64,000 nt of DNA, taken from positions 1 through 64,000 of the forward strand of contig NZ_JAFBBD010000009.1 in the NCBI RefSeq assembly GCF_016906995.1, in the 5' to 3' direction. The DNA comes from Spongiibacter marinus. Its GTDB lineage: Bacteria; Pseudomonadota; Gammaproteobacteria; Pseudomonadales; Spongiibacteraceae. Shown here piece after piece: positions 1 to 64,000 of this stretch. The position numbers were made by a program, and so were the translations under genes. Within the stretch, counting starts at the first letter, position 1; every line of letters begins with the position of its first letter. The notes beneath the pieces were generated by a model. It saw only the letters and a program-made list of their open reading frames with translations, did no database searches and was not told the DNA's origin.

Positions 1-64
1 AGGCGGGAAGTCGGTTGCTGGTGGTTTTGGTCGATTACTATCAACCGATAACCCGCCTGTTTTT
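1..64. terminator. Two-part hairpin at window edge, possible terminator
   Basis: Bases 1-7 pair with 52-58 and bases 11-17 pair with 42-48, giving two stacked 7-bp stems separated by a small internal loop, with a 24-base loop. A T-run (gttttt) follows the right arm. It lies downstream of the leftward DUF938 gene, and presumably downstream of a gene outside the window, so a terminator is the simplest reading. The left edge is cut by the window, so flanking context is unknown. Confidence 0.35.
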
Positions 65-112
65 GCAACCTACCCACCTGAATTTACGAAGAACCTTTTT
101 TTTGCCCGACGT

Positions 113-703
113 TTAGCGCTTCCAGATTAGCAGGCGGTTATTGGCCGGCATTTCACAGTCGCTGTGAAGTGCAAAGCCTGCCTTTGCTGCCAAACCACTC
201 ACCGCCTCGGCATCGCGGATGCCACTCATCGGGTCGCGGCTTTTTAACCACTGATCAAACTCGGCGTTGCTGGCCGAGGTGAATTGCCCTAGGTAATTGA
301 AAGGGCCGTAGATAAAAAGCCACTGCAAATCGGCGCCGTGTTCAGCAATGCGGGCGAACAGTCGCTCCACAGAGGCCCAACTCATAATGTGTAGGGTATT
401 GGCTGAGTAGAGTGCCTGAAAATCGCCGCTGGGCCAGGGCGAGGAATTCACCTCAAAGGGCTGCGGCGCTGGAAGGTTGTCGAGCTTGGCCTCGTCCAGC
501 CACTGTTGTATGCCGGGCAGGTATTCCGCCTGGTCGCAACACTGCCACTGCAATTGAGGGTGAAGGCGGGCGACGTGCACCGCGTGTTGCCCGGTGCCGC
601 TGCCAATCTCCACCACGCTTTTTAGAGTGTTAAGAATGGGCTGCAAGGTGCTAAAGATAGGCAGTTTGTTGTTTTCGCAGGCCTGGGAGTAGGGTTTTTG
701 CAT
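113..703 (-). CDS. DUF938 family class I SAM-dependent methyltransferase
   Basis: A 196-residue protein that fits the DUF938 family, small cytosolic proteins with a Rossmann-like methyltransferase fold. The glycine-rich SAM-binding motif VEIGSGTGQH is at residues 31-40. A family-typical stretch, YGPFNYLGQFTSASNAEFD, lies in the middle. The acceptor substrate of this family is not established, so no reaction is assigned. It is transcribed leftwards and divergently from the EVE-domain gene, with about 100 bases between the two starts that must hold both promoters. Confidence 0.85.
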   Translation of the reverse strand: MQKPYSQACENNKLPIFSTLQPILNTLKSVVEIGSGTGQHAVHVARLHPQLQWQCCDQAEYLPGIQQWLDEAKLDNLPAPQPFEVNSSPWPSGDFQALYSANTLHIMSWASVERLFARIAEHGADLQWLFIYGPFNYLGQFTSASNAEFDQWLKSRDPMSGIRDAEAVSGLAAKAGFALHSDCEMPANNRLLIWKR

Positions 704-802
704 TTCAGGTACCTAGCTGGACTTTCCAGGGAGGATGGACGGCCATAGCGACCGGCCGCTACACTTTTTGTTGGTGCACAGTGTCAGTGCAGAGGAGGAG
801 TG

Positions 803-1261
803 ATGCAATACTGGTTGGTAAAATCCGAGCCGGATGCTTTTGGCATTGATGATTTGGCGGCCTGCAAAAATGCCACCGAGCACTGGGATGGGGTGCGCAA
901 TTACCAGGCGCGCAACATCATGCGCGACAACATGCAGGTGGGCGATCAGGTATTTTTCTATCACTCTGCCTGTAAAACGCCGGGCATTGTCGGCATTGCC
1001 GAGGTCGTGCGGGAGGGTTATCCCGACCACACTGCGCGCGACCCCGAGTCCAAATACTATGATCCCAAGGCCAGCGACGAGGATCCGCGCTGGTATATGG
1101 TGGACATTCAGCTGCGCCGCAAGCTGGGGCGCCTGATTCCCTTGAGCGAACTAAAAAGCCATCCGGCGCTAAGCGATATGGCGTTGCTGAAGAAGGGTAA
1201 TCGCCTGTCGGTGATGCCGGTAGAAGAGCGTCACTGGCAGACGATACTCAGTCTGGAATAG
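803..1261 (+). CDS. EVE domain-containing protein
   Basis: A 152-residue single-domain protein beginning MQYWLVKSEPDAF, the hallmark opening of EVE (PUA-like) proteins. EVE domains are known or predicted to bind modified bases in DNA or RNA, and free-standing EVE proteins of this length are common in proteobacteria. The conserved segment WDGVRNYQARN follows at about residues 30-40. The ATG at 803 is preferred over the in-frame GTG at 800 because an AGGAGG sequence ends only a base or two before that GTG. It converges with yaaA, leaving three bases between the stop codons. Confidence 0.88.
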   Translation: MQYWLVKSEPDAFGIDDLAACKNATEHWDGVRNYQARNIMRDNMQVGDQVFFYHSACKTPGIVGIAEVVREGYPDHTARDPESKYYDPKASDEDPRWYMVDIQLRRKLGRLIPLSELKSHPALSDMALLKKGNRLSVMPVEERHWQTILSLE

Positions 1262-1264
1262 GAC

Positions 1265-2038
1265 TTAGGCGACCTCGTCGCGAAGGAACACCCACTCCGT
1301 GGCAGTGGACTGCTCAGGGCAGTAATAGTAGCCATCGGTGTCGAATTGCTTCAGTTTCTCGGCGTCGGTAATGCGCTGCTTAATCACATAGGCGCTCATC
1401 AAACCTCGGGCCTTTTTGGCGTAGAAGCTGATAATTTTGTACTTGCCGTTTTTGTAGTCTTTAAACACCGGGGTGATCACGTCGGCGTTCAGCAGCTTGG
1501 GCTTCACGGCGCTGAAGTACTCGTTCGACGCCAGGTTAAGCAGCAGCGGGCCGGCATCGCTAAATTGGGCATTGATGGCATCGGTGATGCGCTCACCCCA
1601 AAATTCGTAGAGGTTTTTGCCGCCGCTGTTGGCGAACTTTGTGCCCATTTCCAGCCGATAGGGCTGAATCAAATCCAGGGGCCGCAGCAGACCATATAAG
1701 CCGGAAAGGATGCGCAGGTGCTGCTGGGCAAAGGCGAAATCGTCGTCGCTGAAGTCGTCGGCATTCAGTCCTGTGTATACATCGCCGCGAAAAGCCAATA
1801 CCGCCTGCTTGGCGTTGTCGGGCGTAAACGGCGTTTGCCAGTCAGCAAAGCGCTGGTAGTTGAGTGTTCCGAGTTTGTCGCTGATCTTCATCAGCGCGGA
1901 AATATCCTGAGGCGCCAGTTCGCGCAGCTCATCGATAAGCTGCTGCGAAGCGTCCAGAAAATCCGGCTCGCTGCGCTGCTGAGTGTGAGAGGGGGTGTCA
2001 AAGTCCAGCGTCTTTGCCGGTGAAATCAGTATCAACAT
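1265..2038 (-). CDS. yaaA: Peroxide stress protein YaaA (UPF0246/DUF328)
   Basis: A 257-residue cytosolic protein of normal family length. The opening [13 protein letters not shown] is diagnostic for YaaA, and the family segments [10 protein letters not shown] and [15 protein letters not shown] follow. In E. coli, YaaA is OxyR-induced and lowers free iron and oxidative DNA damage during peroxide stress. An AAGGAG ribosome-binding site stands just before the start. The DUF4265 gene ends 18 bases upstream on the same strand, so the two are probably cotranscribed. OxyR itself is encoded elsewhere in this window, but I did not identify an OxyR site here. Confidence 0.93.
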
Positions 2039-2056
2039 GCTTGGCTCCTTTCGCCG

Positions 2057-2554
2057 CTACGCTTTTAACAGGTCCTGCCACCAGTTCAGCGGCTCGCCTT
2101 GGTCGTCGTAGACATTGCCGTACAGCCAGCGGGCCTCGCCGGTCTTTACATTGGCATCGAGTAATTTTTCAATCGCCTGAAAACCTACGCCAAAATGAAT
2201 GCTGTAGACCAAAGCGCGTTCGCTGCTAATGTCCAGGTGGCCGCCCAGTTTTTCGATCTCGCCGGTCAGTTGCTGCTCCAGCGCTTCATTGGGCTCGCGC
2301 ATAAATACGCGCAGGCAGAGATTGCCGCCGCGCTCAACCACTTTAAAGCGACCGCGCGATTCATTATTCAGTTCCAGGGTGTCCAGTGCCGCTACGCCGC
2401 GTACAAACAGCGGTGACTTTAATAAGCGATACTGGCCCTCGGTTTCGCAGGGGCTGGCCAGGCACTGTTCAAACACGGGTTGCTGGTTGTTGGGGTGAAT
2501 GCCGGCGAAGAGTTCCAGTCGGGTTTCTTTATCGGCGAGAGGCGGATGGCTCAT
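2057..2554 (-). CDS. DUF4265-like hypothetical protein
   Basis: A 165-residue soluble protein with no signal peptide or membrane segment. The pattern of short strands (GRFKVVERGGNLCLRVF, then EIEKLGGHLDIS and ALVYSIHFGVGFQAIEKLLD) resembles DUF4265 proteins, which have no established function. It precedes yaaA by 18 bases on the same strand, suggesting a two-gene transcript. The family assignment is from memory of the sequence pattern and is moderately certain. No catalytic motif is visible. Confidence 0.65.
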   Translation of the reverse strand: MSHPPLADKETRLELFAGIHPNNQQPVFEQCLASPCETEGQYRLLKSPLFVRGVAALDTLELNNESRGRFKVVERGGNLCLRVFMREPNEALEQQLTGEIEKLGGHLDISSERALVYSIHFGVGFQAIEKLLDANVKTGEARWLYGNVYDDQGEPLNWWQDLLKA

Positions 2555-2662
2555 AGCAGTAATGAATTTACCTTAAAAGGCGCAATGATAGCGTGTTTGC
2601 CGGTAATTCGCATGGCGATAGGGGGCGCGCTGCGACTATAATATTGCCCCACTTGGGTCGAC

Positions 2663-3205
2663 ATGCAGTTAATTACAATAATGAGAGCGACACTACGTTT
2701 CATCGACGCCTTCACCGAGGCGACTGGCCGCGCACTGGCCTGGTGTATTCCCATCATGATGCTGGTTACCGCCGCGGTGGTGGTTATGCGTTACGGCTTT
2801 GGCTATGGCCTGACGGCCATGCAGGAGTCGGTCAGTTATCTGCACGGCTCGGTATTTATGCTCGGCGCCGCCTATGCCCTGAAACACGGCGCCCATGTGC
2901 GGGTGGATATTTTTTATCAGCGCTTTTCTCCGCGCCAGCGCGCATGGATCGACAGCCTGGGCACGCTGATATTTTTATTGCCGCTGTGTGGGCTTATTTT
3001 GCTCAGCAGCTGGGATTTCAGTGCCAAGGCCTGGGAAATTCGCGAGGCCTCTGTTGAGCCCGGCGGCATTCCAGCCGTGTTTCTACTCAAGAGCCTGATA
3101 CCGCTAATGGCGGTCAATCTTGCTCTGCAGGGCCTTGCCGAACTACTGCGCAATGCTTTGGTGTTGATAGAGGGCGATGGCGCGGAGGTGAACCGTGCTG
3201 ATTGA
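2663..3205 (+). CDS. dctQ: TRAP transporter small permease (DctQ family)
   Basis: A 180-residue inner-membrane protein with about four hydrophobic helices (starting at ALAWCIPIMMLVTAAVVVM). The segment HGAHVRVDIFY is typical of DctQ small permeases. With DctM it forms the membrane part of a TRAP transporter that imports organic acids using a sodium gradient and a periplasmic binding protein. Its end overlaps the start of dctM by 11 bases, indicating translational coupling. The start is uncertain: a second in-frame ATG at 2681 is equally plausible and neither has a clear ribosome-binding site. Confidence 0.9.
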   Translation: MQLITIMRATLRFIDAFTEATGRALAWCIPIMMLVTAAVVVMRYGFGYGLTAMQESVSYLHGSVFMLGAAYALKHGAHVRVDIFYQRFSPRQRAWIDSLGTLIFLLPLCGLILLSSWDFSAKAWEIREASVEPGGIPAVFLLKSLIPLMAVNLALQGLAELLRNALVLIEGDGAEVNRAD

Positions 3206-4565
3206 GTTGTTGCCACTGCTAATGTTCATCACCATATGCCTGGTGCTCATGCTGGGCTACCCGGTGGCCTTTAGTCTGGCCGGGGTGGCGATGATCTTTG
3301 CCGGCCTGGGTATCAGCCTCGGCCACTTCGACCCCAGTTTCCTTGCCGCGCTGCCCAACCGGATATTTGGCACCATCAACAACATCACCTTATTGGCGGT
3401 GCCGCTGTTTGTATTAATGGGCGTACTGCTGGAAAAGAGTCAGCTCGCCGAGGAATTGCTCAGCAATATGGCGGCACTGTTTGGCCGCCGGCGCGGCGGC
3501 TTGGGTATCTCGGTGATTGTTGTCGGCATGTTGCTGGCAGCCAGCACAGGTATTGTGGGGGCTACAGTGGTGACCATGGGCCTGCTCTCGTTGCCGTCGA
3601 TGCTCAAGCGCGGTTACGACCCGGCACTGGCCACCGGCACCATCTGCGCCACTGGAACATTGGGCCAGATCATTCCGCCCTCTATCGCCCTGGTACTACT
3701 CGGCGACACACTCTCCAGCGCTTATCAGCAAGCGCAGTTGGATCTTGGGGTATTCAGCCCCAAAACCCTGTCGGTGGGCGATCTGTTTATCGGCGCGCTG
3801 ATCCCCGGTTTGCTGCTGGTGAGCCTATACATTTTATATATGGGCGGCATGGCGATTCTTCGCCCGGAAAAAGCGCCGCCCGCCAGTGACCTGCAAGCGC
3901 CGCCAATCGGCCAGTTGCTACGGGGCTTTGTTCCGCCAGTGCTGTTGATCGTTACTGTATTGGGTTCCATTCTCGCCGGGGCCGCCACGCCTACCGAGGC
4001 GGCGGGCGTCGGTGCCCTGGGTGCAGCGCTGTTGGCGCTGCTGCGCGGCCGTCTGTCGCTGGCGCGTTTGGCCGAAGTGTCGCGGGAAACCATGAAGGTC
4101 ACCTGCATGGTATTTATGATCCTGATTGGCGCCGCGGTGTTTTCCCTGGTGTTTCGCGGCTTCGGCGGCGACGAGCTGATTCACGGCGCCTTTACGGCAA
4201 TGCCCGGCGGAGTGGTGGCAGCCACCGCGCTGGTGATGTTAGTGATCTTCCTGCTGGGCTTTATTCTCGACTTTATTGAAATCACCTTTGTGGTGGTGCC
4301 AATCGTCGGGCCGATTCTACTGGCCATGGGCGTAGACCCAATATGGCTGGGCATTATGATCGCGCTCAACCTGCAAACCTCTTTTCTTACGCCGCCGTTT
4401 GGCTTTTCGCTGTTCTACTTGCGCGGTGTGGCTCCGGCCTCGGTGGCAACCTCGGACATTTATCGCGGCGTGGCGCCCTATATCGTTCTGCAATTAATGG
4501 TGCTGGCGATCCTGGCGCTGTGGCCCGGTTTGGCCACGTGGTTGCCGGCGCTGGTGCGAGGCTAG
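3195..4565 (+). CDS. dctM: TRAP transporter large permease (DctM family)
   Basis: A 456-residue multi-helix inner-membrane protein of usual DctM length. Family features include an N-terminal GYPVAFSLAGVAMIFAGLG stretch and the central TGTICATGTLGQIIPPSIA loop region. DctM is the catalytic, sodium-coupled channel subunit of TRAP transporters. The GTG start at 3195 has a GGAGG site six bases upstream, inside the end of dctQ. The matching binding-protein gene (dctP, 7509-8651) lies 3 kb away on the other strand, across two enzyme genes and a deletion scar. The substrate is unknown. Confidence 0.94.
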   Translation: MLIELLPLLMFITICLVLMLGYPVAFSLAGVAMIFAGLGISLGHFDPSFLAALPNRIFGTINNITLLAVPLFVLMGVLLEKSQLAEELLSNMAALFGRRRGGLGISVIVVGMLLAASTGIVGATVVTMGLLSLPSMLKRGYDPALATGTICATGTLGQIIPPSIALVLLGDTLSSAYQQAQLDLGVFSPKTLSVGDLFIGALIPGLLLVSLYILYMGGMAILRPEKAPPASDLQAPPIGQLLRGFVPPVLLIVTVLGSILAGAATPTEAAGVGALGAALLALLRGRLSLARLAEVSRETMKVTCMVFMILIGAAVFSLVFRGFGGDELIHGAFTAMPGGVVAATALVMLVIFLLGFILDFIEITFVVVPIVGPILLAMGVDPIWLGIMIALNLQTSFLTPPFGFSLFYLRGVAPASVATSDIYRGVAPYIVLQLMVLAILALWPGLATWLPALVRG

Positions 4566-4573
4566 AAATTAGA

Positions 4574-4602
4574 TTGACAATACTAGGCGTCATCCGTTAA
4601 CT
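4574..4602 (+). promoter_or_regulatory. Possible sigma-70 promoter for the thioesterase gene
   Basis: A perfect TTGACA -35 box (4574-4579) is followed, after a 17-base spacer, by TTAACT (4597-4602), a weak match to the -10 consensus. It lies in the gap between dctM and the thioesterase gene. It was found by eye only, and the weak -10 box keeps confidence low. Confidence 0.35.
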
Positions 4603-4643
4603 GGGCGCTCGATGAATAATTCAAACAGTAGGAATACAAACCT

Positions 4644-5033
4644 ATGCGTGACATAGATGATGTGCCCCGCCCCAATGGCGAGTTAGCCATGCAGGTGATC
4701 GCTATGCCTGCAGATACTAATGCCGACGGAGATATCTACGGTGGCTGGTTAATGTCGCAAATGGATCTTGCAGCCGGTATTACTGCCGGGCGACGCGCAG
4801 GTGGCAGGGTCGCTACAGTAGCCGTTGCCAGTATGGCGTTTTTGTCGCCGGTAAATGTTGGCGCGGTGGTGAGCTGTTATACCGATGTGCTCGAAGTTGG
4901 ACGCAGCTCCATTCGCATCAATGTGGAAGTCTGGATCACCGAATACGACGACGAAGAGCCGATAAAGGTGACCGAGGGCGAATTTGTATTTGTCGCCATC
5001 GACGACAACGGCCGCACGCGGAGCGTCGATTAA
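4644..5033 (+). CDS. Acyl-CoA thioesterase, hotdog fold (YciA-like)
   Basis: A 129-residue hotdog-fold enzyme predicted to hydrolyse acyl-CoA to free acid and CoA in the cytosol. The YciA-type signature NADGDIYGGWLMSQMDLAAG, with the conserved Asp and the GGWL turn, sits at about residues 26-45. The sequence continues through ATVAVASMAFLSPVNVGAVV, the second conserved strand region. Length matches the family. It is followed 35 bases later by an SDR gene on the same strand, so the two may be cotranscribed. The chain-length preference cannot be read from sequence. Confidence 0.88.
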   Translation: MRDIDDVPRPNGELAMQVIAMPADTNADGDIYGGWLMSQMDLAAGITAGRRAGGRVATVAVASMAFLSPVNVGAVVSCYTDVLEVGRSSIRINVEVWITEYDDEEPIKVTEGEFVFVAIDDNGRTRSVD

Positions 5034-5068
5034 GTTAAACCAAAACCAATAGTGCAAGGACAATAATA

Positions 5069-5929
5069 ATGAGCATGACGGGAAAAGTGTGTTTGATTAC
5101 CGGCGCGACCAACGGCATCGGCCGCGCGACCGCCAAGGCGCTGGTGGAGCAGGGTGCTGAGCTGTTTATTCTCTGCCGCAATGAAGAGAAGGGCCAAGCG
5201 CTATTGGACGAACTGCGCAGTTTACGACCCGACGCCGAGTTGTCTCTGTTAATTGCTAACCTCGGTAAAATGGCCGACATTCGCCGCGCCGCGAAGCAGT
5301 TTCTCGATACCGGCAAACCGCTTCACCTGTTATTGAACAACGCCGGTGTGGTGAATACCGAGCGCAAGCTCAGCGCCGACGGCATAGAAGAAACCTTCGC
5401 CGTGAACCACCTTGCCTATTTTCTACTGACTGAGCTGCTTCGAGAGCGCATCGTCGCCAGTGCGCCAGCGCGTATTGTGTCGGTGGCGTCGGAAGCTCAT
5501 GCTTTCTGCAAAGGCGTACAGTTTGACGACCTGGAGTTTGCCCGCCAGAAATACAAAACCTTCAAAGTGTATGGCCACTCCAAGCTCTGCAATATTCTGT
5601 GGACCCGCCATCTGGCCAAGCAACTCGAAGGTACTGGCGTAACGGTAAACTGTGTGCATCCTGGCGCAGTCAGCACCGGCCTCGGCCAGCAAGACAATGT
5701 CATCATCGGGAAAGTGTTAGGGCTGGTGTTAAAACCGTTTTTCCGCAGCCCCGACAAGGGCGCCGAAACCTCCATTTATGTGGCGACCTCGACCAGCTTG
5801 GAAGGGGTTACCGGCGAGTACTTTGCCGACTGCAAACCCAAGCGCATTAAGCCCTGGGGCAAAGACGACGCAGCGGCGGAAAAACTGTGGTCGTTCAGCG
5901 AGGCCTACACCAAAACCACCGTTAGCTAA
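5069..5929 (+). CDS. Short-chain dehydrogenase/reductase (retinol dehydrogenase-like)
   Basis: A 286-residue classical SDR. The NAD(P)-binding motif TGATNGIGRAT is at residues 11-21, the NNAG motif at about residues 90-93, and the catalytic Tyr-x-x-x-Lys pair in VYGHSKLCN near residue 170. The sequence resembles the retinol dehydrogenase/WW-oxidoreductase branch, which oxidises or reduces lipophilic alcohols and carbonyls. The true substrate is unknown. An AAGGA sequence precedes the start. It follows the thioesterase gene by 35 bases. It ends just before the truncated HMG-CoA lyase, with a short hairpin between them. Confidence 0.9.
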   Translation: MSMTGKVCLITGATNGIGRATAKALVEQGAELFILCRNEEKGQALLDELRSLRPDAELSLLIANLGKMADIRRAAKQFLDTGKPLHLLLNNAGVVNTERKLSADGIEETFAVNHLAYFLLTELLRERIVASAPARIVSVASEAHAFCKGVQFDDLEFARQKYKTFKVYGHSKLCNILWTRHLAKQLEGTGVTVNCVHPGAVSTGLGQQDNVIIGKVLGLVLKPFFRSPDKGAETSIYVATSTSLEGVTGEYFADCKPKRIKPWGKDDAAAEKLWSFSEAYTKTTVS

Positions 5930-5939
5930 TGGTGTGAAC

Positions 5940-5962
5940 AGGCGCCTAGAGAGCGCCTTTCT
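5940..5962. terminator. Short hairpin between convergent SDR and HMG-CoA lyase remnant
   Basis: A 6-bp perfect stem (5940-5945 with 5953-5958) and a 7-base loop are followed by a short T-rich stretch. The hairpin overlaps the stop codon of the leftward HMG-CoA lyase remnant and follows the SDR stop by about 10 bases. It may act as a weak terminator for the SDR transcript. Confidence 0.35.
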
Positions 5963-6380
5963 CTATCTGCCGCTCAATCCACTGCGTGGACTTGGCAACG
6001 CCAGAGCCCGGTAACAATTGCTGGGTTAGCCTGGCCGCCGCTGCCAAACCCGCCAGGGAAATTCCCGTTTCATAGCCTTGCTGATTCAGCATCAGCACTA
6101 AATCTTCCGTGGCTATATTTCCCGAGGCTCCCGGTGCAAAAGGGCAGCCCCCCAAGCCTGCAATAGACGCGTCAAAGCGCCGCACACCGCTTTCGAGTGC
6201 AGCATAGGCATTGGCGATACCCATGCCTCGGGTGTCGTGAAAGTGACAGGCGATTAAAGCGCTACCAAATTCGCGACATAATTTATTGGTTAGCGCTGCA
6301 GATTGCTGCGGCGTCGCCGCGCCAATCGTATCGGCTAAGACAATTTCTTTTGCGCCTGCGGCGATTAATACCTCGGTTTG
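5946..6380 (-). pseudogene. Truncated hydroxymethylglutaryl-CoA lyase, C-terminal half
   Basis: About 144 codons are open up to an in-frame stop at 6381-6383. They encode the C-terminal half of HMG-CoA lyase, the last enzyme of leucine catabolism, which cleaves HMG-CoA to acetyl-CoA and acetoacetate. The segment GAATPQQ, the metal-binding HFHDTRGMGIANAY and the active-site signature SIAGLGGCPFAPGASGN, with its catalytic Cys, are all intact. Complete enzymes are about 300 residues, so the N-terminal half of the barrel is gone. The break coincides within a few bases with the break of the TonB receptor on the opposite strand, so one rearrangement removed both 5' ends. The remnant is unlikely to be active. 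Confidence 0.85.
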
Positions 6381-7496
6381 TTACTGCCTGCGCTCGGTTT
6401 GGATGTTGTGACCGATCTGCTTGGCGGGGTGCTGATGCCATTGCTTGACCCCCTCGATAATCTATTGGGCGCGTTAACCACCGATGCCTTGCACCAGCGT
6501 TTTATTCAACATACCGAAACCCTGGCGCTGTTCTCGCAACTCACTTGGAATATTAATGACCGATTGAGTCTGGTGGCGGGCTTGCGGGCATCGGAGGAAA
6601 AGAAAGCCGTAGATCTGGACCAGAACTATGAGCAAACCGGCTTGCTGTTGCAGTCCGCCTTCGGGGTGACCGAGTACCAGCTGAAGGACACGCGGGAAGA
6701 GTCCAATATCGCCCCCAAGCTATCGATGAAATACAGCCTGGACGACGACTTGATCTACGCCAGCTATTCAGAAGGATTTAAAGCGGGAGGCTATAACCCG
6801 CTGGCACGCACGGCGGATGAGTCCGGCTTTGATCAGGAACGCGCCAAGGCCTATGAGCTGGGCTACAAGCTCACTGCCTACGACGGCGTACTTACGATTA
6901 ATACCGCGCTCTACCACACTGAATTTAGCGATATGCAAATTCAGGCATTTATCGGCAACGGCTTTATTGTGAACAATGCCGCGAAGGCGACCACTGAGGG
7001 GGCGGAGTTTGATATCAGTTGGCAGCCCTGGCGTGGCAGCCACTTCTTTGCGAGTTGGGGCTATAGCGATGCCCGCTTCGACAGCTATAAAGACGGGCCC
7101 TGCCCGGCGTCATCCAATGAAGAAACCTGCGATCTAAGTGGATCGCAGCTACCCCGCTCACCAAAAATCAGTGCCACCGCCGGCTTTAATGTTGCCGTAC
7201 CGTTGTGGCAGGAAAAAGTCGCCATGATGGTCGGCGCTGATATGAGCTGGCGTGACCGGATATTGTTTGACCTGGATGCCGACCCCATCGACAGCCAGGA
7301 TGCCTACCACTTGATCAATGTTCATGCCGGTCTGGTAGATCCTAATGGCGGTTGGCAGTTGATGGCGCATATTAAAAATGTAGAGAACAAAACCATTCGC
7401 CACTTTGCCGCGGATATGCCTATTTTCAGCGGCTCACACATGGGCTTCTTGATGCCGCCCCGGATGTTTAGTGCTGAGCTACGGTTTAACTATTAA
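6378..7496 (+). pseudogene. Truncated TonB-dependent receptor, C-terminal barrel part
   Basis: An open frame of 372 codons encodes the second half of a TonB-dependent outer-membrane receptor. Barrel strands are recognisable (LSLVAGLRASEEKK, KYSLDDDLIYASYSEGFKAGGYNP), and the protein ends in the aromatic outer-membrane signal RFNY. There is no signal peptide, TonB box or plug domain. Upstream, the frame hits a stop at 6366-6368, and no ribosome-binding site precedes the first possible start. Full-length receptors are roughly 700-900 residues. The truncation point abuts the HMG-CoA lyase remnant, so the two are products of the same deletion or misjoin. The lost ligand specificity cannot be told. 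Confidence 0.85.
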
Positions 7497-7508
7497 GCCT
7501 TTAACTGC

Positions 7509-8651
7509 CTATAGGTCTCGGGCGTTAATATAGGCTTGCTCGGAAATATGGTGGTAGTTTTTCGCGCCTTCCAGGAATTGCTTCCAACTGGTGTAAACCC
7601 GCTGGGTGAGTTCATCAGTTTGCGCCAGCTCCGCCAGGTAGTCGTCAGAGGTTTTGTGCAGCGCGCGAATCACATCATCGGGCAGCTTGCGTAGCTGTAC
7701 GTCGTGTTGCTCTACCAGTTCTTTTAAGGCGTTATTATTGCGCGCGGTATATTCGTCGAGCATATCGGCGTTGGCATAGCGCGCCGCAACCTCAACAATG
7801 GCTTGCAGGTCTTCGGGCAGAGCTTCAAAAGCCTGCTTGTTCACGATTAGTTCGAGAGTCGAGCCGGGCTCATGCCAGCCTGGATAATAGTAATAACGCG
7901 TGACCTCGTGAAAGCCGAAGGCCAGATCGTTGTAGGGTGCCACCCACTCGGTGGCGTCGATCACGCCGGTTTGCAACGATGTGTACAGCTCGCCGCCCGG
8001 CAGCGTTACCGAGGTGCCCCCCAGGCGGTTTAATACTTCACCGCCCGAGCCGGGAATGCGCATTTTCAGCCCTTTGAGGTCGTCGACCGAATTAATCTCT
8101 TTGTTAAACCAGCCCGCCATTTGCACGCCGGTATTGCCGCCGGCCATGGGAATCAAATTAAAGGGGGCATAGGCCTCGCGCCACAATTCCAAGCCGCCGC
8201 CGTGGTAGAGCCAGCCATTCATTTCCTGTGCGCTCATACCAAAGGGCACGGCGGTGAAGAAGATTGATGAGGGCAATTTTCCCTTCCAATAATAGGCCGC
8301 GCCGTGGCCCGCCTGAACGCTACCGGCAGAAACGGCATCGAATACGCCGAGGGCAGGAACCAGTTCACCGGCGCCATAAACGCTGATTTGCAGGCGGCCG
8401 CGGCTCATGCGGTTGACGACCTCGGCAAACTTTTCTGGTGCGGTGCCCAGGCCGGGAAAGTTTTTCGGCCAGGTGGTGACCAGTTTCCATTGATACACTC
8501 GCTCACCGCCCAGGGCGGCAGTTCGCGCGTTGTCATCGGCGACATAGTGCCGGCTGCGCTCGCCCACATAGAGCCAGCTCATGGCGACCAGCGCGGCAAC
8601 CAGGGCCAGAATAATGAGCGGTGTAGTGCGCGCGTTTGAAGAGCGGTTCAT
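7509..8651 (-). CDS. dctP: TRAP transporter substrate-binding protein (DctP family)
   Basis: A 380-residue periplasmic binding protein. A hydrophobic signal or anchor helix (LIILALVAALVAMSWLYVG) spans residues 12-30, followed by the DctP-type domain starting YQWKLVTTWPKNFPG. The TRAP signature region, with Arg in GLKMRIPGSGGEVL and the GGELYTSLQTGVIDATEW stretch, is clear. This branch resembles TakP-like proteins that bind 2-oxo acids, but the ligand is an inference. There is no lipobox Cys. It probably serves the DctQ-DctM permease at 2.7-4.6 kb, although it is divorced from it and inverted. Confidence 0.92.
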   Translation of the reverse strand: MNRSSNARTTPLIILALVAALVAMSWLYVGERSRHYVADDNARTAALGGERVYQWKLVTTWPKNFPGLGTAPEKFAEVVNRMSRGRLQISVYGAGELVPALGVFDAVSAGSVQAGHGAAYYWKGKLPSSIFFTAVPFGMSAQEMNGWLYHGGGLELWREAYAPFNLIPMAGGNTGVQMAGWFNKEINSVDDLKGLKMRIPGSGGEVLNRLGGTSVTLPGGELYTSLQTGVIDATEWVAPYNDLAFGFHEVTRYYYYPGWHEPGSTLELIVNKQAFEALPEDLQAIVEVAARYANADMLDEYTARNNNALKELVEQHDVQLRKLPDDVIRALHKTSDDYLAELAQTDELTQRVYTSWKQFLEGAKNYHHISEQAYINARDL

Positions 8652-8685
8652 AGCGTTACCTTATTATTGTTGTGAGCCGGTGTGA

Positions 8686-10851
8686 TTACAGCAGCTCCAG
8701 ATTGGCGTACTGCAATACCAGCCATTTGCTGCCTTCGTCCTCAAAATTTACCTGTACCCGAGCGCTGGCGCCCTGGCCCTCGAAGCTGAGCACGGTGCCC
8801 GCACCAAAAAAACTGTGCAGCACGCGCTGACCCAGAGCAATACCGCAGTCGGCGGCGGCCTGAGCAGCAATATTGCCGCTGGCAAAGCTGCTCGGACGGG
8901 TCACAGTATTGTTAATACGCACTTCGTTGATGAGGTCGTTGGGGATTTCGCGGATGAAGCGCGACAGACTGTTGAAGTTCTCTTGCCCGTGCAGTCGCCG
9001 TGACTCGGCGTAACTCAGAAACAACTGCTGCTCGGCGCGAGTAATACCCACATAGGCGAGGCGACGTTCTTCTTCAAGGCGTGCGGGGTCGTCCATCGAC
9101 ATCTTGTGGGGGAACAGGTTTTCCTCGACGCCCACCATAAACACGATGGGGAACTCCAGACCTTTGGCGGAGTGCAGAGTCATTAGTTGAATGCTGTCTT
9201 CGTGCTCGTCGGCCTGCTGTTCACCGGCATCGAGGGCCGCTTGGTCGAGGAATTCGCGCAGCAAATCAGCATCCGGGTCTTCCGGGGTAAAGCTACGCGC
9301 GGCACTGACCAATTCCTGCAGGTTTTCTATGCGCGCCTGACCCTTCTCGCCTTTTTCCTTTTGGTGGAAGGCGATCAGTCCGGCTTTGTCGATGACTAAA
9401 TCCACCTGCTCATCCAGCGACTGGTCACTGCACTGTTCGGCGAGGTCTTCGACCAGTGACAGGAAGCCGCGCAGGGCGTTGCCGGCGCGCGCGGTGAGGG
9501 CGCCGTTTTGAATCATCGCCATGGCCGACTGCCACAGCGACAGTTGATGGTCGCGAGCGTATTCACGCAGCATCTCCACCGTGCGATTGCCGATGCCGCG
9601 CGTGGGCGTGTTGATCACCCTTTCCATGGCGGTGTCGTCGTCGCGCAGGGCGATCAAGCGCAAATAGGCGAGGGCGTTTTTAATTTCCAGCCGGTCATAG
9701 AAGCGCTGGCCGCCGTAGATGCGATAGGGTTGGCCGCTGCGAATCAGCGCCTCTTCCAATACCCGCGACTGGGCATTGCTGCGGTATAGAATACCGATGT
9801 CGGCGCGGCGATAGTCCTGGCGGAGCAACTCGTCGATACGGTCGGTGACAAAGCGCGCTTCGTCCTGCTCATTGAACGCGGCAAACAGGGTGATGGGCTC
9901 GCCGTCTTCGCCGCTGGTCCAAAGCTCTTTACCCAGCCGCTGGCTGTTGTTTTTGATCACCGCATTGGCGGCACTGAGAATGGTGCCGGTGGAGCGGTAG
10001 TTCTGCTCCAGGCGAATAATGCGGGTATCGGCAAAGTCCTTCGAGAACTGCTGAATGTTCTCAATGCGCGCGCCGCGCCAGCCGTAAATGGACTGGTCGT
10101 CATCGCCCACGGCGGTAATAGGCATGCCATTGCCGGCAAGAATCCGCAGCCAGGCGTATTGCACGGCGTTGGTGTCCTGGAACTCGTCGACCAGCACATG
10201 CTTAAAGCGCTGTTGATAGTGGGCGAGTACCGCCGGGTTGTCGCGCCATAACTCCAGGGCGCGGAGCAGCAACTCGGCGAAGTCGATAACCCCCTGCTGC
10301 TGGCAGATCTCCTCGTAGCGCCGATAAACCTTCAACATGGTTTGCAGGTACAGGTCGCCACCCGGGTCATCAATGTGGGCGCTGCGTCGGCCCTCGTCTT
10401 TGTGGCCGTTGATAAAGTAACAGGACTGGCGCGGTGGCCAGCGAGAATCATCCAGTTGCAGTTCGCGGTGGATGCGCTTCATCAGCCTCAGCTGGTCGTC
10501 GCTGTCGAGAATCTGAAAATTCTCCGGCAGACCGGCTTCGCGGGCGTGGGCCTTTAATAGGCGGTGGGCAAGGCCGTGGAACGTGCCCACCCACATACCA
10601 CCTTGCAGGCTGCTGCCCAGCAGCTCCTCAATACGGCCGCGCATCTCCCGAGCCGCCTTGTTGGTAAAGGTAACCGCCATAATGCTGTACGGCGACAGGC
10701 CCTCTACCTTTATCTTCCAGGCTATGCGGTGAACCAGCACGCGGGTTTTGCCACTACCGGCCCCCGCCAGCACCAGTGTGCCCGGGCTGTCAGCGGTTAC
10801 CGCGTCGCGTTGCGCGTCGTTGAGTTGATCGAGAATATAAGATACGTCCAT
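8686..10851 (-). CDS. uvrD: DNA helicase II (UvrD)
   Basis: A 721-residue superfamily 1A helicase of normal UvrD length. It unwinds DNA 3'-5' in nucleotide excision repair and mismatch repair. Visible motifs are the Q-motif LNDAQRDAV, Walker A GAGSGKTR (30-37), the TFTNKAAREM motif, Walker B/II DEFQDTN, motif III GDDDQSIYGWRGA and the C-terminal motif MTLHSAKGLEFP. The extreme C-terminus has the UvrD Tudor-like tail (GQRVLHSFFGAGTVLSFEGQG). It stands alone, leftward, and diverges from the HexR-like regulator gene. Confidence 0.97.
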   Translation of the reverse strand: MDVSYILDQLNDAQRDAVTADSPGTLVLAGAGSGKTRVLVHRIAWKIKVEGLSPYSIMAVTFTNKAAREMRGRIEELLGSSLQGGMWVGTFHGLAHRLLKAHAREAGLPENFQILDSDDQLRLMKRIHRELQLDDSRWPPRQSCYFINGHKDEGRRSAHIDDPGGDLYLQTMLKVYRRYEEICQQQGVIDFAELLLRALELWRDNPAVLAHYQQRFKHVLVDEFQDTNAVQYAWLRILAGNGMPITAVGDDDQSIYGWRGARIENIQQFSKDFADTRIIRLEQNYRSTGTILSAANAVIKNNSQRLGKELWTSGEDGEPITLFAAFNEQDEARFVTDRIDELLRQDYRRADIGILYRSNAQSRVLEEALIRSGQPYRIYGGQRFYDRLEIKNALAYLRLIALRDDDTAMERVINTPTRGIGNRTVEMLREYARDHQLSLWQSAMAMIQNGALTARAGNALRGFLSLVEDLAEQCSDQSLDEQVDLVIDKAGLIAFHQKEKGEKGQARIENLQELVSAARSFTPEDPDADLLREFLDQAALDAGEQQADEHEDSIQLMTLHSAKGLEFPIVFMVGVEENLFPHKMSMDDPARLEEERRLAYVGITRAEQQLFLSYAESRRLHGQENFNSLSRFIREIPNDLINEVRINNTVTRPSSFASGNIAAQAAADCGIALGQRVLHSFFGAGTVLSFEGQGASARVQVNFEDEGSKWLVLQYANLELL

Positions 10852-10987
10852 GGGCGGCTATTCTATCGGGAATGGCGGGTTCTGGCACCGTCGCTGAGTA
10901 GGAATCTCGTCATCGGCGGCCTTGGGTTACAATACGCGGTAGGGCTTGCTCGGTGAGCCGCTGTTAGCCAAGCCGGTGGAGAAACGC

Positions 10988-11842
10988 TTGAAACCCAGAA
11001 ATATCATCCGCGCCATTGAAACCAGCCGCGAGGCCATGCGCCGCAGCGAGCGCAAGGTGGCCGACTATATCCTCGCCAATCGCCGCGAAGTGATTCATAT
11101 GCGCATTGTTGATCTGGCGCAGGAGGCCCACGTTAGCGAGCCAACTGTGGTGCGCTTTTGTCGAGCGGTCGGTTGCGACGGTTTTCAGAATTTCAAAGTG
11201 GCCCTGGCTCAGCATGTGGCGCACAGCCCTGAATATGAGGCGGTGAGCTACGGCGATGAAGACAGTGCTCGGCAGTACACCTTTAAGGTGTTCGACGCCA
11301 CTATGGAAGCGCTTAAGCGGGTGCGCGACAGCATAGAAGTGGATGCCATTGAAAAAGCGGTGGAGCTGCTCAGCAATGCGCGCCGGGTGGAGTTTTACGG
11401 TTTTGGTGCTTCGGCAGCGGTTGCCCACGATGCCCAGCACAACTTCTTTCGCCTGCAAATCAGCGCCAGTGTCTATGCCGACCCCCACGTGCAGGCCATG
11501 TCGGCGATGTCCCTGCACGCCGACGATGTGGTGGTGGCTATCTCCCAGTCCGGCCGTACCCGGGCCTTGCTAGATGCCATCAAACTGGCCAAGAACAACG
11601 GCGCGCCGGTTATTGCCCTGGCGCCGTCTGGCAGTCCTATCGCAGAGCTGAGCGACCTACCAATCTACGTGGATGTCGATAACGACAAAGGCGCTTATAC
11701 GCCGCTACCTTCACGGCTGGCCCATATGACGGTGCTCGATATTTTGGCGGTGGGTATTTCCGCCAGCAAAGCCGGCTTGCGCGAGCACCTTGAAAGTATT
11801 GAGCAGGGCCTGCAGTCGCTGCGCTTGGAAGGGCCTGAGTAG
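10988..11842 (+). CDS. RpiR/HexR-family transcriptional regulator
   Basis: A roughly 284-residue regulator with an N-terminal RpiR helix-turn-helix (RIVDLAQEAHVSEPTVVRFCRAVGC) and a C-terminal SIS sugar-phosphate-binding domain (VEFYGFGASAAVAHDAQHNFFR, then AISQSGRTRALLDAIKLAK). HexR proteins of this architecture repress central carbon genes (zwf, eda, gap) and are released by the Entner-Doudoroff intermediate KDPG. I infer a HexR-like role from overall similarity, without target genes nearby. The TTG at 10988 is chosen because a GGAG sits six bases upstream. An earlier in-frame TTG at 10946 lacks one. It converges with the PepSY gene. Confidence 0.85.
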   Translation: MKPRNIIRAIETSREAMRRSERKVADYILANRREVIHMRIVDLAQEAHVSEPTVVRFCRAVGCDGFQNFKVALAQHVAHSPEYEAVSYGDEDSARQYTFKVFDATMEALKRVRDSIEVDAIEKAVELLSNARRVEFYGFGASAAVAHDAQHNFFRLQISASVYADPHVQAMSAMSLHADDVVVAISQSGRTRALLDAIKLAKNNGAPVIALAPSGSPIAELSDLPIYVDVDNDKGAYTPLPSRLAHMTVLDILAVGISASKAGLREHLESIEQGLQSLRLEGPE

Positions 11843-11850
11843 TTTTGCCG

Positions 11851-12954
11851 CTACCGGGCTTTGGCGCGTCGTTTTTGCCACCGCTTGTAATAGTGTAAGC
11901 CGCCGGTAAGGCACAACCACGCCAGCGCGATACCGCTGAGAAGGGTTAACAGGCGGTAGGGGGTGTTCATGCCGAAGCCGGAGTGGAGGGGGTAGAGCTG
12001 GTTCAGCAGCCTACGTGTTGTTGGCATGTTGTCGGCGCGCTCGGTGCGACGGAGTTCTCCGCTGCGAGTATTGAGCCAGACGGTAGTGCGGCCATTGAGG
12101 TGCCATTCGCCATTGAGGCGGAAGCGCACTTTTAGCGTTACATCCCCTTGTTCGCGGCCAATGGTGATGTAAGTGGGCCAGCTTCCGTCTATTTCACTAT
12201 GTGCCAGCATGTAGCCTCTGCTTATTGCCGATGTCGGGGTTTGTGGCTCAGCGCTTTTCACCGTGAAGACGGGGTTGGGTGGCAGCAGGGGGAAAATGAG
12301 TTTTTGCCAGAGCATCAAGCTGCCGGTGAGTAGGATCAATAATAGAATGGGGCTGCTCACGGCGCCGGTATGCCGATGGTATTGCAGCCATTGTGAGGGG
12401 CGTAATTTTTTGGGGAGCACCCAGCGCCAGCGAAATCCGCGGCGGCCTGGCCACCATAAGATGACCCCGCTGATACAGAGAAATAGTGCGAGCACGCCAG
12501 CCACCAATAACAACGCTTCGCCGATCTCACCGCTGAGAAGATCAACGTGCAGCTCGCGAATAAATGAGATGACGTCGAGAAACCAAAGATTATTGGCATA
12601 GGGCTGAAGGCTGCCCAAGGCCAGCAGTTCTAACCCCTCTGCGTGGCGCACCGCCCAGTAGGGCTCCAGTTGGCTGGGGGCTTTTAATTTCAGCGCCGGG
12701 TCGATACCCCGCTGGCTCGCCAGTGCCGAAAGCTCCTCGGCCAACTGTTGATGGCGGTAGTCGGCAGGCAGGCTTGCATCGGGAGTGACAATCGCCGCGA
12801 CTAACTCCTTCTGATAGACCAACAATGCACCACTGACGGCCGCGACAAGTAATACGCCAAGCCCGGCAAGGCCGGCCCATAAATGCCAGCGCCACAGGCC
12901 CGGCGCGCGAACTTTGCGCGGCCGCCGGGGTGGGTTTGAGGCTGTGTCAGACAC
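11851..12954 (-). CDS. PepSY-associated transmembrane protein
   Basis: A 367-residue inner-membrane protein of the PepSY_TM type. The first helix, LWRWHLWAGLAGLGVLLVAAVSGALLVY, contains the typical WRWHLWAG opening. More helices lie mid-protein (LLLVAGVLALFLCISGVILWW, PILLLILLTGSLMLWQ) and at the end (LLTLLSGIALAWLCLTGGLHYY). Such proteins are often encoded beside siderophore receptors and are thought to help periplasmic or inner-membrane iron handling, possibly as reductases, though this is not firmly established. It follows the TonB receptor by 13 bases on the same strand, so it is almost certainly in its Fur-controlled operon. Confidence 0.88.
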   Translation of the reverse strand: MSDTASNPPRRPRKVRAPGLWRWHLWAGLAGLGVLLVAAVSGALLVYQKELVAAIVTPDASLPADYRHQQLAEELSALASQRGIDPALKLKAPSQLEPYWAVRHAEGLELLALGSLQPYANNLWFLDVISFIRELHVDLLSGEIGEALLLVAGVLALFLCISGVILWWPGRRGFRWRWVLPKKLRPSQWLQYHRHTGAVSSPILLLILLTGSLMLWQKLIFPLLPPNPVFTVKSAEPQTPTSAISRGYMLAHSEIDGSWPTYITIGREQGDVTLKVRFRLNGEWHLNGRTTVWLNTRSGELRRTERADNMPTTRRLLNQLYPLHSGFGMNTPYRLLTLLSGIALAWLCLTGGLHYYKRWQKRRAKAR

Positions 12955-12967
12955 TGCGAAAAGCGCC

Positions 12968-15073
12968 TTAGAAATTCAGCTGGTAGGCCATACCAAAGCT
13001 GCGACCAATGCCTTTGAAGTTGCGCAGGTCGTTGGGGCTGCTCTGCGAATAATAGGTGTAGTAGTCGCGGTTAGTCAGATTCTGGACTGACACGCTCAGC
13101 ACGCCGGGGCCGACATTCATCTCAGCGCTGGCATCGACGGTGGTGTAGCCGTCAAACTGATTGACGGTAACATCGTTGCTGTCTTTCACGCGGCGTTCGC
13201 GCAGGTGGTTCACCTGAATACGCGAGCTGAGCGCGGGGGTCCACTGGCGCTGCCAACTGAGGTTCACGCGGTCCGGTGAAATGTTGGTGCCGCCGAGGTC
13301 TGAGTCCACTTTACCGTCCTGGTCAGAGTCGTAACGACCCTCTGCCTGTGCGTAGCGCAGGTCAAAGATGTCGGCCTCCGTGGCATTCCATGCCAGGCGC
13401 ATTTCAATGCCATCAACTTCGGTTTTCTCGCGCTTAACGGTGTATATCCCGTCTGCGCCGCGTTGCAAACGCTGGCCGAAGTCCGAGTCGGAAACATAGT
13501 AGCTCAGCTGTGCATTCACGGTGCCGTTGTCGTATTCAACGCCAAATTCGCTGTTTTCAGTGAGAATAGGCTGCAGGTTCAAAAAGGACTCAACGTCCTG
13601 GTCTGGCTGATCAATGCCTCGCAATACGCGGCCGACATCGGGCATGGAAAAGGCCTCGGCGTAATTGGCAAATGCGCGCCAGCGCTCGGTGAACTGATAC
13701 GTGCCGCCGATGTTGTACAGGGTTTCTGAAAAATCGGGCGCGCCGCCCTTCACGAATTGGCTGCCGTAGCGGAACAGGGTGGTAAAGTCATCCACATCGA
13801 GCTTGGATTCTTCGTGGCGTACTCCCGCCGTTAGTGTGGCATTTTCAATGCCGGTGAATTCGGCTTGCAGGTAGGGTGCGTAGTTGTTGTAGCGGGTTTC
13901 TGGTACCCAGGCGCGGCCGGTTTGCACCAGCTCTTGCCAGGTTTTGTCTTGCAGGATGTCGATGCCGTAAACCAAAGATAGCGGCAGGCCGCCGACCTGA
14001 TCTTTGGCCAGGGTAATTTTGGCGCCAATTTTCTCGGAGTTATTCTGCGACTGGTCAATCAGGTCTGGCCCGTACGCTGGGTCCTGAAACGTGGCTATCG
14101 GGGTAATTTGAGCCCCGTATGTGGCTTCGAAATCTTGCTTGAATGCCTGAACCCGCAGGCTATGCCCGAGTATCTCGGGGTTCTCGTAGCTTAAGCCGAT
14201 AGTGGTAACGCGGTTGCGCGCACCTTCGGCGGGCAGTTCCGCGCGGATGGCGGTGGTGGGGATGTCGGCATCCACGTCGCCGGGAACCGAGGTCCACTTG
14301 TGGTCGCTTTCGACATTGAAGCGATTGACCATCAGTTCGACGCGCTGGTCATTCCAGTTGTAACCGGTTTTCAGGAAGACATCATATTGCTCAGAGGCCA
14401 TGGTATCGCCCTGTGTGTTGTCGACCCCAATCACCTCACCGTTGGCGTCGTATGCGATGCCATTGTCGCGAAAGCCCACGCTGGCCAACACGTCGAATTG
14501 GTCGATACGATTGGAAACGCTGTAGTGCACCCCCCGGTCCAGGCTTTCGCTGACGCGCTCGGTTTGAAAGCCGACGTCAACGCGCAGGCTTTGCTCAAGG
14601 GTTTCCGTGGGGCGTTTGGTGATCAGGTTAATGATACCGCCGGCCGCGCCGAGCCCGTGAATGGCGTTGGCGCCGTGCAAGACTTCCACACGTTCGAGCA
14701 TCAGTGGAGAGATGGTATGGCCGTCGCGGCCACCGCTGCGCAAGGGGTTGGATTGGGGAATGCCGTCAATCAAATACAGCGGCTTGCGGCCTCGCAAGGT
14801 CTCTCCGGCGTTGGTCATCTTTTGGCGCGCTGGCGAAAAGCTGGGGATCAGTTTTCCCAACACACTGGAAAGATCGTTTTGAATAGACAGCTGCTGAGCA
14901 AGAGCTGCTTGATCAATAACGGTGACGGTATTGGGGATCGTGCTCAGTGGTTTTTCGACACGGCTGGCAGTGACTACCACTTCTTCAACCTTGTCATCGG
15001 CATGGGCTGGCAATGCCAGTACGGTGAGGCTGGTGCAAAGTAGGCAGCGGTAAAACGAAGGTGGCTGGCGCAT
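12968..15073 (-). CDS. TonB-dependent siderophore/iron receptor
   Basis: A 701-residue outer-membrane receptor. A signal peptide ends near PAHA, a TonB-box-like segment VEEVVVTASR follows, then a plug domain (GETLRGRKPLYLIDGIPQSNP) and a 22-strand-type barrel ending in NF, the usual C-terminal aromatic residue. It should bind a ferric chelate, or another iron or cobalt compound, and import it using TonB energy. A near-perfect Fur box 47 bases upstream of its start and the PepSY gene downstream support an iron role. The ligand is unknown. Confidence 0.93.
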   Translation of the reverse strand: MRQPPSFYRCLLCTSLTVLALPAHADDKVEEVVVTASRVEKPLSTIPNTVTVIDQAALAQQLSIQNDLSSVLGKLIPSFSPARQKMTNAGETLRGRKPLYLIDGIPQSNPLRSGGRDGHTISPLMLERVEVLHGANAIHGLGAAGGIINLITKRPTETLEQSLRVDVGFQTERVSESLDRGVHYSVSNRIDQFDVLASVGFRDNGIAYDANGEVIGVDNTQGDTMASEQYDVFLKTGYNWNDQRVELMVNRFNVESDHKWTSVPGDVDADIPTTAIRAELPAEGARNRVTTIGLSYENPEILGHSLRVQAFKQDFEATYGAQITPIATFQDPAYGPDLIDQSQNNSEKIGAKITLAKDQVGGLPLSLVYGIDILQDKTWQELVQTGRAWVPETRYNNYAPYLQAEFTGIENATLTAGVRHEESKLDVDDFTTLFRYGSQFVKGGAPDFSETLYNIGGTYQFTERWRAFANYAEAFSMPDVGRVLRGIDQPDQDVESFLNLQPILTENSEFGVEYDNGTVNAQLSYYVSDSDFGQRLQRGADGIYTVKREKTEVDGIEMRLAWNATEADIFDLRYAQAEGRYDSDQDGKVDSDLGGTNISPDRVNLSWQRQWTPALSSRIQVNHLRERRVKDSNDVTVNQFDGYTTVDASAEMNVGPGVLSVSVQNLTNRDYYTYYSQSSPNDLRNFKGIGRSFGMAYQLNF

Positions 15074-15119
15074 GGTCGGTCCTTGAGAGGGCGAGAAATT
15101 TTGGGAATGGTAGAGTAGT

Positions 15120-15134
15120 TGATAATCGTTATCA
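15120..15134. promoter_or_regulatory. Fur box upstream of the TonB receptor
   Basis: The 15-base site TGATAATCGTTATCA matches the 7-1-7 Fur inverted repeat TGATAAT-N-ATTATCA at 14 of 15 positions. It lies 47 bases upstream of the receptor start and just past the end of the ABC-F gene. Fur with ferrous iron should repress the receptor-PepSY operon. It was recognised by eye. Confidence 0.85.
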
Positions 15135-15142
15135 ATAATAAA

Positions 15143-16756
15143 TTAGTCTCGCCAGGGTTCCAGTTGCCAGTGCGGCGGGCTGAGTTGTAGTCGATGGCTT
15201 AACTGAAGCTCAGATAAAAAGTAGCTGTCGTGAGAGACCACCACCAAACAGCCGGAATAGTCGCGCAGCATAGATTCCAGAGCGCTCAGTGAGGGCAGGT
15301 CGAGATGGTTGCTGGGCTCGTCCAACAATAGCAAGTTGGGTGGTGAGTCGGCGTATAACAGGCAGGCCAGATAAGCCTTAAGTTGCTCACCGCCGCTGAG
15401 CTCGCGGCAGGGGGCAAGCAATTTATCGGGCCCTAAACCCAGTTGGGCCAGGCGCATGCGCTGCTGTTCTTCGGGGGTGCCGGGGCTGATCTCACGCAAC
15501 TGTGCTAACGCCGAGCGCTGCGGATCCAGGGCGCTGAGGTGTTGGTCGAGGTAGGCGCATTGCTTCGTTGTATAAACGTCGCCACTGCGGGGTTTCAGTA
15601 CCCCGGCAATCACCTGCAGCAAAGTGGATTTGCCGCTGCCATTTGGGCCGACAATCCCGACCTTATGCTGCGTGGTGAGCGTAATGTTCAGCGGTGTAGA
15701 GTGCGAAACGAAGGGCAGCTGAACGTCGTTGAACTCGGCAACACGGCGGGAGTGGCGGCCCTGGTTGGGGCTGTGCACCGCGATAACGGCGGCGTTATCG
15801 AGCGCTTTTTGCGCGCTGTGAATGGTCCCCACCAGCGAGTTTCGTCTGGCATCATGTTGGCGTTGCAGTTTTCCAGATGCGTTTTCGCTGCGCTGCTGCC
15901 GGCTGTCGAGGATGAGCTTTGATTGGCTGCCTTCCCTGCGCTGCGTTTTGCCCCGCGCCTGACGACGAGCGATACGCTCGCGGTGTTGCTGCATGCCGCG
16001 CTCCTCGCGCCTGCGTTGTCGTTTACTCTGTTGAAGGGTTTCCAGCGCCACACGCTGTTCAGCTGCCTTGCGCTGTGAATAAAAGGCGTAGTTGCCGCCG
16101 TAGTGACTCAGGCCAGACGGAGAAAGCTCGATGATATGTTCAAGCGTATTAAGCAGCTGCCGGTCATGGCTAATGACGAGCAGGCCACTCTTCCAATTTT
16201 GTAGTTGCTGAATAAGGGCCTGGCGATGCTCGCCATCCAGGTGATTACTGGGCTCGTCCAAAATCAGCAAGTCGGGTTTTGCGTGCATTGCTCCGGCCAG
16301 CGCGATGCGCATGGCCTGGCCGCCGCTGAGCTTGCAGGCGAGCGTTGCTGCGGGGGTGGCGGCGAGTCCGGCCGAGGCGACTATTTGCTGTAGTTCCTGA
16401 CGAATATCCCAGCGCTCCCCGAGTATTTTGAAATCATTGGGGTCAACACTGCCTTGCTCAATACGTGCCAGCGCACCGATTTCGGGGCCCACCCCGGCCA
16501 GCTCGGCCAGCGTTGTCTTGGCAGTTAGCGGCAGTTGTTGCGGCAGGTAGTACACCGACCCGTAGTGATGGCAATGACCCGATGTCGGGGCCACTTGCTT
16601 GGCGAGGATGCGTGCTAACACACTTTTGCCCACGCCATTGCGGCCCACCAAGCCCACTGACGTGTCGCTGAGTTGAGCGTGTACATTTGTGAAGAGAGTG
16701 CTGCCATTCGGCAGTGAATAAGACACATTTTCCAGTGTCAGAAGAAGCTTCGTCAT
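15143..16756 (-). CDS. ABC-F family ATPase (ribosome-associated type)
   Basis: A 537-residue soluble protein with two ABC domains and no membrane segments. Walker A motifs are GRNGVGKS (about residues 38-45) and GPNGSGKS. Signature motifs are LSGGQAMRIALAG and LSGGEQLKAYLAC, and both halves have LILDEPSNHLD or LLLDEPSNHLD. A charged linker rich in Arg and Gln lies between the domains. ABC-F proteins bind the ribosomal E site, act in translation control and in some branches give antibiotic resistance. The subtype is not one I can name. The start at 16756 overlaps the stop of a short upstream frame as ATGA. An alternative in-frame start lies at 16789. Confidence 0.9.
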   Translation of the reverse strand: MTKLLLTLENVSYSLPNGSTLFTNVHAQLSDTSVGLVGRNGVGKSVLARILAKQVAPTSGHCHHYGSVYYLPQQLPLTAKTTLAELAGVGPEIGALARIEQGSVDPNDFKILGERWDIRQELQQIVASAGLAATPAATLACKLSGGQAMRIALAGAMHAKPDLLILDEPSNHLDGEHRQALIQQLQNWKSGLLVISHDRQLLNTLEHIIELSPSGLSHYGGNYAFYSQRKAAEQRVALETLQQSKRQRRREERGMQQHRERIARRQARGKTQRREGSQSKLILDSRQQRSENASGKLQRQHDARRNSLVGTIHSAQKALDNAAVIAVHSPNQGRHSRRVAEFNDVQLPFVSHSTPLNITLTTQHKVGIVGPNGSGKSTLLQVIAGVLKPRSGDVYTTKQCAYLDQHLSALDPQRSALAQLREISPGTPEEQQRMRLAQLGLGPDKLLAPCRELSGGEQLKAYLACLLYADSPPNLLLLDEPSNHLDLPSLSALESMLRDYSGCLVVVSHDSYFLSELQLSHRLQLSPPHWQLEPWRD

Positions 16757-16830
16757 TGTGAATACCATAAACGCCAAGAACCACCCCATAGCACTGGGGA
16801 CGAGAACGGCCGTCTTAGAGACGGAGGCAT
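16753..16830 (-). CDS. Possible 25-codon leader ORF before the ABC-F gene
   Basis: A frame of 25 codons starts at ATG 16830 and stops at TGA 16755-16753, overlapping the ABC-F start codon as ATGA. It encodes a Trp-rich tail (LWGGSWRLWYSQ). An inverted repeat (CCGTC-5 bases-GACGG) lies inside it. The nearest AAGGAG is about 21 bases upstream of the ATG, too far to be a normal ribosome-binding site, so translation is uncertain. Several antibiotic-resistance ABC-F genes are controlled by leader peptides. That precedent is the reason for listing it. Confidence 0.25.
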   Translation of the reverse strand: MPPSLRRPFSSPVLWGGSWRLWYSQ

Positions 16831-16901
16831 TAATTGTTCACTGGACGAAGACTCCTTATTGGGAGGAATGTCCGATGACTATAAATGATTCGTTCACAGG
16901 G

Positions 16902-17396
16902 TCAACTTTCTGCTGCCAGCCACTTGTACATTACGAAGGCGTCAACGTATCCCTGCTTTGGGTGATTAAAGGCATTGGGAATGTGACCAACGATATCAAA
17001 GCCAAGTTTGCGCCAGAGTCTAACCGCTCCCTCATTGCTCGACGCAACGAAATTGAACTGCATTGCTTTATAGCCCAATTCAAGTGCAAGACGTTGAGAG
17101 TGCTCGCACATCGCGGTGGCAAGCCCTCGGCCTCGAGCTGCGGAGGAAACCATATAACCGCAGTTACATACATGATTACCGGGGCCGGCTTGATTCGTTT
17201 TTATGTAATAACTGCCGAGTACGACACCGTCTTCCTCTGCTACAAAGGTGCGTCGAGGTAATTGCATCCACAGGTTTTGTGCTGCGTGTTTGTCGATGTC
17301 CGGTTCGTAGGCATAGGTTTCTGCCGCTTGTGCAATATCTTGGAAAAATGGCCAGATTTGATCCCAGTCACTGTCTTTGGCGTCTCTAATTTGCAT
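16902..17396 (-). CDS. GNAT family N-acetyltransferase
   Basis: A 164-residue GNAT enzyme that should transfer an acetyl group from acetyl-CoA to an unknown amine. The fold is clear from the opening IRDAKDSDWDQIWPFFQDI, the central strand VVLGSYYIKTNQAGPGNH, the acetyl-CoA loop SSAARGRGLATAMCEHS (Q/RxxGxG/A type) and the ending NEGAVRLWRKLGFDIVGHIP. The start at 17396 gives the normal family length. A longer frame would run into the neighbouring membrane-protein gene. It lies between the ABC-F gene and that membrane protein, all leftward. Confidence 0.9.
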   Translation of the reverse strand: MQIRDAKDSDWDQIWPFFQDIAQAAETYAYEPDIDKHAAQNLWMQLPRRTFVAEEDGVVLGSYYIKTNQAGPGNHVCNCGYMVSSAARGRGLATAMCEHSQRLALELGYKAMQFNFVASSNEGAVRLWRKLGFDIVGHIPNAFNHPKQGYVDAFVMYKWLAAES

Positions 17397-17422
17397 AAAA
17401 ATATACCTGCACACTACCGTGA

Positions 17423-17833
17423 TTAGGCGAGGGGCTCTTGGCCACGCACGCCAAATAAAAAGAGGCCAAGCGTAATCAATGCTGTCGCAAAAACTGAGCC
17501 CCAGGCGATAAATTGTAGGCTGGCGCCCCACTGACTCCATGTGCCGATGCTCCCGAAATACAGGAGGTACAGACACGCTCCGCCGTTGCTGACGATGCCC
17601 ACCCAGATCGGCCCTATCAGGCGCCGCCCTCGGAGAGCTTCACGCAGCGCAAAGCCATAACCCACACACAGGGCTAAATATGCCCAGCCCAGTAGGCGAA
17701 CGAACATATAGCTGTTCTGCGCCGGGAGGCCGAGGCTTTCCAGCATGGTCGCCGGGAATAACAGCAGTGGTAGGCACCAGAGGATTACGGTGCCGAGGAT
17801 CTTAAAAATTAGTACTAGAGAAAGTGGGTTCAT
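17423..17833 (-). CDS. Small four-helix membrane protein, unknown function
   Basis: A 136-residue hydrophobic protein with about four membrane helices (LVLIFKILGTVILWCLPLLLF, LLGWAYLALCVGYGFAL, IWVGIVSNGGACLYLLYF, FIAWGSVFATALITLGLFLFG). I do not recognise a named family with confidence. The layout resembles short conserved inner-membrane proteins annotated only as hypothetical. It ends 26 bases before the GNAT start on the same strand, so the two may be cotranscribed. A haloalkane dehalogenase remnant lies immediately upstream. Confidence 0.75.
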   Translation of the reverse strand: MNPLSLVLIFKILGTVILWCLPLLLFPATMLESLGLPAQNSYMFVRLLGWAYLALCVGYGFALREALRGRRLIGPIWVGIVSNGGACLYLLYFGSIGTWSQWGASLQFIAWGSVFATALITLGLFLFGVRGQEPLA

Positions 17834-17859
17834 TGTTCTCTCAACACGTTAATAACCGC

Positions 17860-17940
17860 TTAGCGCGTTTGTAGCCACTGGGCGATAGCCTGGCCGATTT
17901 CCTGCGGGGAGTCTTCATGAATAAAGTGCCGGGGATTACA
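17860..17940 (-). pseudogene. Haloalkane dehalogenase C-terminal remnant
   Basis: About 26 codons, open between stops at 17943-17941 and 17862-17860, encode CNPRHFIHEDSPQEIGQAIA and then QWLQTR before the stop. This matches the C-terminal end of haloalkane dehalogenase-type alpha/beta hydrolases, where HF(I/V)xED carries the catalytic His. The remaining ~270 residues are missing. The sequence upstream turns AT-rich at the break, so a foreign insert or deletion probably removed the gene body. It cannot be functional. Confidence 0.65.
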
Positions 17941-18118
17941 CTACTGAGCGCATTTCCCATGCAATCCAGCAACATCGACAGAGCTGACTCAGCAGGCCAC
18001 CGGCAGTTTAACTACTATTCAATAGTGTTATTTATGGTAATTTTTTTGCTCTACGTTTTGAGTATGGATACTTAGAATACTGATAAATTCAAGTAATCAG
18101 TCAAAGGGAAATATTCAA

Positions 18119-18409
18119 TTGAAAATGGATTTTAATCGTGAATTTTCAGTGGGGCTACTTGTACTAGTAGGTATTTACGCCGGAATTTATCTTAATAGTG
18201 ATTATTTTGATGTGTTTACGGCGTCATTTGTCGATCTGAGATCTGAATATACAGCTGTAGAGCAGCTGTCCAAGTTCGGCTTGATCCTGTCTATGTTGGC
18301 TTGTTTGTATTCATTCCATTTCACACCGGTCTACATATACCTTGAAAGCAACCGCGAGCTTGTTCGCATTGCTTTTAACAATCTATCTCAGCGAAAGCAA
18401 TATGATTAG
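18119..18409 (+). CDS. AT-rich hypothetical membrane protein
   Basis: A 96-residue protein with two hydrophobic helices (VGLLVLVGIYAGIYL and FGLILSMLACLYSFHF). I recognise no family. The TTG at 18119 has an AAGGGA sequence about ten bases upstream; an ATG follows at 18125. It overlaps the next gene by eight bases. Base composition is visibly more AT-rich than the flanking backbone, pointing to horizontal acquisition. Confidence 0.6.
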   Translation: MKMDFNREFSVGLLVLVGIYAGIYLNSDYFDVFTASFVDLRSEYTAVEQLSKFGLILSMLACLYSFHFTPVYIYLESNRELVRIAFNNLSQRKQYD

Positions 18410-19052
18410 GGAAAAGTATCAGCCAGTTTTTGGTGGAATACTTATTATTGCGACTGCATATTGGCTGCTTAGGGCAAAAGAGTTCGTTGTACTCGTATTG
18501 TTTTGCACGGGTATTGGCATCGCATCTTCGGGGTCGCTGCATGATTTTCTTCAAGAGTCCGAGTCGTTCTTGGCGCTAGTCCCGTCTAGTATTACCAGCT
18601 TCATCCTCAGTTTTAATGAAGAGAGTATAGATACGCTGGGTATTGGTGTTATTTGCCTTTCGGTAGCGTTTCTAGCTCCACAGCCGCTATCGAAGTTAGT
18701 TGATAAAGGGTGGGGGTATTTTTTTCTCGTAGTCATAGCCGCAAGCATAGTTGCGATCGGTAACGGGCTTGCACACTACCAGTATGACCCGAGTACTGAA
18801 TTGCTGATTGTTAGCTCGTTGCTATCGCTGATGGGCTTGAGCATTTACTATATTCTGGATAACGCCGTTAAGGATGAGCATTTCAAGCATGTCGTCGAGA
18901 ATAAAAAAATCCTCTACGTGGCTACAATTTATTTATTTTTTGTTCTGCCGGTTCTATGGGCTGATTACAATAACTTCACCGCAGTGTCATTTTGGCTACT
19001 CAGTATTTATCTAGGCAAAAAAATGTACGAAAAATCGCTAAAGGCTATATAA
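18402..19052 (+). CDS. AT-rich hypothetical multi-helix membrane protein
   Basis: About 216 residues from the ATG at 18402, with roughly six to seven hydrophobic helices (for example VFGGILIIATAYWLL, FFLVVIAASIVAIGNGLA, ILYVATIYLFFVLPVLW). I recognise no family. The start overlaps the previous gene by eight bases, so the two look translationally coupled and probably work together in the membrane. Composition is AT-rich like its partner. The pair sits between a dehalogenase remnant and recG, an unusual position that suggests a small acquired cassette. Confidence 0.62.
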   Translation: MIREKYQPVFGGILIIATAYWLLRAKEFVVLVLFCTGIGIASSGSLHDFLQESESFLALVPSSITSFILSFNEESIDTLGIGVICLSVAFLAPQPLSKLVDKGWGYFFLVVIAASIVAIGNGLAHYQYDPSTELLIVSSLLSLMGLSIYYILDNAVKDEHFKHVVENKKILYVATIYLFFVLPVLWADYNNFTAVSFWLLSIYLGKKMYEKSLKAI

Positions 19053-19071
19053 GCGGGTTTCATGCACTTTA

Positions 19072-21147
19072 TTATACGCTGGCGTAAAGTGTGCGCTCGG
19101 CCAGCCAGCGATCGATGAGAGGCTGAACATTTTGTGGGTGGTGTTCACTGAGTAGGCGCGCTTGTTCTCGCACGCTGTCCAGTAATTCTTCGTCGCGTTG
19201 CAGGTCGGCAATTTTAAAGCTCATTAGCCCGGTTTGACGGGTGCCGAGGACTTCGCCGGGGCCGCGAAGTTGCAGGTCTTGTTCGGCGATGACAAAGCCG
19301 TCGTTGCTGTCGCGTAGTGCAGATAAGCGCTGGCGGCCATTGCGCGACAACGGACTTTGGTAGAGCAGTACGCAATGGCTTTGTTGATGTCCTCTGCCCA
19401 CTCGCCCGCGCAGTTGGTGGAGTTGGGCGAGTCCCAAGCGCTCGGCATTTTCGATAATCATCAGCGTGGCGTTGGGGACATCAACGCCGACTTCAATAAC
19501 CGTTGTTGCGACCAGCAAATCGACTTTTGCGGCCTTGAAATCTGCCATCATGGCGGCCTTTTCGGCGGCTTTCATGCGCCCGTGCACCAAGCCGACATTC
19601 AATTCCGGCAGTGCGTTCTTGAGTTGTTGCCAGCTCACCTCGGCGGCTTGCGCCTGTAATTTGTCTGACTCTTCGATCAAGGTGCATACCCAATAGGCTT
19701 GTTGGCCACTTTGACAGACGGCGCGCAGCCGTTCGACAATTTGCTCGCGCCGGTCGTTGGCAAGCACCACGGTATTTATCGGGCTGCGCCCCGGTGGCAA
19801 CTCGTCGATGACGGAGGTATCCAGGTCAGCGTAGGCGGTCATTGCCAGCGTTCTGGGAATGGGCGTGGCCGTCATAATCAACTGGTGGGGATGGCCGACC
19901 TGATCCTCGCCTTTCTGTTTGAGAGCGAGGCGTTGGTGCACACCGAAGCGGTGTTGTTCGTCGACAATAACCAGGCCGAGTTTGGCGAATATTACCTCGT
20001 CTTGAAACAGCGCGTGGGTGCCTACCACCACGTGCGCTTTGTGCTCGGCAATGCGCTGTTGGGCAGCGGTTCGGGCTTTGCCTTTTTGCTTGCCGCTGAG
20101 CCAGGCAACCTCCAGATTGAGCGGGGCCAGCCATTGGCTGAAGTTGTGGAAGTGCTGCTCGGCGAGGATCTCGGTGGGCGCCATGATGGCAACCTGATAA
20201 CCGCTGGCGGCGGCGCGCAGCGCGGCGAGTGCAGCAACGGCGGTTTTGCCACTGCCGACATCACCTTGCACCAAGCGCAGCATAGGCGCGCCCTGGTGTA
20301 GGTCGCGGCGGATTTCATCGGCAACGCGCTGCTGCGCTGAGGTAAGGGTGAAACCCAGGCCGTCGAGAAAGGCGTTTTCGAGATCATCGGGGCCGTCGAG
20401 CCGGGGCGCGCCAAAGCGGCGGGCCTCGACGCGCAATTTTTGCAGCGCCAGGTTATGGGCCAGCAATTCCTCAAAGGCGAGGCGCTGCTGACTGGGGTGC
20501 TGGCCAGATTGCAGTAGCTCAAGCGAGGCGTCTGCCGGTGGATGATGCAAATAGCGCAGTGCCTCGGCCAGTGTCCAGCGGCCTGGCAGTGCCGTCGGCG
20601 GTAGCCATTCGGTAATGGGGTGAGTATCGAGATAGTGCAGGGCTTGGCCGCATAGTTTTCGCCAGCTGGTTTGAGCAAACCCCTCCGTGCTTGGGTAAAT
20701 GGGCGTCAGCCGGTCCTCGACGGGAGCAACTGCCTCCCCTTGCCGAACGGTGTACTCCGGATGGTAAAACTCCAGGCCGCTGGCGCCGCGCCGGGCCTCG
20801 CCAAAACAGCGCAGTCTCGCGCCTTTACTGAGTTGTTGTTTCTGCGCGGCGTTGAAGTGAAAGAAGCGCAGTGTTGTGGTGCCAGTGCCGTCGCGCAGCC
20901 GACAAACCAGGCTGCGCCGTCGCCCGAAAGTGATATCGGCGGCGAGTACTTCGCCTTCGATCACCACATCGTTGCCGGGTTGCAAGGCGCCGATAGGGCA
21001 GATGCGGGTGCGATCCTGGTAGCGCAGTGGCAGGTGGAAAAGCAGATCTTGCACAGTGTGTAGTCCGAGCTTTTTGAGCTTTTCTCTCAGCTTTGGACCT
21101 ACGCCCTTGAGCGAACTTACATCAAGTTGGTGCAGGGCTTGGGTCAT
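19072..21147 (-). CDS. recG: ATP-dependent DNA helicase RecG
   Basis: A 691-residue superfamily 2 helicase that remodels stalled replication forks and Holliday junctions. The N-terminal wedge region begins LKGVGPKLREKLKKLGL, followed by an OB fold. Helicase motifs include Walker A GDVGSGKTA, motif Ia APTEILAEQH, the DEQH box (VIVDEQHRFGV), TATPIPRTLAM and the C-terminal QLRGRVGRG. The start at 21147 is chosen because it overlaps the oxyR stop as ATGA and gives the usual length. The oxyR-recG operon is also known in Pseudomonas, where RecG is needed for OxyR-dependent expression. Confidence 0.97.
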   Translation of the reverse strand: MTQALHQLDVSSLKGVGPKLREKLKKLGLHTVQDLLFHLPLRYQDRTRICPIGALQPGNDVVIEGEVLAADITFGRRRSLVCRLRDGTGTTTLRFFHFNAAQKQQLSKGARLRCFGEARRGASGLEFYHPEYTVRQGEAVAPVEDRLTPIYPSTEGFAQTSWRKLCGQALHYLDTHPITEWLPPTALPGRWTLAEALRYLHHPPADASLELLQSGQHPSQQRLAFEELLAHNLALQKLRVEARRFGAPRLDGPDDLENAFLDGLGFTLTSAQQRVADEIRRDLHQGAPMLRLVQGDVGSGKTAVAALAALRAAASGYQVAIMAPTEILAEQHFHNFSQWLAPLNLEVAWLSGKQKGKARTAAQQRIAEHKAHVVVGTHALFQDEVIFAKLGLVIVDEQHRFGVHQRLALKQKGEDQVGHPHQLIMTATPIPRTLAMTAYADLDTSVIDELPPGRSPINTVVLANDRREQIVERLRAVCQSGQQAYWVCTLIEESDKLQAQAAEVSWQQLKNALPELNVGLVHGRMKAAEKAAMMADFKAAKVDLLVATTVIEVGVDVPNATLMIIENAERLGLAQLHQLRGRVGRGHQQSHCVLLYQSPLSRNGRQRLSALRDSNDGFVIAEQDLQLRGPGEVLGTRQTGLMSFKIADLQRDEELLDSVREQARLLSEHHPQNVQPLIDRWLAERTLYASV

Positions 21148-22067
21148 GTGGTGGGGTAATCGCTGTGGGCGGTTTTGATCGCCTGACTGATAACGTCGAT
21201 GGCTTGGTGGCGGGGGAAGCTGGCCCGCCAGGCCAGGGCAATTTCCCGCGTGGGCGGTGTGCCGGCAAAGGGCCGAGTGCACAACATACCGTCGCCGTAG
21301 GGCCCGACTTGGGCGGCGGACAAAGGCAAAATGCTGATGCCGAGTTTGGAGGCCACCATGTGTTTGAGGGTTTCCAAAGAACTGCCCTCAACTACTGACT
21401 GAAGCAGGCGGTCACTGCGGGCCAGGTGCTGCTGTAGTCCGGGGCAAGCGGCGAGCACTTGGTCGCGAAAACAATGGCCTTCGCCCAGCAACAATACGTT
21501 TTGCTGATACAGGTCGCTGTGCTTAATATGGGACTTCGCGGCCAGTGGGTGATCGCCCGGCAGCAGCACCACAAAGGGCTCGTCGTAGAGCGTTTGGGTA
21601 ACCACCTCGGGTTCATTGAAGGGCAGGGCAATAACGATGGCGTCGAGCTTGCCGCTGCGCAGGCGACCGCGAAGAATCGCCGTCATATTTTCCTCAACAT
21701 ACAGTGGCATTTGCGGCGCGAGTTCGCGGATGCGGGGGATGGCGCGCGGATAAAGATAGGGGCCGACGGTGTGAATGGCGCCCAGCGCCATGGGGCTGCC
21801 CAGAGGGTCGCGCCCCTGAGCGGCCAGTTCGCGAATCCGCTCGCTCTGTTCCAGCACGTACCGGGATTGCTCGATAATCTGCTCGCCGATAGGTGTGCAG
21901 GTCACCTGGCCGCGGCTGCGTTCGAACAGGCTTACCGCTAATTCCTCTTCAAGCTTTTTAACCGCCACACTGAGGGTGGGTTGGCTAACAAAGCAGCGCT
22001 CGGCGGCCTTGCCAAAATGTCCGGTTTCCTGAAGCGCGATGATGTAGCGTAATTCTGTTAGCGTCAC
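21144..22067 (-). CDS. oxyR: Hydrogen peroxide-sensing regulator OxyR
   Basis: A 307-residue LysR-family activator of peroxide defence. The N-terminal helix-turn-helix is within HFGKAAERCFVSQPTLSVAVKKLE. The two redox cysteines lie in GEGHCFRDQVLAAC at residues 199 and 208, the same numbers as in E. coli OxyR, so disulfide switching is expected. It is cotranscribed with recG through a 4-base overlap. A likely downstream beneficiary is yaaA, also in this window, though no OxyR site was identified there. Confidence 0.97.
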   Translation of the reverse strand: MTLTELRYIIALQETGHFGKAAERCFVSQPTLSVAVKKLEEELAVSLFERSRGQVTCTPIGEQIIEQSRYVLEQSERIRELAAQGRDPLGSPMALGAIHTVGPYLYPRAIPRIRELAPQMPLYVEENMTAILRGRLRSGKLDAIVIALPFNEPEVVTQTLYDEPFVVLLPGDHPLAAKSHIKHSDLYQQNVLLLGEGHCFRDQVLAACPGLQQHLARSDRLLQSVVEGSSLETLKHMVASKLGISILPLSAAQVGPYGDGMLCTRPFAGTPPTREIALAWRASFPRHQAIDVISQAIKTAHSDYPTT

Positions 22068-22135
22068 AAAATTGCCTGGTTCGATAGTTTTAGACTATAG
22101 CGCAGCAGTGTACACCGACGACTCTGGCCTGCCTA

Positions 22136-23134
22136 CTAGTGGCGCTGCAGATCCAGTATCAGCTTGCCAATATGCTCGCTGCTCTCCATGCGCGAATGGG
22201 CGTCGGCAACCTGCTCAAGGGGGTAGACACTGTCGATGGCGGGCTGCAGCTCACCGCGAGCCAGCAATGGCCACACGCGTTCGCGCAGGGCGCTGGCAAT
22301 GGCGGCTTTTTGGTCTCGGCTCTGCGCGCGAAGGGTGGATGCGCTGAGGGTGAGCCGCTTCATTAACACCGGCAAGAAGTTCAGCTCGGCGGCAAAGCCA
22401 CCTTGGAAGGCGATAAAAACAATGCGGCCATCCTCGGCGGCAAGGTCGATATCGCGGCGGATATAATCGCCGCCAACCATATCCAGAATCACATCGACAC
22501 CGCGGCCGTTGGTGGCTGCGCGCAGTTGTTCGACAAAATCCTGCTCCCGGTAATTGACGGCAATGCTCGCGCCAAGCGATTCGCAGGCGGCGCATTTTTC
22601 GGCGCTGCCTGCGGTGGTGAATACCTTAGCGCCGAAGGCGCCAGCCAGTGCGATGGCGGTGGTGCCGATACCGCTGCTGCCGCCGTGTACCAGAAACGAC
22701 TCGCCGGGTTGCAAGGCGCCGCGCTCAAAGACATTGTGCCAAACGGTGAAGTAGGTCTCGGGCAGTGCCGCTGCTTGCACGTCATTTAAGGCATCGGGAA
22801 TGGGTAGGCACTGCCCGGCGGGCACGGCGACGTAGTCGCTATAGCCACCGCCGTTACACAGCGCGCACACGCGGTCGCCAATTTGCCAGCCGCTTACGCC
22901 TTCGCCGATGGCCGCAACACGCCCGGCAACCTCCAAGCCGAGAATCGGACTGGCGTCAGCCGGAGGGGGGTAAAGGCCATAGCGCTGCATTAAGTCGGGC
23001 CGGTTAACACCCGCAGCAGACACGGCAATCAACAGTTCGCCGGCGCCGCATTTAGGCAGCGGCTGCTCGCCAATTACCAGGCTGTGGTCATCGTTGACGT
23101 TAACGCAGCGAACGTGTGTTGGAAGCGCTGTCAT
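22136..23134 (-). CDS. NAD(P)H quinone oxidoreductase (PIG3-like, zinc-free MDR)
   Basis: A 332-residue medium-chain dehydrogenase/reductase of the quinone oxidoreductase branch. The GroES-like N-terminal half (AAGVNRPDLMQRYGLYPPP, then ILGLEVAGRVAAIG) matches the PIG3-type subfamily. The nucleotide-binding motif HGGSSGIGTTAIALAG is central. Catalytic zinc ligands are absent. It should reduce quinones or other electrophiles with NADPH. It is transcribed leftward upstream of oxyR with a 68-base gap, and diverges from the epimerase-like gene at 23231. Confidence 0.92.
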   Translation of the reverse strand: MTALPTHVRCVNVNDDHSLVIGEQPLPKCGAGELLIAVSAAGVNRPDLMQRYGLYPPPADASPILGLEVAGRVAAIGEGVSGWQIGDRVCALCNGGGYSDYVAVPAGQCLPIPDALNDVQAAALPETYFTVWHNVFERGALQPGESFLVHGGSSGIGTTAIALAGAFGAKVFTTAGSAEKCAACESLGASIAVNYREQDFVEQLRAATNGRGVDVILDMVGGDYIRRDIDLAAEDGRIVFIAFQGGFAAELNFLPVLMKRLTLSASTLRAQSRDQKAAIASALRERVWPLLARGELQPAIDSVYPLEQVADAHSRMESSEHIGKLILDLQRH

Positions 23135-23230
23135 TGTTGTTCCCCTTTGCTATGCTCCCCGACCTGCGAGGGCGAATGTGCCCAAGTATGCCTGAGCTGA
23201 GCTTGGGCTTGAACCGACTAAGGTGGGAAC

Positions 23231-24091
23231 ATGAACGCGAGTACGAAGCGGCTGTTGATCGTTGGTTGCGGCGATATTGGTGGTGGACTGGCGGCACGCT
23301 ACTTGGCCAAGGGCTGGCATGTGCAGGGTATGCGCCGTGATGTTAGCAAGTTGCCAGCGGGTGTAGAGGGTTTGTCAGCTGACCTTGCGCAGCCCAGCAG
23401 CATACGAGCTTTGGGGCCCTTGCAGGCCGACTACATCGTAATGACGCTCACGCCCAATGGCTATAACCCGGAAGGCTATCGCAAAATTTTTGAAGAGGCG
23501 CTCGCGGTGATTTTGGAATCTATCGTCGAGCCGCCCAAGCTGCTGTTATTTGTTTCCAGCAGTGGTGTGTACGACCAGAGCAGCCACGAATGGGTCGACG
23601 AAGATAGTCCGACGACCCCCAGTCGCTTTTCCGGGCAAAGCATTTTGCGAGCAGAGCAGCAGATTGCCGACACGGGCTGGCCGCACAGTATTGTGCGTTT
23701 CGCCGGTATTTATGGCCCGGGGCGTTTGCAAATGATCGCTAAGGTGAAGGCGGGTGAGTGTGTGCCGGACGAGCCACTGCACTACAGCAATCGTATTCAC
23801 CGGGACGATTGCGTTGGGGTGCTGGCGCACTTGATTGATAAGGTTGACGGCGGTGAGTCAGTGGCGAGTTGTTACTTGGGTGTTGACGACCTGCCGGTAG
23901 CGATCCAAACCGTGCAGCGCTGGTTGGCCGAGCAGCTCGACGTCCCCTACCTGCAAAACGGGGCACCCATTTCACGAACCGGCAGCAAGCGCTGTAGTAA
24001 CCGCCGCCTGCGCGACAGCGGCTACGAATTCCTGCACCCCGACTATCGCAGCGGCTTTGTTCAAGTGCTCAGCGACGCGCGGTCGGCTTGA
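23231..24091 (+). CDS. NAD-dependent epimerase/SDR-e family protein (YeeZ-like)
   Basis: A 286-residue extended SDR. The N-terminal dinucleotide-binding motif is GCGDIGGGLAARYLAKGW (residues 12-29). The central segment FVSSSGVYDQSSHEWVDEDSP is typical of epimerase-like proteins. YeeZ-type proteins are annotated as nucleoside-sugar epimerase relatives, but the substrate is not established. The gene stands alone, rightward, between the quinone reductase (divergent) and ridA (convergent, three bases between the coding ends). Confidence 0.85.
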   Translation: MNASTKRLLIVGCGDIGGGLAARYLAKGWHVQGMRRDVSKLPAGVEGLSADLAQPSSIRALGPLQADYIVMTLTPNGYNPEGYRKIFEEALAVILESIVEPPKLLLFVSSSGVYDQSSHEWVDEDSPTTPSRFSGQSILRAEQQIADTGWPHSIVRFAGIYGPGRLQMIAKVKAGECVPDEPLHYSNRIHRDDCVGVLAHLIDKVDGGESVASCYLGVDDLPVAIQTVQRWLAEQLDVPYLQNGAPISRTGSKRCSNRRLRDSGYEFLHPDYRSGFVQVLSDARSA

Positions 24092-24094
24092 CTG

Positions 24095-24478
24095 TTAAAG
24101 GGCGAGAATAACCTCAATCTCCACCATCGCGCCGCGCGGTAAAGCGGCAACTTGTACGCAGGCGCGCGCGGGGTAGGGCTCATCAAATACCGACGCCATC
24201 ACCTCGTTTACGGCAGCAAAGTCGCCGAGGTCGGTGAGGGAGATATTCACTTTTACGGCATCGTTCAAACTGCCGCCAGCGGCCTCGGCAACGGCGGTCA
24301 AATTTTTAAACACTTGCTGGCTCTGTTCGCTTATCCCGCCTTCGATCATTTCCATCGTTTCGGGGATCAATGGGATTTGGCCCGACAAAAACACCATGTT
24401 GCCGGTTTTTACCGCTTGCGAGTAGGGGCCAATGGCCGCTGGGGCCTTGTCGGTGCTGATGATGGTTTTAGTGCTCAC
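24095..24478 (-). CDS. ridA: RidA family reactive intermediate deaminase
   Basis: A 127-residue trimer-forming enzyme that hydrolyses reactive 2-aminoacrylate and related enamines or imines in the cytosol. Family features: [14 protein letters not shown] near residue 12, FLSGQIPL, and the C-terminal [21 protein letters not shown] containing the substrate-binding Arg. Length is exactly that of the family. It lies downstream of spoT with a 52-base gap, the same order as in Pseudomonas, and may be the last gene of the gmk-rpoZ-spoT transcript. Confidence 0.95.
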
Positions 24479-24530
24479 AGAAGTATCCTTATCGCCACGC
24501 CGGTGGCCGACTAATGAGTGTTAACAGGGG

Positions 24531-26723
24531 CTAGTGTTTTTCGCGGGTCACTTTTATTACCGCGGGAATATTGCGAATACGGCGCATGATGCTGGCGAGG
24601 TGAACACGTGAGCGCACGCCAATCACTAAGTGGATGGTGCTGATCTTCGGGTTCTCGTCTTCAACACTGATCTTTTCTATGCTGGCCTCTGCGCCATTTA
24701 CCCGAGTGGCAAGCACGGCAATGATGCCGCGCTGTTTGCTCAGCTCGACTTTGAGCTCTACGGAGAAGTCGCGGTCAATATCATCGGCCCAGCTCAGCGG
24801 TACGACGCGCTCAGGGGTGTTTCTCAGGTCAATGCTGTTGTGGCAGTTCTCACAGTGCACCACCACGCCTTTCTCTGCGCTGACGATACCAACGATGTGG
24901 TCGCCGGGAATGGGGTAGCAGCAGCGGGCGAAATTAACCAAAAATCCTTCGGTGCCGTGAATGACCATGGTCTGCCGCTGGCTGGTGGCAGGCGGTGCAT
25001 TGTCATCGTCGTCGCTGAGTTGGTCGCGCAGGGTCAGTAACTGTCGGGCGGTGAGGTAGGCAACGCGGTTGCCCAGGCCTATTTGTTCAAAAATATTGTC
25101 GGCCGATTTGCTCTGCGTAGCGTCGACGAGCTGTTCCAAGTGCTCGTCGCTGAAGTTATCCAGCTGCTCATCCATGCTGCCTAAGGCGCGCTCCAGCATT
25201 CGGCGGCCGAGGCTCACTGCCTCGGTGCGGCGCTGATGTTTTAGGAAGTGGCGAATGCCGCTGCGCGCTTTTGCGGTAACCACAAAGTGCAGCCACGCCG
25301 GGTTGGGCTGGGCGCCGGGGGTGGTAATGACCTCAACGGTCTGCCCGCTTTGCAAGGCTTCAGACAGCGGTGCCAGGCGGCGGTTGATTCGGCAAGCAAC
25401 GCAGGAATTGCCCACATCGCTGTGTACCGCGTAGGCGAAATCGACCGCGGTGGCGCCAGCCGGCAATTCCATAATGTCGCCGCGCGGGGTGAATACATAG
25501 ACCTCGTCCGGGAAGAGGTCGATCTTCACGTTTTCGATAAATTCCAGCGAGTCGCCAGCGCGTTGCTGCATTTCCAGCAGGCCTTGTACCCACTGGCGAG
25601 CGCGTGCATGGCTGGAATTGCCGCGGGCATCTTGCTCGTTAGACTTGTACAGCCAGTGGGCAGCAATCCCGTTATTGGCCATTTCCTCCATCTCCTGCGT
25701 GCGGATCTGGATTTCAATGGGCACGCCCTGCATGCCGAAGAGTACGGTGTGCAGGGATTGATAACCGTTGGCTTTGGGAATGGCAATGTAGTCTTTAAAT
25801 TGCCCTGGCACAGGTTTGTAGAGGCCGTGGACGCAGCCGAGTGCGCGGTAGCAGCTGTCGACAGAGTCGACAACGATGCGAAAGGCATACAGGTCCATGA
25901 TTTCTTTCAGCGACTTCCGCTTGTTGCGCATTTTGCTGTAAATGCTAAACAAGTGTTTTTCGCGACCGACAACGTGGGCTTTGTGCCCCTCTTCCAACAG
26001 GCAGTTTTCCAGGCTTTCCTGAATATTGGCGATGGTTTTGCTGCGGTCGCCAAAGCGTGTGCGAATGGCCTTGCTGATGCGCTGCGCGCGCATGGGGTGC
26101 ATGGCCTGAAAGCCGAGGTCTTCAAATTCCACGCGGATGTTGTGCATACCCAGGCGCTGGGCAATGGGGGCGTATATTTCCAGTGTCTCGCGGGCGATAC
26201 GGCGGCGTTTTGGCGGCGGCATCACACCGAGGGTTCGCATATTGTGCAAGCGGTCGGCTAATTTGACGAGAATAACGCGAATGTCCTTGGCCATTGCCAG
26301 GGCCATTTTCTGAAAGTTTTCCGCCTGCTGCTCCGCTTTGGACTGGAATTCAATCCGGGTCAGCTTGGACACGCCGTCTACCAGCTCGGCAACCGCGTCG
26401 CCGAATTGCTCGCTGAGGTCTTGCTTGCTAACGGCGGTGTCTTCGATGACGTCGTGCAGCATTGCCGCCATGAGGCTCTGCGCATCGAGGCGCATTTCCG
26501 ACAATATGCCGGCCACGGCTAGAGGATGGGTAACATAGGGTTCGCCGCTGCGGCGATTCTGCCCTTCGTGGGCTTGTTCGGCGTAGTAATAGGCGCGCCG
26601 AACCTGATCCACCTGTGAGGCAGAGAGGTAATTACTCAGGGTTTCGGCGAGGGCGTCGATGGATTGCGCCGGTTCAGGCTTACCGTGTTGGTAATTGAAA
26701 AAGCTGTATTGGTGCATCGACAC
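24531..26723 (-). CDS. spoT: Bifunctional (p)ppGpp synthetase/hydrolase SpoT
   Basis: A 730-residue RelA/SpoT homologue. The N-terminal HD hydrolase domain is intact (HPLAVAGILSEMRLDAQSL, with the catalytic HD at about residues 90-91 in MLHDVIEDT), so the protein should degrade (p)ppGpp. The synthetase region (YAFRIVVDSVDSCYRALG, then FKDYIAIPKANGYQSLHT) is also present. TGS (VYVFTPRGDIMELPAGATAVDFAYAVH), zinc-finger-like and ACT domains follow. It controls the stringent and stress responses. It lies 15 bases after rpoZ in the gmk-rpoZ-spoT operon order. Confidence 0.97.
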   Translation of the reverse strand: MSMHQYSFFNYQHGKPEPAQSIDALAETLSNYLSASQVDQVRRAYYYAEQAHEGQNRRSGEPYVTHPLAVAGILSEMRLDAQSLMAAMLHDVIEDTAVSKQDLSEQFGDAVAELVDGVSKLTRIEFQSKAEQQAENFQKMALAMAKDIRVILVKLADRLHNMRTLGVMPPPKRRRIARETLEIYAPIAQRLGMHNIRVEFEDLGFQAMHPMRAQRISKAIRTRFGDRSKTIANIQESLENCLLEEGHKAHVVGREKHLFSIYSKMRNKRKSLKEIMDLYAFRIVVDSVDSCYRALGCVHGLYKPVPGQFKDYIAIPKANGYQSLHTVLFGMQGVPIEIQIRTQEMEEMANNGIAAHWLYKSNEQDARGNSSHARARQWVQGLLEMQQRAGDSLEFIENVKIDLFPDEVYVFTPRGDIMELPAGATAVDFAYAVHSDVGNSCVACRINRRLAPLSEALQSGQTVEVITTPGAQPNPAWLHFVVTAKARSGIRHFLKHQRRTEAVSLGRRMLERALGSMDEQLDNFSDEHLEQLVDATQSKSADNIFEQIGLGNRVAYLTARQLLTLRDQLSDDDDNAPPATSQRQTMVIHGTEGFLVNFARCCYPIPGDHIVGIVSAEKGVVVHCENCHNSIDLRNTPERVVPLSWADDIDRDFSVELKVELSKQRGIIAVLATRVNGAEASIEKISVEDENPKISTIHLVIGVRSRVHLASIMRRIRNIPAVIKVTREKH

Positions 26724-26738
26724 CCCGGGCCAAGGTTT

Positions 26739-27002
26739 TTACAGAGGCTGAGCGCCCAGCTCAACACCCAGGTCCAGCTCGGGCTCTTCTGCTACCGCGT
26801 CGGCGGCCATGATTTCTTCGCGGGTAATTTTGCCTTCGGCAATTTCACGCAGCGCCAGTACTGTTGGCTTGTCGCCTTCCTCGGTAACCAGTGGCTCTTT
26901 GCCGCCAGTGGCGATAGCGCGAGCACGCTTGCTGGAAACCATTACCAACTCAAAACGATTGTCTACTGCCGAGAGGCAGTCTTCTACAGTAATACGGGCC
27001 AT
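26739..27002 (-). CDS. rpoZ: RNA polymerase omega subunit
   Basis: An 87-residue omega subunit that assists assembly of RNA polymerase and links it to ppGpp. The N-terminus [20 protein letters not shown] and the segment KRARAI are diagnostic. The start at 27002 gives the family length. It sits between gmk (82 bases upstream) and spoT (15 bases downstream), the standard gammaproteobacterial order. Confidence 0.97.
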
Positions 27003-27083
27003 GAAAATGTTCCTGAATGTGCTGAATCGCAGTGGTAACAGGCACCACCGCCAGTTATCCACAGTCTATCAAACTTCGCAGCG

Positions 27084-28675
<1,592 letters not shown>

Positions 28676-28684
28676 GGCAACTAT

Positions 28685-28703
28685 AATCAACAAAAAGTTG
28701 ATT
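28685..28703. promoter_or_regulatory. Inverted repeat, probable NhaR-like operator
   Basis: AATCAAC, five A bases, then GTTGATT: a perfect 7-5-7 palindrome ten bases upstream of the nhaR start and about 80 bases upstream of the divergent gene. LysR regulators usually bind such dyads in the shared intergenic region. The binding itself is inferred. Confidence 0.55.
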
Positions 28704-28781
28704 ATTAGTCATTAAAAATCGACTTTTTCGTTATTTGGTCCCTCGCTAAGCTAGCACCTCCACCTGCTAGGAGGGAATGTT

Positions 28782-29090
28782 ATGCGCTTAGAAATTCAAA
28801 CAAAGGAAGTGGTATTAAGCCCGAATCTCATCGCTAGGATTGAGTCTAAATTCAGTGCTCTGCGCCGGCGATCCTCTCGCAAAGTGATGGCGATACATGT
28901 TTTGCTCAGCCGGGTCGCCAGCAAAGGCGGCCTGTGCTGCCTGCTGGTCGTGCAGCTCAGGCGTCGGCGGCAGTGGGTTTTTCAGGCAGTGTGCGATGAC
29001 ATTTTGCTCGCCGTGGATGGCGCTTGGCAGCGTTTGCACAATGAACCTCAACTCGTGCCACTGGCCCTGCCGCCAGCTAGGGAGGGGTGA
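28782..29090 (+). CDS. RaiA/HPF-like small protein (putative ribosome hibernation fold)
   Basis: A 102-residue protein whose pattern resembles RaiA/HPF: MRLEIQTKEVVLSPNLIARIESKFSAL-type strand-helix opening, a second strand (VMAIHVLLSRV), and the helix DDILLAVDGAWQRLHNE near the end. Similarity is weak, so the ribosome-hibernation role is a suggestion. A TAGGAGGG ribosome-binding site precedes the ATG. Its stop overlaps the sbtA start by one base (TGATG), tying its translation to the bicarbonate transporter. Confidence 0.6.
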   Translation: MRLEIQTKEVVLSPNLIARIESKFSALRRRSSRKVMAIHVLLSRVASKGGLCCLLVVQLRRRRQWVFQAVCDDILLAVDGAWQRLHNEPQLVPLALPPAREG

Positions 29091-30079
29091 TGGAGTCGCT
29101 ACTTGCCACGGCGATTGCCAACTTAACCAGCCCGGCGATCTTGTTCTTTGTGCTGGGGGTGCTCGCCGCAAGTGCCAAGGCCGACCTCGAGCTTCCCGAG
29201 GGTATGGGCAAGGCGCTATCTATTTATTTACTGCTGGCTATCGGCTTCAAGGGCGGCGTCGAGTTAAGCGAAAACGCGATCACGCCCGCGCTTATCGCGC
29301 TGCTACTTGCCGGCATTGCACTGAGTTTCCTCATCCCCTTTATTGCGTTCGCCTTGCTGAAATTTGCCACCCGCGTGCAACCGATTGATGCGGCGGCGAT
29401 TGCCGCACATTACGGCTCGATTAGCGTTGTGACCTTTATGGCGGCGGTGGGCTTCCTAACCCAGCAAGGCATTGACTACGAGGGGTATATGGTGGCGATG
29501 CTGGCGCTAATGGAAACCCCTGCCATTCTGTCGGGCCTGATTCTGGCAGCGCCGTATTTGCGCCAACAGGGCAAGCAGAATAACCGTCCAAAACTGCGCT
29601 TAAAAGACAGCTTGCTCAACGGCAGTGTCGTGATGTTGCTAGGGAGTTTGGCGATTGGTTACCTGGTCGGTAAGCCCGGGTTAGCGCAGGTAGACGCCTT
29701 CGTTAAAGCGCCTTTCTACGGTTTGCTCTGCTTGTTCTTGCTCGACATGGGCTTATTAGTGGGTCGCCGCCTTGGGGAATTTCGCCGAGTGGGCGTTGCG
29801 CTGGTCGCCTTTGGTCTCTACATGCCGCTAATTGGTGCCGCGCTCGGCTTGGCCGTTAGTGCCTTGCTGGACTTAGGGTTAGGTGAGACCACATTGCTGG
29901 CAGTGCTGTGCGCCAGCGCATCATACATCGTTGTGCCCGCCGCAATGCGCCTGGCACTGCCGCAAGCCAAGGCATCGTTGTACATCACCACCTCCCTTGC
30001 GGTCACTTTTCCCTTCAACGTTATCGCGGGTATTCCACTGTATTTTCAACTGGCGATGTTACTGCAAGGAGTGAATTAA
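29090..30079 (+). CDS. sbtA: Sodium-dependent bicarbonate transporter SbtA family
   Basis: A 329-residue inner-membrane protein with about ten helices in two repeated halves. The opening NLTSPAILFFVLGVLAASAKADLELPE and the middle IAAHYGSISVVTFMAAVGFL are characteristic of SbtA (DUF897) permeases. Cyanobacterial SbtA imports bicarbonate with sodium. The substrate in heterotrophs is likely the same but unproven. The ATG at 29090 overlaps the upstream stop by one base. The partner PII-like gene starts two bases after its stop codon, with its ribosome-binding site AAGGAG inside the sbtA end. Confidence 0.9.
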   Translation: MESLLATAIANLTSPAILFFVLGVLAASAKADLELPEGMGKALSIYLLLAIGFKGGVELSENAITPALIALLLAGIALSFLIPFIAFALLKFATRVQPIDAAAIAAHYGSISVVTFMAAVGFLTQQGIDYEGYMVAMLALMETPAILSGLILAAPYLRQQGKQNNRPKLRLKDSLLNGSVVMLLGSLAIGYLVGKPGLAQVDAFVKAPFYGLLCLFLLDMGLLVGRRLGEFRRVGVALVAFGLYMPLIGAALGLAVSALLDLGLGETTLLAVLCASASYIVVPAAMRLALPQAKASLYITTSLAVTFPFNVIAGIPLYFQLAMLLQGVN

Positions 30080-30080
30080 C

Positions 30081-30395
30081 ATGCTGCAGAGACACCGGAA
30101 AAAGCGTATCGAAATTGTCGCCGAAGCGCTGTTGTTAGATCGGCTGCTGGAGTTGATAAAAGAAGCCGGGGCGACGGGTTACACCGTTCACCACTATGTT
30201 TCAGGGGCCGATTTCAACGGCCGGCAGGGCGAGCCCGACGACCTGAGCTTAGTGCTGAAAAACATCCAGCTCAACGTGATCACCGACGATGAGGTTGCCG
30301 AGCGGATTGTCGAAGGCTGCGCAGAGTTCTTTGACGACTACGCGGAGATCGTCGTGATCTCCGATGTTGAAGTCATACGACCTGAGCGGTTTTAG
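30081..30395 (+). CDS. sbtB: PII-like regulator of SbtA (SbtB type)
   Basis: A 104-residue protein of PII-like ferredoxin fold (RIEIVAEALLLDRLLELIKEAGATGYTVHHY, then the T-loop region and AEIVVISDVEVI). Position directly after sbtA marks it as SbtB, which in cyanobacteria binds adenine nucleotides and cAMP and gates SbtA. The cyanobacterial C-terminal redox loop CGPEGC is absent; the protein ends VIRPERF. Three bases after its stop codon lies the displaced 3' end of yicC, marking the left edge of the island. Confidence 0.85.
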   Translation: MLQRHRKKRIEIVAEALLLDRLLELIKEAGATGYTVHHYVSGADFNGRQGEPDDLSLVLKNIQLNVITDDEVAERIVEGCAEFFDDYAEIVVISDVEVIRPERF

Positions 30396-30398
30396 GGG

Positions 30399-30422
30399 CT
30401 ACTCAATATTCTGGATCTGCTC
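30399..30422 (-). repeat. attL: displaced native 3' end of yicC
   Basis: Read leftward, these bases encode EQIQNIE and a TAG stop, the exact last seven residues of the YicC protein encoded at 46546-47418. Five of the seven codons differ only at synonymous third positions. The longest perfect core shared with attR is 8 bases (ATCTGCTC, 30415-30422 and 46562-46569). This is the chromosomal end of yicC that was pushed away by integration. Confidence 0.88.
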
Positions 30423-30456
30423 ATTGTGTAGACCTTCGGGGCTAGGCAACGTGCCT

Positions 30457-31776
30457 TTACCATCTCTCTGGTAAATACTGCGTGAAATACAAAGGCATCA
30501 CGATATTGGTTTGTTCTAACGCTGAAGAGCCTTGTGTACCCGTTAACTTAAAGGTTTTATTTGGAGTACATTTTTCAACGTAGGATGCCAACGATTTTGC
30601 TCTTGTACGTTTACCACTTTTGACTTCCACAGGGATGATATCGCCTTCATCGGTCGCCAAAATAAATTCGATTTCGGCGCGGGCGTCATTCCATGAATAG
30701 CTTGGGTCAACGCCAATAGCTGTGAGCTCTTGTTGCACAAAGTTTTCAGCCACATAGCCTTTGTATTCATAGTTTTGTTGCTTAATCTCTTTATAACTGC
30801 TGCCCAGCATATGATTGAGCAGGCCCACATCAAACAGAAATAGTTTAACCATATTGTCTTTTTTATAGGCCGCCAACGGAGATTTAGGTAATCCTTCAAT
30901 AGGGTAGTTTGGCAAAGCTAAGCGGCAGCAGTTAAGCCAATGGATCGCGGTTTCAAAATCGCTATAACGAGATTTACGCTCATGCACATGCTTAAATTTA
31001 AAGCGTTTAACTGACTCATCGCTGACAAGTGATAGCTGGGCTGGAATGCTATTAAACACCGATTCAATCAGTGTGGCATCGACCTTGCCCGCGTACTTAC
31101 CGAAATCGCGGCGATAACCTTCAACTAAATCGGCATGAATTTTTGTGACTTTTTCAACACGCTCTAGAATGCTTGAATCCTTAAACTGATACCAAGCAGA
31201 AACGGCTTCCGGCATACCACCGGTAAAAAAATAGTCAGTGAGTTTATCCATCAATTTAGTGTGCACCGCCGGTGTGCTTGCTTGACTATCAAATGCTTTG
31301 ATCAGTGCTTGCTCGTTGGATGCGTAAATAAATTCTTGGAAGGTCAGTGGTCGTAAATTGTATTGTTCTACCTTGCCCACAGGGAAGGTGTTGAGCAAAC
31401 CAATATTTGAACCGCTGGCTGCGACAAAATAGGACGGTGCTTTTTCGGCAAAATACTTCAGCGAAGTAACGGCTCGTTCACATTCGCCAATTTCATCTAA
31501 TATCAGCAAGTCGGTGTCTGGATTGAACGCTTGGTTGGTTAACAACTCAATGTTCATTACTAGCTCGTCAGGTGACAACGAGCCATCGAACGCTTCTTTG
31601 TAAGCTGGGTTTTCAAGGAAGTCGATACGAAGGATGTTGGCAAAGGTATTCCCAAACAACTCTTGCAGTAGATAGGTTTTACCTGTTTGTCTTGCGCCAT
31701 CGATCAATAATGGCTTGCGCACAGGTTGACTTTTCCATGCTATTAGGGCGTTGAGTAAGTTGCGCTGCATTGTCAT
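30457..31776 (-). CDS. AAA-family ATPase with DUF4143 domain
   Basis: A 439-residue ATPase. The N-terminal AAA domain has Walker A GARQTGKTYLL (about residues 27-37) and Walker B LLILDEIGEC. The C-terminal half is the DUF4143 region, including the restriction-endonuclease-like segment YSWNDARAEIEFILATDEGDIIPVEVKSGKR, whose Glu and Glu-x-Lys spacing fits a PD-(D/E)xK-type fold. The function of the family is not established; many members sit on mobile elements. It is island cargo at the left end, transcribed outward. Two related palindromes upstream probably control it. Confidence 0.88.
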   Translation of the reverse strand: MTMQRNLLNALIAWKSQPVRKPLLIDGARQTGKTYLLQELFGNTFANILRIDFLENPAYKEAFDGSLSPDELVMNIELLTNQAFNPDTDLLILDEIGECERAVTSLKYFAEKAPSYFVAASGSNIGLLNTFPVGKVEQYNLRPLTFQEFIYASNEQALIKAFDSQASTPAVHTKLMDKLTDYFFTGGMPEAVSAWYQFKDSSILERVEKVTKIHADLVEGYRRDFGKYAGKVDATLIESVFNSIPAQLSLVSDESVKRFKFKHVHERKSRYSDFETAIHWLNCCRLALPNYPIEGLPKSPLAAYKKDNMVKLFLFDVGLLNHMLGSSYKEIKQQNYEYKGYVAENFVQQELTAIGVDPSYSWNDARAEIEFILATDEGDIIPVEVKSGKRTRAKSLASYVEKCTPNKTFKLTGTQGSSALEQTNIVMPLYFTQYLPERW

Positions 31777-31822
31777 TTCCCGCCAATTAAGACTGTTAAC
31801 TGCCTGTAGTATAACTCAGTCT

Positions 31823-31878
31823 ACACTTTTACGCGCAGAAAAGTGCGGAATTTTACATTTTTATGCGCATAAAAATGT
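31823..31878. promoter_or_regulatory. Two tandem palindromic operators before the DUF4143 ATPase
   Basis: Bases 31855-31878 form a perfect 24-base palindrome (half site ACATTTTTATGC). Bases 31823-31846 are a diverged copy (half site ACACTTTTACGC) with a matching right arm except for two positions. The starts are 32 bases apart, about three helical turns, so two dimers could bind on one face of the DNA. They lie 47-102 bases upstream of the ATPase start. The binding protein is unknown. Confidence 0.6.
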
Positions 31879-31891
31879 TATGACGTTATCG

Positions 31892-32087
31892 TTGGGCAAG
31901 GCTTTCCCTTTTGAGATGGCTTTGGGCACTTACCCTTTGGGCATCTGGGGCAGCTTGGGCAAAGCCTTAGTTCACGCCACTTAGCCACACACCTACCCTG
32001 CCCACACGGTATTTATTACTTGGGGCATTATGTAAATTCTGGGGCAGCTAGCTACCTGTACCCTCAGAAAGCTGCACGATCTGGGCA
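31892..32087. repeat. Iteron-like TGGG(G)CA repeats upstream of alpA
   Basis: In this gene-free stretch the motif TGGGCA or TGGGGCA occurs at 31893, 31923, 31938, 31946, 31956, 32021, 32040 and 32082 on the plus strand, plus CTGCCCA at 31999. A 12-base copy, TCTGGGGCAGCT, occurs exactly twice (31944-31955 and 32038-32049). The array lies between the divergent ATPase and alpA. It could bind AlpA or an initiator protein, or be part of a replication origin. That role is inferred. Confidence 0.55.
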
Positions 32088-32162
32088 TTTATCTGCCTAC
32101 TGCGTCCGTTTAGTACTGGCAAACTCCTAACTGAACTTAACAGATCAGTGAGGAAGCAAACG

Positions 32163-32405
32163 ATGAACCCAACCACACAATCACCCACAAACTCAGTACA
32201 CCCAGCGCGTCAGCAGCGGATTTTGCGCTTGCCCGAGGTAAAGGCAAAAACAGGCTTTGGCCGCAGCACCATTTATGCCCTGATGGCCAACGGTGAATTT
32301 CCGCGATCCATTCGTATTGGTGCGCGTGCCGTGGGCTGGTTAGAAAGCGATATCGACCAGTGGATTGAAACCCGCCGTATCGGTGCTGCTTATGGCCGTG
32401 GATAA
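32163..32405 (+). CDS. AlpA-family transcriptional regulator
   Basis: An 80-residue MerR/excisionase-like helix-turn-helix protein. The segment RILRLPEVKAKTGFGRSTIYALMANGEFPR with GARAVGWLESDIDQWI is the AlpA signature. AlpA proteins on integrative elements activate integrase/excision or control early genes. The ATG at 32163 is preferred because GAGG lies nine bases upstream. It overlaps the next gene by 14 bases. The iteron-like repeats lie directly upstream. Confidence 0.92.
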   Translation: MNPTTQSPTNSVHPARQQRILRLPEVKAKTGFGRSTIYALMANGEFPRSIRIGARAVGWLESDIDQWIETRRIGAAYGRG

Positions 32406-32637
32406 ACCATCAGCATTAAACCAATTATCTGCCAGTGATATGCCTAGCAACGAGCCAAAATTACCAGCTGGTTTTGCCTATAACGCGCAAAACTGGCTGG
32501 TGATGCAACCAGCGGGGCAAGATAGCCCAGTCAAAATCTGTTCTTGGCTGCAAGTAGCTGCTCGTACTCGCGATCCGCAAGGGGACACTTCTCTTGAAAA
32601 CAAAAGGCGGCTATTTATTGCACTGGTTAGACGATGA
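32392..32637 (+). CDS. DUF927 protein, N-terminal fragment before frameshift
   Basis: The frame from the ATG at 32392 encodes about 81 residues. Its end, ICSWLQVAARTRDPQGD, is the usual start of the DUF927 domain, but the frame then runs out of register and stops at 32637. The expected continuation (GGYLLHWLDDDNRHRYWAMP) is in the next frame from about 32606. A one-base insertion, or two-base deletion, within 32585-32610, near an A-rich run, would restore one protein of roughly 585 residues. It could be a true mutation, a sequencing error or a recoding site. Confidence 0.7.
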   Translation: MAVDKPSALNQLSASDMPSNEPKLPAGFAYNAQNWLVMQPAGQDSPVKICSWLQVAARTRDPQGDTSLENKRRLFIALVRR

Positions 32638-34147
32638 CAATCGCCATCGCTACTGGGCCATGCCCGCAGAACTATTGGCCGGAGACGGCAGCGAGTACCG
32701 TCGGATATTACTTAGCCGAGGCATGCGGCTGAGTAACAGTGTCAAAGCGCGGCAGTTGCTCTCGCTGTTTATTCAACAAATGGGCGAACTGGCTACGCAA
32801 AAGGCCATTAGCGTGAACTGCATTGGCTGGCATCACCACGCTTATGTGCATCCGCGCCTCACCTTTTACCCAAGCGAACACAACAACCCGCGCATGGTGC
32901 TGCAAACCATGCACCCGATAGAAGGCTTTATTCAACAAGGTAGTAGCGACAGTTGGCGGCAGCACGTTGGCCGTTATTGTCTTGATAACCCGCTATTGAT
33001 TGTTGGTGTCTGCGCTGCGCTGGCCGCGCCTTTGTTGCACTTGTGCGGAGTGGATGGTTTTGGTTTACACCTCTACGGTGCCAGCAGTACTGGTAAAACT
33101 GCGGCGCTGTATCCGGCATTATCGGTGTGGGGCGAACCTAATCAACTGCGCCACAGTTGGCGTGCCACGGCCAACGGTTTAGAAGGCACTGCGTTAGCCC
33201 ATAACGATGCCTTGCTGGCGCTCGATGAAATGGGCGAAGTTGACCCAAAAGAGGCAGGCGATGTCGCTTATATGCTTGCCAATGGCCAAGGTAAAACCCG
33301 TGCAGGCAAATACGGTGAAATGCGCTTACCAGCCCGTTGGCGTTTGGTGTTTTTATCTACTGGTGAAGTGACGCTCGAAAGCCATCTTGCCAGTATCGGC
33401 AAACGCGTGAAAGCGGGGCAGCAAGTGCGCGTGATTGATCTCAGTGCCGATACCGGATCGCAAATGGGCGTGTTTAACCAGAGTCATGGTATGAACGCCG
33501 CCGATTTAGCCGATCATCTAAAACAGCAAAGTCGCCAACATTACGGCTGCTTGGCCTTGGACTGGTTACGGTATTTAACGCAGCACGGCGCACAGGTGCG
33601 ACCCGTTTTCCAAAACGTACGCCAACGCTTTTTAACCAGCTTACCAACCGAGGCTGACGGCCAAGTGCGCCGAGTCGCCGAAAAATTTGCCTTACTGGCT
33701 AGTGCTGCGTTGTTAGCCATTCAAGCCAAGGTGCTCGATTGGCCAACTCAAAGTGTCGAAGCGGCCTGTTTAAGCCAGCTTAACCAATGGATACTTGCCC
33801 GCGGTGGTGTGGCTGCCAATGAAGACCAACAAGCCATTCGTCAGGTGCGCAGTTTTATTGAGCAGCATGGCGAAAGCCGCTTTACGCCCAAACAAACCGG
33901 TTACAGCAGCCAAGTACGCCAACGCGCGGGTTGGCTTGATACTACTGGCCCACAAACCCTCTACCTGTTTTACCCAACTGGCTGGCGTGAAGCTACCGAA
34001 GGCCTCAGCCCAGATCGCGCCGCCAAAGCACTGATGGCCGCAGGCTACCTAATCCCCGATGGCAACCGACCACAGCGCAAAGTCAGCCTGCCCGACAACA
34101 CCCGCCCGCGAATGTACTGCGTGAAAGGCTGTATTTTGGATGACTAA
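32594..34147 (+). CDS. DUF927 domain NTPase (main part, 5' end in another frame)
   Basis: A 517-codon frame carrying the body of a DUF927 protein, a family of helicase/primase-like ATPases found with AlpA on P4-like elements and genomic islands. Walker A GASSTGKTAA and Walker B ALLALDEMGEVD are present, as is the family segment LSVWGEPNQLRHSWRATANGLEGTA. The true start is probably at 32392 in the other frame. The TTG at 32594 has no convincing ribosome-binding site. With iteron repeats just upstream, a role in replication of the excised island is plausible but inferred. Confidence 0.8.
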   Translation: MKTKGGYLLHWLDDDNRHRYWAMPAELLAGDGSEYRRILLSRGMRLSNSVKARQLLSLFIQQMGELATQKAISVNCIGWHHHAYVHPRLTFYPSEHNNPRMVLQTMHPIEGFIQQGSSDSWRQHVGRYCLDNPLLIVGVCAALAAPLLHLCGVDGFGLHLYGASSTGKTAALYPALSVWGEPNQLRHSWRATANGLEGTALAHNDALLALDEMGEVDPKEAGDVAYMLANGQGKTRAGKYGEMRLPARWRLVFLSTGEVTLESHLASIGKRVKAGQQVRVIDLSADTGSQMGVFNQSHGMNAADLADHLKQQSRQHYGCLALDWLRYLTQHGAQVRPVFQNVRQRFLTSLPTEADGQVRRVAEKFALLASAALLAIQAKVLDWPTQSVEAACLSQLNQWILARGGVAANEDQQAIRQVRSFIEQHGESRFTPKQTGYSSQVRQRAGWLDTTGPQTLYLFYPTGWREATEGLSPDRAAKALMAAGYLIPDGNRPQRKVSLPDNTRPRMYCVKGCILDD

Positions 34148-34463
34148 CGAGGCGATTAATCTTGTGTGGGCTTGTCGCCTTGCAGTGAACCGCCAGTCAA
34201 CATAGGTACTTAGCAAGGTTTAAAGTTTAAAGCTGACAAGACCGCTAGTGTACTGGTTGTGTAATTCACGCGTATGGAGATTGCTATTGTCCTAAACGGA
34301 GAATATTCTTGCGATATTATCAGTAGTTGATAAGATGCTAGGCTTATGTATAGGCATACAGTCTTTTGATTGTTTAAATGCTGTTTTACGCATTCGCTGG
34401 CAGTGGCCTTTTGTGAGTGAAGAAGGCAAGTAGAGAGTGCAGGCAAACAATCCGAGTAAAGTA
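34148..34463. other. Gene-poor gap before the helicase-nuclease operon
   Basis: About 316 bases, AT-rich relative to the backbone. A 40-odd-codon open frame ending at 34433 (tail RIRWQWPFVSEEGK) has no ribosome-binding site or recognisable homology, so it is not called. The promoter of the operon beginning at 34464 must lie here, but I cannot pick convincing boxes. Confidence 0.4.
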
Positions 34464-34796
34464 ATGAAAAACGCAAAACAATCGCGCTGTGTAATCGGGA
34501 TTAAAGGCCAAACACCCGACCCCGATTTCCCCGTTGATATCTGGTTCGACTCACTGAAATCGGTGGCCAATGTGCTGTCGAAAGAAAACCAGCAGTTGTT
34601 AAAAGTGATTGCCGAGCAACAGCCGCAATCGGTCACTGAGCTGGCCACGCTGACAGGCCGTGCTGTCAGCAATGTGTCGAGAACACTCAAAACATTGGGC
34701 AAGTACAACTTGGTTGAAATGCAAAAATCACGAAATGGATTGGCGGTAAAACTGCGATATCAATCGATGTTGTTATTGATCCAGCCATTAGAATAA
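34464..34796 (+). CDS. Winged-helix regulator (HVO_A0114/MarR-like) heading the operon
   Basis: About 110 residues, with a clear winged helix-turn-helix: LSKENQQLLKVIAEQQPQSV, then TELATLTGRAVSNVSRTLKTLGKYNLVEMQ. It resembles small MarR/HVO_A0114-type DNA-binding proteins that often accompany toxins or defence genes. A GTG at 34437 in the same frame is an alternative start. It ends ten bases before the large helicase gene, so it is the first gene of a three-gene operon and a likely autoregulator or sensor. Confidence 0.8.
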   Translation: MKNAKQSRCVIGIKGQTPDPDFPVDIWFDSLKSVANVLSKENQQLLKVIAEQQPQSVTELATLTGRAVSNVSRTLKTLGKYNLVEMQKSRNGLAVKLRYQSMLLLIQPLE

Positions 34797-34806
34797 AAGG
34801 AATATC

Positions 34807-37800
34807 ATGCAGCAAGTTGGAATTTATGAGCAGTTAATAACACAGCTGATTGCCAGTCGCATTGACCGAGAGCGATTCTATGTCGGCGAACGTGAGCTCA
34901 ATAGCAGTGAAGCATCCGTCTGGCTATCACGTTTCTTATCACACATTCTTGAGTATGCGATTGAGTCAGTCCCCTCTAGCGATGATCGCCTACAACAGCA
35001 AATTACTTTATCCAACCAATTATTACTCTGGCTAAAAACAAAAATTCAAGATAACGACTTTATCGAAGACAATTTGCTCGCCAGTCAAGGTAAAATTCTG
35101 ACTGCGCTCTATGAGCTCGAAAATCCTGTCTCAGCCGATTTAAAAAATTATATTAACGACATTTTTCCACTAACAGGGTTAAGCCAAAGCGAGCTGTTTT
35201 GTGGCAGTAATGCGGGATTGTCGCTTGAATCTGAATTAAAGCGGGAGATCTTGTCTGCGGATAAGATTTACTGGTTAGTGTCATTTATTAAGTGGGCAGG
35301 GATACGAATTTTTCGCAATGAGTTAGAAGAATTTACCTCAAGTGGTCGCGAGCTAAAAATCATCACCACCTCATACATGGGAGCAACGGATGCCAAAGCG
35401 GTTGAGTATCTGGCGAGTTTACCGAATACCGAGGTGAAGCTGAGTTACAACACTGAGCGTGAACGTTTACATGCCAAGAGCTACTTATTTTTACGCAACA
35501 CGGGTTATCACACTGGTTATATCGGCTCTTCCAATTTATCTCATTCCGCGCTGACTAACGGCCTTGAATGGAATCTAAAGATCACCTCTAAAGAAATCCC
35601 ACACATTATCAGTAAATCATTGAGCACCTTTGAAACCTATTGGGCTTCTAATGATTTTGAACACTTTAGTGGTGATGCACCAAGCAGTGAAAAACTCAAA
35701 AAAGCCTTGAGTCAGCAGCGCGGAGATTTTGAGGCTAGCCCAACGCATTTCTTCGACATTTCGCCGTTTCCGCACCAGAGTGACATATTGGAGCAATTGG
35801 CTGTAGAACGTAGTGTTCACCAACGATTTCGCAATTTAGTCGTTGCCGCAACGGGCACCGGAAAAACCCTGATTTCAGCCTTTGACTTTGCGCGCTTTAT
35901 TAAAGAGAAACCGCAAGCAAATTTCTTGTTTGTTGCACATCGTGAAGAAATATTAAGACAAGCAAGAGCTGCTTATCGTGGTGTATTGAGAAACAGTGCT
36001 TTTGGTGAGTTGTGGGTAGGTGGACAAACGCCAGCTCATTATCGTCAGCTGTTTGTGTCGATCCAAACCCTCAACAACCAGCTGGTTCAACTCAACCTAA
36101 CTGCTGACTATTATGACTACATAGTGATAGATGAAGTGCATCATGTCGCTGCTGCAAGTTATCGTGGGTTACTGGACTATTTCTCACCCGCTATCTTGCT
36201 TGGTCTCACGGCCACGCCAGAGCGCCATGATGGTGGTGATATTTTGGCAGATTTTGGTGGTGTGATTGCTGCTGAAATTCGTTTGCCCGAAGCGATTAAT
36301 CGACGCCACCTTTGCCCATTTCAATATTTTGGTATCGATGATGATACCGACCTGCGAAATATTCCGTGGAGTCGGGGGCGCTATGATATTGCTCAACTAA
36401 CCAACCTTTATACTCACAACCAAGCGCGTTTTAATAAGATCTTCTTCAGTATGCAGGAAATACTGACAGACATTAGCAAAATGAAAGCGCTCGCTTTTTG
36501 TGTGAGTAAAGAGCACGCCCAGTACATGACACAGCAACTCTTATTAAAAGGCATTAAAGCGGATGTGCTGACCAGTGATAACAGCCATGAGCGGCAACAA
36601 AAGCAACAAGCGATTCGTTCTGGCAGCATTAACGTGCTTTGTGTGGTCGATATCTTCAATGAAGGTGTAGATATTCCCGAAGTGGATACCTTACTGTTTT
36701 TACGACCGACAGAAAGCTTAACTATCTTCCTGCAACAATTGGGGCGAGGTTTACGTTTAGCTGAGGGAAAAGAGTGCTGTACCGTGTTGGATTTTGTTGG
36801 CAACTCACGTCCTGAATATGATTTTGCCAATAAATTTAGAGCCTTAGTGGGGAAAAATCATCGAGCGATCAGCGAAGAAATAAAGCAAGGCTTCCCCCAC
36901 GCGCCACTGGGTTGCCGCATTGAATTAAGCAAGCGTACGCAAGAAATGGTGCTTAGCAATATTCGCCAAGCTTCATTAACCTTAAAGCGTTTAGTTGCAA
37001 TGATACGCCAATATCCAGAGCACTCTACACTACCGTTAACACTGGCGAACTTCTTAATCATAAACCCTCATATCGACTTGAATGAACTTTATAAGCGAGG
37101 AAGTTGGTCGCAGCTGGTTCAGCAAGCTAAGTATGAAATCAACGAAAATTCAGTTGATGAAGATCTGCTGAAAATGCTTAGAAAGGCCATTCATAACCGA
37201 ATTTTGACCTGTGATGATCATGCCTATTTGAGTTTCTTAAAACAGCTTTGCCAAAGTAACTTTGTTATTAAAGATGCTGACCATCGTTATGCCTTGATGT
37301 GTCATTACGATTTTTGGCAGAAAACGGGGCCTGAATGTGGATTCGATTCCATTGTTCAAAGCTTAGCGAAACTGAATGCTTGCGAGTTAAAAGCAGAGTT
37401 AATGGATGTTGTGAATTGGCAACTCGCACAAACCAAGCATGAGCAACCAACAATGCAGGCTTTGCCTGAGGTTTCACTAAGGCTGCATGCACGTTATGCG
37501 CGTGAACAAATATTAGTGGCATTTGGTGCGACCACGTTTGAGCGCCAGCCGCCAGCACGCGAAGGTGTGTTTGTGCTGAAAGATCAAAACATTGAACTGA
37601 TGTTTGTCACTTTAGACAAAAATGAAAAGCAATTTTCGCCAACCACCATGTATCACGATTACGCGATCAACGACCACCTGTTTCACTGGCAGTCACAAAA
37701 TAGCGCACGGCCAGATAAAGGCCGTGGTTTGGAGTACATCCAACACCAAAAAATCGGTAAGCGTCTGTTCTTATTTGTGCGTGAGCAAAGCAAAGATGAA

Positions 37801-37947
37801 TACGGCCGAACCATGGGTTTTGTGAATTATGGTGAAGTAGACTACGTATCGCATACAGGTTCACAACCGATGAGCATTACTTGGCAGTTAAAAGAGCCAA
37901 TGCCACACTTTATGTGGCAACAAGCTGCGAAGTTGGCAGTAGGGTGA
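34807..37947 (+). CDS. PLD-like nuclease / SF2 helicase / DUF3427 fusion
   Basis: A 1046-residue multidomain protein. Residues ~125-290 form a phospholipase D-like nuclease with the motif HAKSYLF (His ~221) followed by GSSNLSHSAL. An SF2 helicase follows: Walker A AATGTGKT (~348-355), DEVHH (~441), TATPER (~467) and motif VI QQLGRGLRL (~642). The C-terminal ~300 residues correspond to DUF3427. Proteins with this layout are found in mobile and defence islands, and cleavage plus translocation on foreign DNA is the likely activity. The next gene, a nuclease, starts five bases after the stop. The exact system name is unknown to me. Confidence 0.88.
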   Translation: MQQVGIYEQLITQLIASRIDRERFYVGERELNSSEASVWLSRFLSHILEYAIESVPSSDDRLQQQITLSNQLLLWLKTKIQDNDFIEDNLLASQGKILTALYELENPVSADLKNYINDIFPLTGLSQSELFCGSNAGLSLESELKREILSADKIYWLVSFIKWAGIRIFRNELEEFTSSGRELKIITTSYMGATDAKAVEYLASLPNTEVKLSYNTERERLHAKSYLFLRNTGYHTGYIGSSNLSHSALTNGLEWNLKITSKEIPHIISKSLSTFETYWASNDFEHFSGDAPSSEKLKKALSQQRGDFEASPTHFFDISPFPHQSDILEQLAVERSVHQRFRNLVVAATGTGKTLISAFDFARFIKEKPQANFLFVAHREEILRQARAAYRGVLRNSAFGELWVGGQTPAHYRQLFVSIQTLNNQLVQLNLTADYYDYIVIDEVHHVAAASYRGLLDYFSPAILLGLTATPERHDGGDILADFGGVIAAEIRLPEAINRRHLCPFQYFGIDDDTDLRNIPWSRGRYDIAQLTNLYTHNQARFNKIFFSMQEILTDISKMKALAFCVSKEHAQYMTQQLLLKGIKADVLTSDNSHERQQKQQAIRSGSINVLCVVDIFNEGVDIPEVDTLLFLRPTESLTIFLQQLGRGLRLAEGKECCTVLDFVGNSRPEYDFANKFRALVGKNHRAISEEIKQGFPHAPLGCRIELSKRTQEMVLSNIRQASLTLKRLVAMIRQYPEHSTLPLTLANFLIINPHIDLNELYKRGSWSQLVQQAKYEINENSVDEDLLKMLRKAIHNRILTCDDHAYLSFLKQLCQSNFVIKDADHRYALMCHYDFWQKTGPECGFDSIVQSLAKLNACELKAELMDVVNWQLAQTKHEQPTMQALPEVSLRLHARYAREQILVAFGATTFERQPPAREGVFVLKDQNIELMFVTLDKNEKQFSPTTMYHDYAINDHLFHWQSQNSARPDKGRGLEYIQHQKIGKRLFLFVREQSKDEYGRTMGFVNYGEVDYVSHTGSQPMSITWQLKEPMPHFMWQQAAKLAVG

Positions 37948-37952
37948 TTATC

Positions 37953-39953
37953 ATGACGCATTTAGCCATCGACAAAGTATCCCCCCTTTGGCGCTTTAGT
38001 TTGGTCGAAAAAACCGAACAAGACGCAGCGACTAGCCAACAACGCGGGCATTTTCCACTGATGTGGTTGGCTAATTTTGCCGCGTTACGGGCGCGTTTTG
38101 AGCAAGGCTTAAAGGTGATTTGTGCCGCCCCCCATAGCCGCTTACAACCGGTGGTTGCCAATATCAAAGCGGCTAAATTAAAAGGCCGCCTACCTCATAA
38201 GTTAGCCGAGAAAGTTAAGCAAGACTTTGCGAATGGCCAGTACGATAAGCGCTATGCAGTCGAAAAAAAGCAACTGAGTGTCGATACCCCAGAAAACCGT
38301 TTTATCAAAATGGCGGTGAGTAAAAGTAAGCGGCAATTAGCGGAGTTTGAACAAAAGCTTAGGCAGAGTAACCAAGCACCAGAACGGCAACGGTTGTCAG
38401 ATTCATTTTTAAATGAGCTGCATAGTTGGCAACAACCGCTGCAAAAAGTGTTAGGTCAGAGTTTTTTAAAAGAGGTGGGTGCATACACAGGGTTAAGCCG
38501 TGAGTCGTTAGTGCTACAGCAAAAAACTGGTTACAGCGCGGTGTATCGTGTTTGGCAGGAGCTGAAATTTTATTTAGATGTGTTTGGCAATCAGTCGAGC
38601 ATTTCAATGAAGTCGGTGGCCGAGATTTACGAAGTGTGGTGTTTTTTGTGTTTGAAACAGATTTTAGAGCAGGATCTCGGCTTTGAATTGGTGGAAAACA
38701 GTGCGACTAAGCTCGCCCAGAATGACTTTTTTGAGTACCAACTAAAAGATGGGTTTGCCGGTGCCTTTCTTTTTAAACGCAGCGATGGTGTGACCGCTAG
38801 GCTGGCACACGAGCCGAAATTTACCAAAAAGGGGCAATCAATCCGCTCGTATTTAGTGAACCAAGAGCCAGATATTGTATTGGAAGTGACACTGCCGAAA
38901 AGCGCTGATTTAACAAAAGCAGACTCATCAGAAGAAAAGCAGTTTATTTGGCTGTTTGATGCCAAGTACCGCATTAAAACCGAGAAAAACCGCTTTGATG
39001 ACAGTAATGATGATATTGAAAGTACGGATTACGTACCGGACGATGCTATCAACCAAATGCACCGTTATCGGGATGCTTTGATTCGTTTATCAGAACCGCG
39101 CGATTCTAAATCACCATCAAGTGGAAACGCTGGCCAATCTCCTAAGAAATGCCGCCCTGTTTTTGGTGCGTTTGCTTTATACCCAGGTTTTTTTGATCAA
39201 GCCACAAAAAACAACCCCTACGCAGCCGCGATAGAAGAAGTGGGTATTGGTGCGTTTGCCCTCTTACCTAGCCAAAACGAACTTAGTCAAACTGAATCAA
39301 CCCAGACTAAGAGCTGTTATTCCGGTCACCAGTGGTTGCTAGAGTTCTTGCAAGCGCAAATTGGCACAGCGCCGAATGTACAAACAGGGCAAGGCAATGA
39401 GGCCATGTATCCTGTGGCTGGCATGGCGGAAAGGCTCTACGTACAAGACGCAGCACGCATACCTTATTACGGCATGCGCCAAGTGCTGTATCCTGATTTG
39501 ACGATGACCGTGGCATTGGGTGGGCAACGTGGCCGTGATAATGGCTACTTTGAACAATTTGAGCAAGGCACAGCGCTGTGGTATCACCTGCCGCAAAGCA
39601 CGTTTTTGCAGAAATTTAAGCAGCATATTGCCGAGGAAATTCGCTATTTAGCACTGGCATCTACCTCAGACACTCAAAGTTCAACCAAGCAAATTGACAA
39701 GCTCTGGCCAGTTAAACGAGTCACAGTGTTACCACGTTACGCCATTACCGAAGATCAAGCAGGTAAGAAGTCAGGTTCTGCTGATTTGTATTATTTATTT
39801 GAGCTTGGCAAACCACTGTCACTACAAACGCCAGTGACCAACGTGCCACATCGCCCAATTAAAAACTCGATGAAACTCACAACCTTAACTCGCCTAGAGA
39901 GCGTCACTAAGTTTACCGAGGTTGAAAGAGTGTACGAAGCGGCAATGGTGTGA
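37953..39953 (+). CDS. DUF2357 protein with PD-(D/E)XK nuclease domain
   Basis: A 666-residue protein. The N-terminal half is DUF2357-like (helical, with YDKRYAVEKKQLSVDTPENRFIKMA). The second half has a PD-(D/E)XK nuclease core: EPDIVLEVTLP at about residue 304 and WLFDAKYRI at about residue 333, giving the D...D-x-K triad. Relatives occur with McrB-type or helicase partners in restriction loci. It starts five bases after the helicase gene, so it is the effector partner of that operon. Long tracts rich in Gln and Lys are visible. The ATG at 37953 is the first start after the helicase stop. Confidence 0.85.
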   Translation: MTHLAIDKVSPLWRFSLVEKTEQDAATSQQRGHFPLMWLANFAALRARFEQGLKVICAAPHSRLQPVVANIKAAKLKGRLPHKLAEKVKQDFANGQYDKRYAVEKKQLSVDTPENRFIKMAVSKSKRQLAEFEQKLRQSNQAPERQRLSDSFLNELHSWQQPLQKVLGQSFLKEVGAYTGLSRESLVLQQKTGYSAVYRVWQELKFYLDVFGNQSSISMKSVAEIYEVWCFLCLKQILEQDLGFELVENSATKLAQNDFFEYQLKDGFAGAFLFKRSDGVTARLAHEPKFTKKGQSIRSYLVNQEPDIVLEVTLPKSADLTKADSSEEKQFIWLFDAKYRIKTEKNRFDDSNDDIESTDYVPDDAINQMHRYRDALIRLSEPRDSKSPSSGNAGQSPKKCRPVFGAFALYPGFFDQATKNNPYAAAIEEVGIGAFALLPSQNELSQTESTQTKSCYSGHQWLLEFLQAQIGTAPNVQTGQGNEAMYPVAGMAERLYVQDAARIPYYGMRQVLYPDLTMTVALGGQRGRDNGYFEQFEQGTALWYHLPQSTFLQKFKQHIAEEIRYLALASTSDTQSSTKQIDKLWPVKRVTVLPRYAITEDQAGKKSGSADLYYLFELGKPLSLQTPVTNVPHRPIKNSMKLTTLTRLESVTKFTEVERVYEAAMV

Positions 39954-39995
39954 GCGAGTGTTATTAATTATGCAGAAGATGAATTGGCCGAAAAT

Positions 39996-40024
39996 GCAGT
40001 TGTTCGGTTATTCCGAACAACTGC
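39996..40024. repeat. Perfect 12-bp inverted repeat, 5-base loop
   Basis: GCAGTTGTTCGG at 39996-40007 pairs perfectly with 40013-40024. No T-run follows on either strand, so it is not a typical intrinsic terminator. It lies in the 198-base gap between the convergent nuclease gene and the 40152-40850 gene. A smaller CCCC/GGGG hairpin is at 40121-40132. It could be a Rho-type transcription barrier, a protein site or part of an origin of transfer. Confidence 0.6.
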
Positions 40025-40151
40025 TAAGTAAAATCGACATCAAAAAATATCGAGCTATTTGGCGCTTTTGATATTAAAATCGCATCAACAACACCCCTCC
40101 CGCTACCCGTTAGATCAGCGCCCCGCGAGGGGTTACTCGTTTTTAAGGCTT

Positions 40152-40850
40152 CTAATTTTTGCTACCGTAATCAGTTACGGAACCAAAATTAGCTTCCAAC
40201 CACACATCATTCTCCGGCCCACAAAGGTGGTGCAGTAGAGCTAGGTTGATTTGGTGGCTGATCACGTTGCCGTTTCGTTTTTGGCTCTCCTTTCTAAAAC
40301 CTCTCAGTAATAACCCTGTGCATGATTTTCCTATTTGCTCCGGCGAACTGGGCAGGCAAAAGGCGCGGTTTTGCTGTTTGGGGTGCAAGTTAGCTCGCTT
40401 TCCTGTTTTAGATAAAGGCGTAATGCACCAAAAAATACGGGCGTTGGCAGGTGTGTTTGCGTGCAATGTGTTGATTTGAATCGTGCCATCACTATATGTA
40501 GGTAACAAATGTGCCGGTAACACAACCAACCCGCCTTGCGCGTGGCCTTCAACCTCAGGTAAAGGTAGCCAATACAGGTTTGGCCATTGCTCGGGGCTCT
40601 GCCATTTTTCTACGATCACTTGTGCGCCAATGCTATTCAGCCATTGGTGAATCGGGCAGCCTGGGTGCGCTTGTTTAACGCGCGGTAAGTGATAGGTCAG
40701 CCAGCGGGTTAAGCGTTCGGCGGCATTATCGCACTGGCTTAATGCTGGGTAGAGGGTAAACGCGCCATGCCCAACCACCAAGGCGACCACCTGCTGTATC
40801 CATTCTCTATCCCAATCGTTACCACTTGCCCATAACACGTCACTTATCAC
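40152..40850 (-). CDS. Island-encoded hypothetical protein
   Basis: A 232-residue soluble protein I cannot place in a family. Notable stretches are HGAFTLYPALSQCDNAAERLTRWLTYHLP and PNLYWLPLPEVEGHAQGGLVVLPAHLL, which look conserved rather than random. The C-terminus (NFGSVTDYGSKN) is low in hydrophobics. No signal peptide, membrane helix or nucleotide-binding motif is visible. It is alone on the minus strand between the defence-like operon and the TOTE gene. Confidence 0.6.
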   Translation of the reverse strand: MISDVLWASGNDWDREWIQQVVALVVGHGAFTLYPALSQCDNAAERLTRWLTYHLPRVKQAHPGCPIHQWLNSIGAQVIVEKWQSPEQWPNLYWLPLPEVEGHAQGGLVVLPAHLLPTYSDGTIQINTLHANTPANARIFWCITPLSKTGKRANLHPKQQNRAFCLPSSPEQIGKSCTGLLLRGFRKESQKRNGNVISHQINLALLHHLCGPENDVWLEANFGSVTDYGSKN

Positions 40851-41036
40851 CTTGTTGGTTCGTCATGCCGTCTATTTTCAGTGGTCGGACGCAGACTCGG
40901 TGGTGAAATAGATGAAAGAAATGGCCATCAAACTAACCAGTCAAATCAGTTTTTTCTGATGACCTGTGCGCTGCTAACTATTTGATATACATAGTCCAAT
41001 ACGGCGCTGTTTGGCGGCATTTGGCTAGTGAAAAAA

Positions 41037-41231
41037 ATCGAGACGCCAAACGATCGTTTGCATTCTGGGTTTAAAAAATCAAACGGTTTGTACTTTGGAT
41101 TCGAGGTTGGTTTAGGGTGAAAAAAGTGCCAAACCTTGCTTTGAGCCTGTATTGGCAAGGCCTGCCGGTTTTGGACTTCAATCGAGACGCCAAACAGTAA
41201 ATGGGCTAATTTCCCTGTTTGGCGTTTCGAT
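41037..41231. repeat. Three copies of a 15-base repeat in the gap before the TOTE gene end
   Basis: ATCGAGACGCCAAAC occurs at 41037-41051 and 41181-41195. An inverted copy with one mismatch lies at 41217-41231. The 456-base stretch 40851-41306 holds no gene I trust. An open frame on the minus strand (40946-41278) spans the repeats but lacks a ribosome-binding site and would just translate them as a repeated FGVSI. Function is unknown. Confidence 0.55.
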
Positions 41232-41306
41232 CCAAAAGCCAAACGGATAGTGGTTTTGGCGTAAGGGGGTAAAGGCATGGGGAGGTGTTTAATGAAGTGC
41301 TGCTGT

Positions 41307-43715
41307 TTATTTTGGCTTGGTATTTGGTGAAGGGATGTTTTCTAACTTCAATGAAGGTTGCTTGTTACTGTTGTCATCAATGTACTCAAGGGCGTACCCC
41401 ATAGCCTTGTAGCTTTTCTCGCGTTTTTTAAACATGCGTTGCAGCATTGGGAGGGCGCAGTCTACATAGTCGTGAATGGTGACTTGTGTTTTGCCTTCCG
41501 ATTCACGATGAATACGACCGGCATATTGGGCCAACGTACCTTTCCATGCGATTGGCATGGCCAAAAACAACGTATCCAGTCTTGGCAGGTCAAACCCTTC
41601 ACCCACATATTTTCCTGTTGCGACGACAACTTGAGCCGATTGCAGATGATTATCTGCATTCTTGCGTTCCGCAGCTTTCATGGCGCCTTTGAGTACGACA
41701 GTGCTTATACCCATCTCGGTAAGTCGTGAGTGTATGTATTCTGCGTGCTCTCTACGCTCTGTAAGGACTAACGGGTGTCCGCCATTTTGAACACACTGAG
41801 TGGCGCCTGAGACAACTTTTGAAGTGCGCTGCTCATTATTGACGAGCCAGCGGTAGGCATCGCTTATTTTTGGGCGCTCATCTGTTTTTATTAGCTCAGC
41901 TGGCGGTATATCGTAGAGCTGATGAATCATCACGGTTTGAGTAAATTGCTCATCAGGGCTTTGTTTCACTTTGTAGCGAATGGGCCCTGCCGCCATAAAA
42001 ATGATTTTTTGATGACCATCTTGTCGTTCTGGTGTTGCTGTTAGGCCCAATACATACTTTGCTCTTACCTCGTTGAGTACCATTTCAAACCTTGGCGCGG
42101 ATAAGTGATGGCATTCATCAACAATAATGTGGCCGTAGTCTTGGATGAGAGGCGTGATGGAGTTGTCTTTTTTATTAACCAAGCTTTGGTAGGTGGCAAT
42201 GTCGATAATGCCACTCGGCTTTCTTTTACCCCCGCCTATACTGCCAATGGTTACTTCTGGTAGGAACGTGCGTAATCGCTCTTGCCACTGCTCAAGCAGT
42301 TGTCGGCTATGAACCAGTATTAGGGTATTTACTTTGCGTTTTACGATCATGCCGATGGCAGTAACCGTTTTTCCAAATGCGGTCGGCGCATGCAAAATAC
42401 CGAAGTCATGTTTAGATATTGCGGCCACTGCGTCTCGCTGGTTCTTTCGCAAAGTGAACTCAGGGGTAAGTTTTAATAATGGTCTGCCGATTTCACGCTT
42501 ATCGTCAAACAGTGGTGAAATATTGTGCTCTTGTAGCAAAGCAATCGCGTCATCGAGACAGCCTCGCGGTAGTGCTAGGTAATCGTTTTCAATACGAGCA
42601 CAGGAAATAAACCTTGGAATGCCATGGGTTGAAAAGCGCAACGCTTGCGTTTTAAAAAACACAGGATTAGAAAAACTAGCTAATCGCTTTAGTCCTGCCA
42701 GTAGTGGCCCAGGTAACTCGCTCATCAAAAAGTAGATATGGTTGGCCAAGGTAATGGTCACGGTTTTCGGCAAAGACTCTAATTTTATTGGTGCGGCTTT
42801 GGCTGTGATTTCCCAAGGAGGGCGGTTGTCTATTAGACCTTGTTCGGACAGTAATAGGGTATTGGGTGAAATGGTTGTTATGAGTTGATCAATACTCGAT
42901 TGCGTGAGCGTTTTAAGCTCAGCAAGGTACCGCCATTGATCGTCAATGGCATTCAGGTCATTGTCAACAAAGCAGCTACGGCCTGAAAGGCGAGCCTCCT
43001 TTTGAAGTGGTAGCGCAATGAGATTGCCAAACCCGCCTTCAGGAAGGACATCTTGGTTAGGAAATAGCCTGTCATAGGAGTCAAACGATAGATTTGGAAA
43101 TATTTCCATGGCCTTATCAAGCAAAGCGAAACCAAGTGCCCGAGCTTGGTTAGCTGGGATGTTGGTTTCAAAAAAGATCCATAAGTGCGCCCCGTTGCCA
43201 GAACGCGAGATTTCTATCGCGTGTGGAATATCAAGCGCTTGACACGCTTTAGACATTGCTTTGACCTCTTCTTGCCAACAGCCTTTGTCAAAATCGGCTG
43301 CCAACAAATAGCACGTATTATCTTTCAGTAAGGGATACAGCCCCACCACTTGATGACCGGCAAGGTGCCTGTAAATAATGCGCTCGTTTAGTTCGCTAAA
43401 CTTTCGGTGTGAACAGTCTTGGCATTTAATGCGGGGTTTGTTGCAAACCCCGTTTACCCATTCATTATCACAGGCTACGGAATAGCCACTGCGGCCCTGT
43501 TGATTTTGCCAACGATTGGCGAAGATATCCTCTCGCCCACGAAATCGTTGTCTGAATAGGGCGACTTTTTGTTCTGGCGTGAATGTCTGTACTGAACACT
43601 CGTTTTGAGCGCTACGCAAAGCCTCTCTTAATGCGAGAAGCTGCTGCTTTTCGTTTTCAAGCTCAGCTAGCCTGTTATCAATAGCCGAAATGTTTGGGTA
43701 GCGAGCGTCATTCAT
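41307..43715 (-). CDS. TOTE-type archaeo-eukaryotic primase / SF2 helicase
   Basis: An 802-residue fusion. After a coiled N-terminus, a four-Cys zinc cluster (residues 82, 91, 98, 101) leads into an archaeo-eukaryotic primase domain with catalytic DFD (141-143), SRSGNGAHLWIFF (170-182) and SFDSYDRLFPNQD. A SF2 helicase follows: HAPTAFGKTV (~441), DECHH (~530), LGLTATPERQDG and motif VI QYAGRIHRE (~728). This matches the proteins called TOTE conflict systems, which are thought to act in element-versus-element or host conflicts by nucleic-acid synthesis and unwinding. No partner nuclease is fused. HigA is encoded 25 bases upstream on the same strand. Confidence 0.9.
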   Translation of the reverse strand: MNDARYPNISAIDNRLAELENEKQQLLALREALRSAQNECSVQTFTPEQKVALFRQRFRGREDIFANRWQNQQGRSGYSVACDNEWVNGVCNKPRIKCQDCSHRKFSELNERIIYRHLAGHQVVGLYPLLKDNTCYLLAADFDKGCWQEEVKAMSKACQALDIPHAIEISRSGNGAHLWIFFETNIPANQARALGFALLDKAMEIFPNLSFDSYDRLFPNQDVLPEGGFGNLIALPLQKEARLSGRSCFVDNDLNAIDDQWRYLAELKTLTQSSIDQLITTISPNTLLLSEQGLIDNRPPWEITAKAAPIKLESLPKTVTITLANHIYFLMSELPGPLLAGLKRLASFSNPVFFKTQALRFSTHGIPRFISCARIENDYLALPRGCLDDAIALLQEHNISPLFDDKREIGRPLLKLTPEFTLRKNQRDAVAAISKHDFGILHAPTAFGKTVTAIGMIVKRKVNTLILVHSRQLLEQWQERLRTFLPEVTIGSIGGGKRKPSGIIDIATYQSLVNKKDNSITPLIQDYGHIIVDECHHLSAPRFEMVLNEVRAKYVLGLTATPERQDGHQKIIFMAAGPIRYKVKQSPDEQFTQTVMIHQLYDIPPAELIKTDERPKISDAYRWLVNNEQRTSKVVSGATQCVQNGGHPLVLTERREHAEYIHSRLTEMGISTVVLKGAMKAAERKNADNHLQSAQVVVATGKYVGEGFDLPRLDTLFLAMPIAWKGTLAQYAGRIHRESEGKTQVTIHDYVDCALPMLQRMFKKREKSYKAMGYALEYIDDNSNKQPSLKLENIPSPNTKPK

Positions 43716-43740
43716 AACAAACTAATTTTGATTCGCAGCA

Positions 43741-44112
43741 CTATGAAGCGCGAACTTGCGGCGGTTTGATGAGCGACTCTGCTGGAATACCTAGCCCTTC
43801 ATGAAGTTTCCAAATCATTTTTAGCGTGAGTGATCGCTTATGGTTTAGGATTTCATAAACACGATTGCTTTTACCTATCATGGGTTCAAGATCTTTAACC
43901 GTTAAGCCTTTGCGCTCCATCTCAAACTTTATTGCCTCAACAGGGTCTGGCAAATCCATTGGGAAATGCTTTGCTTCGTAGGCTTCAATTAACGTAACCA
44001 AAATGTCCAGCTTTTCGCCTTCAACGGTATCAGGCTCCGCCATCATTAGGTTTTCGATGTCGTTTAATGCCGCTCGGTAGTCGGCATCTGTTTTAATAGG
44101 TCTGATGTCCAT
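43741..44112 (-). CDS. higA: HigA-type antitoxin
   Basis: A 123-residue antitoxin. The N-terminal part (IRPIKTDADYRAALNDIENLM) matches HigA-like antitoxins, followed by a Cro/C1-type helix-turn-helix (MERKGLTVKDLEPMIGKSNRVYEILNHKRSLTLKMIWKL). It neutralises HigB and represses the operon. The ATG at 44112 has an AGAGGT site upstream. It follows higB by 29 bases, the normal toxin-first order of higBA. The TOTE gene begins 25 bases after its end on the same strand and may be read through from this promoter. Confidence 0.92.
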   Translation of the reverse strand: MDIRPIKTDADYRAALNDIENLMMAEPDTVEGEKLDILVTLIEAYEAKHFPMDLPDPVEAIKFEMERKGLTVKDLEPMIGKSNRVYEILNHKRSLTLKMIWKLHEGLGIPAESLIKPPQVRAS

Positions 44113-44141
44113 TATATACCTCTTGTTACTACCTTTTGGCT

Positions 44142-44444
44142 TCAAATCGTTTGCACATCAATTTTATCGTATTGCGCATGGCTGCCGATAAACCGTATGT
44201 AAACCACCTTGTAGGCATAATTGATCCAAACAACTAACCGGTATTTATTACCGGCAATGTTAAATACGACACGCCCATCTTTGAGGATGCTGGCATTTCT
44301 AAAGTCCTGTTTCACATCCGACGGTGATCCCCAATCAGCGTTTAATGCATGCCTATACCACGCTAACGTTGGCTCTTTCGCGTCAATGTATTCTGGGCTG
44401 TCTTCCCAAAATGTTTTTAAGGTTGATAATGCGATAATTCTCAT
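44142..44444 (-). CDS. higB: HigB-type mRNA interferase toxin
   Basis: A 100-residue RelE-superfamily toxin of HigB type (opening MRIIALSTLKTFWEDSPEYIDAKEPTLAWYR, then FNIAGNKYRLVVWINYAYKVVYIRFIGSHAQYDKID). HigB cleaves mRNA on the ribosome. The conserved GNKYRLVV and IGSHAQYDKI elements are intact, so it should be active. Inverted repeats upstream are likely HigA operators. The pair probably helps keep the island in the population. Confidence 0.93.
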   Translation of the reverse strand: MRIIALSTLKTFWEDSPEYIDAKEPTLAWYRHALNADWGSPSDVKQDFRNASILKDGRVVFNIAGNKYRLVVWINYAYKVVYIRFIGSHAQYDKIDVQTI

Positions 44445-44456
44445 AAATAGATGCTA

Positions 44457-44543
44457 GTCCCATTTTGGGACTTTTGCAAGTTTGGAATTTTTGATGCGGT
44501 TAGGAGTTCTTACCGCATCCCCGATTGCCCCATTCCTTGGGGC
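44457..44543. promoter_or_regulatory. Three inverted repeats upstream of higBA
   Basis: GTCCCA/TGGGAC with a 3-base loop (44457-44471) lies 13 bases before the higB start and is the best HigA operator candidate. TGCGGT/ACCGCA (44495-44517) and GCCCCA/TGGGGC (44527-44543) follow upstream. The last carries the island's TGGGGCA motif. The rest of the 195-base gap shows no gene. Confidence 0.5.
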
Positions 44544-44639
44544 AGTTTAATTACCTCTTATTCACCCTCTAAAGCTTGCTGTATCTAGTTTTGCCCCATT
44601 GTCCCAACTGCCCACAGTAAGTGAGCAAACGGGGGCTTG

Positions 44640-44978
44640 CTAATTTCGCCTGATTGGCTTTTTCGGCATACGGCTGCGTTTGCCATCGAAGAACGCCAAT
44701 ACTCTGAACCAATAGAGTGATTCTTCATAACCTAGGCTGTACGTTGGACGTGCAGGCGGGATGAGTCCTAGTTTACGTCCTAGGCTGACAATCACGTAGA
44801 ACGTGAGTTTTAGCGTCAGCCACGGGGCGAGAACCACCAATGTCGTCAGGCAATATCGGGTAAGTGTGTAGCCTACGCCATGAGATTGCTCGAGTAAGGC
44901 AATGCCAATACACCAGCCAAGGCCTGCCATCATGGCTATTGGAAAGGTAATGGGGGTGAGTCGCATCATCAGTTGCAT
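44640..44978 (-). CDS. Small membrane protein downstream of the integrase
   Basis: A 112-residue protein with two hydrophobic helices (ITFPIAMMAGLGWCIGIALLE and YCLTTLVVLAPWLTLKLTFYVIVSLG) and a basic C-terminus (KRSRMPKKPIRRN). I recognise no function. It starts two bases after the integrase stop codon on the same strand, so it belongs to the integrase transcript. The ribosome-binding site GGAGGG lies inside the integrase end. Confidence 0.65.
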   Translation of the reverse strand: MQLMMRLTPITFPIAMMAGLGWCIGIALLEQSHGVGYTLTRYCLTTLVVLAPWLTLKLTFYVIVSLGRKLGLIPPARPTYSLGYEESLYWFRVLAFFDGKRSRMPKKPIRRN

Positions 44979-44979
44979 G

Positions 44980-46230
44980 TTAACGCCCTCCTGTGTGGTG
45001 TTGTGAAGCGGGCTCAAAGTTCACCAGTGGTTCAACCACATCAGCCACGGTTTGGTGGGCAATACGGCGCTCTTCAAAGTAATCGTGGCGGTCGTAGATG
45101 CCCTCAACGCCTTTTAGCTTATGGTTAAGACAGCGTTCGGCCACATTGCCTGCAATGCCCAAAGAGGCGGCAAGGCTGCGAAAGGTGCGGCGCAAATCGT
45201 GTACGGTGAAGTGTTCAAGTTTGCCCATTTTATTGGGAGGCTGTTTTTTGCGCCCAGGCTCGCGACCAAATAGTTTAGAAATGGCGCGGTTCAGTGTATC
45301 TGGCCCCATATGTGGACGGTGGCTTGCTCGTCTGGCTGGGAAAACATAAGGCGATCCACAAGCACGGATTTGCAGCTCGTTAAACCAGGTAATGGCTTGG
45401 CGCGGTAAGGGGATGCTGATTGGCACGCCGGTTTTACTGCGTTCTTTGGGTAGATCCCATACGCCCGTGGTTAAGTCCATTTCACGCCACATGGCTTCAC
45501 ATAGTTCGCTTTTACGTACGCCCAACACCAAAAACAGACAGCAAGCGAGGTAGTTATCGCGGCCAAAGCTATTGATATGGGTATGAAACACACTAAAGGC
45601 GTAGTGAATTTCCTCTTTGCTAAGCATCCTGTCTTTACTGGACTCCACGCCACCGGCATCGTCCACGGTAAAGGCTGCGGCTGGGTTGTTCAGCGTTAAG
45701 TCGAGCTTTATCGCATGTCGAAACAGCTGCTTCATGTACATCAAGGTATCGTTGGCGATGGTAGGGCGGTTACTTTCTCGAATGCGCTCTAATACTTCGC
45801 GCACATCGCGTGCGGTCACCTCAGCAATACACTTAATGCCAATGACTGGGCTTATGTCTTTAGTGTAAACCCGATACGGAATCTTGGGATGCTTTAGTCG
45901 TCTACTCAGATCGGTTCGATACCAGTCATGGAACAGTTGATCTACGGTTTCAATGTCAGGTAACTCGATTTTCTGTTTTTCTAGAAGAGGATCTATGCCG
46001 TCACGTACTTCCTTTCGAAAGTATGCGGCGGCAATTCTGGCGTCTGCCAACGACATTAAAGGAAATTGCCCCAAGGTTGCTTCTCGTCTTCCTTTGGCTG
46101 TGGTGTAGCGGATCATCCAGTAAGGCGAGCCTTGTTTGCGGACGCAAAAGTATAGACCTTCACCATCTGAATATTTTTTGGGGTCGGCTTTGCTGTATGC
46201 AATAACCTGTTTTGCTGTGAGTTTTCCCAT
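44980..46230 (-). CDS. int: Tyrosine-type site-specific integrase (DUF4102/P4 type)
   Basis: A 416-residue integrase. The N-terminal DUF4102 arm-binding domain (MGKLTAKQVIAYSKADPKKYSDGEGLYFCVRK) is followed by a SAM-like core-binding domain and the catalytic domain. Catalytic residues are visible: Arg in GVRKSELCEAMW (~237), HDLRRTF (~342), LNHK and the nucleophile in GIYDRHDY (~378). It should integrate and excise this island at the 3' end of yicC, 316 bases away. The start at 46230 fits the family opening. Confidence 0.95.
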   Translation of the reverse strand: MGKLTAKQVIAYSKADPKKYSDGEGLYFCVRKQGSPYWMIRYTTAKGRREATLGQFPLMSLADARIAAAYFRKEVRDGIDPLLEKQKIELPDIETVDQLFHDWYRTDLSRRLKHPKIPYRVYTKDISPVIGIKCIAEVTARDVREVLERIRESNRPTIANDTLMYMKQLFRHAIKLDLTLNNPAAAFTVDDAGGVESSKDRMLSKEEIHYAFSVFHTHINSFGRDNYLACCLFLVLGVRKSELCEAMWREMDLTTGVWDLPKERSKTGVPISIPLPRQAITWFNELQIRACGSPYVFPARRASHRPHMGPDTLNRAISKLFGREPGRKKQPPNKMGKLEHFTVHDLRRTFRSLAASLGIAGNVAERCLNHKLKGVEGIYDRHDYFEERRIAHQTVADVVEPLVNFEPASQHHTGGR

Positions 46231-46273
46231 GTTTACTCCATAGTTGCTGAAATAATGGAGGGGGCAATAATGG

Positions 46274-46427
46274 CTGCCCACCACCGATTTGCTTATTGAA
46301 TCAGCAGCTAACCTGTTGTGGTGGCGAGTTAAATGCGAAAATTGGGTAACTTACTGCCCACCAATTTGCTCACCGCAAAATGCTTATTGAGCCAAAATGA
46401 GGGTACTGCCCACCATTCTGCCCACCA
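46274..46427. repeat. Four CTGCCCACCA repeats between int and attR
   Basis: Exact copies of CTGCCCACCA occur at 46274-46283, 46354-46363, 46406-46415 and 46418-46427. TGCTTATTGA occurs twice (46290-46299, 46381-46390) and TTGGACGGG twice (46466-46474, 46529-46537). The 316-base gap 46231-46545 holds no gene. Position between integrase and core site suggests arm-type binding sites for integrase or an excision factor. The TGCCCA core is the complement of the iteron motif near alpA. Confidence 0.65.
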
Positions 46428-46478
46428 CTAAACAGGTAGTTGGTAACGGACATCTGCAAACCGATTTGGACGGGAAAA

Positions 46479-46517
46479 ATAAAAAAGCCCTGTATTTACA
46501 AGCAAATAACAGGGCTT
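46479..46517 (-). terminator. Rho-independent terminator after yicC
   Basis: Read leftward, a 9-bp stem (AAGCCCTGT / ACAGGGCTT, 46509-46517 with 46485-46493) with a 15-base loop is followed by a T-rich tail (TTTTTTATTTTT when the stem's last bases are included). It lies 29 bases after the yicC stop. It belongs to the island side of attR, so the island supplies both a new coding end and a terminator. Confidence 0.85.
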
Positions 46518-46545
46518 CTAAGACATTCTTGGACGGGTGAAAAAA

Positions 46546-46569
46546 CTATTCGATGTTTTGAATCTGCTC
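46546..46569 (-). repeat. attR: island-supplied 3' end of yicC
   Basis: Last seven codons and stop of the present yicC (EQIQNIE). They encode the same peptide as the displaced end at 30399-30422, with synonymous differences at five codons. The perfect shared core is ATCTGCTC at 46562-46569. The crossover must lie in or next to it. Confidence 0.85.
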
Positions 46570-47418
46570 GCGCATTTGCTCGATCAGTACTTTCAGTTCA
46601 ACTGCGGCCTGGGTGCTTTCGGCAACAACGGCTTTGGACGACAGGGTGTTGGCCTCGCGGTTGAGTTCCTGCATTAAGAAGTCGAGCCGACGACCCACTG
46701 CGCCGCCTTTTTTGAGTACACGGCGCACTTCTTTTACGTGGGTGTCGAGGCGGTCGAGTTCTTCGTCGACATCGGCTTTCTGGGCAATCAGGGCCATTTC
46801 CTGTTCGAGTCGCTCGGCATCGAGTTCGGCTTTCAAGTCGGCAAGTCGCTGGCGAAGTTTATCCCGTTGGCCACTGACGATTTCCGGCATGCGCTGACGT
46901 AAATCGGCGACGATGCTGTCAATGCTGACGAGGCGTTGCTCGATCAGGTCGGCGAGTGCCAGGCCTTCGCGCTGGCGATTGTCGCATTGGTCTTGCAGGG
47001 CTTGCTCAAAGCTGGTCAGCAGCGCCTTGCTAATGGTGTCGCTGTCGATCTGGGCATTTTGCATGACGCCAGGCCAGCGCAATACTTCTAGTACGTTGAT
47101 AGGCGCAGCATGGGCAATATCGGCCCGCAGGGCGTTTGCGGTGTTGAGCAGCTGTTCGGCCAGCTCTTGGTTAAGCGTCAGGCTTTGCTCTTGTTCTTGC
47201 AGGTTAATACGCAGCGAGCATTCCACTTTGCCGCGTTGCAGCGTCTTGCGCAGCCGATCGCGTAGCTCCGGTTCCAACTGGCGCCAGTTCTCGGGGAGTT
47301 TAAACGACAGCTCCAGGTAGCGGTGATTGACGGAGCGCAACTCCCAGATGGCGGTACCCCAGTCATGTTCACTGCGGCGGTGGGCGAAGGCGGTCATACT
47401 GCAAATAGTCACGGGCAT
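46546..47418 (-). CDS. yicC: YicC family endoribonuclease-like protein
   Basis: A 290-residue protein of the YicC/YloC family (opening SMTAFAHRRSEHDWGTAIWELRSVNHRYLEL, conserved end segment VGRRLDFLMQELNREANTLSSKA). E. coli YicC is a stress-linked RNase that affects the small RNA RyhB. The family acts on RNA in the cytosol. It diverges from rph, as in many gammaproteobacteria. The last seven codons come from the integrated island but keep the protein sequence unchanged, so function should be intact. A CAGGGG site precedes the start. Confidence 0.96.
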   Translation of the reverse strand: MPVTICSMTAFAHRRSEHDWGTAIWELRSVNHRYLELSFKLPENWRQLEPELRDRLRKTLQRGKVECSLRINLQEQEQSLTLNQELAEQLLNTANALRADIAHAAPINVLEVLRWPGVMQNAQIDSDTISKALLTSFEQALQDQCDNRQREGLALADLIEQRLVSIDSIVADLRQRMPEIVSGQRDKLRQRLADLKAELDAERLEQEMALIAQKADVDEELDRLDTHVKEVRRVLKKGGAVGRRLDFLMQELNREANTLSSKAVVAESTQAAVELKVLIEQMREQIQNIE

Positions 47419-47540
47419 CCCCTGTTAGTAGCGTCTTGTCACGGTATTGATACGCAGGCTTGGCATTGTAGCGGGAAACGGGTTTCGCTTCAGTGCCTGT
47501 GCGGCAGGTATACTGTCGCGCTTCAGTAGAGGAGATTGCT

Positions 47541-48266
47541 ATGAGTTTTGTTCGACCGAGTGGCCGCAGCGCCGATGAAAAACGCGAGCTGCGTATTACC
47601 CGCAACTACACCTGTCACGCCGAGGGTTCTGTATTGATCGAAACCGGTGCAACGAAGGTGCTGTGTACGGCCTCGGTTGATGCTAGCGTTCCGCCGTTTT
47701 TGCGCGGCAAGGGACAGGGCTGGATCACGGCTGAATACGGCATGTTGCCGCGCAGTACCGGCAGTCGGATGGGGCGCGAGGCGGCGCGCGGTAAGCAGTC
47801 GGGCCGCACTCAGGAAATTCAGCGTTTAATTGGCCGCTCGCTGCGTGCCGCGGTGGATTTGAGCTTGCTGGGTGAGCACACTATTACGCTGGACTGCGAT
47901 GTTATCCAAGCTGATGGCGGCACGCGCACAGCATCCATTACTGGCGCTGGCGTTGCATTGGTTGATGCCATTCGGCATTTGCAGCGCAGCGGCGCGATCA
48001 CCGCTGACCCCCTCAAGCAAATGGTGGCTGCGGTTTCCGTTGGGGTTTATCAAGGTCAGCCAGTGTTGGACCTAGACTACATTGAAGACTCGTCAGCAGA
48101 GACCGATATGAATGTGGTTATGGACGAGGCGGGCGGCATAATTGAAGTGCAGGGAACCGCTGAGGGTGCAACTTTCAATCGCAATGAAATGAATGCGATG
48201 CTGGATTTGGCAGAGAAGGGTATCGCCGAGTTGATCGCGGCGCAGCAGGCCGCTTTAGTGGAGTAG
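47541..48266 (+). CDS. rph: Ribonuclease PH
   Basis: A 241-residue phosphorolytic exoribonuclease that trims tRNA 3' ends. Diagnostic parts are [60 protein letters not shown] and [20 protein letters not shown]. Length equals the family norm. The ATG at 47541 has a GAGGAG site about seven bases upstream. It diverges from yicC and converges with the crc homologue. A GC-rich hairpin follows its stop. Confidence 0.97.
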
Positions 48267-48275
48267 CGGGCGTGT

Positions 48276-48296
48276 GGCGGAGGCTCAGCCTCCGCC
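48276..48296. terminator. GC-rich hairpin between convergent rph and crc
   Basis: GGCGGAGG (48276-48283) pairs with CCTCCGCC (48289-48296) around a 5-base loop. There is no T-run on either side, so it is a hairpin between convergent genes with uncertain terminator activity. Confidence 0.45.
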
Positions 48297-48306
48297 GCTT
48301 ATAAGC

Positions 48307-49089
48307 TTAAAAGGCGCTTTCTGGCAATTCGTAGTCGTAATCCATGATTACCGGCGCGTGCTTGCCGAATTGCTGCACTTTGTAGATGGCGCCGTACTCA
48401 ACGCGCGGAATCAGCCTTTCTGACACCACCTGATAGTCTACGCGCCAGCCGTTTTTGCCTGGCTCGCCGTCGGGCCAATAGCTGAACTCATCGGCATCGG
48501 TATTCACCAGGCGGAAGGCGTCAGCGTAGTGTTCTTCATGGAACAAGCGTTCCATCCACTGCTGCTCTTCAGTAAGGCTGCCTGATACGCCGTGGTTGCC
48601 CTTCACATCCTGAATATCACTGCTTTTGTGGGCGATGCCCCAGTTGCCGCAAATGACGAAGTCGCGGCGCTTGTTGCGGACTTTGTGTAGGTGGTTGTAA
48701 TACTGCTCAAAGAAGTTATTTTTGCGGATCTGCGCCTCGCTGTCGCCGTCGGGGACGCTGGGTGCCAGCAGGCTGCCGATGCTGATATTGTCGAAATCGG
48801 CCTGGATGTAGAGGCCATCCATATCGAAATCCATGAAGCCGAGGCCAGTCATAATGGCTTTGGGTAGCTGTTTGCAGTAAATCGCGACACCGTTACTTTT
48901 GCCATCGGCGGCATCGAAAAAGTACGGGTTATACTCGCGGGGGAAGAAGACGTCGTCGCGAAGCTTGTACTCGGCTATACCCAGGTTTTGCAGGCAGATG
49001 ATATCCGCGTCCTGCTTGACGACCCAGTCAAAAAAGCCTCTTTCCGCAGCATCAGTGATGCTGTCAGCGCAAAAGCTGATGATTCTCAT
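48307..49089 (-). CDS. crc: Crc-like catabolite repression protein (inactive ExoIII fold)
   Basis: A 260-residue member of the endonuclease/exonuclease/phosphatase fold. Position between rph and pyrE and the opening MRIISFCADSITDAAERGFFDWVVKQDADIICLQ match Crc of Pseudomonas, which helps Hfq repress translation of catabolic mRNAs. Where active ExoIII enzymes have a G-D-x-N motif, this protein reads CGNWGIAHKSSDI, lacking the catalytic Asp and Asn. The loss of nuclease residues is the known state of Crc and supports a regulatory rather than enzymatic role. Confidence 0.82.
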   Translation of the reverse strand: MRIISFCADSITDAAERGFFDWVVKQDADIICLQNLGIAEYKLRDDVFFPREYNPYFFDAADGKSNGVAIYCKQLPKAIMTGLGFMDFDMDGLYIQADFDNISIGSLLAPSVPDGDSEAQIRKNNFFEQYYNHLHKVRNKRRDFVICGNWGIAHKSSDIQDVKGNHGVSGSLTEEQQWMERLFHEEHYADAFRLVNTDADEFSYWPDGEPGKNGWRVDYQVVSERLIPRVEYGAIYKVQQFGKHAPVIMDYDYELPESAF

Positions 49090-49441
49090 GTGCTTCCCGT
49101 GTGTCTACTAAGCGGGCCTGATGCCCTTATTCAACGATACTGTCGCCCGCCATTATTGGGGCAGAGTAGGCCGTGCTGTGTGCGTTGCAAGCCTCTAAAG
49201 GAGATTGCGATGCGACGAGATCGACACTTGCAAAGTCCGTACTAAACAGGTGTTTAGACTACAATGAAACCCTTTTTACGACAATCAATTGGGCGTGAAT
49301 GTCGGCAAAAACACCATGATTGAGGGCGTTCCGCGGAGTTTTGCCTACAATGCCCGCGCTTCGCTCTGGGCCGCGGCCACTGCGGTGCGTACAATAAGGG
49401 GCTCTACAATCCAGCTTTTGTGAGATGAGTCGTAGCCGCCC
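49090..49441. other. Intergenic region between crc and pyrE
   Basis: The 352 bases between these divergent genes must hold both promoters and the pyrE leader. An 11-codon frame with an AAAGGAG upstream (49210-49245) is the only small ORF of note and is not conserved as far as I can judge. No tRNA-like, riboswitch-like or strong hairpin structure was seen. Confidence 0.4.
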
Positions 49442-50095
49442 ATGAGTATTAAGCCTTTTCAGCAGCAGTTTATCCGCCAGGCCATCGACAGCGATGCGCT
49501 GTGTTTTGGTGAATTCACCCTGAAGTCGGGACGTGTCAGCCCGTATTTCTTTAACGCCGGCCGTTTTAGCAGCGGTGGCGCCTTAAGCGCATTGGCGGCC
49601 TGCTATGCCGACGCCATTGTGGACTCGGGGGTGCAGTTCGACGTGCTGTTTGGCCCGGCATACAAGGGGATTCCTCTGGCTGCGGCAACAGCCTGTGCAC
49701 TTGCAGAGCGCCACAATATCGACATTCCCTTTGCCTATAACCGCAAAGAAGCCAAAGACCATGGCGAGGGCGGTACCTTGGTGGGCGCGGCGCTGCAGGG
49801 CCGTGTATTGATTATTGACGACGTGATTACTGCGGGTACGGCAATACGCGAGGCCATTACAATGATCGAAGCCGCGGGCGCCAGCGTGGCGGCCGTGGCG
49901 ATTGGTCTCGACCGTCAGGAGCGCGGCAAGGGTGAGCTGTCGGCGATTCAGGAACTGGAACGCGAGCGCGACCTGGCAGTCATTAGTATTGTTGGCCTTA
50001 ACGATATTGTTGAGTATCTGAATGCCGGTGCAGGCGATCCTGAACTAGTATCTAGGGTAAGTGCGTATCGTGAGCGCTACGGTGTGTCGTTATAG
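49442..50095 (+). CDS. pyrE: Orotate phosphoribosyltransferase
   Basis: A 217-residue enzyme that converts orotate and PRPP to orotidine monophosphate in pyrimidine synthesis. The opening [35 protein letters not shown] is diagnostic. The PRPP-binding motif [13 protein letters not shown] is at about residues 121-133. [15 protein letters not shown], the catalytic loop with the conserved Lys, is intact. It diverges from crc, as in Pseudomonas. Confidence 0.97.
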
Positions 50096-50123
50096 TTCTC
50101 AAAAAACAGGAGAGTGAGAGTTT

Positions 50124-50789
50124 ATGCCTTGTTGGTCGTTACGGTTTCTCAGCCCACTATGCCTCGCGTTGGCCGTAGTGAGCGCGCCTGCCCTGGCGGC
50201 AGAGAAGCTGTTTTATCGCTACGTCGATGCCAACAATAAGGTGGTTATCCTCGATCGCTTACCACCTGATGTCGTGCCGCGCGGCTACGATGTGATCCGC
50301 GCTGACGGCAGTGTAGTGAAGAGTGTGGCCGCGCAGCTGACCGGCGCCGAGCGGGAGGCGTGGGAGCGCGAGAAAGCGGTGGCAAAAGCGCGAGCTGAAG
50401 CCGAGGAAAAAATGCGCGCTTGGGATGAGTCCCTGTTGCTGCGTTACAGCGATACCGCCGATATTGACCACGCCAAGGCGCGCGCACTCAACGATATACG
50501 GGTACGTATTTCGATACTGAAGAGCAATTTGTCGGCGCTGAAAGGCAAGGTTAGAAAGAATCAGTCGGAAGCGGCCGAACAGGAGCGCCGCGGTCGTCCA
50601 GTGCCAGAGGCGCTGGCAAAAACGCTAAATGACTTGCGTCGCGAAGTCAGTGCAACGGAGAGCGACCTTGAGCGACGCAACGCGGAATTGTTCGAAGTGG
50701 AAGAGGCCTACGAACGAGACAAGGCCCGCTTCTCTCAGCTGCAGGAAAACGTAAAACGACGCCGCGCTTTTCACAGCGAGAACAATTAG
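50124..50789 (+). CDS. DUF4124 domain periplasmic coiled-coil protein
   Basis: A 221-residue exported protein. A signal peptide (LRFLSPLCLALAVVSAPALAA) is followed by a DUF4124 domain (KLFYRYVDANNKVVILDRLPPDVVPRGYDVI) and a long charged, Ala/Glu/Lys/Arg-rich coiled coil from about residue 70 to the end. DUF4124 proteins are widespread in the periplasm of gammaproteobacteria; their function is not established. It follows pyrE by 28 bases with a GGAGAG site, so it is likely cotranscribed with it, and it converges with slmA. Confidence 0.9.
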   Translation: MPCWSLRFLSPLCLALAVVSAPALAAEKLFYRYVDANNKVVILDRLPPDVVPRGYDVIRADGSVVKSVAAQLTGAEREAWEREKAVAKARAEAEEKMRAWDESLLLRYSDTADIDHAKARALNDIRVRISILKSNLSALKGKVRKNQSEAAEQERRGRPVPEALAKTLNDLRREVSATESDLERRNAELFEVEEAYERDKARFSQLQENVKRRRAFHSENN

Positions 50790-50792
50790 CGG

Positions 50793-51377
50793 CTAGCGGA
50801 AGACGGTCGCTCGCAGCAGCTGCCACTGGTCATCCCAGTCTGCGCTCGGCAGGCGCTTGAATTCACTGCGCACAAATTGCCCGATACGCCCCTCTACGCA
50901 GGCCATCAGTAAGTTTGCTGTGGTATTCGCGGTGGCCCGGGTGCGCAGCCCCTCGCGAAGTTCGGCTTCGCGCAATATTTGTCGCAGCTGCATTTCCAGT
51001 CGGTCGTAAAATTGTTGCACGCGGCTGCGCAAGCGCTCGTGCTCGCCCGCCAGGGCATCGCCATTGAAAATGCGAGTAATGCCGGGGTTGCGCTCGGTAA
51101 AAGCCAGCAGCAGGTGAAGGATTTTAGCGAGCTGGGCTTCTGCCTGCTCCTCTTCGCTGCAAATCAGCGCAACGCGACTGAAAATAGCCTCTTCTACAAA
51201 CTCAATCAGGCCCTCAAACATCTTCGCCTTGCTGGGGAAGTGGCGGTATAGCGCCGCCTCGGAAACACCGACTTCGGCAGCCAGTTTTGCCGTGGTAATA
51301 CGGCTGCCCGGCTGACTTTCCAGCATGGTGGCCAGAGACTGCAGAATTTCGTCGCGGCGAGAAGGTCGCTTAGTCAT
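50793..51377 (-). CDS. slmA: Nucleoid occlusion factor SlmA
   Basis: A 194-residue TetR-family DNA-binding protein that blocks FtsZ ring formation over the nucleoid. The N-terminus RRDEILQSLATMLESQPGSRITTAKLAAEVGVSEAALYRHFPSKAKMFEGLIEFVE is the SlmA helix-turn-helix region. Position beside argB, algC and pyrE is the conserved context in Pseudomonas and other gammaproteobacteria. It ends next to the DUF4124 gene and begins eight bases after the argB stop, so argB and slmA form one leftward unit. Confidence 0.95.
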   Translation of the reverse strand: MTKRPSRRDEILQSLATMLESQPGSRITTAKLAAEVGVSEAALYRHFPSKAKMFEGLIEFVEEAIFSRVALICSEEEQAEAQLAKILHLLLAFTERNPGITRIFNGDALAGEHERLRSRVQQFYDRLEMQLRQILREAELREGLRTRATANTTANLLMACVEGRIGQFVRSEFKRLPSADWDDQWQLLRATVFR

Positions 51378-51385
51378 GGCCTGCC

Positions 51386-52333
<948 letters not shown>

Positions 52334-52361
52334 TTAGTCGGCCGTATAAAAAGGGTGACTA

Positions 52362-54836
52362 TTAAAGACCATCTGCCAGGGTCGGATCAATCTTCGCCAG
52401 GGTTTGTGCGAAGCTTTCACGAATTCCATCCAGGGCGGCTGGGCTGTCTGCTTCAAATCGCAGGGAGATTGCTGGCCCGGTATTCGAGGCGCGCAATAAG
52501 CCCCAGCCATTGCGAAATTCGTAGCGCAGGCCGTCAATGTCGATAAGTTGGGCGTCGTCAAACTTGGCGTGATTCGCGAAGCTTTGCACCAGCGAGAATT
52601 TTCGCTCGTCGTCCACGGCGATCAGTATCTCCGGGCTACTGTGCAAGCTCGGGTAGCCGGCCAGTTCGTCGTCGAGGGTGGTGCCGGCCAGCGTGAGCGC
52701 TTCAAGCAGGCGCGCCGCCGCGTACATACCATCATCAAAGCCATACCAGCGCTCTTTAAAAAAGATGTGGCCGCTGAACTCGCCGCCGAGCAGTGCATCG
52801 CTGTCGGCCATCTTGCGTTTCATATGTGAGTGGCCGCATTTCCACATGGTGGGGCGGCCGCCGTGATTCACAATAAGCTGGCTGAGCAGCCGACTGCATT
52901 TTACGTCGAACAATACCTCGCAGCCGGGGTTGCGGCTCACCATGTCGTCGGCGAGCAGCATCAGTAATTCGTCGGCGCGGGGGCGTCGGCCACTGGCGCT
53001 TACTACCGCCACGCGATCGCCGTCGCCGTCAAAGGCGATGCCGATATCCGCCTGGTGCTCGCTAACCGCTGCGGCGAGAGCATCCAGGTGCTCCGGGATC
53101 GTGGGGTCGGGGTCGCGGTTGGGAAAGCTGCCGTCGATGTTGCAGAACAGCGGCACCACCTCGCAGCCCAGTTCTTCAAACAGTGGCACAACAATGTTGG
53201 CGGTGGCGCCATTGCCGGCGTCGATAACCACTTTCAAACTCTGTGCGACCACGACGTCACTGCATATTCGGTCTATGTAGCGCTGCTCAATGCTGTCGTT
53301 GCTGAGTTGGCCGTCGCCACTGGCGAAATTCAGGCTTTCAATGCGTCGCGCCAGGGACTGTATGTCGTCGCTCGTGAGGCTCTGAAAATCCAACAGCATT
53401 TTCATGCCATTGTGGTCAGCGGGGTTGTGGCTGCCGGTGATCATTACGGCGCTGCCAATATTCAGGTCGTAGCAGGCGAAGTTGAGCATGGGCGTCGCGA
53501 TAATGCCTAAATCGACAACATCAACGCCACTGCCTAACAGGCCTTTGAGTAAGGCTTCGCGAATGCGTGGGCTGCTGTTGCGACCATCGCGCCCCAGCAG
53601 CATTTTGCTGTGGCCGCGCGCCTGGGCCTCGCTGCCCAGCGCCAGGCCAATTTGCACGCAGTGCGCGTCGCTAAGGTCGCGGTCGGCAATGCCGCGGATG
53701 TCATAGGCGCGAAAGCAGTTCAATGCCAAAGCCGGGCCGCTCTCTTCCGGCGCTGTATCTGCCGCTGGCTGGGGAGCAGGAGGCTCGGCGTGCGCGGCGG
53801 TTTTTTTCCGCAGTGGTGCCGCTTCGGGGAGGGGCGGGGTTAGGCTGCCTTGGGGGTTAAATGGCGCCGTACCTTGGTCGCTTTCACTGGGCTTTCGCGC
53901 AGCCAGTTTGCGGGCCAGTTGCTGCTCGAGGCTGGGTGGCGGTGACTTGGTGGCAGGGGCGGGTTGTGGCGCTGGGCTGCTTTGCTGTTGATCGGCGCGA
54001 AGAAAGAAAATGCTGTGGCTGCCGACGATGATGCCAAGGCAAAGCAAACCCGCAAGCCAAATAAGTGTACCGTCGACGCGCAGTGTCTCTAGCATTGCCG
54101 ACTGCGGCAGCACATGCAATGTCCAGCCGGGCACGGGTAGGTTCCGGCTCACCATATACTCGCTAAATTGTTTTGAGTCAGCGGCAATGACGATGTCTTC
54201 TCGGTCTTTGTAGCGCTGCACCAACTCGCTGTGCACGCTGGTGCCTGCAATATTTCGCAGGATGCGCGCAAAAAATTGGCTGTCAAAGCTAACGATAATG
54301 GCGCCGCGTGCATTCACTTGCTGCAGCATCGAGATGATCCACTGGCCGTCGTGGCGGTAGGCCTCTATGGTGAGCTTGCCGGTGTCAGTGGCTTTGCGCA
54401 GCATGTCTATTTCTATGTGGTTGCGCAGCCGATCCGTTTGGCTGCGCTCGTCGGCGATACCCTGATCGCCCAGCTGAATAAGCTTGGCATCTATTGCCGC
54501 AGGGAAGCTGCGTTGCAGGTCGCGCTCCTGCTGCTTAAGCCGCTGTTGATCTCCGCGGATCAGTGCCTCGGCGATGGAGGGACTTGCCGCCTGGGCGCTA
54601 ACCCGCTTGCCGATGGAGTCGACAACATCAATAACGACTTTGCGCTGGTGTTCGGCGATATTGCTGGTAACACCAATAACGTTTTGATTCAGGCTGCGCG
54701 GCAGCTGGATGGTTTGGATCCAGTAGAACGCGCCGATTATCAGCGCGGCGCAGACAATACCGGAGGCGAGAATATCTCTGCGCGCAGGAGAAAGTGGAAA
54801 TTTAACGGCCGCTTTGGCGCTACGCTTTTTTGTCAT
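52362..54836 (-). CDS. algC: Phosphomannomutase/phosphoglucomutase AlgC with membrane N-terminus
   Basis: An 824-residue protein. The C-terminal ~450 residues are AlgC, which interconverts mannose or glucose 6- and 1-phosphates for LPS, alginate and other polysaccharides. The phosphoserine loop (MITGSHNPADHNG, ~467), the metal loop FDGDGDRVAVV (~600) and sugar-binding GGEFSGH are intact. The N-terminal ~300 residues hold two membrane helices (near 20-40 and 255-275) around a periplasmic sensor-like domain, then a Pro/Ala/Ser-rich linker. Such long forms occur in Pseudomonas relatives. The dut gene normally found upstream is missing here. Confidence 0.95.
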   Translation of the reverse strand: MTKKRSAKAAVKFPLSPARRDILASGIVCAALIIGAFYWIQTIQLPRSLNQNVIGVTSNIAEHQRKVVIDVVDSIGKRVSAQAASPSIAEALIRGDQQRLKQQERDLQRSFPAAIDAKLIQLGDQGIADERSQTDRLRNHIEIDMLRKATDTGKLTIEAYRHDGQWIISMLQQVNARGAIIVSFDSQFFARILRNIAGTSVHSELVQRYKDREDIVIAADSKQFSEYMVSRNLPVPGWTLHVLPQSAMLETLRVDGTLIWLAGLLCLGIIVGSHSIFFLRADQQQSSPAPQPAPATKSPPPSLEQQLARKLAARKPSESDQGTAPFNPQGSLTPPLPEAAPLRKKTAAHAEPPAPQPAADTAPEESGPALALNCFRAYDIRGIADRDLSDAHCVQIGLALGSEAQARGHSKMLLGRDGRNSSPRIREALLKGLLGSGVDVVDLGIIATPMLNFACYDLNIGSAVMITGSHNPADHNGMKMLLDFQSLTSDDIQSLARRIESLNFASGDGQLSNDSIEQRYIDRICSDVVVAQSLKVVIDAGNGATANIVVPLFEELGCEVVPLFCNIDGSFPNRDPDPTIPEHLDALAAAVSEHQADIGIAFDGDGDRVAVVSASGRRPRADELLMLLADDMVSRNPGCEVLFDVKCSRLLSQLIVNHGGRPTMWKCGHSHMKRKMADSDALLGGEFSGHIFFKERWYGFDDGMYAAARLLEALTLAGTTLDDELAGYPSLHSSPEILIAVDDERKFSLVQSFANHAKFDDAQLIDIDGLRYEFRNGWGLLRASNTGPAISLRFEADSPAALDGIRESFAQTLAKIDPTLADGL

Positions 54837-54942
54837 GGGCCTGGCTGATCTTCTGCAAAAGTTGGTTTAGAACTTTCATCATGGTAGTGCATTGGGCTGC
54901 TGTCTAGCGAAAGGCGGCACAAGCGGAGAATCTTTGCCCGCC

Positions 54943-56160
54943 TCAGCCGTTGTGATCGCGCTTTTGCTCGGCGTATCGCGCGGCGATAAGGTCGATCAAT
55001 TGTTTCGCGAGTTGGCGCTTACCCATCTGCTCCAGTTTTTGTTGTCCGCTGGGGTCGATGATCGTCACGCTGTTCTCATCAGAATTAAAGCCGATACGTG
55101 TGTCCGAGACGTCATTGGCAATAATCATATCGAGGTTCTTTTTCTCGAGTTTGCCTTTAGCGTAGTGAATAACGTCTTGCGTTTCGGCAGCGAAGCCCAC
55201 CGTGAAGGGCCGCTGAGCGTGGCTGGCTACAGCGCTAACGATATCTGGGTTGCGCACCAGCTCGATATGCATCGACGTGTTCTGCTTCTTTATTTTCTGT
55301 TCTTCGATGTGGACCGGGCGGTAGTCTGCGACTGCGGCGCAGGCGATGAAAATATCGCAACTGCCCATATTTGCCATGCTCGCCTGATACATGTCGTCGG
55401 CGCTGATGACATCTACCCGTGTCACTCGCGGCGGGCAGGGCAGCTGGGTCGGGCCGCTAATTAAGGTGACGCGGGCACCGGCGTCGGCAGCCGCCTCGGC
55501 CAGTGCGTAGCCCATTTTGCCGGAGCTGTGGTTGCTGATATAGCGAACCGGATCAATTGCTTCGCGCGTGGGGCCGGCGGTAATGCTCAGGGAAATACCA
55601 TCCAGCGCGCGGCTGTTAAATAACCCGGCTGCCAGCTCTGCCAGTTGCTCGGCTTCGAGCATGCGGCCGGGGCCAACATCGCCGCAGGCTTGTTCTCCGG
55701 CTGCGGGGCCGAACAGGGCGACACCGCGTTGGCGCAGCGTGTCGGCGTTCGCCTGGGTTGCGGGGTCGCGCCACATCCCCTGGTTCATTGCCGGGGCCAG
55801 CGCGATGGGCGCGGGTGTTGCCAGGCACAGGGTGGTCAGTAAGTCGTCGCCGCGGCCGCTTGCCAGGCGCGCCATAAAGTCGGCGCTGGCCGGCGCTACG
55901 AGGATCAAGTCCGCCCAGCGCGCCAGTTCAATGTGGCCCATACCGGCTTCGGCTTCGGGGTCGAGCAGTGCCGTGTGCACCGGGTTGCCCGACAGCGCTT
56001 GAAGGGTGAGCGGGGTAATGAACTCCATTGCGGCGGCCGTCATTACCACTCGCACATCGGCGCCGTGATCTTTGAGGCGGCGCACTAGCTCGGCGCTTTT
56101 GTAGGCGGCGATGCCACCAGTGATGCCGAGAAGGATTTGTCGATTACTGAGCTGCTTCAT
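54943..56160 (-). CDS. coaBC: CoaBC: phosphopantothenoylcysteine synthase/decarboxylase
   Basis: A 405-residue bifunctional enzyme of coenzyme A synthesis. The N-terminal flavin decarboxylase CoaC domain has [21 protein letters not shown] and the catalytic APAMNQGMW region. The C-terminal CoaB synthetase domain has [33 protein letters not shown] and the NDVS/KK region. The ATG at 56160 gives the usual start, MKQLSNRQI. It diverges from radC, the conserved arrangement. The 106-base gap to algC is too short for dut. Confidence 0.96.
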
Positions 56161-56274
56161 GCCTGGGCTCGATATTGCCAATAAAGCCGCTATTATGAAC
56201 TTTCAAGGCGATTGGCACTAGGCGGAGCGTCCATAAACATCGCTTTGCTTTGCAGCATCACCAAGGAGGGTGGT

Positions 56275-56949
56275 ATGGCAATCTGTGATTGGCCCGCGGA
56301 TGAACGGCCCCGTGAAAAACTGTTGCAGCGTGGCGCTCAGGCGCTGTCCGATGCCGAGTTGCTCGCCATTTTTCTGCGAACCGGCGTACGCGGCAAGTCG
56401 GCGGTTGATCTCGCGCGGGAGTTGTTGGCGGAGCACGAGGGGCTGGCGGCACTGATGTCGGCCTCCCAGCAGCGCTTCTGCCAGTCAAAGGGGCTGGGCG
56501 ACGCCAAGTACGTTCAGCTGCAAGCAGTGATTGAGATGTCCCGCCGCTACTTGGCTGAGGCTCTCCAGCGCGAGCAGGTGTTCGCCAGCGCGGCCGCGAC
56601 CAAACAGTATTTGTGCGCGCAGTTACGCGGCGAGCGGCGTGAGGTTTTTGCGGTGCTATATCTGGACAACCAGCATGCGCTGATTGCCTATGAGCCGCTG
56701 TTTTTTGGCACGATTGACGGCGCCGCTGTCTACCCGCGGGAGATTGCCCGTCGTGCTCTGGAGCTAAATGCCGCGGCGATAATCGTTGCCCACAACCACC
56801 CCAGTGGGGTCGCCGAGCCCAGCGACGCCGATGTGCGAATCACGGCCCGCATCCGCGAGGCCGTGCAGCTGTTGGATATTCGTTTGTTAGATCACTGCAT
56901 TGTGGCCGGCCCCGAGGTGATTTCCCTGGCGGAGCGCGGCCTTTTGTAA
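56275..56949 (+). CDS. radC: RadC family protein (JAB/MPN domain)
   Basis: A 224-residue RadC protein. The N-terminal helix-hairpin-helix region ([26 protein letters not shown]) is followed by a JAB/MPN metalloprotease-like domain with [14 protein letters not shown] at about residue 175, the zinc-binding motif. RadC is not a proven DNA-repair enzyme; its role is unresolved. The start at 56275 is chosen for an AAGGAGGG site just upstream. It diverges from coaBC and converges with the flavin oxidoreductase. Confidence 0.95.
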
Positions 56950-56955
56950 AGCGCT

Positions 56956-58071
56956 CTAGCTCAGGGCCATCATCGACTTTACATCAAAGCTTTGCAGCTC
57001 GTCTTCGCGGCCATCGCGCAACTTGGCGACCCAATTGGGGTCTTGCAGCAGTGCCCGGCCAACCGCGATCAGGTCGAACTCGCCGTCGCTCATGCGCTGC
57101 TCGAGTTCGTCCATGCGCTGGTGCTGGTCGCGCTCAGATGACATCCCTTTGGCCAGTGTGTCGAGGAAGTCGCCCTCAAGGCCAACCGAGCCGACGCTGA
57201 TAGTGGGTTTGCCGGTCAGCTTCTTCGCCCAGCCGGCAAAATTCAGTGACGACCCCTCAAACTCCGGCTCCCAAAAGCGGCGCTGTGAACAGTGGAAAAT
57301 ATCGGCCCCGGCGTCGCTGAGCGCCTCAAGCCAGGCGGCCATTTCCTCGGGGGTGTCGGCGAGTCGGGCCTGATAGTCCTGCTGCTTCCACTGGGAAATT
57401 CGCAGGATCAGCGCAAAGTCTTCACCCACCACTGCCCGCGCCGCTCTGAGAATCTCCACCGCAAAGCGACTGCGCTCTACCAGGGTTTTGCCGCCATATT
57501 TGTCGTCGCGCTGGTTGGTCGGCCCCCAAAAGAATTCATCAATCAGGTAGCCGTGGGCGCCGTGAAACTCAGCGGCGTCGCAGCCGATTTGCTTTGCGGC
57601 GAGGGCCGCTTGGGCAAAGGCATCAATGGTGTCGGCAATGTCGCTGTCGGACATGACGCGGCCACGGGTTTTTCCGGGTGAGGGAATCCCTGACGGGCTT
57701 TCTAATAGCGCGTCGTCAATGCGCTCGGCGCCGCCCGCGGCCCGCATCGCGCCCACGTGCCAAAGCTGGGGGGCAAAGTGGCCACCAGCATCGTGTACCG
57801 CTTCGACAACCTGCTGCCACGCGGCGAGCTCGGCTTCGCCGTGAAAACGGGGAACCTTGGCGTCGTTGAGCGCGCCGGGGCGGCCAATGCCCGTTCCCTC
57901 GGAGATGATCAGGCCGACGCCGCCTTCGGCGCGACGCTGGTAGTAGCCGCGCATGGCATCGGAGACAATACCGCCGGGCGAGTGCGAGCGCGTCATCGGT
58001 GCCATGGCCAGGCGATTGGGTAGCTGCAATGACTTGCAGGAGAAGGGGGTAAACAGAGCGTCGCGTGACAT
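56956..58071 (-). CDS. NADH:flavin oxidoreductase (old yellow enzyme family)
   Basis: A 371-residue FMN enzyme of the OYE family. The opening LFTPFSCKSLQLPNRLAMAPMTRSHS and the central motif FHGAHGYLIDEFFWGPTNQRDDKYGG, with the conserved His-Gly-Ala-His pair, identify it. Such enzymes reduce alpha,beta-unsaturated carbonyls and nitro compounds with NAD(P)H. The substrate is unknown. The start at 58071 (MSRDALFTPF) removes about 70 unlikely residues that lie in the shared intergenic region. It diverges from the rpmB promoter region. Confidence 0.92.
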   Translation of the reverse strand: MSRDALFTPFSCKSLQLPNRLAMAPMTRSHSPGGIVSDAMRGYYQRRAEGGVGLIISEGTGIGRPGALNDAKVPRFHGEAELAAWQQVVEAVHDAGGHFAPQLWHVGAMRAAGGAERIDDALLESPSGIPSPGKTRGRVMSDSDIADTIDAFAQAALAAKQIGCDAAEFHGAHGYLIDEFFWGPTNQRDDKYGGKTLVERSRFAVEILRAARAVVGEDFALILRISQWKQQDYQARLADTPEEMAAWLEALSDAGADIFHCSQRRFWEPEFEGSSLNFAGWAKKLTGKPTISVGSVGLEGDFLDTLAKGMSSERDQHQRMDELEQRMSDGEFDLIAVGRALLQDPNWVAKLRDGREDELQSFDVKSMMALS

Positions 58072-58219
58072 AATCTGGGTGGCCTCCACGGGGCTGATTC
58101 TCAAAATGTGTGTGGGCGCGAATTTAGTCGCGCGCGATACAAATTTGAGCTTAACACGCAACTGGCAATGGCGATAGCGCCACATCTGCACCGCAATGCT
58201 GGTTTTTTCACCAGTTTCA

Positions 58220-58248
58220 TTGATTAGGGGGGAGGCTTCTGGTATAAA
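58220..58248 (+). promoter_or_regulatory. Sigma-70 promoter for rpmBG
   Basis: TTGATT (58220-58225), a 17-base spacer and TATAAA (58243-58248), a good housekeeping promoter. It would start a leader of about 155 bases before rpmB. The rest of the 338-base gap (58072-58409) holds no gene. The leader's end is AT-rich (TTTTTTGCGTAAAAAG) but forms no riboswitch I recognise. Confidence 0.6.
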
Positions 58249-58409
58249 GTCGCGCTCAATTTGGGTCTGACCGCTGCGCGGTGTCAAGCGAGCCTGATTC
58301 GGGCACTGGTTTTCCCGGTGCTGCGGCCCATATTTTTTAAAGCGAAAGTTTTGAAGCAGAATTCATCGGGCTTTTTTGCGTAAAAAGCTTAAAGAGGCGA
58401 AGGAAAATC

Positions 58410-58646
58410 ATGTCCAGAGTATGTCAAGTTACTGGTAAGCGTCCGGTAACCGGTAACAATGTATCCCACGCAAAAAACCGCACCCGTCGTCGTTTTTTGC
58501 CAAACCTGCACAGCCACCGTTTCTGGGTTGAAGCAGAAAAACGTTTCGTAACCTTGCGCGTATCTGCCAAGGGCATGCGTATCATCGACAAAAAGGGCAT
58601 CGATGCAGTTCTGGCTGATCTGCGCGCCCGTGGCGAAAAATACTAA
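58410..58646 (+). CDS. rpmB: 50S ribosomal protein L28
   Basis: A 78-residue basic protein of the large subunit. [39 protein letters not shown] is diagnostic. GCGAAGGA precedes the ATG. It is followed 11 bases later by rpmG, the standard pair. Expression is presumably driven by the promoter at 58220-58248. Confidence 0.98.
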
Positions 58647-58657
58647 GGAGAACCATC

Positions 58658-58828
58658 ATGGCGAAGAAAGGCGCTAGCGATAAAATCCGTCTGGTCTCCA
58701 GCGCGGGCACTGGTCACTTCTACACGACCACTAAAAACAAGCGTAACACTCCGGACAAGTTCGAATTTAAAAAATACGACCCGGTTGTTCGCAAGCACGT
58801 GATCTACAAAGAAGCCAAAATCAAGTAA
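58658..58828 (+). CDS. rpmG: 50S ribosomal protein L33
   Basis: A 56-residue ribosomal protein ([20 protein letters not shown] opening, ending VIYKEAKIK). It lacks the four zinc Cys residues, so it is the C-minus, zinc-independent form. AAGGAG precedes the ATG. A strong terminator follows 23 bases after the stop. Confidence 0.98.
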
Positions 58829-58851
58829 GGCCTCTTCGCGAGATTGCAAAA

Positions 58852-58877
58852 AGCCGCGCTGGTCGCGGCTTTTTTTA
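58852..58877 (+). terminator. Rho-independent terminator after rpmG
   Basis: AGCCGCG (58852-58858) pairs with CGCGGCT (58864-58870) around a 5-base loop, and a run of T follows. It ends the rpmBG transcript. Confidence 0.92.
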
Positions 58878-58955
58878 TGCCTGACGTTTTTGCCTCGGAC
58901 TTTTGCGATAATACTGGCTTTGGCCACACCCAGATTAGCAACACAAGGATGCTGA

Positions 58956-61601
58956 ATGACGCCACTACACTTTGAAGAGCTGCTCAACCTCGACGGCAAA
59001 AGTGTGGTGCTTGTGCCCAGTGATGCCAGTGCCCGCCAGTTACGCGAGCGCATTGCGGTGGCGCGGGGCGAGCACGATCAGGCCTTTTTGGAAACCATGA
59101 GCGTTGTTCCTGTTGCGCAGTGGTTGGCTGAACTGTGGGACGAGAGCCTGCCCAGTCGCCAGGTGTTGCGGCCCATTCAGCTGTTGGCAATCGCGCAGAA
59201 GATCATCGAAAGCAGCGAGTTCTTCCCAGCCAACTGTCTCAACAGCCTCGCCATTGTTCGCCAGTTTGTCGATGCTTTCCAAATTCACGCCGCCTACTGC
59301 CTTGGCAGTAACCGTGAAGACTACCTGTTTTCCGCCGAGTACCAGGCTTTTTTCCATTGGCGCAGCGCCATGCAGGAGGCGCTGGACGAGCTGGACGCGA
59401 TGAGTGCGGAGCAGTTACCAGCAGCGCTGAGTGCCGCGTTACCCGAGGGGCTATTGCAGTTGCCGGCGCGTTTAATTCTCTCGCCCTTGCTGCATTTAAC
59501 ACCCGCCACGCACGCATTTGTCGAGCAGTGTCGCGCGCAGGGTGTGCAGTGTTTTCAGCTCGACGACACGCCGCCTGATGCAGTGCCGAGCTTGTACGGC
59601 GCGACCCAGCTTGAGCAAGAGTGCGACGCCATTGCCAATTGGTTGGCCGGGCAGCTATTGCAGCAGCCCGAAGCGAATCTGGCGGTGTTGGTCGCCGACA
59701 TGAATAATTACCGCGCCCCGCTTGAGCGCGCTCTGCAACGCCGGGTATTTCCGCAGTCGCTCTATGTCGAGGGCGAGGCGCAGGAAGCGCCCTGGGCCTT
59801 TGAGGGCAGCGAGAGCCTATATGCGTATCCCCTCATTCGGGCGGCTTGGGATGTGATCTCTTTGCGCCAGGGCGCACTGCCCTTGGAGCAGCTGAGTCGC
59901 GTGTTGCGCAGCCGCTTTGTGGCGGACTGGCCAGCCATGCGCCAGCCGCGCGCACAGTATGATCGTTTCTGTCGCGACCGTTTAGCGGTGCAATGTCAGC
60001 TTGGCGAGATGCTGGCCTTGGCGCCGTACTTTGGCGAGGACGCCGGGGTCGATGTATTGCAGGCCTTGCACTCGCACATTGGCGCGCAGCCGTCGCGGCA
60101 GCTGCCCTCGGCCTGGGTGCGCAGTTTCGACCAAATGCTGTTGGCGGCGGGGTGGCCGAATGCTGACAGCGATGACCCCGTGGTTGCAGACTGTCGCCGC
60201 GGTTTTAGCCAGGCCATGGATGTGTTTCGCGCCTTGGATCGCCAGTTGGGGGAGGTTGCTCATAGCGATGCCCTGCACTGGCTGCAGCATATTCTGACCA
60301 CCAAGCGCTTTGCCGTCAGCCGGCGAAGCCCGGCCCGCATAAGGGTCTTGCAGTACGAGGAGGCACTCGGCCTGCACTTCGACGGCGCCTGGATCGCTGG
60401 GCTCGATGATGCAGCGCTGCCGCGCCGCGCTGAACCGTCACCGTTTTTACCGCTGCACCTGCAGCGCCAGGCGCAGGTTGATGGCTGTGAGCCCGGTTTG
60501 TGTTTACAGCGCGATCGCGCCCTGCTTGCAGAGATATTGCGCAGCGCCCCGGTGTTGGTGTGCAGCTATGCAGGCGAAGACCCCAGCGGCACACCCCGGG
60601 CGCCCTGTAGCTTGCTGCCGGCGATGACCGCGGCAGAGGCGGCCGATGGGGAGTTGCCGGTTCGCTGTCAGGGGCAGTTAACACATCCGCAGTCAGATGC
60701 GGTACGCCCGGTGGCCCCGGAGCAGCGGGCGCGGTTGCGCGGCGGCAGTGGTTTGTTTAAAGAATACGCTCAGAGCCCCTTTCTGGCCTTTTTAAAATAC
60801 CGTTTGCGCCTCAAGGAATTTCCCCGGCCCGCGGAGGGCCTGGATCATCGCCTGCAGGGGATTTTGGTTCACGACAGCCTGGAAAAAGTGTGGCAGCGCT
60901 TGGGGGGCAAGGCCGCGCTGGACGCACTGGACTTTGCCGGGATAGAGCGGCTGGTGGCGCAGTGTGTGGACGAGGCCTTGCAGGGCTCGGAAATTAACCC
61001 GCAACGCTTTGGCGAGTCGCTGATGCAACTTGAAAAGACACGCGTGGTGGCGCTGATTAGCCATTGGCTGGAATACAAGGAGAAAGCGCGCCTGCAGGAC
61101 TTTGACGTCGTTGCCCTGGAAACAGCGATGGATACCCAGTTAATGGGAATTCCGCTAAAGCTTCGCATTGACCGCATTGATCGCATCGGCGACAAGCGCC
61201 TTGTTATCGATTACAAAACCGGCGGCATTGATGGCAAGGCGCTCAATAGTGACTCGTTGACTGAGCCGCAACTGCCTATTTATGCGCTGGCCGCGAGCGA
61301 AGATAGCCCCGTCGATGGGGTGATGCTGGCCCAGCTGCGCAGCCCTGACGATTTGAAAGTGCATATGCGCAGCAACTGGGCCAACAGTGTTATTGCCAAA
61401 CAGGCCCACGGCAATGATGTCGACAGCCCCGAAAAGTGGCAGGCCGAACTTCGCGCCTGGGAAGGCGCCCTGCAAAGCATGGCGGAGGGCATTTTGGCGG
61501 GCAATATCGCCCACGATTACAGCACGCAATTGGATCGCAGCTTTAGTGCGTATCTGCTGCCGCTGCTGCGCGATAGCGCCACTTCGGAGGACGAAAAATG
61601 A
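58956..61601 (+). CDS. AddB-like PD-(D/E)XK nuclease (DNA repair)
   Basis: An 881-residue protein fitting the family annotated as probable DNA repair protein, AddB-like. The N-terminal half is a degenerate helicase-like fold (SVVLVPSDASARQLRERIA opening, VQCFQLDD, the RIRVLQYEEALGLHFDGAWIAGLDD segment). The C-terminal nuclease has LRIDRIDRIGDKRLVIDYKTG at about residues 735-755 with the catalytic D...D-x-K. It probably works with the next gene product on double-strand ends, as AddAB does. Its stop overlaps the next start as ATGA, so the two are coupled. Confidence 0.9.
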   Translation: MTPLHFEELLNLDGKSVVLVPSDASARQLRERIAVARGEHDQAFLETMSVVPVAQWLAELWDESLPSRQVLRPIQLLAIAQKIIESSEFFPANCLNSLAIVRQFVDAFQIHAAYCLGSNREDYLFSAEYQAFFHWRSAMQEALDELDAMSAEQLPAALSAALPEGLLQLPARLILSPLLHLTPATHAFVEQCRAQGVQCFQLDDTPPDAVPSLYGATQLEQECDAIANWLAGQLLQQPEANLAVLVADMNNYRAPLERALQRRVFPQSLYVEGEAQEAPWAFEGSESLYAYPLIRAAWDVISLRQGALPLEQLSRVLRSRFVADWPAMRQPRAQYDRFCRDRLAVQCQLGEMLALAPYFGEDAGVDVLQALHSHIGAQPSRQLPSAWVRSFDQMLLAAGWPNADSDDPVVADCRRGFSQAMDVFRALDRQLGEVAHSDALHWLQHILTTKRFAVSRRSPARIRVLQYEEALGLHFDGAWIAGLDDAALPRRAEPSPFLPLHLQRQAQVDGCEPGLCLQRDRALLAEILRSAPVLVCSYAGEDPSGTPRAPCSLLPAMTAAEAADGELPVRCQGQLTHPQSDAVRPVAPEQRARLRGGSGLFKEYAQSPFLAFLKYRLRLKEFPRPAEGLDHRLQGILVHDSLEKVWQRLGGKAALDALDFAGIERLVAQCVDEALQGSEINPQRFGESLMQLEKTRVVALISHWLEYKEKARLQDFDVVALETAMDTQLMGIPLKLRIDRIDRIGDKRLVIDYKTGGIDGKALNSDSLTEPQLPIYALAASEDSPVDGVMLAQLRSPDDLKVHMRSNWANSVIAKQAHGNDVDSPEKWQAELRAWEGALQSMAEGILAGNIAHDYSTQLDRSFSAYLLPLLRDSATSEDEK

Positions 61602-64000
61602 GCGAACTACTCAGTCCTCCCGATCAATCCCAGCGCGAGCAGGCGGTTGATCCCGCTCGTTCGGTGCTGCTCAGTGCGCCCGCAGGCTCGGGAAAAACCG
61701 GCGTGCTGCTGTTGCGTTATCTGCGCTGCCTGCTCTGTGTGGAACGCCCAGAGCAAGTGGTGGCCATCACCTTCACCAATAAAGCGGCGGGCGAGATTAA
61801 AGAGCGGGTGATGGCGGCTTTGCAGTCGGCAGAGGCAATGCCGATCAACAGTGTGTTCGACCGCGATATTCGCGACGCCGTATTGGCGGTGCGTGAGCAC
61901 CAGGCCCGCTTGGGCTGGAACCTGCTGGAAAATAGCGCCCGCCTGCGTATTGCCACCTTCGACAGCTTTTGTGGCAGCCTGGTGCGGCGCTTGCCACTGC
62001 TGTCAGGCTTGGGCGCCGCCGCCCCGGTTAGCGACAGCGAGGCGCTTTACCGCGAGGCAATTCTTGAGCTATTTCGTCAACTCGACGATCCACAGTGTCC
62101 GGCGCCGCTGCGCGAGGCGCTGGAGAGTTTGCTGCGCTACGGCAGCAATCGCATCGAAACCTTGCAGCCGTTGCTGTCGGCCCTGTTGGCCAAGCGCGAC
62201 CAATGGCAGGAAGATATCCTCAGCGCTGACCTCGATGTGATGGACGAGGCACTAACGGCATTGGTGAGCGAGGCGTTTGAGCGCCACTGGACGCCGCTTA
62301 AGCATTTTGGCATCGACGAGCTGTTTGCCGCCTACCGGGAGTCGTCCGGTAGCTGCGATGCACACAGTTGGGCGGCGCAGCTGCCCCAGCCGGAGGCGAT
62401 TACCGTAACGGATCTGCCGGTGTTGGCGGAGGTGGGCCGCAGTATTTGCAAAGGCAGCGGTGAGCTCTATAAGCCGGGATCGGTGCAGCATGCCAAATTT
62501 AAAAAGGGCCAGCCGGGAACCGAACAGGCAAAAGACTGGTTGACGCGCGCTCAGGAAAGCGAACCGGAGGCGCTGGCGGCGCACTGGCAGGCGCTGGCAA
62601 CGCTGCCACCTGCTACCTTACCCGACGGTTCCCGCGAGCTGGTGGGGCATTTTTGCGTGGCGCTGCGCTACCTGCTGGCGCAGCTGCGGCTGGTGTTTGA
62701 ACAGCGCGGCGGCGTCGACTTTGGTGAAATTGCCCTGCGCGCCATTCATGCCCTTCGCACCGGAAGTGCAGGGGAGGTCAGTGACGCCATGCTGGTCGAG
62801 GATCGCATTGAGCACATCCTTGTCGATGAAATGCAGGATACCTCGGTCAGTCAGATCGAACTGCTCAAGGCGCTGTGCCAAGACTGGGCGCCGGATGACG
62901 GGCGCTCGGTATTCTTCTGCGGCGACTTACAGCAATCCATCTACGCCTTTCGGGGCAGCTTAGTCAGCCTGTTTGATGACCTGCGCCAGTCCGCCGACTT
63001 TGCGGGAAAATCCCTCGACTTGCTGCAGCTGCGCGCCAACTTCCGATCATCGCCGACCTTGGTCAACTGGGTTAACGGCTGTTTTCGTGGCTTGTTTGCC
63101 GAGCGTGACAGTGCCTATGTAGAAGCGCTGCCACAGCGGCAAAATCTCGGACGACTGCAGGTTCACCCCATCGCGGTGGCTAAAGATGTCGATGCTAGCG
63201 CCAGTGCCGCCCGCCGCGAGGCTGCTGACGTGGTGGGAATTATCCAGCGTGTGCAGAGGGAAACGCCCGAGGCGAGTATTGCGATCCTGGTGCGCGGCCG
63301 CAGTCACTTACGGGAGATTACCCCAGCTCTCAAGGCCGCCAATATTGCCTTTTCTGGTCAGGATATCGACAGCCTGGCGCAATTGCCGGCGGTAATGGAT
63401 CTGCTGTCTATGCTGCGGGCGCTGTGGCACGACGCCGATGAGGTTGCCTGGTCAGGCCTGTTGCGAGCGCCCTTCGTGGGCCTGAGCTGGGACGATCTAT
63501 TGTGCCTGCGCGAAACCGAAATGCCTCTGCGCGACGCCCTCTACGCCAGTGCCGAGAACACCGCGCTCAGTGACGAGGGGCGGCGCGTTTGCACACGCCT
63601 CGTCGAGGCCCTGAATTGGCTGGACTCACGGCCGGAGAGCCGCGACCTGCGCTGGGCGCTGCGCAGCCTGTGGCACCGCTTGGGCGGGCCGGCCTGCATT
63701 GCGCCGCACCAGCAAGCTGATATCGACCGTGTGCTTGCGGTGCTCGACGAGCACGCGCCCTCGGGTATTCTCGAAGACATCGCGGCCTTTGAATCGTCGC
63801 TGGCACGGTTGTTCGCCGCGCCGCCGAGCAGCCGCGTGGAGTTGATGACCATTCACAAATCCAAGGGCCTGGAGTTTGATGTGGTGATCCTGCCGGGCCT
63901 GGGCAATCGCGGCCGCAATGATGACAGGCCACTATTGGCCTGGCAGCGCCTGCAACAGCACATGCTGTTTGCCCCCAAGCCGCAGCGCAGTGGCGGTGAT
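61598..64000 (+). CDS. AddA-like UvrD-family helicase/nuclease, 3' end outside window
   Basis: About 800 residues are visible and the frame remains open at the window end, so the gene is partial. It is an SF1 helicase: Walker A APAGSGKTGVL (28-38), AITFTNKAAGEIKERV, DEMQDTS, GDLQQSIYAFRG and MTIHKSKGLEFDVVILPG. It pairs with the upstream AddB-like nuclease through a 4-base overlap. A C-terminal nuclease domain, as in AddA, would lie beyond the window and cannot be confirmed. The pair probably processes double-strand breaks for recombination. Confidence 0.92.
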   Translation, partial: MSELLSPPDQSQREQAVDPARSVLLSAPAGSGKTGVLLLRYLRCLLCVERPEQVVAITFTNKAAGEIKERVMAALQSAEAMPINSVFDRDIRDAVLAVREHQARLGWNLLENSARLRIATFDSFCGSLVRRLPLLSGLGAAAPVSDSEALYREAILELFRQLDDPQCPAPLREALESLLRYGSNRIETLQPLLSALLAKRDQWQEDILSADLDVMDEALTALVSEAFERHWTPLKHFGIDELFAAYRESSGSCDAHSWAAQLPQPEAITVTDLPVLAEVGRSICKGSGELYKPGSVQHAKFKKGQPGTEQAKDWLTRAQESEPEALAAHWQALATLPPATLPDGSRELVGHFCVALRYLLAQLRLVFEQRGGVDFGEIALRAIHALRTGSAGEVSDAMLVEDRIEHILVDEMQDTSVSQIELLKALCQDWAPDDGRSVFFCGDLQQSIYAFRGSLVSLFDDLRQSADFAGKSLDLLQLRANFRSSPTLVNWVNGCFRGLFAERDSAYVEALPQRQNLGRLQVHPIAVAKDVDASASAARREAADVVGIIQRVQRETPEASIAILVRGRSHLREITPALKAANIAFSGQDIDSLAQLPAVMDLLSMLRALWHDADEVAWSGLLRAPFVGLSWDDLLCLRETEMPLRDALYASAENTALSDEGRRVCTRLVEALNWLDSRPESRDLRWALRSLWHRLGGPACIAPHQQADIDRVLAVLDEHAPSGILEDIAAFESSLARLFAAPPSSRVELMTIHKSKGLEFDVVILPGLGNRGRNDDRPLLAWQRLQQHMLFAPKPQRSGGD

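Follow-up and report, generated by a model that had tools for sequence, protein, structure and literature searches.

An intact primase-helicase fusion gene directly behind a higBA toxin-antitoxin pair on a probably mobilizable island of Spongiibacter marinus

Genes and features of the locus

The window, the whole 64,000-nucleotide stretch of Spongiibacter marinus DNA analysed here, carries a gene (AEP-SF2) for an archaeo-eukaryotic primase fused to an SF2 helicase. It lies on an island of about 16 kb, as delimited by G+C and gene content. Gene calls other than the main open reading frame come from a simple longest-ORF script. The features referred to below are as follows.

30457..31776, minus strand: AAA_14/DUF4143 ATPase, island backbone gene
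32148..32405, plus strand: AlpA-type regulator, island backbone gene
40998..41283, no strand assigned: oriT-like non-coding element, resembling the R997 DNA immediately ahead of mobI
41307..43715, minus strand: AEP-SF2 gene, 802 aa, Prim-Pol-type primase fused to XPB/UvsW-like helicase (ORF, Pfam, alignment, fold)
41367..42767, minus strand: XPB/UvsW-like N-terminal region and SF2 motor, aa 317-783
42861..43583, minus strand: AEP/Prim-Pol domain, aa 45-285, with D141-F-D143, SGNGAH 172-177 and D215
43413..43472, minus strand: Cys cluster C82, C91, C98, C101, putative zinc site (alignment)
43741..44145, minus strand: higA antitoxin, 134 aa from TTG (123 aa from the ATG at 44112), 25 nt upstream of AEP-SF2
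44142..44444, minus strand: higB toxin, 100 aa, HigB_toxin PF09907 (2.1e-31)
44457..44471, no strand assigned: palindrome GTCCCA-N3-TGGGAC ahead of the higB start, a predicted operator for HigA
44980..46284, minus strand: tyrosine integrase of the island, adjoining the yicC 3' end
46546..47418, minus strand: yicC, core gene, predicted integration target

AEP-SF2 encodes an intact primase-helicase fusion

The first-pass annotation of this DNA had described an intact AEP-TOTE-family primase joined to a helicase in one 802-residue protein, and this description held at every level examined. The minus-strand frame at 41307-43715 starts with ATG and contains no internal stops. An HMM search against Pfam matched residues 49-277 to AEP-TOTE (PF22548, E=1.3e-99, 332.9 bits, with the cut-off at 27) and placed ResIII at 420-564 and Helicase_C at 642-737. 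An alignment with homologues down to 34% identity revealed that D141 and D143 of the DFD motif, S172 and H177 of SGNGAH, and D215 are invariant in the primase domain, as are K449 (Walker A), D533/E534 (DECH) and R734/R737 (motif VI) in the motor (26 of 26 homologues in each case). The Cys cluster noted previously is also present, although its metal binding is putative; all four cysteines occur in 19/19 shorter forms versus 0/7 Bacteroidota forms of about 987 aa.

An AlphaFold2 model of the protein (pLDDT 79.5, pTM 0.55) was then compared with solved structures. Modelled residues 45-285 matched 7nqf, the CAPP Prim-Pol of Marinitoga (Z 25.2 and rmsd 2.5 A over 204 residues), while residues 317-768 matched archaeal XPB 6p4f_C (Z 23.2, rmsd 4.4 A over 388 residues). 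The fold-match list from VIA-align was dominated by the helicase, so that the absence of other families from it is uninformative. Walker A, DExx box, motif VI and two RecA-like domains were all found, as in an SF2 motor of the XPB/UvsW type. Since the key residues are invariant and the folds are matched, we observed neither a loss of catalytic residues nor a missing primase fold, the two outcomes named beforehand as speaking against the annotation. The gene is thus intact and, judged by its sequence and modelled fold, specifies an XPB/UvsW-like motor for double-strand DNA fused to a primase-polymerase, both with predicted activities.

Of 72,556 plasmid records, 91 contain at least 80% of the protein; among 50,697 phage records there is none. 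We collected 142 loci with AEP matches: 105 hold an ORF of at least 740 aa, 9 are truncated at the end of a contig, and 28 lack a single such ORF, the last group including L180 (a duplicate of L021) and some MAG contigs; L045, L239 and L240 fall just below the 740-aa cut-off. Some loci duplicate others (L172/L046, L173/L040 and L183/L024 are identical on the tree), and rows were left out for L170 and L171 (no match) and for L051, L065 and L067 (AEP part missing). A further 19 matching genomes (2, 12 and 5 per search), mostly fragments or weak matches, were not taken into the loci. The copy in L067 is near-identical, with its 5' end cut short and no higBA ahead of it.

The gene lies on a yicC island with an oriT-like element

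The integrase adjoins the 3' end of yicC, and the two occur together in nine relatives and in E. coli as well. A search for att sites as exact repeats of at least 12 nt between 46251-46750 and 29901-32200 gave none; for a yicC-type island, the excerpt of PMC8978831 reports a 9-bp att. At the other side, AEP-SF2 ends 23 nt from a non-coding element that aligns with R997 DNA directly upstream of mobI at 72% identity, the alignment covering 79% of a 361-nt query. R997 is presumably an SXT/R391 element (database record: plasmid pR997). We considered 40946-41278 as a protein gene and rejected it, because it has no Pfam match and is conserved where no gene is annotated. A scan with Rfam found nothing. 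Taken together, the yicC site and the oriT-like element indicate that the island is probably mobilizable by SXT/R391 elements.

A separate search of E. coli gave matches in 45 of 5426 genomes, four of them over at least 80% of its query; the 16 partial matches listed, out of a set with 25 further ones, cover only the oriT-like end. In two of these that were inspected, no feature is annotated as AEP-SF2.

The first-pass annotation had also pointed to a helicase-nuclease operon 1.4 kb away (34.4-40.0 kb) as part of a natural combination with AEP-SF2. The distance is right, as 1353 nt separate the ORF from the operon's end at 39953, but it lies tail-to-tail on the opposite strand. Among 18 near-identical relatives, 17 of which have at least 5.9 kb downstream, the DUF2357/PD-(D/E)xK gene is kept in 1/17 and a full-length helicase in 0/17. 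A partnership was therefore rejected.

HigBA and its palindrome precede AEP-SF2

The order of the genes is higB (toxin), then higA, with AEP-SF2 third. HigA gave an HTH_3 match of 22.5 bits, just under the Pfam cut-off of 23. Adjacency to higBA had been noticed before and is correct but was understated, since higA is the next gene upstream of AEP-SF2 in 19/19 close copies for which this side was compared, and relatives have other TA types in its place. The whole higB-higA-aep unit (about 3.1 kb) is near-unchanged in four E. coli chromosomes. The gap between higA and AEP-SF2 is 25 nt in all seven listed loci of the window's HigBA group, while the coding regions overlap by 8 nt in all eight listed loci of the other two groups; the division of HigBA into three separate groups is tentative, as it derives from a quick tree with long branches. 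In locus L012 a primase-frame fragment intervenes between higA and AEP-SF2.

The palindrome GTCCCA-N3-TGGGAC is present in a single copy in the 3.57-Mb genome. Among loci with a HigB of at least 60% identity it is exact in 31/35 and found in 35/35 when one mismatch is allowed, the exact copies starting 27-30 nt ahead of higB, and it is absent from 111/111 loci without HigB. A scan for promoters and terminators yielded nothing above chance. We considered whether the palindrome proves a dedicated three-gene system and rejected this, as it belongs to HigBA itself. AEP-SF2 is the next gene in only 3 of 30 loci collected by HigA, one of them the window. Six of the nine loci with HigA of at least 72% identity over at least 118 residues have no AEP-SF2 within the available DNA, which in one of the close HigA loci (L253) stops 212 nt past higA; five of these six primase-free loci carry the palindrome, which marks it as HigBA's own. 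A tenth, partial HigA match (L261) has neither AEP-SF2 nor the palindrome.

Recent shuffling of HigBA among AEP-SF2 lineages could have explained why HigBA is more alike than the primase. This was rejected, as synonymous differences (pS) are near saturation in both, at 0.65-0.87 for higA/higB and 0.81-0.86 for AEP-SF2. Nonsynonymous differences (pN) are 0.012-0.051 for higA, 0.072-0.084 for higB and 0.16-0.21 for AEP-SF2. With pS near-saturated throughout, the higher identity of HigBA looks like constraint.

Varied toxin-antitoxin genes recur upstream of AEP-SF2 relatives

We next counted toxin-antitoxin (TA) genes beside AEP-SF2, taking one gene per 90% cluster (66 cluster representatives). 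A TA gene lies directly upstream on the same strand in 14/65 AEP-SF2 genes versus 2/118 other large genes of the same loci (Fisher p=1.2e-5), a comparison that favours AEP-SF2 because the TA models were built from the genes adjoining it. The downstream side has 3/63 (p=0.008 against the 14/65 upstream). Pfam scans of 30 upstream proteins taken singly gave AbiEii in seven, PIN in two and one each of ParE, HipA, Fic, Xre/MbcA and HigA-type HTH, together with SIR2-like in one and Schlafen-type in two. With strand ignored, 129 upstream proteins included AbiEii (7), HipA (5, N-terminal domain), HigB (3), Fic (2) and ParE (2), and 123 downstream proteins AbiEii (3), HipA (3) and Fic (4). Unnamed upstream genes had no match in NCBIfam. 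This recurrent place behind varied TA pairs (HigBA, AbiE, HipA, ParE, PIN, Fic) suggests a link between the two.

Many relatives of AEP-SF2 lack TA genes upstream, and HigBA of the same family also occurs without the primase; both observations argue against a dedicated system. In 47 of the 142 loci the 200 nt upstream contain no gene on the same strand, in 32 the upstream gene is of another type, and 5 are unreadable. Counting 'none' and 'other' as states, the AEP-SF2 tree (122 rows) requires at least 30 changes of upstream state.

Proposed role and alternatives

We favour a function for AEP-SF2 as a TA-regulated defence or maintenance cargo gene. In its full form, to which we assign a probability of roughly 45%, AEP-SF2 is the last gene of a HigA-autoregulated higB-higA-aep unit, travels as cargo of the yicC island and has a TA-induced role in defence or maintenance. 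HigA would bind the palindrome ahead of higB and keep the unit, presumed to be co-transcribed, at a low level. If HigA were lost upon infection, entry of foreign DNA or stress, HigB would slow translation and the AEP-SF2 protein would rise. Its XPB/UvsW-like motor could then act on forked or displaced DNA and its Prim-Pol domain prime or extend on the exposed single strand, so that foreign replication would be hampered or the resident element protected. The gene would spread with an island that is integrated at yicC and probably mobilized by SXT/R391 elements.

The strongest competitor, which we consider possible though clearly less probable, is that AEP-SF2 helps mobile elements to replicate or repair their DNA, priming or restarting synthesis for an excised island, plasmid or transposon, with no part in immunity and with the TA pair only stabilizing the element. 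XPB/UvsW-like motors and Prim-Pols act on forks, and the company kept by AEP-SF2 includes transposition and recombination genes. In E. albertii it stands between a resolvase and a Tn3 transposase and in Pantoea between a resolvase and a DUF4158 protein, DUF4158 being part of Tn3 transposases; in Sphingobium it is directly behind TniB/TniQ, in Gemmobacter it adjoins three tyrosine recombinases, and in the window it nearly abuts the oriT-like element. TA pairs are reported on Tn3 transposons in the excerpt of PMC7157771. However, the oriT-like element and its islands occur without AEP-SF2 in E. coli, and the types of element differ, no constant replication partner being seen among them.

Somewhat less likely still is plain hitch-hiking, in which TA pairs and AEP-SF2 are both common island cargo and the latter inserted behind a ready promoter without any functional link. 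HigBA with its palindrome in primase-free loci, the frequent changes of upstream state and the 79/142 loci with a non-TA gene or none upstream speak for it. Against it stand the upstream over downstream asymmetry, the higher TA count than for other large genes of the loci, the 8 nt by which higA and AEP-SF2 coding regions overlap in two of the HigBA groups, and an arrangement common to all three groups while AEP-SF2 pS is near-saturated.

An unlikely elaboration makes AEP-SF2 the effector arm of a modular immunity in which interchangeable TA modules (HigBA, AbiE, a GNAT pair, ParDE, HipBA, PIN, Fic) do the sensing and switching; when infection removes the antitoxin, this would release the toxin and derepress the Prim-Pol/XPB-like enzyme, which would wreck or over-prime the forks of the invader.

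If the TA placement does reflect function, as in our favoured reading of a TA-regulated cargo gene, a three-gene unit of this small size offers a testable way in, as its predicted operator has a single site and its catalytic residues are clear targets for mutation. The protein family is already catalogued in Pfam and NCBI, and no experimental work on it was found in the literature searched, outside which most subscription journals lie.

Comparison with known systems

The first-pass annotation had assigned the locus to the TOTE systems (TPR, OB, TBP, Effector; Aravind, Iyer et al. 2022, as cited in the excerpt of PMC12458937). The AEP domain of PF22548 is common to both, but TOTE systems have TPR-OB and TBP partners, whereas the window gene has a TA neighbour and is an AEP-SF2 fusion. 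A true TOTE system with partners too divergent for Pfam or located elsewhere in the genome is highly improbable: the Pfam family is named for these systems and in NCBI the copy from E. coli is entered as 'TOTE conflict system archaeo-eukaryotic primase domain-containing protein', yet no TPR, OB or CSD domain was found by Pfam in the 14 island ORFs and the TBP model PF00352 matched 0/19 AEP-SF2-bearing genomes, the window's included, while four archaeal controls were positive. As these partners were not found, the label is unsupported and is corrected here: an AEP-TOTE domain alone does not make a gene a member of a TOTE system.

The closest solved AEP domain is that of CAPP, the CRISPR-associated Prim-Pol of Marinitoga (7nqd/7nqf/7p9j; Z about 25, 29-31% identity), whose DxD and His align with those of AEP-SF2, and a CRISPR-associated PrimPol model is its best PADLOC match (3.9e-92). 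CAPP differs in that AEP-SF2 carries the SF2 motor fusion and no CRISPR/Cas context was found for it: a repeat search of 30-47 kb revealed no CRISPR-like array, and Pfam no Cas families in the 14 island ORFs. In PADLOC, an HTH gene at 34437-34796 weakly matched CARF/CasR/Csa3 models over their HTH portion. Residues 317-783 match the N-terminal region and both helicase domains of XPB and T4 UvsW (6p4f, 5tnu, 2oca, 1rif), although at about 20% identity; AEP-SF2 adds the primase domain and does not include Bax1 or TFIIH, which accompany XPB in its structure entries.

The island resembles the mobilizable islands of the MGIVflInd1 type, which in the excerpts of PMC5397120 and PMC4344509 integrate at the yicC 3' end and carry an oriT mimicking that of SXT/R391. 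The window island likewise has its integrase at this site and an oriT-like element, and is smaller (about 16 kb versus 33 kb quoted).

Finally, PD-lambda-2 consists of HigB, a HigA-peptidase and a third gene related to the P4 antitoxin (excerpt of PMC9519451). Its models are the best PADLOC matches for the window's HigB (_A, 6.8e-36) and HigA (_B, 2.8e-42). The 134-aa HigA of the window lacks the peptidase, with none found by Pfam and only model positions 1-122 of 402 matched, and the third gene here is AEP-SF2 instead of the P4 antitoxin relative. Both nevertheless share the same three-gene order of toxin-like, antitoxin-like and accessory gene.

The AEP-SF2 gene encodes an intact primase-helicase

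We analyzed the AEP-SF2 primase-helicase gene together with the toxin-antitoxin (TA) genes higA and higB:

41307-43715, minus strand, AEP-SF2, 802 residues in an unbroken frame
43741-44145, minus strand, higA, upstream of AEP-SF2 and 25 nt from its start
44142-44444, minus strand, higB, upstream of higA

The first-pass annotation had described an intact primase fused to an SF2 helicase in a single protein beside higBA, and both points were borne out by the unbroken frame, the domains and invariant residues below, and the same-strand upstream position of both TA genes. The HMM search that it had proposed placed the AEP-TOTE domain (PF22548) at residues 49-277 (1.3e-99), and Pfam also assigned ResIII (420-564) and Helicase_C (642-737). 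Among solved structures, the AEP part matched the Marinitoga CRISPR-associated Prim-Pol (7nqd/7nqf) and the helicase part archaeal XPB. An AlphaFold2 model built from a 26-homologue alignment (pLDDT 79.5, pTM 0.55; residues 284-307 and 782-802 below 50) agreed with both matches: residues 45-285 aligned with 7nqf (Z 25.2, rmsd 2.5 A, 204 residues) and residues 317-768 with XPB 6p4f_C (Z 23.2, rmsd 4.4 A, 388 residues), while T4 UvsW (1rif) scored Z 20.1. Modelling and alignment, likewise proposed earlier, thus revealed a Prim-Pol fold and checked primase and helicase residues that were unchanged in 26/26 aligned sequences. In the same alignment all four cysteines of the four-Cys cluster were present in 19/19 shorter forms and 0/7 long Bacteroidota forms, indicating that not every member of the family needs the cluster.

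AEP-SF2 genes recurrently follow varied TA modules

We assembled 142 AEP-SF2 loci (105 with an ORF of at least 740 aa; 66 clusters at 90% identity) and classified each by its same-strand neighbour up to 200 nt upstream. Across all 142, many of them closely related to each other, this neighbour was HigA in 36, AbiEii in 10, GNAT and PIN in 2 each, and AbiEi, a second HigA type, Xre/MbcA, Fic, ParE and HipA in 1 each; other genes accounted for 32, none was present in 47, a TA gene lay further off in 2, and 5 were unreadable. Some labels, GNAT among them, are based on clustering or reading of sequence, the GNAT-like protein having no match in Pfam or NCBIfam. Single Pfam scans of 30 upstream genes identified AbiEii (7), PIN (2), and Fic, HipA, ParE and Xre/MbcA (1 each), the rest belonging to other families or giving no match.

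In a non-redundant test using 90% identity clusters, which are not fully independent, and TA models derived from AEP-SF2 neighbours, a bias favouring association, a TA gene was directly upstream of 14/65 AEP-SF2 genes versus 2/118 other genes of at least 400 aa in the same loci (Fisher p=1.2e-5), and versus 3/63 directly downstream of AEP-SF2 (Fisher p=0.008). When strand was ignored in a Pfam tally of the two nearest genes per side, TA families appeared on both sides, so the signal resides in the same-strand upstream position. The upstream state changed at least 30 times on a quick 122-row AEP-SF2 tree, with 'none' and 'other' each treated as a state. HigA carriers formed three groups, separated by carriers of AbiEii, GNAT and HipA, inside a single supported clade of 48 rows. 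Synonymous sites between these groups were near saturation for higA, higB and AEP-SF2 alike, while the HigA protein was much more constrained. We consider this recurrent same-strand position behind varied TA modules, a signal moderate in strength whose meaning is unproven, to be the best-supported new point; no description of it was found in the literature searched, as far as the partial texts extend.

Two further neighbours were seen. A family of ~190-200 aa, unmatched in Pfam and NCBIfam (loci L158 and L195), recurs by AEP-SF2, four times directly upstream and once downstream, and may be a partner or TA component not yet recognized as such. In one Bacteroidota genome (L070/L235), a long-form AEP-SF2 directly follows a putative GajA-GajB (Gabija) pair, labelled from reading of sequence rather than a database match.

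HigBA is also found without AEP-SF2

In the near-identical group, higA was the next gene upstream in 19/19 loci, window included. Locus L012 holds a fragment of primase reading frame between higA and AEP-SF2; near-identical L051 starts inside the AEP-SF2 gene and holds part of it; and near-identical L067 lacks higBA upstream of its AEP-SF2 gene, which is truncated at the 5' end. In 8/8 loci inspected from the two more distant HigBA groups, the higA and AEP-SF2 frames overlap by 8 nt.

DNA 5' of higB diverges between HigBA groups except for a conserved palindrome, GTCCCA-N3-TGGGAC, which we predict to be the HigA operator. Where HigB identity was at least 60%, it was exact in 31/35 loci, beginning 27-30 nt before the higB start, and present in 35/35 with one letter of slack; it was absent from 111/111 loci without HigB and occurs once in the 3.57 Mb window genome.

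A HigA search matched 57 of 369 class genomes (at most 1e-20), and AEP-SF2 followed higA in 3/30 loci fetched by HigA, one being the window. Six of the nine loci with HigA identity of at least 72% over at least 118 residues had no AEP-SF2 within the DNA examined, and five of these six retained the palindrome. HigBA is therefore self-sufficient, and the relation one-sided, AEP-SF2 tending to follow the TA module and not the reverse. This is evidence against a dedicated three-gene system.

The island, its cargo and its spread

G+C content (2-kb windows) was 43-53% at ~30.4-46.4 kb versus 54-62% in most of the remaining window, with a second dip, to 47%, at 17-20 kb. The island integrase adjoins the yicC 3' end; the two genes occur together in E. 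coli and in nine relatives, eight with an integrase of 96-100% identity and one, L057, with an integrase of 78%. An additional feature was found:

40998-41283, non-coding oriT-like element just past the AEP-SF2 stop, 72% to DNA directly upstream of mobI in the element R997

Of the 26 GCCAAAC/GTTTGGC sites in the window, six lie within this element (starts 41009-41238), which is probably the island's oriT. As single-stranded DNA, 40946-41278 folds better than 100/100 shuffles (z -3.5). The stretch recurs in E. coli tRNA-Sec islands without annotated AEP-SF2.

Proteins 94-97% identical to AEP-SF2 occur in Marinomonas, Neiella, Thalassotalea, Vibrio, Colwellia, Alteromonas, Amphritea and Shewanella; 4/5426 E. 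coli genomes cover at least 80% of the query at 95.7% DNA identity, and Acinetobacter plasmids carry ~97% identical copies, a spread likely due to carriage on an island of the mobilizable genomic island (MGI) type. PF22548 was found in 19/398 phylum genomes (18 over cut-off), 35/369 class genomes (33) and 25/296 genomes in a set centred on a Chryseobacterium genome (24). Matches spanning at least 80% of the protein came from 91 plasmid records and 0 phage records, the best 30 of 2271 phage matches involving the helicase part only. Other settings included Tn3 and Tni transposition modules, a resolvase and tandem recombinases.

Island cargo varies, since the DUF2357/PD-(D/E)xK gene was present in 1/18 close relatives and the full-length DUF3427 helicase in 0/18 (17 with at least 5.9 kb downstream). 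In the window, 34437-39953 (plus strand) encodes in a row an HTH protein (HVO_A0114-like), a PLD-SF2-DUF3427 protein (PADLOC mREase_IV, 1.9e-223) and the DUF2357/PD-(D/E)xK protein, a predicted type IV restriction-like cargo unit. A DUF927 helicase gene at 32365-34147 is split over two different ORFs, to which a 97% identical, 580-aa E. coli homologue matches as residues 1-65 and 68-580. In the near-identical group, a 232-aa ORF without Pfam match (40152-40850) is conserved beyond the 3' end of AEP-SF2 (17-protein cluster) and is perhaps an island backbone gene. At the left border, an SbtA-type bicarbonate transporter gene precedes a P-II-like gene (29087-30395).

Comparison with known systems

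TOTE denotes TPR, OB, TBP and Effector, according to the available part of PMC12458937, which cites the original 2022 paper. A TBP gene was found in 0/19 AEP-SF2-bearing genomes (four archaeal controls were positive), and no TPR or OB domain in 14 island ORFs scanned with Pfam. AEP-SF2 thus resembles TOTE conflict systems in the AEP domain name alone. The earlier label of a TOTE-type primase-helicase holds for domain and helicase, but the family name, which the NCBI product name of the E. coli copy repeats, is partly misleading. MGIs, as described in the accessible portions of PMC5397120 and PMC4344509, are integrated at the yicC 3' end and have an oriT mimicking the SXT/R391 one; the window island likewise lies at the yicC 3' end, and its oriT-like element is a candidate for such an oriT.
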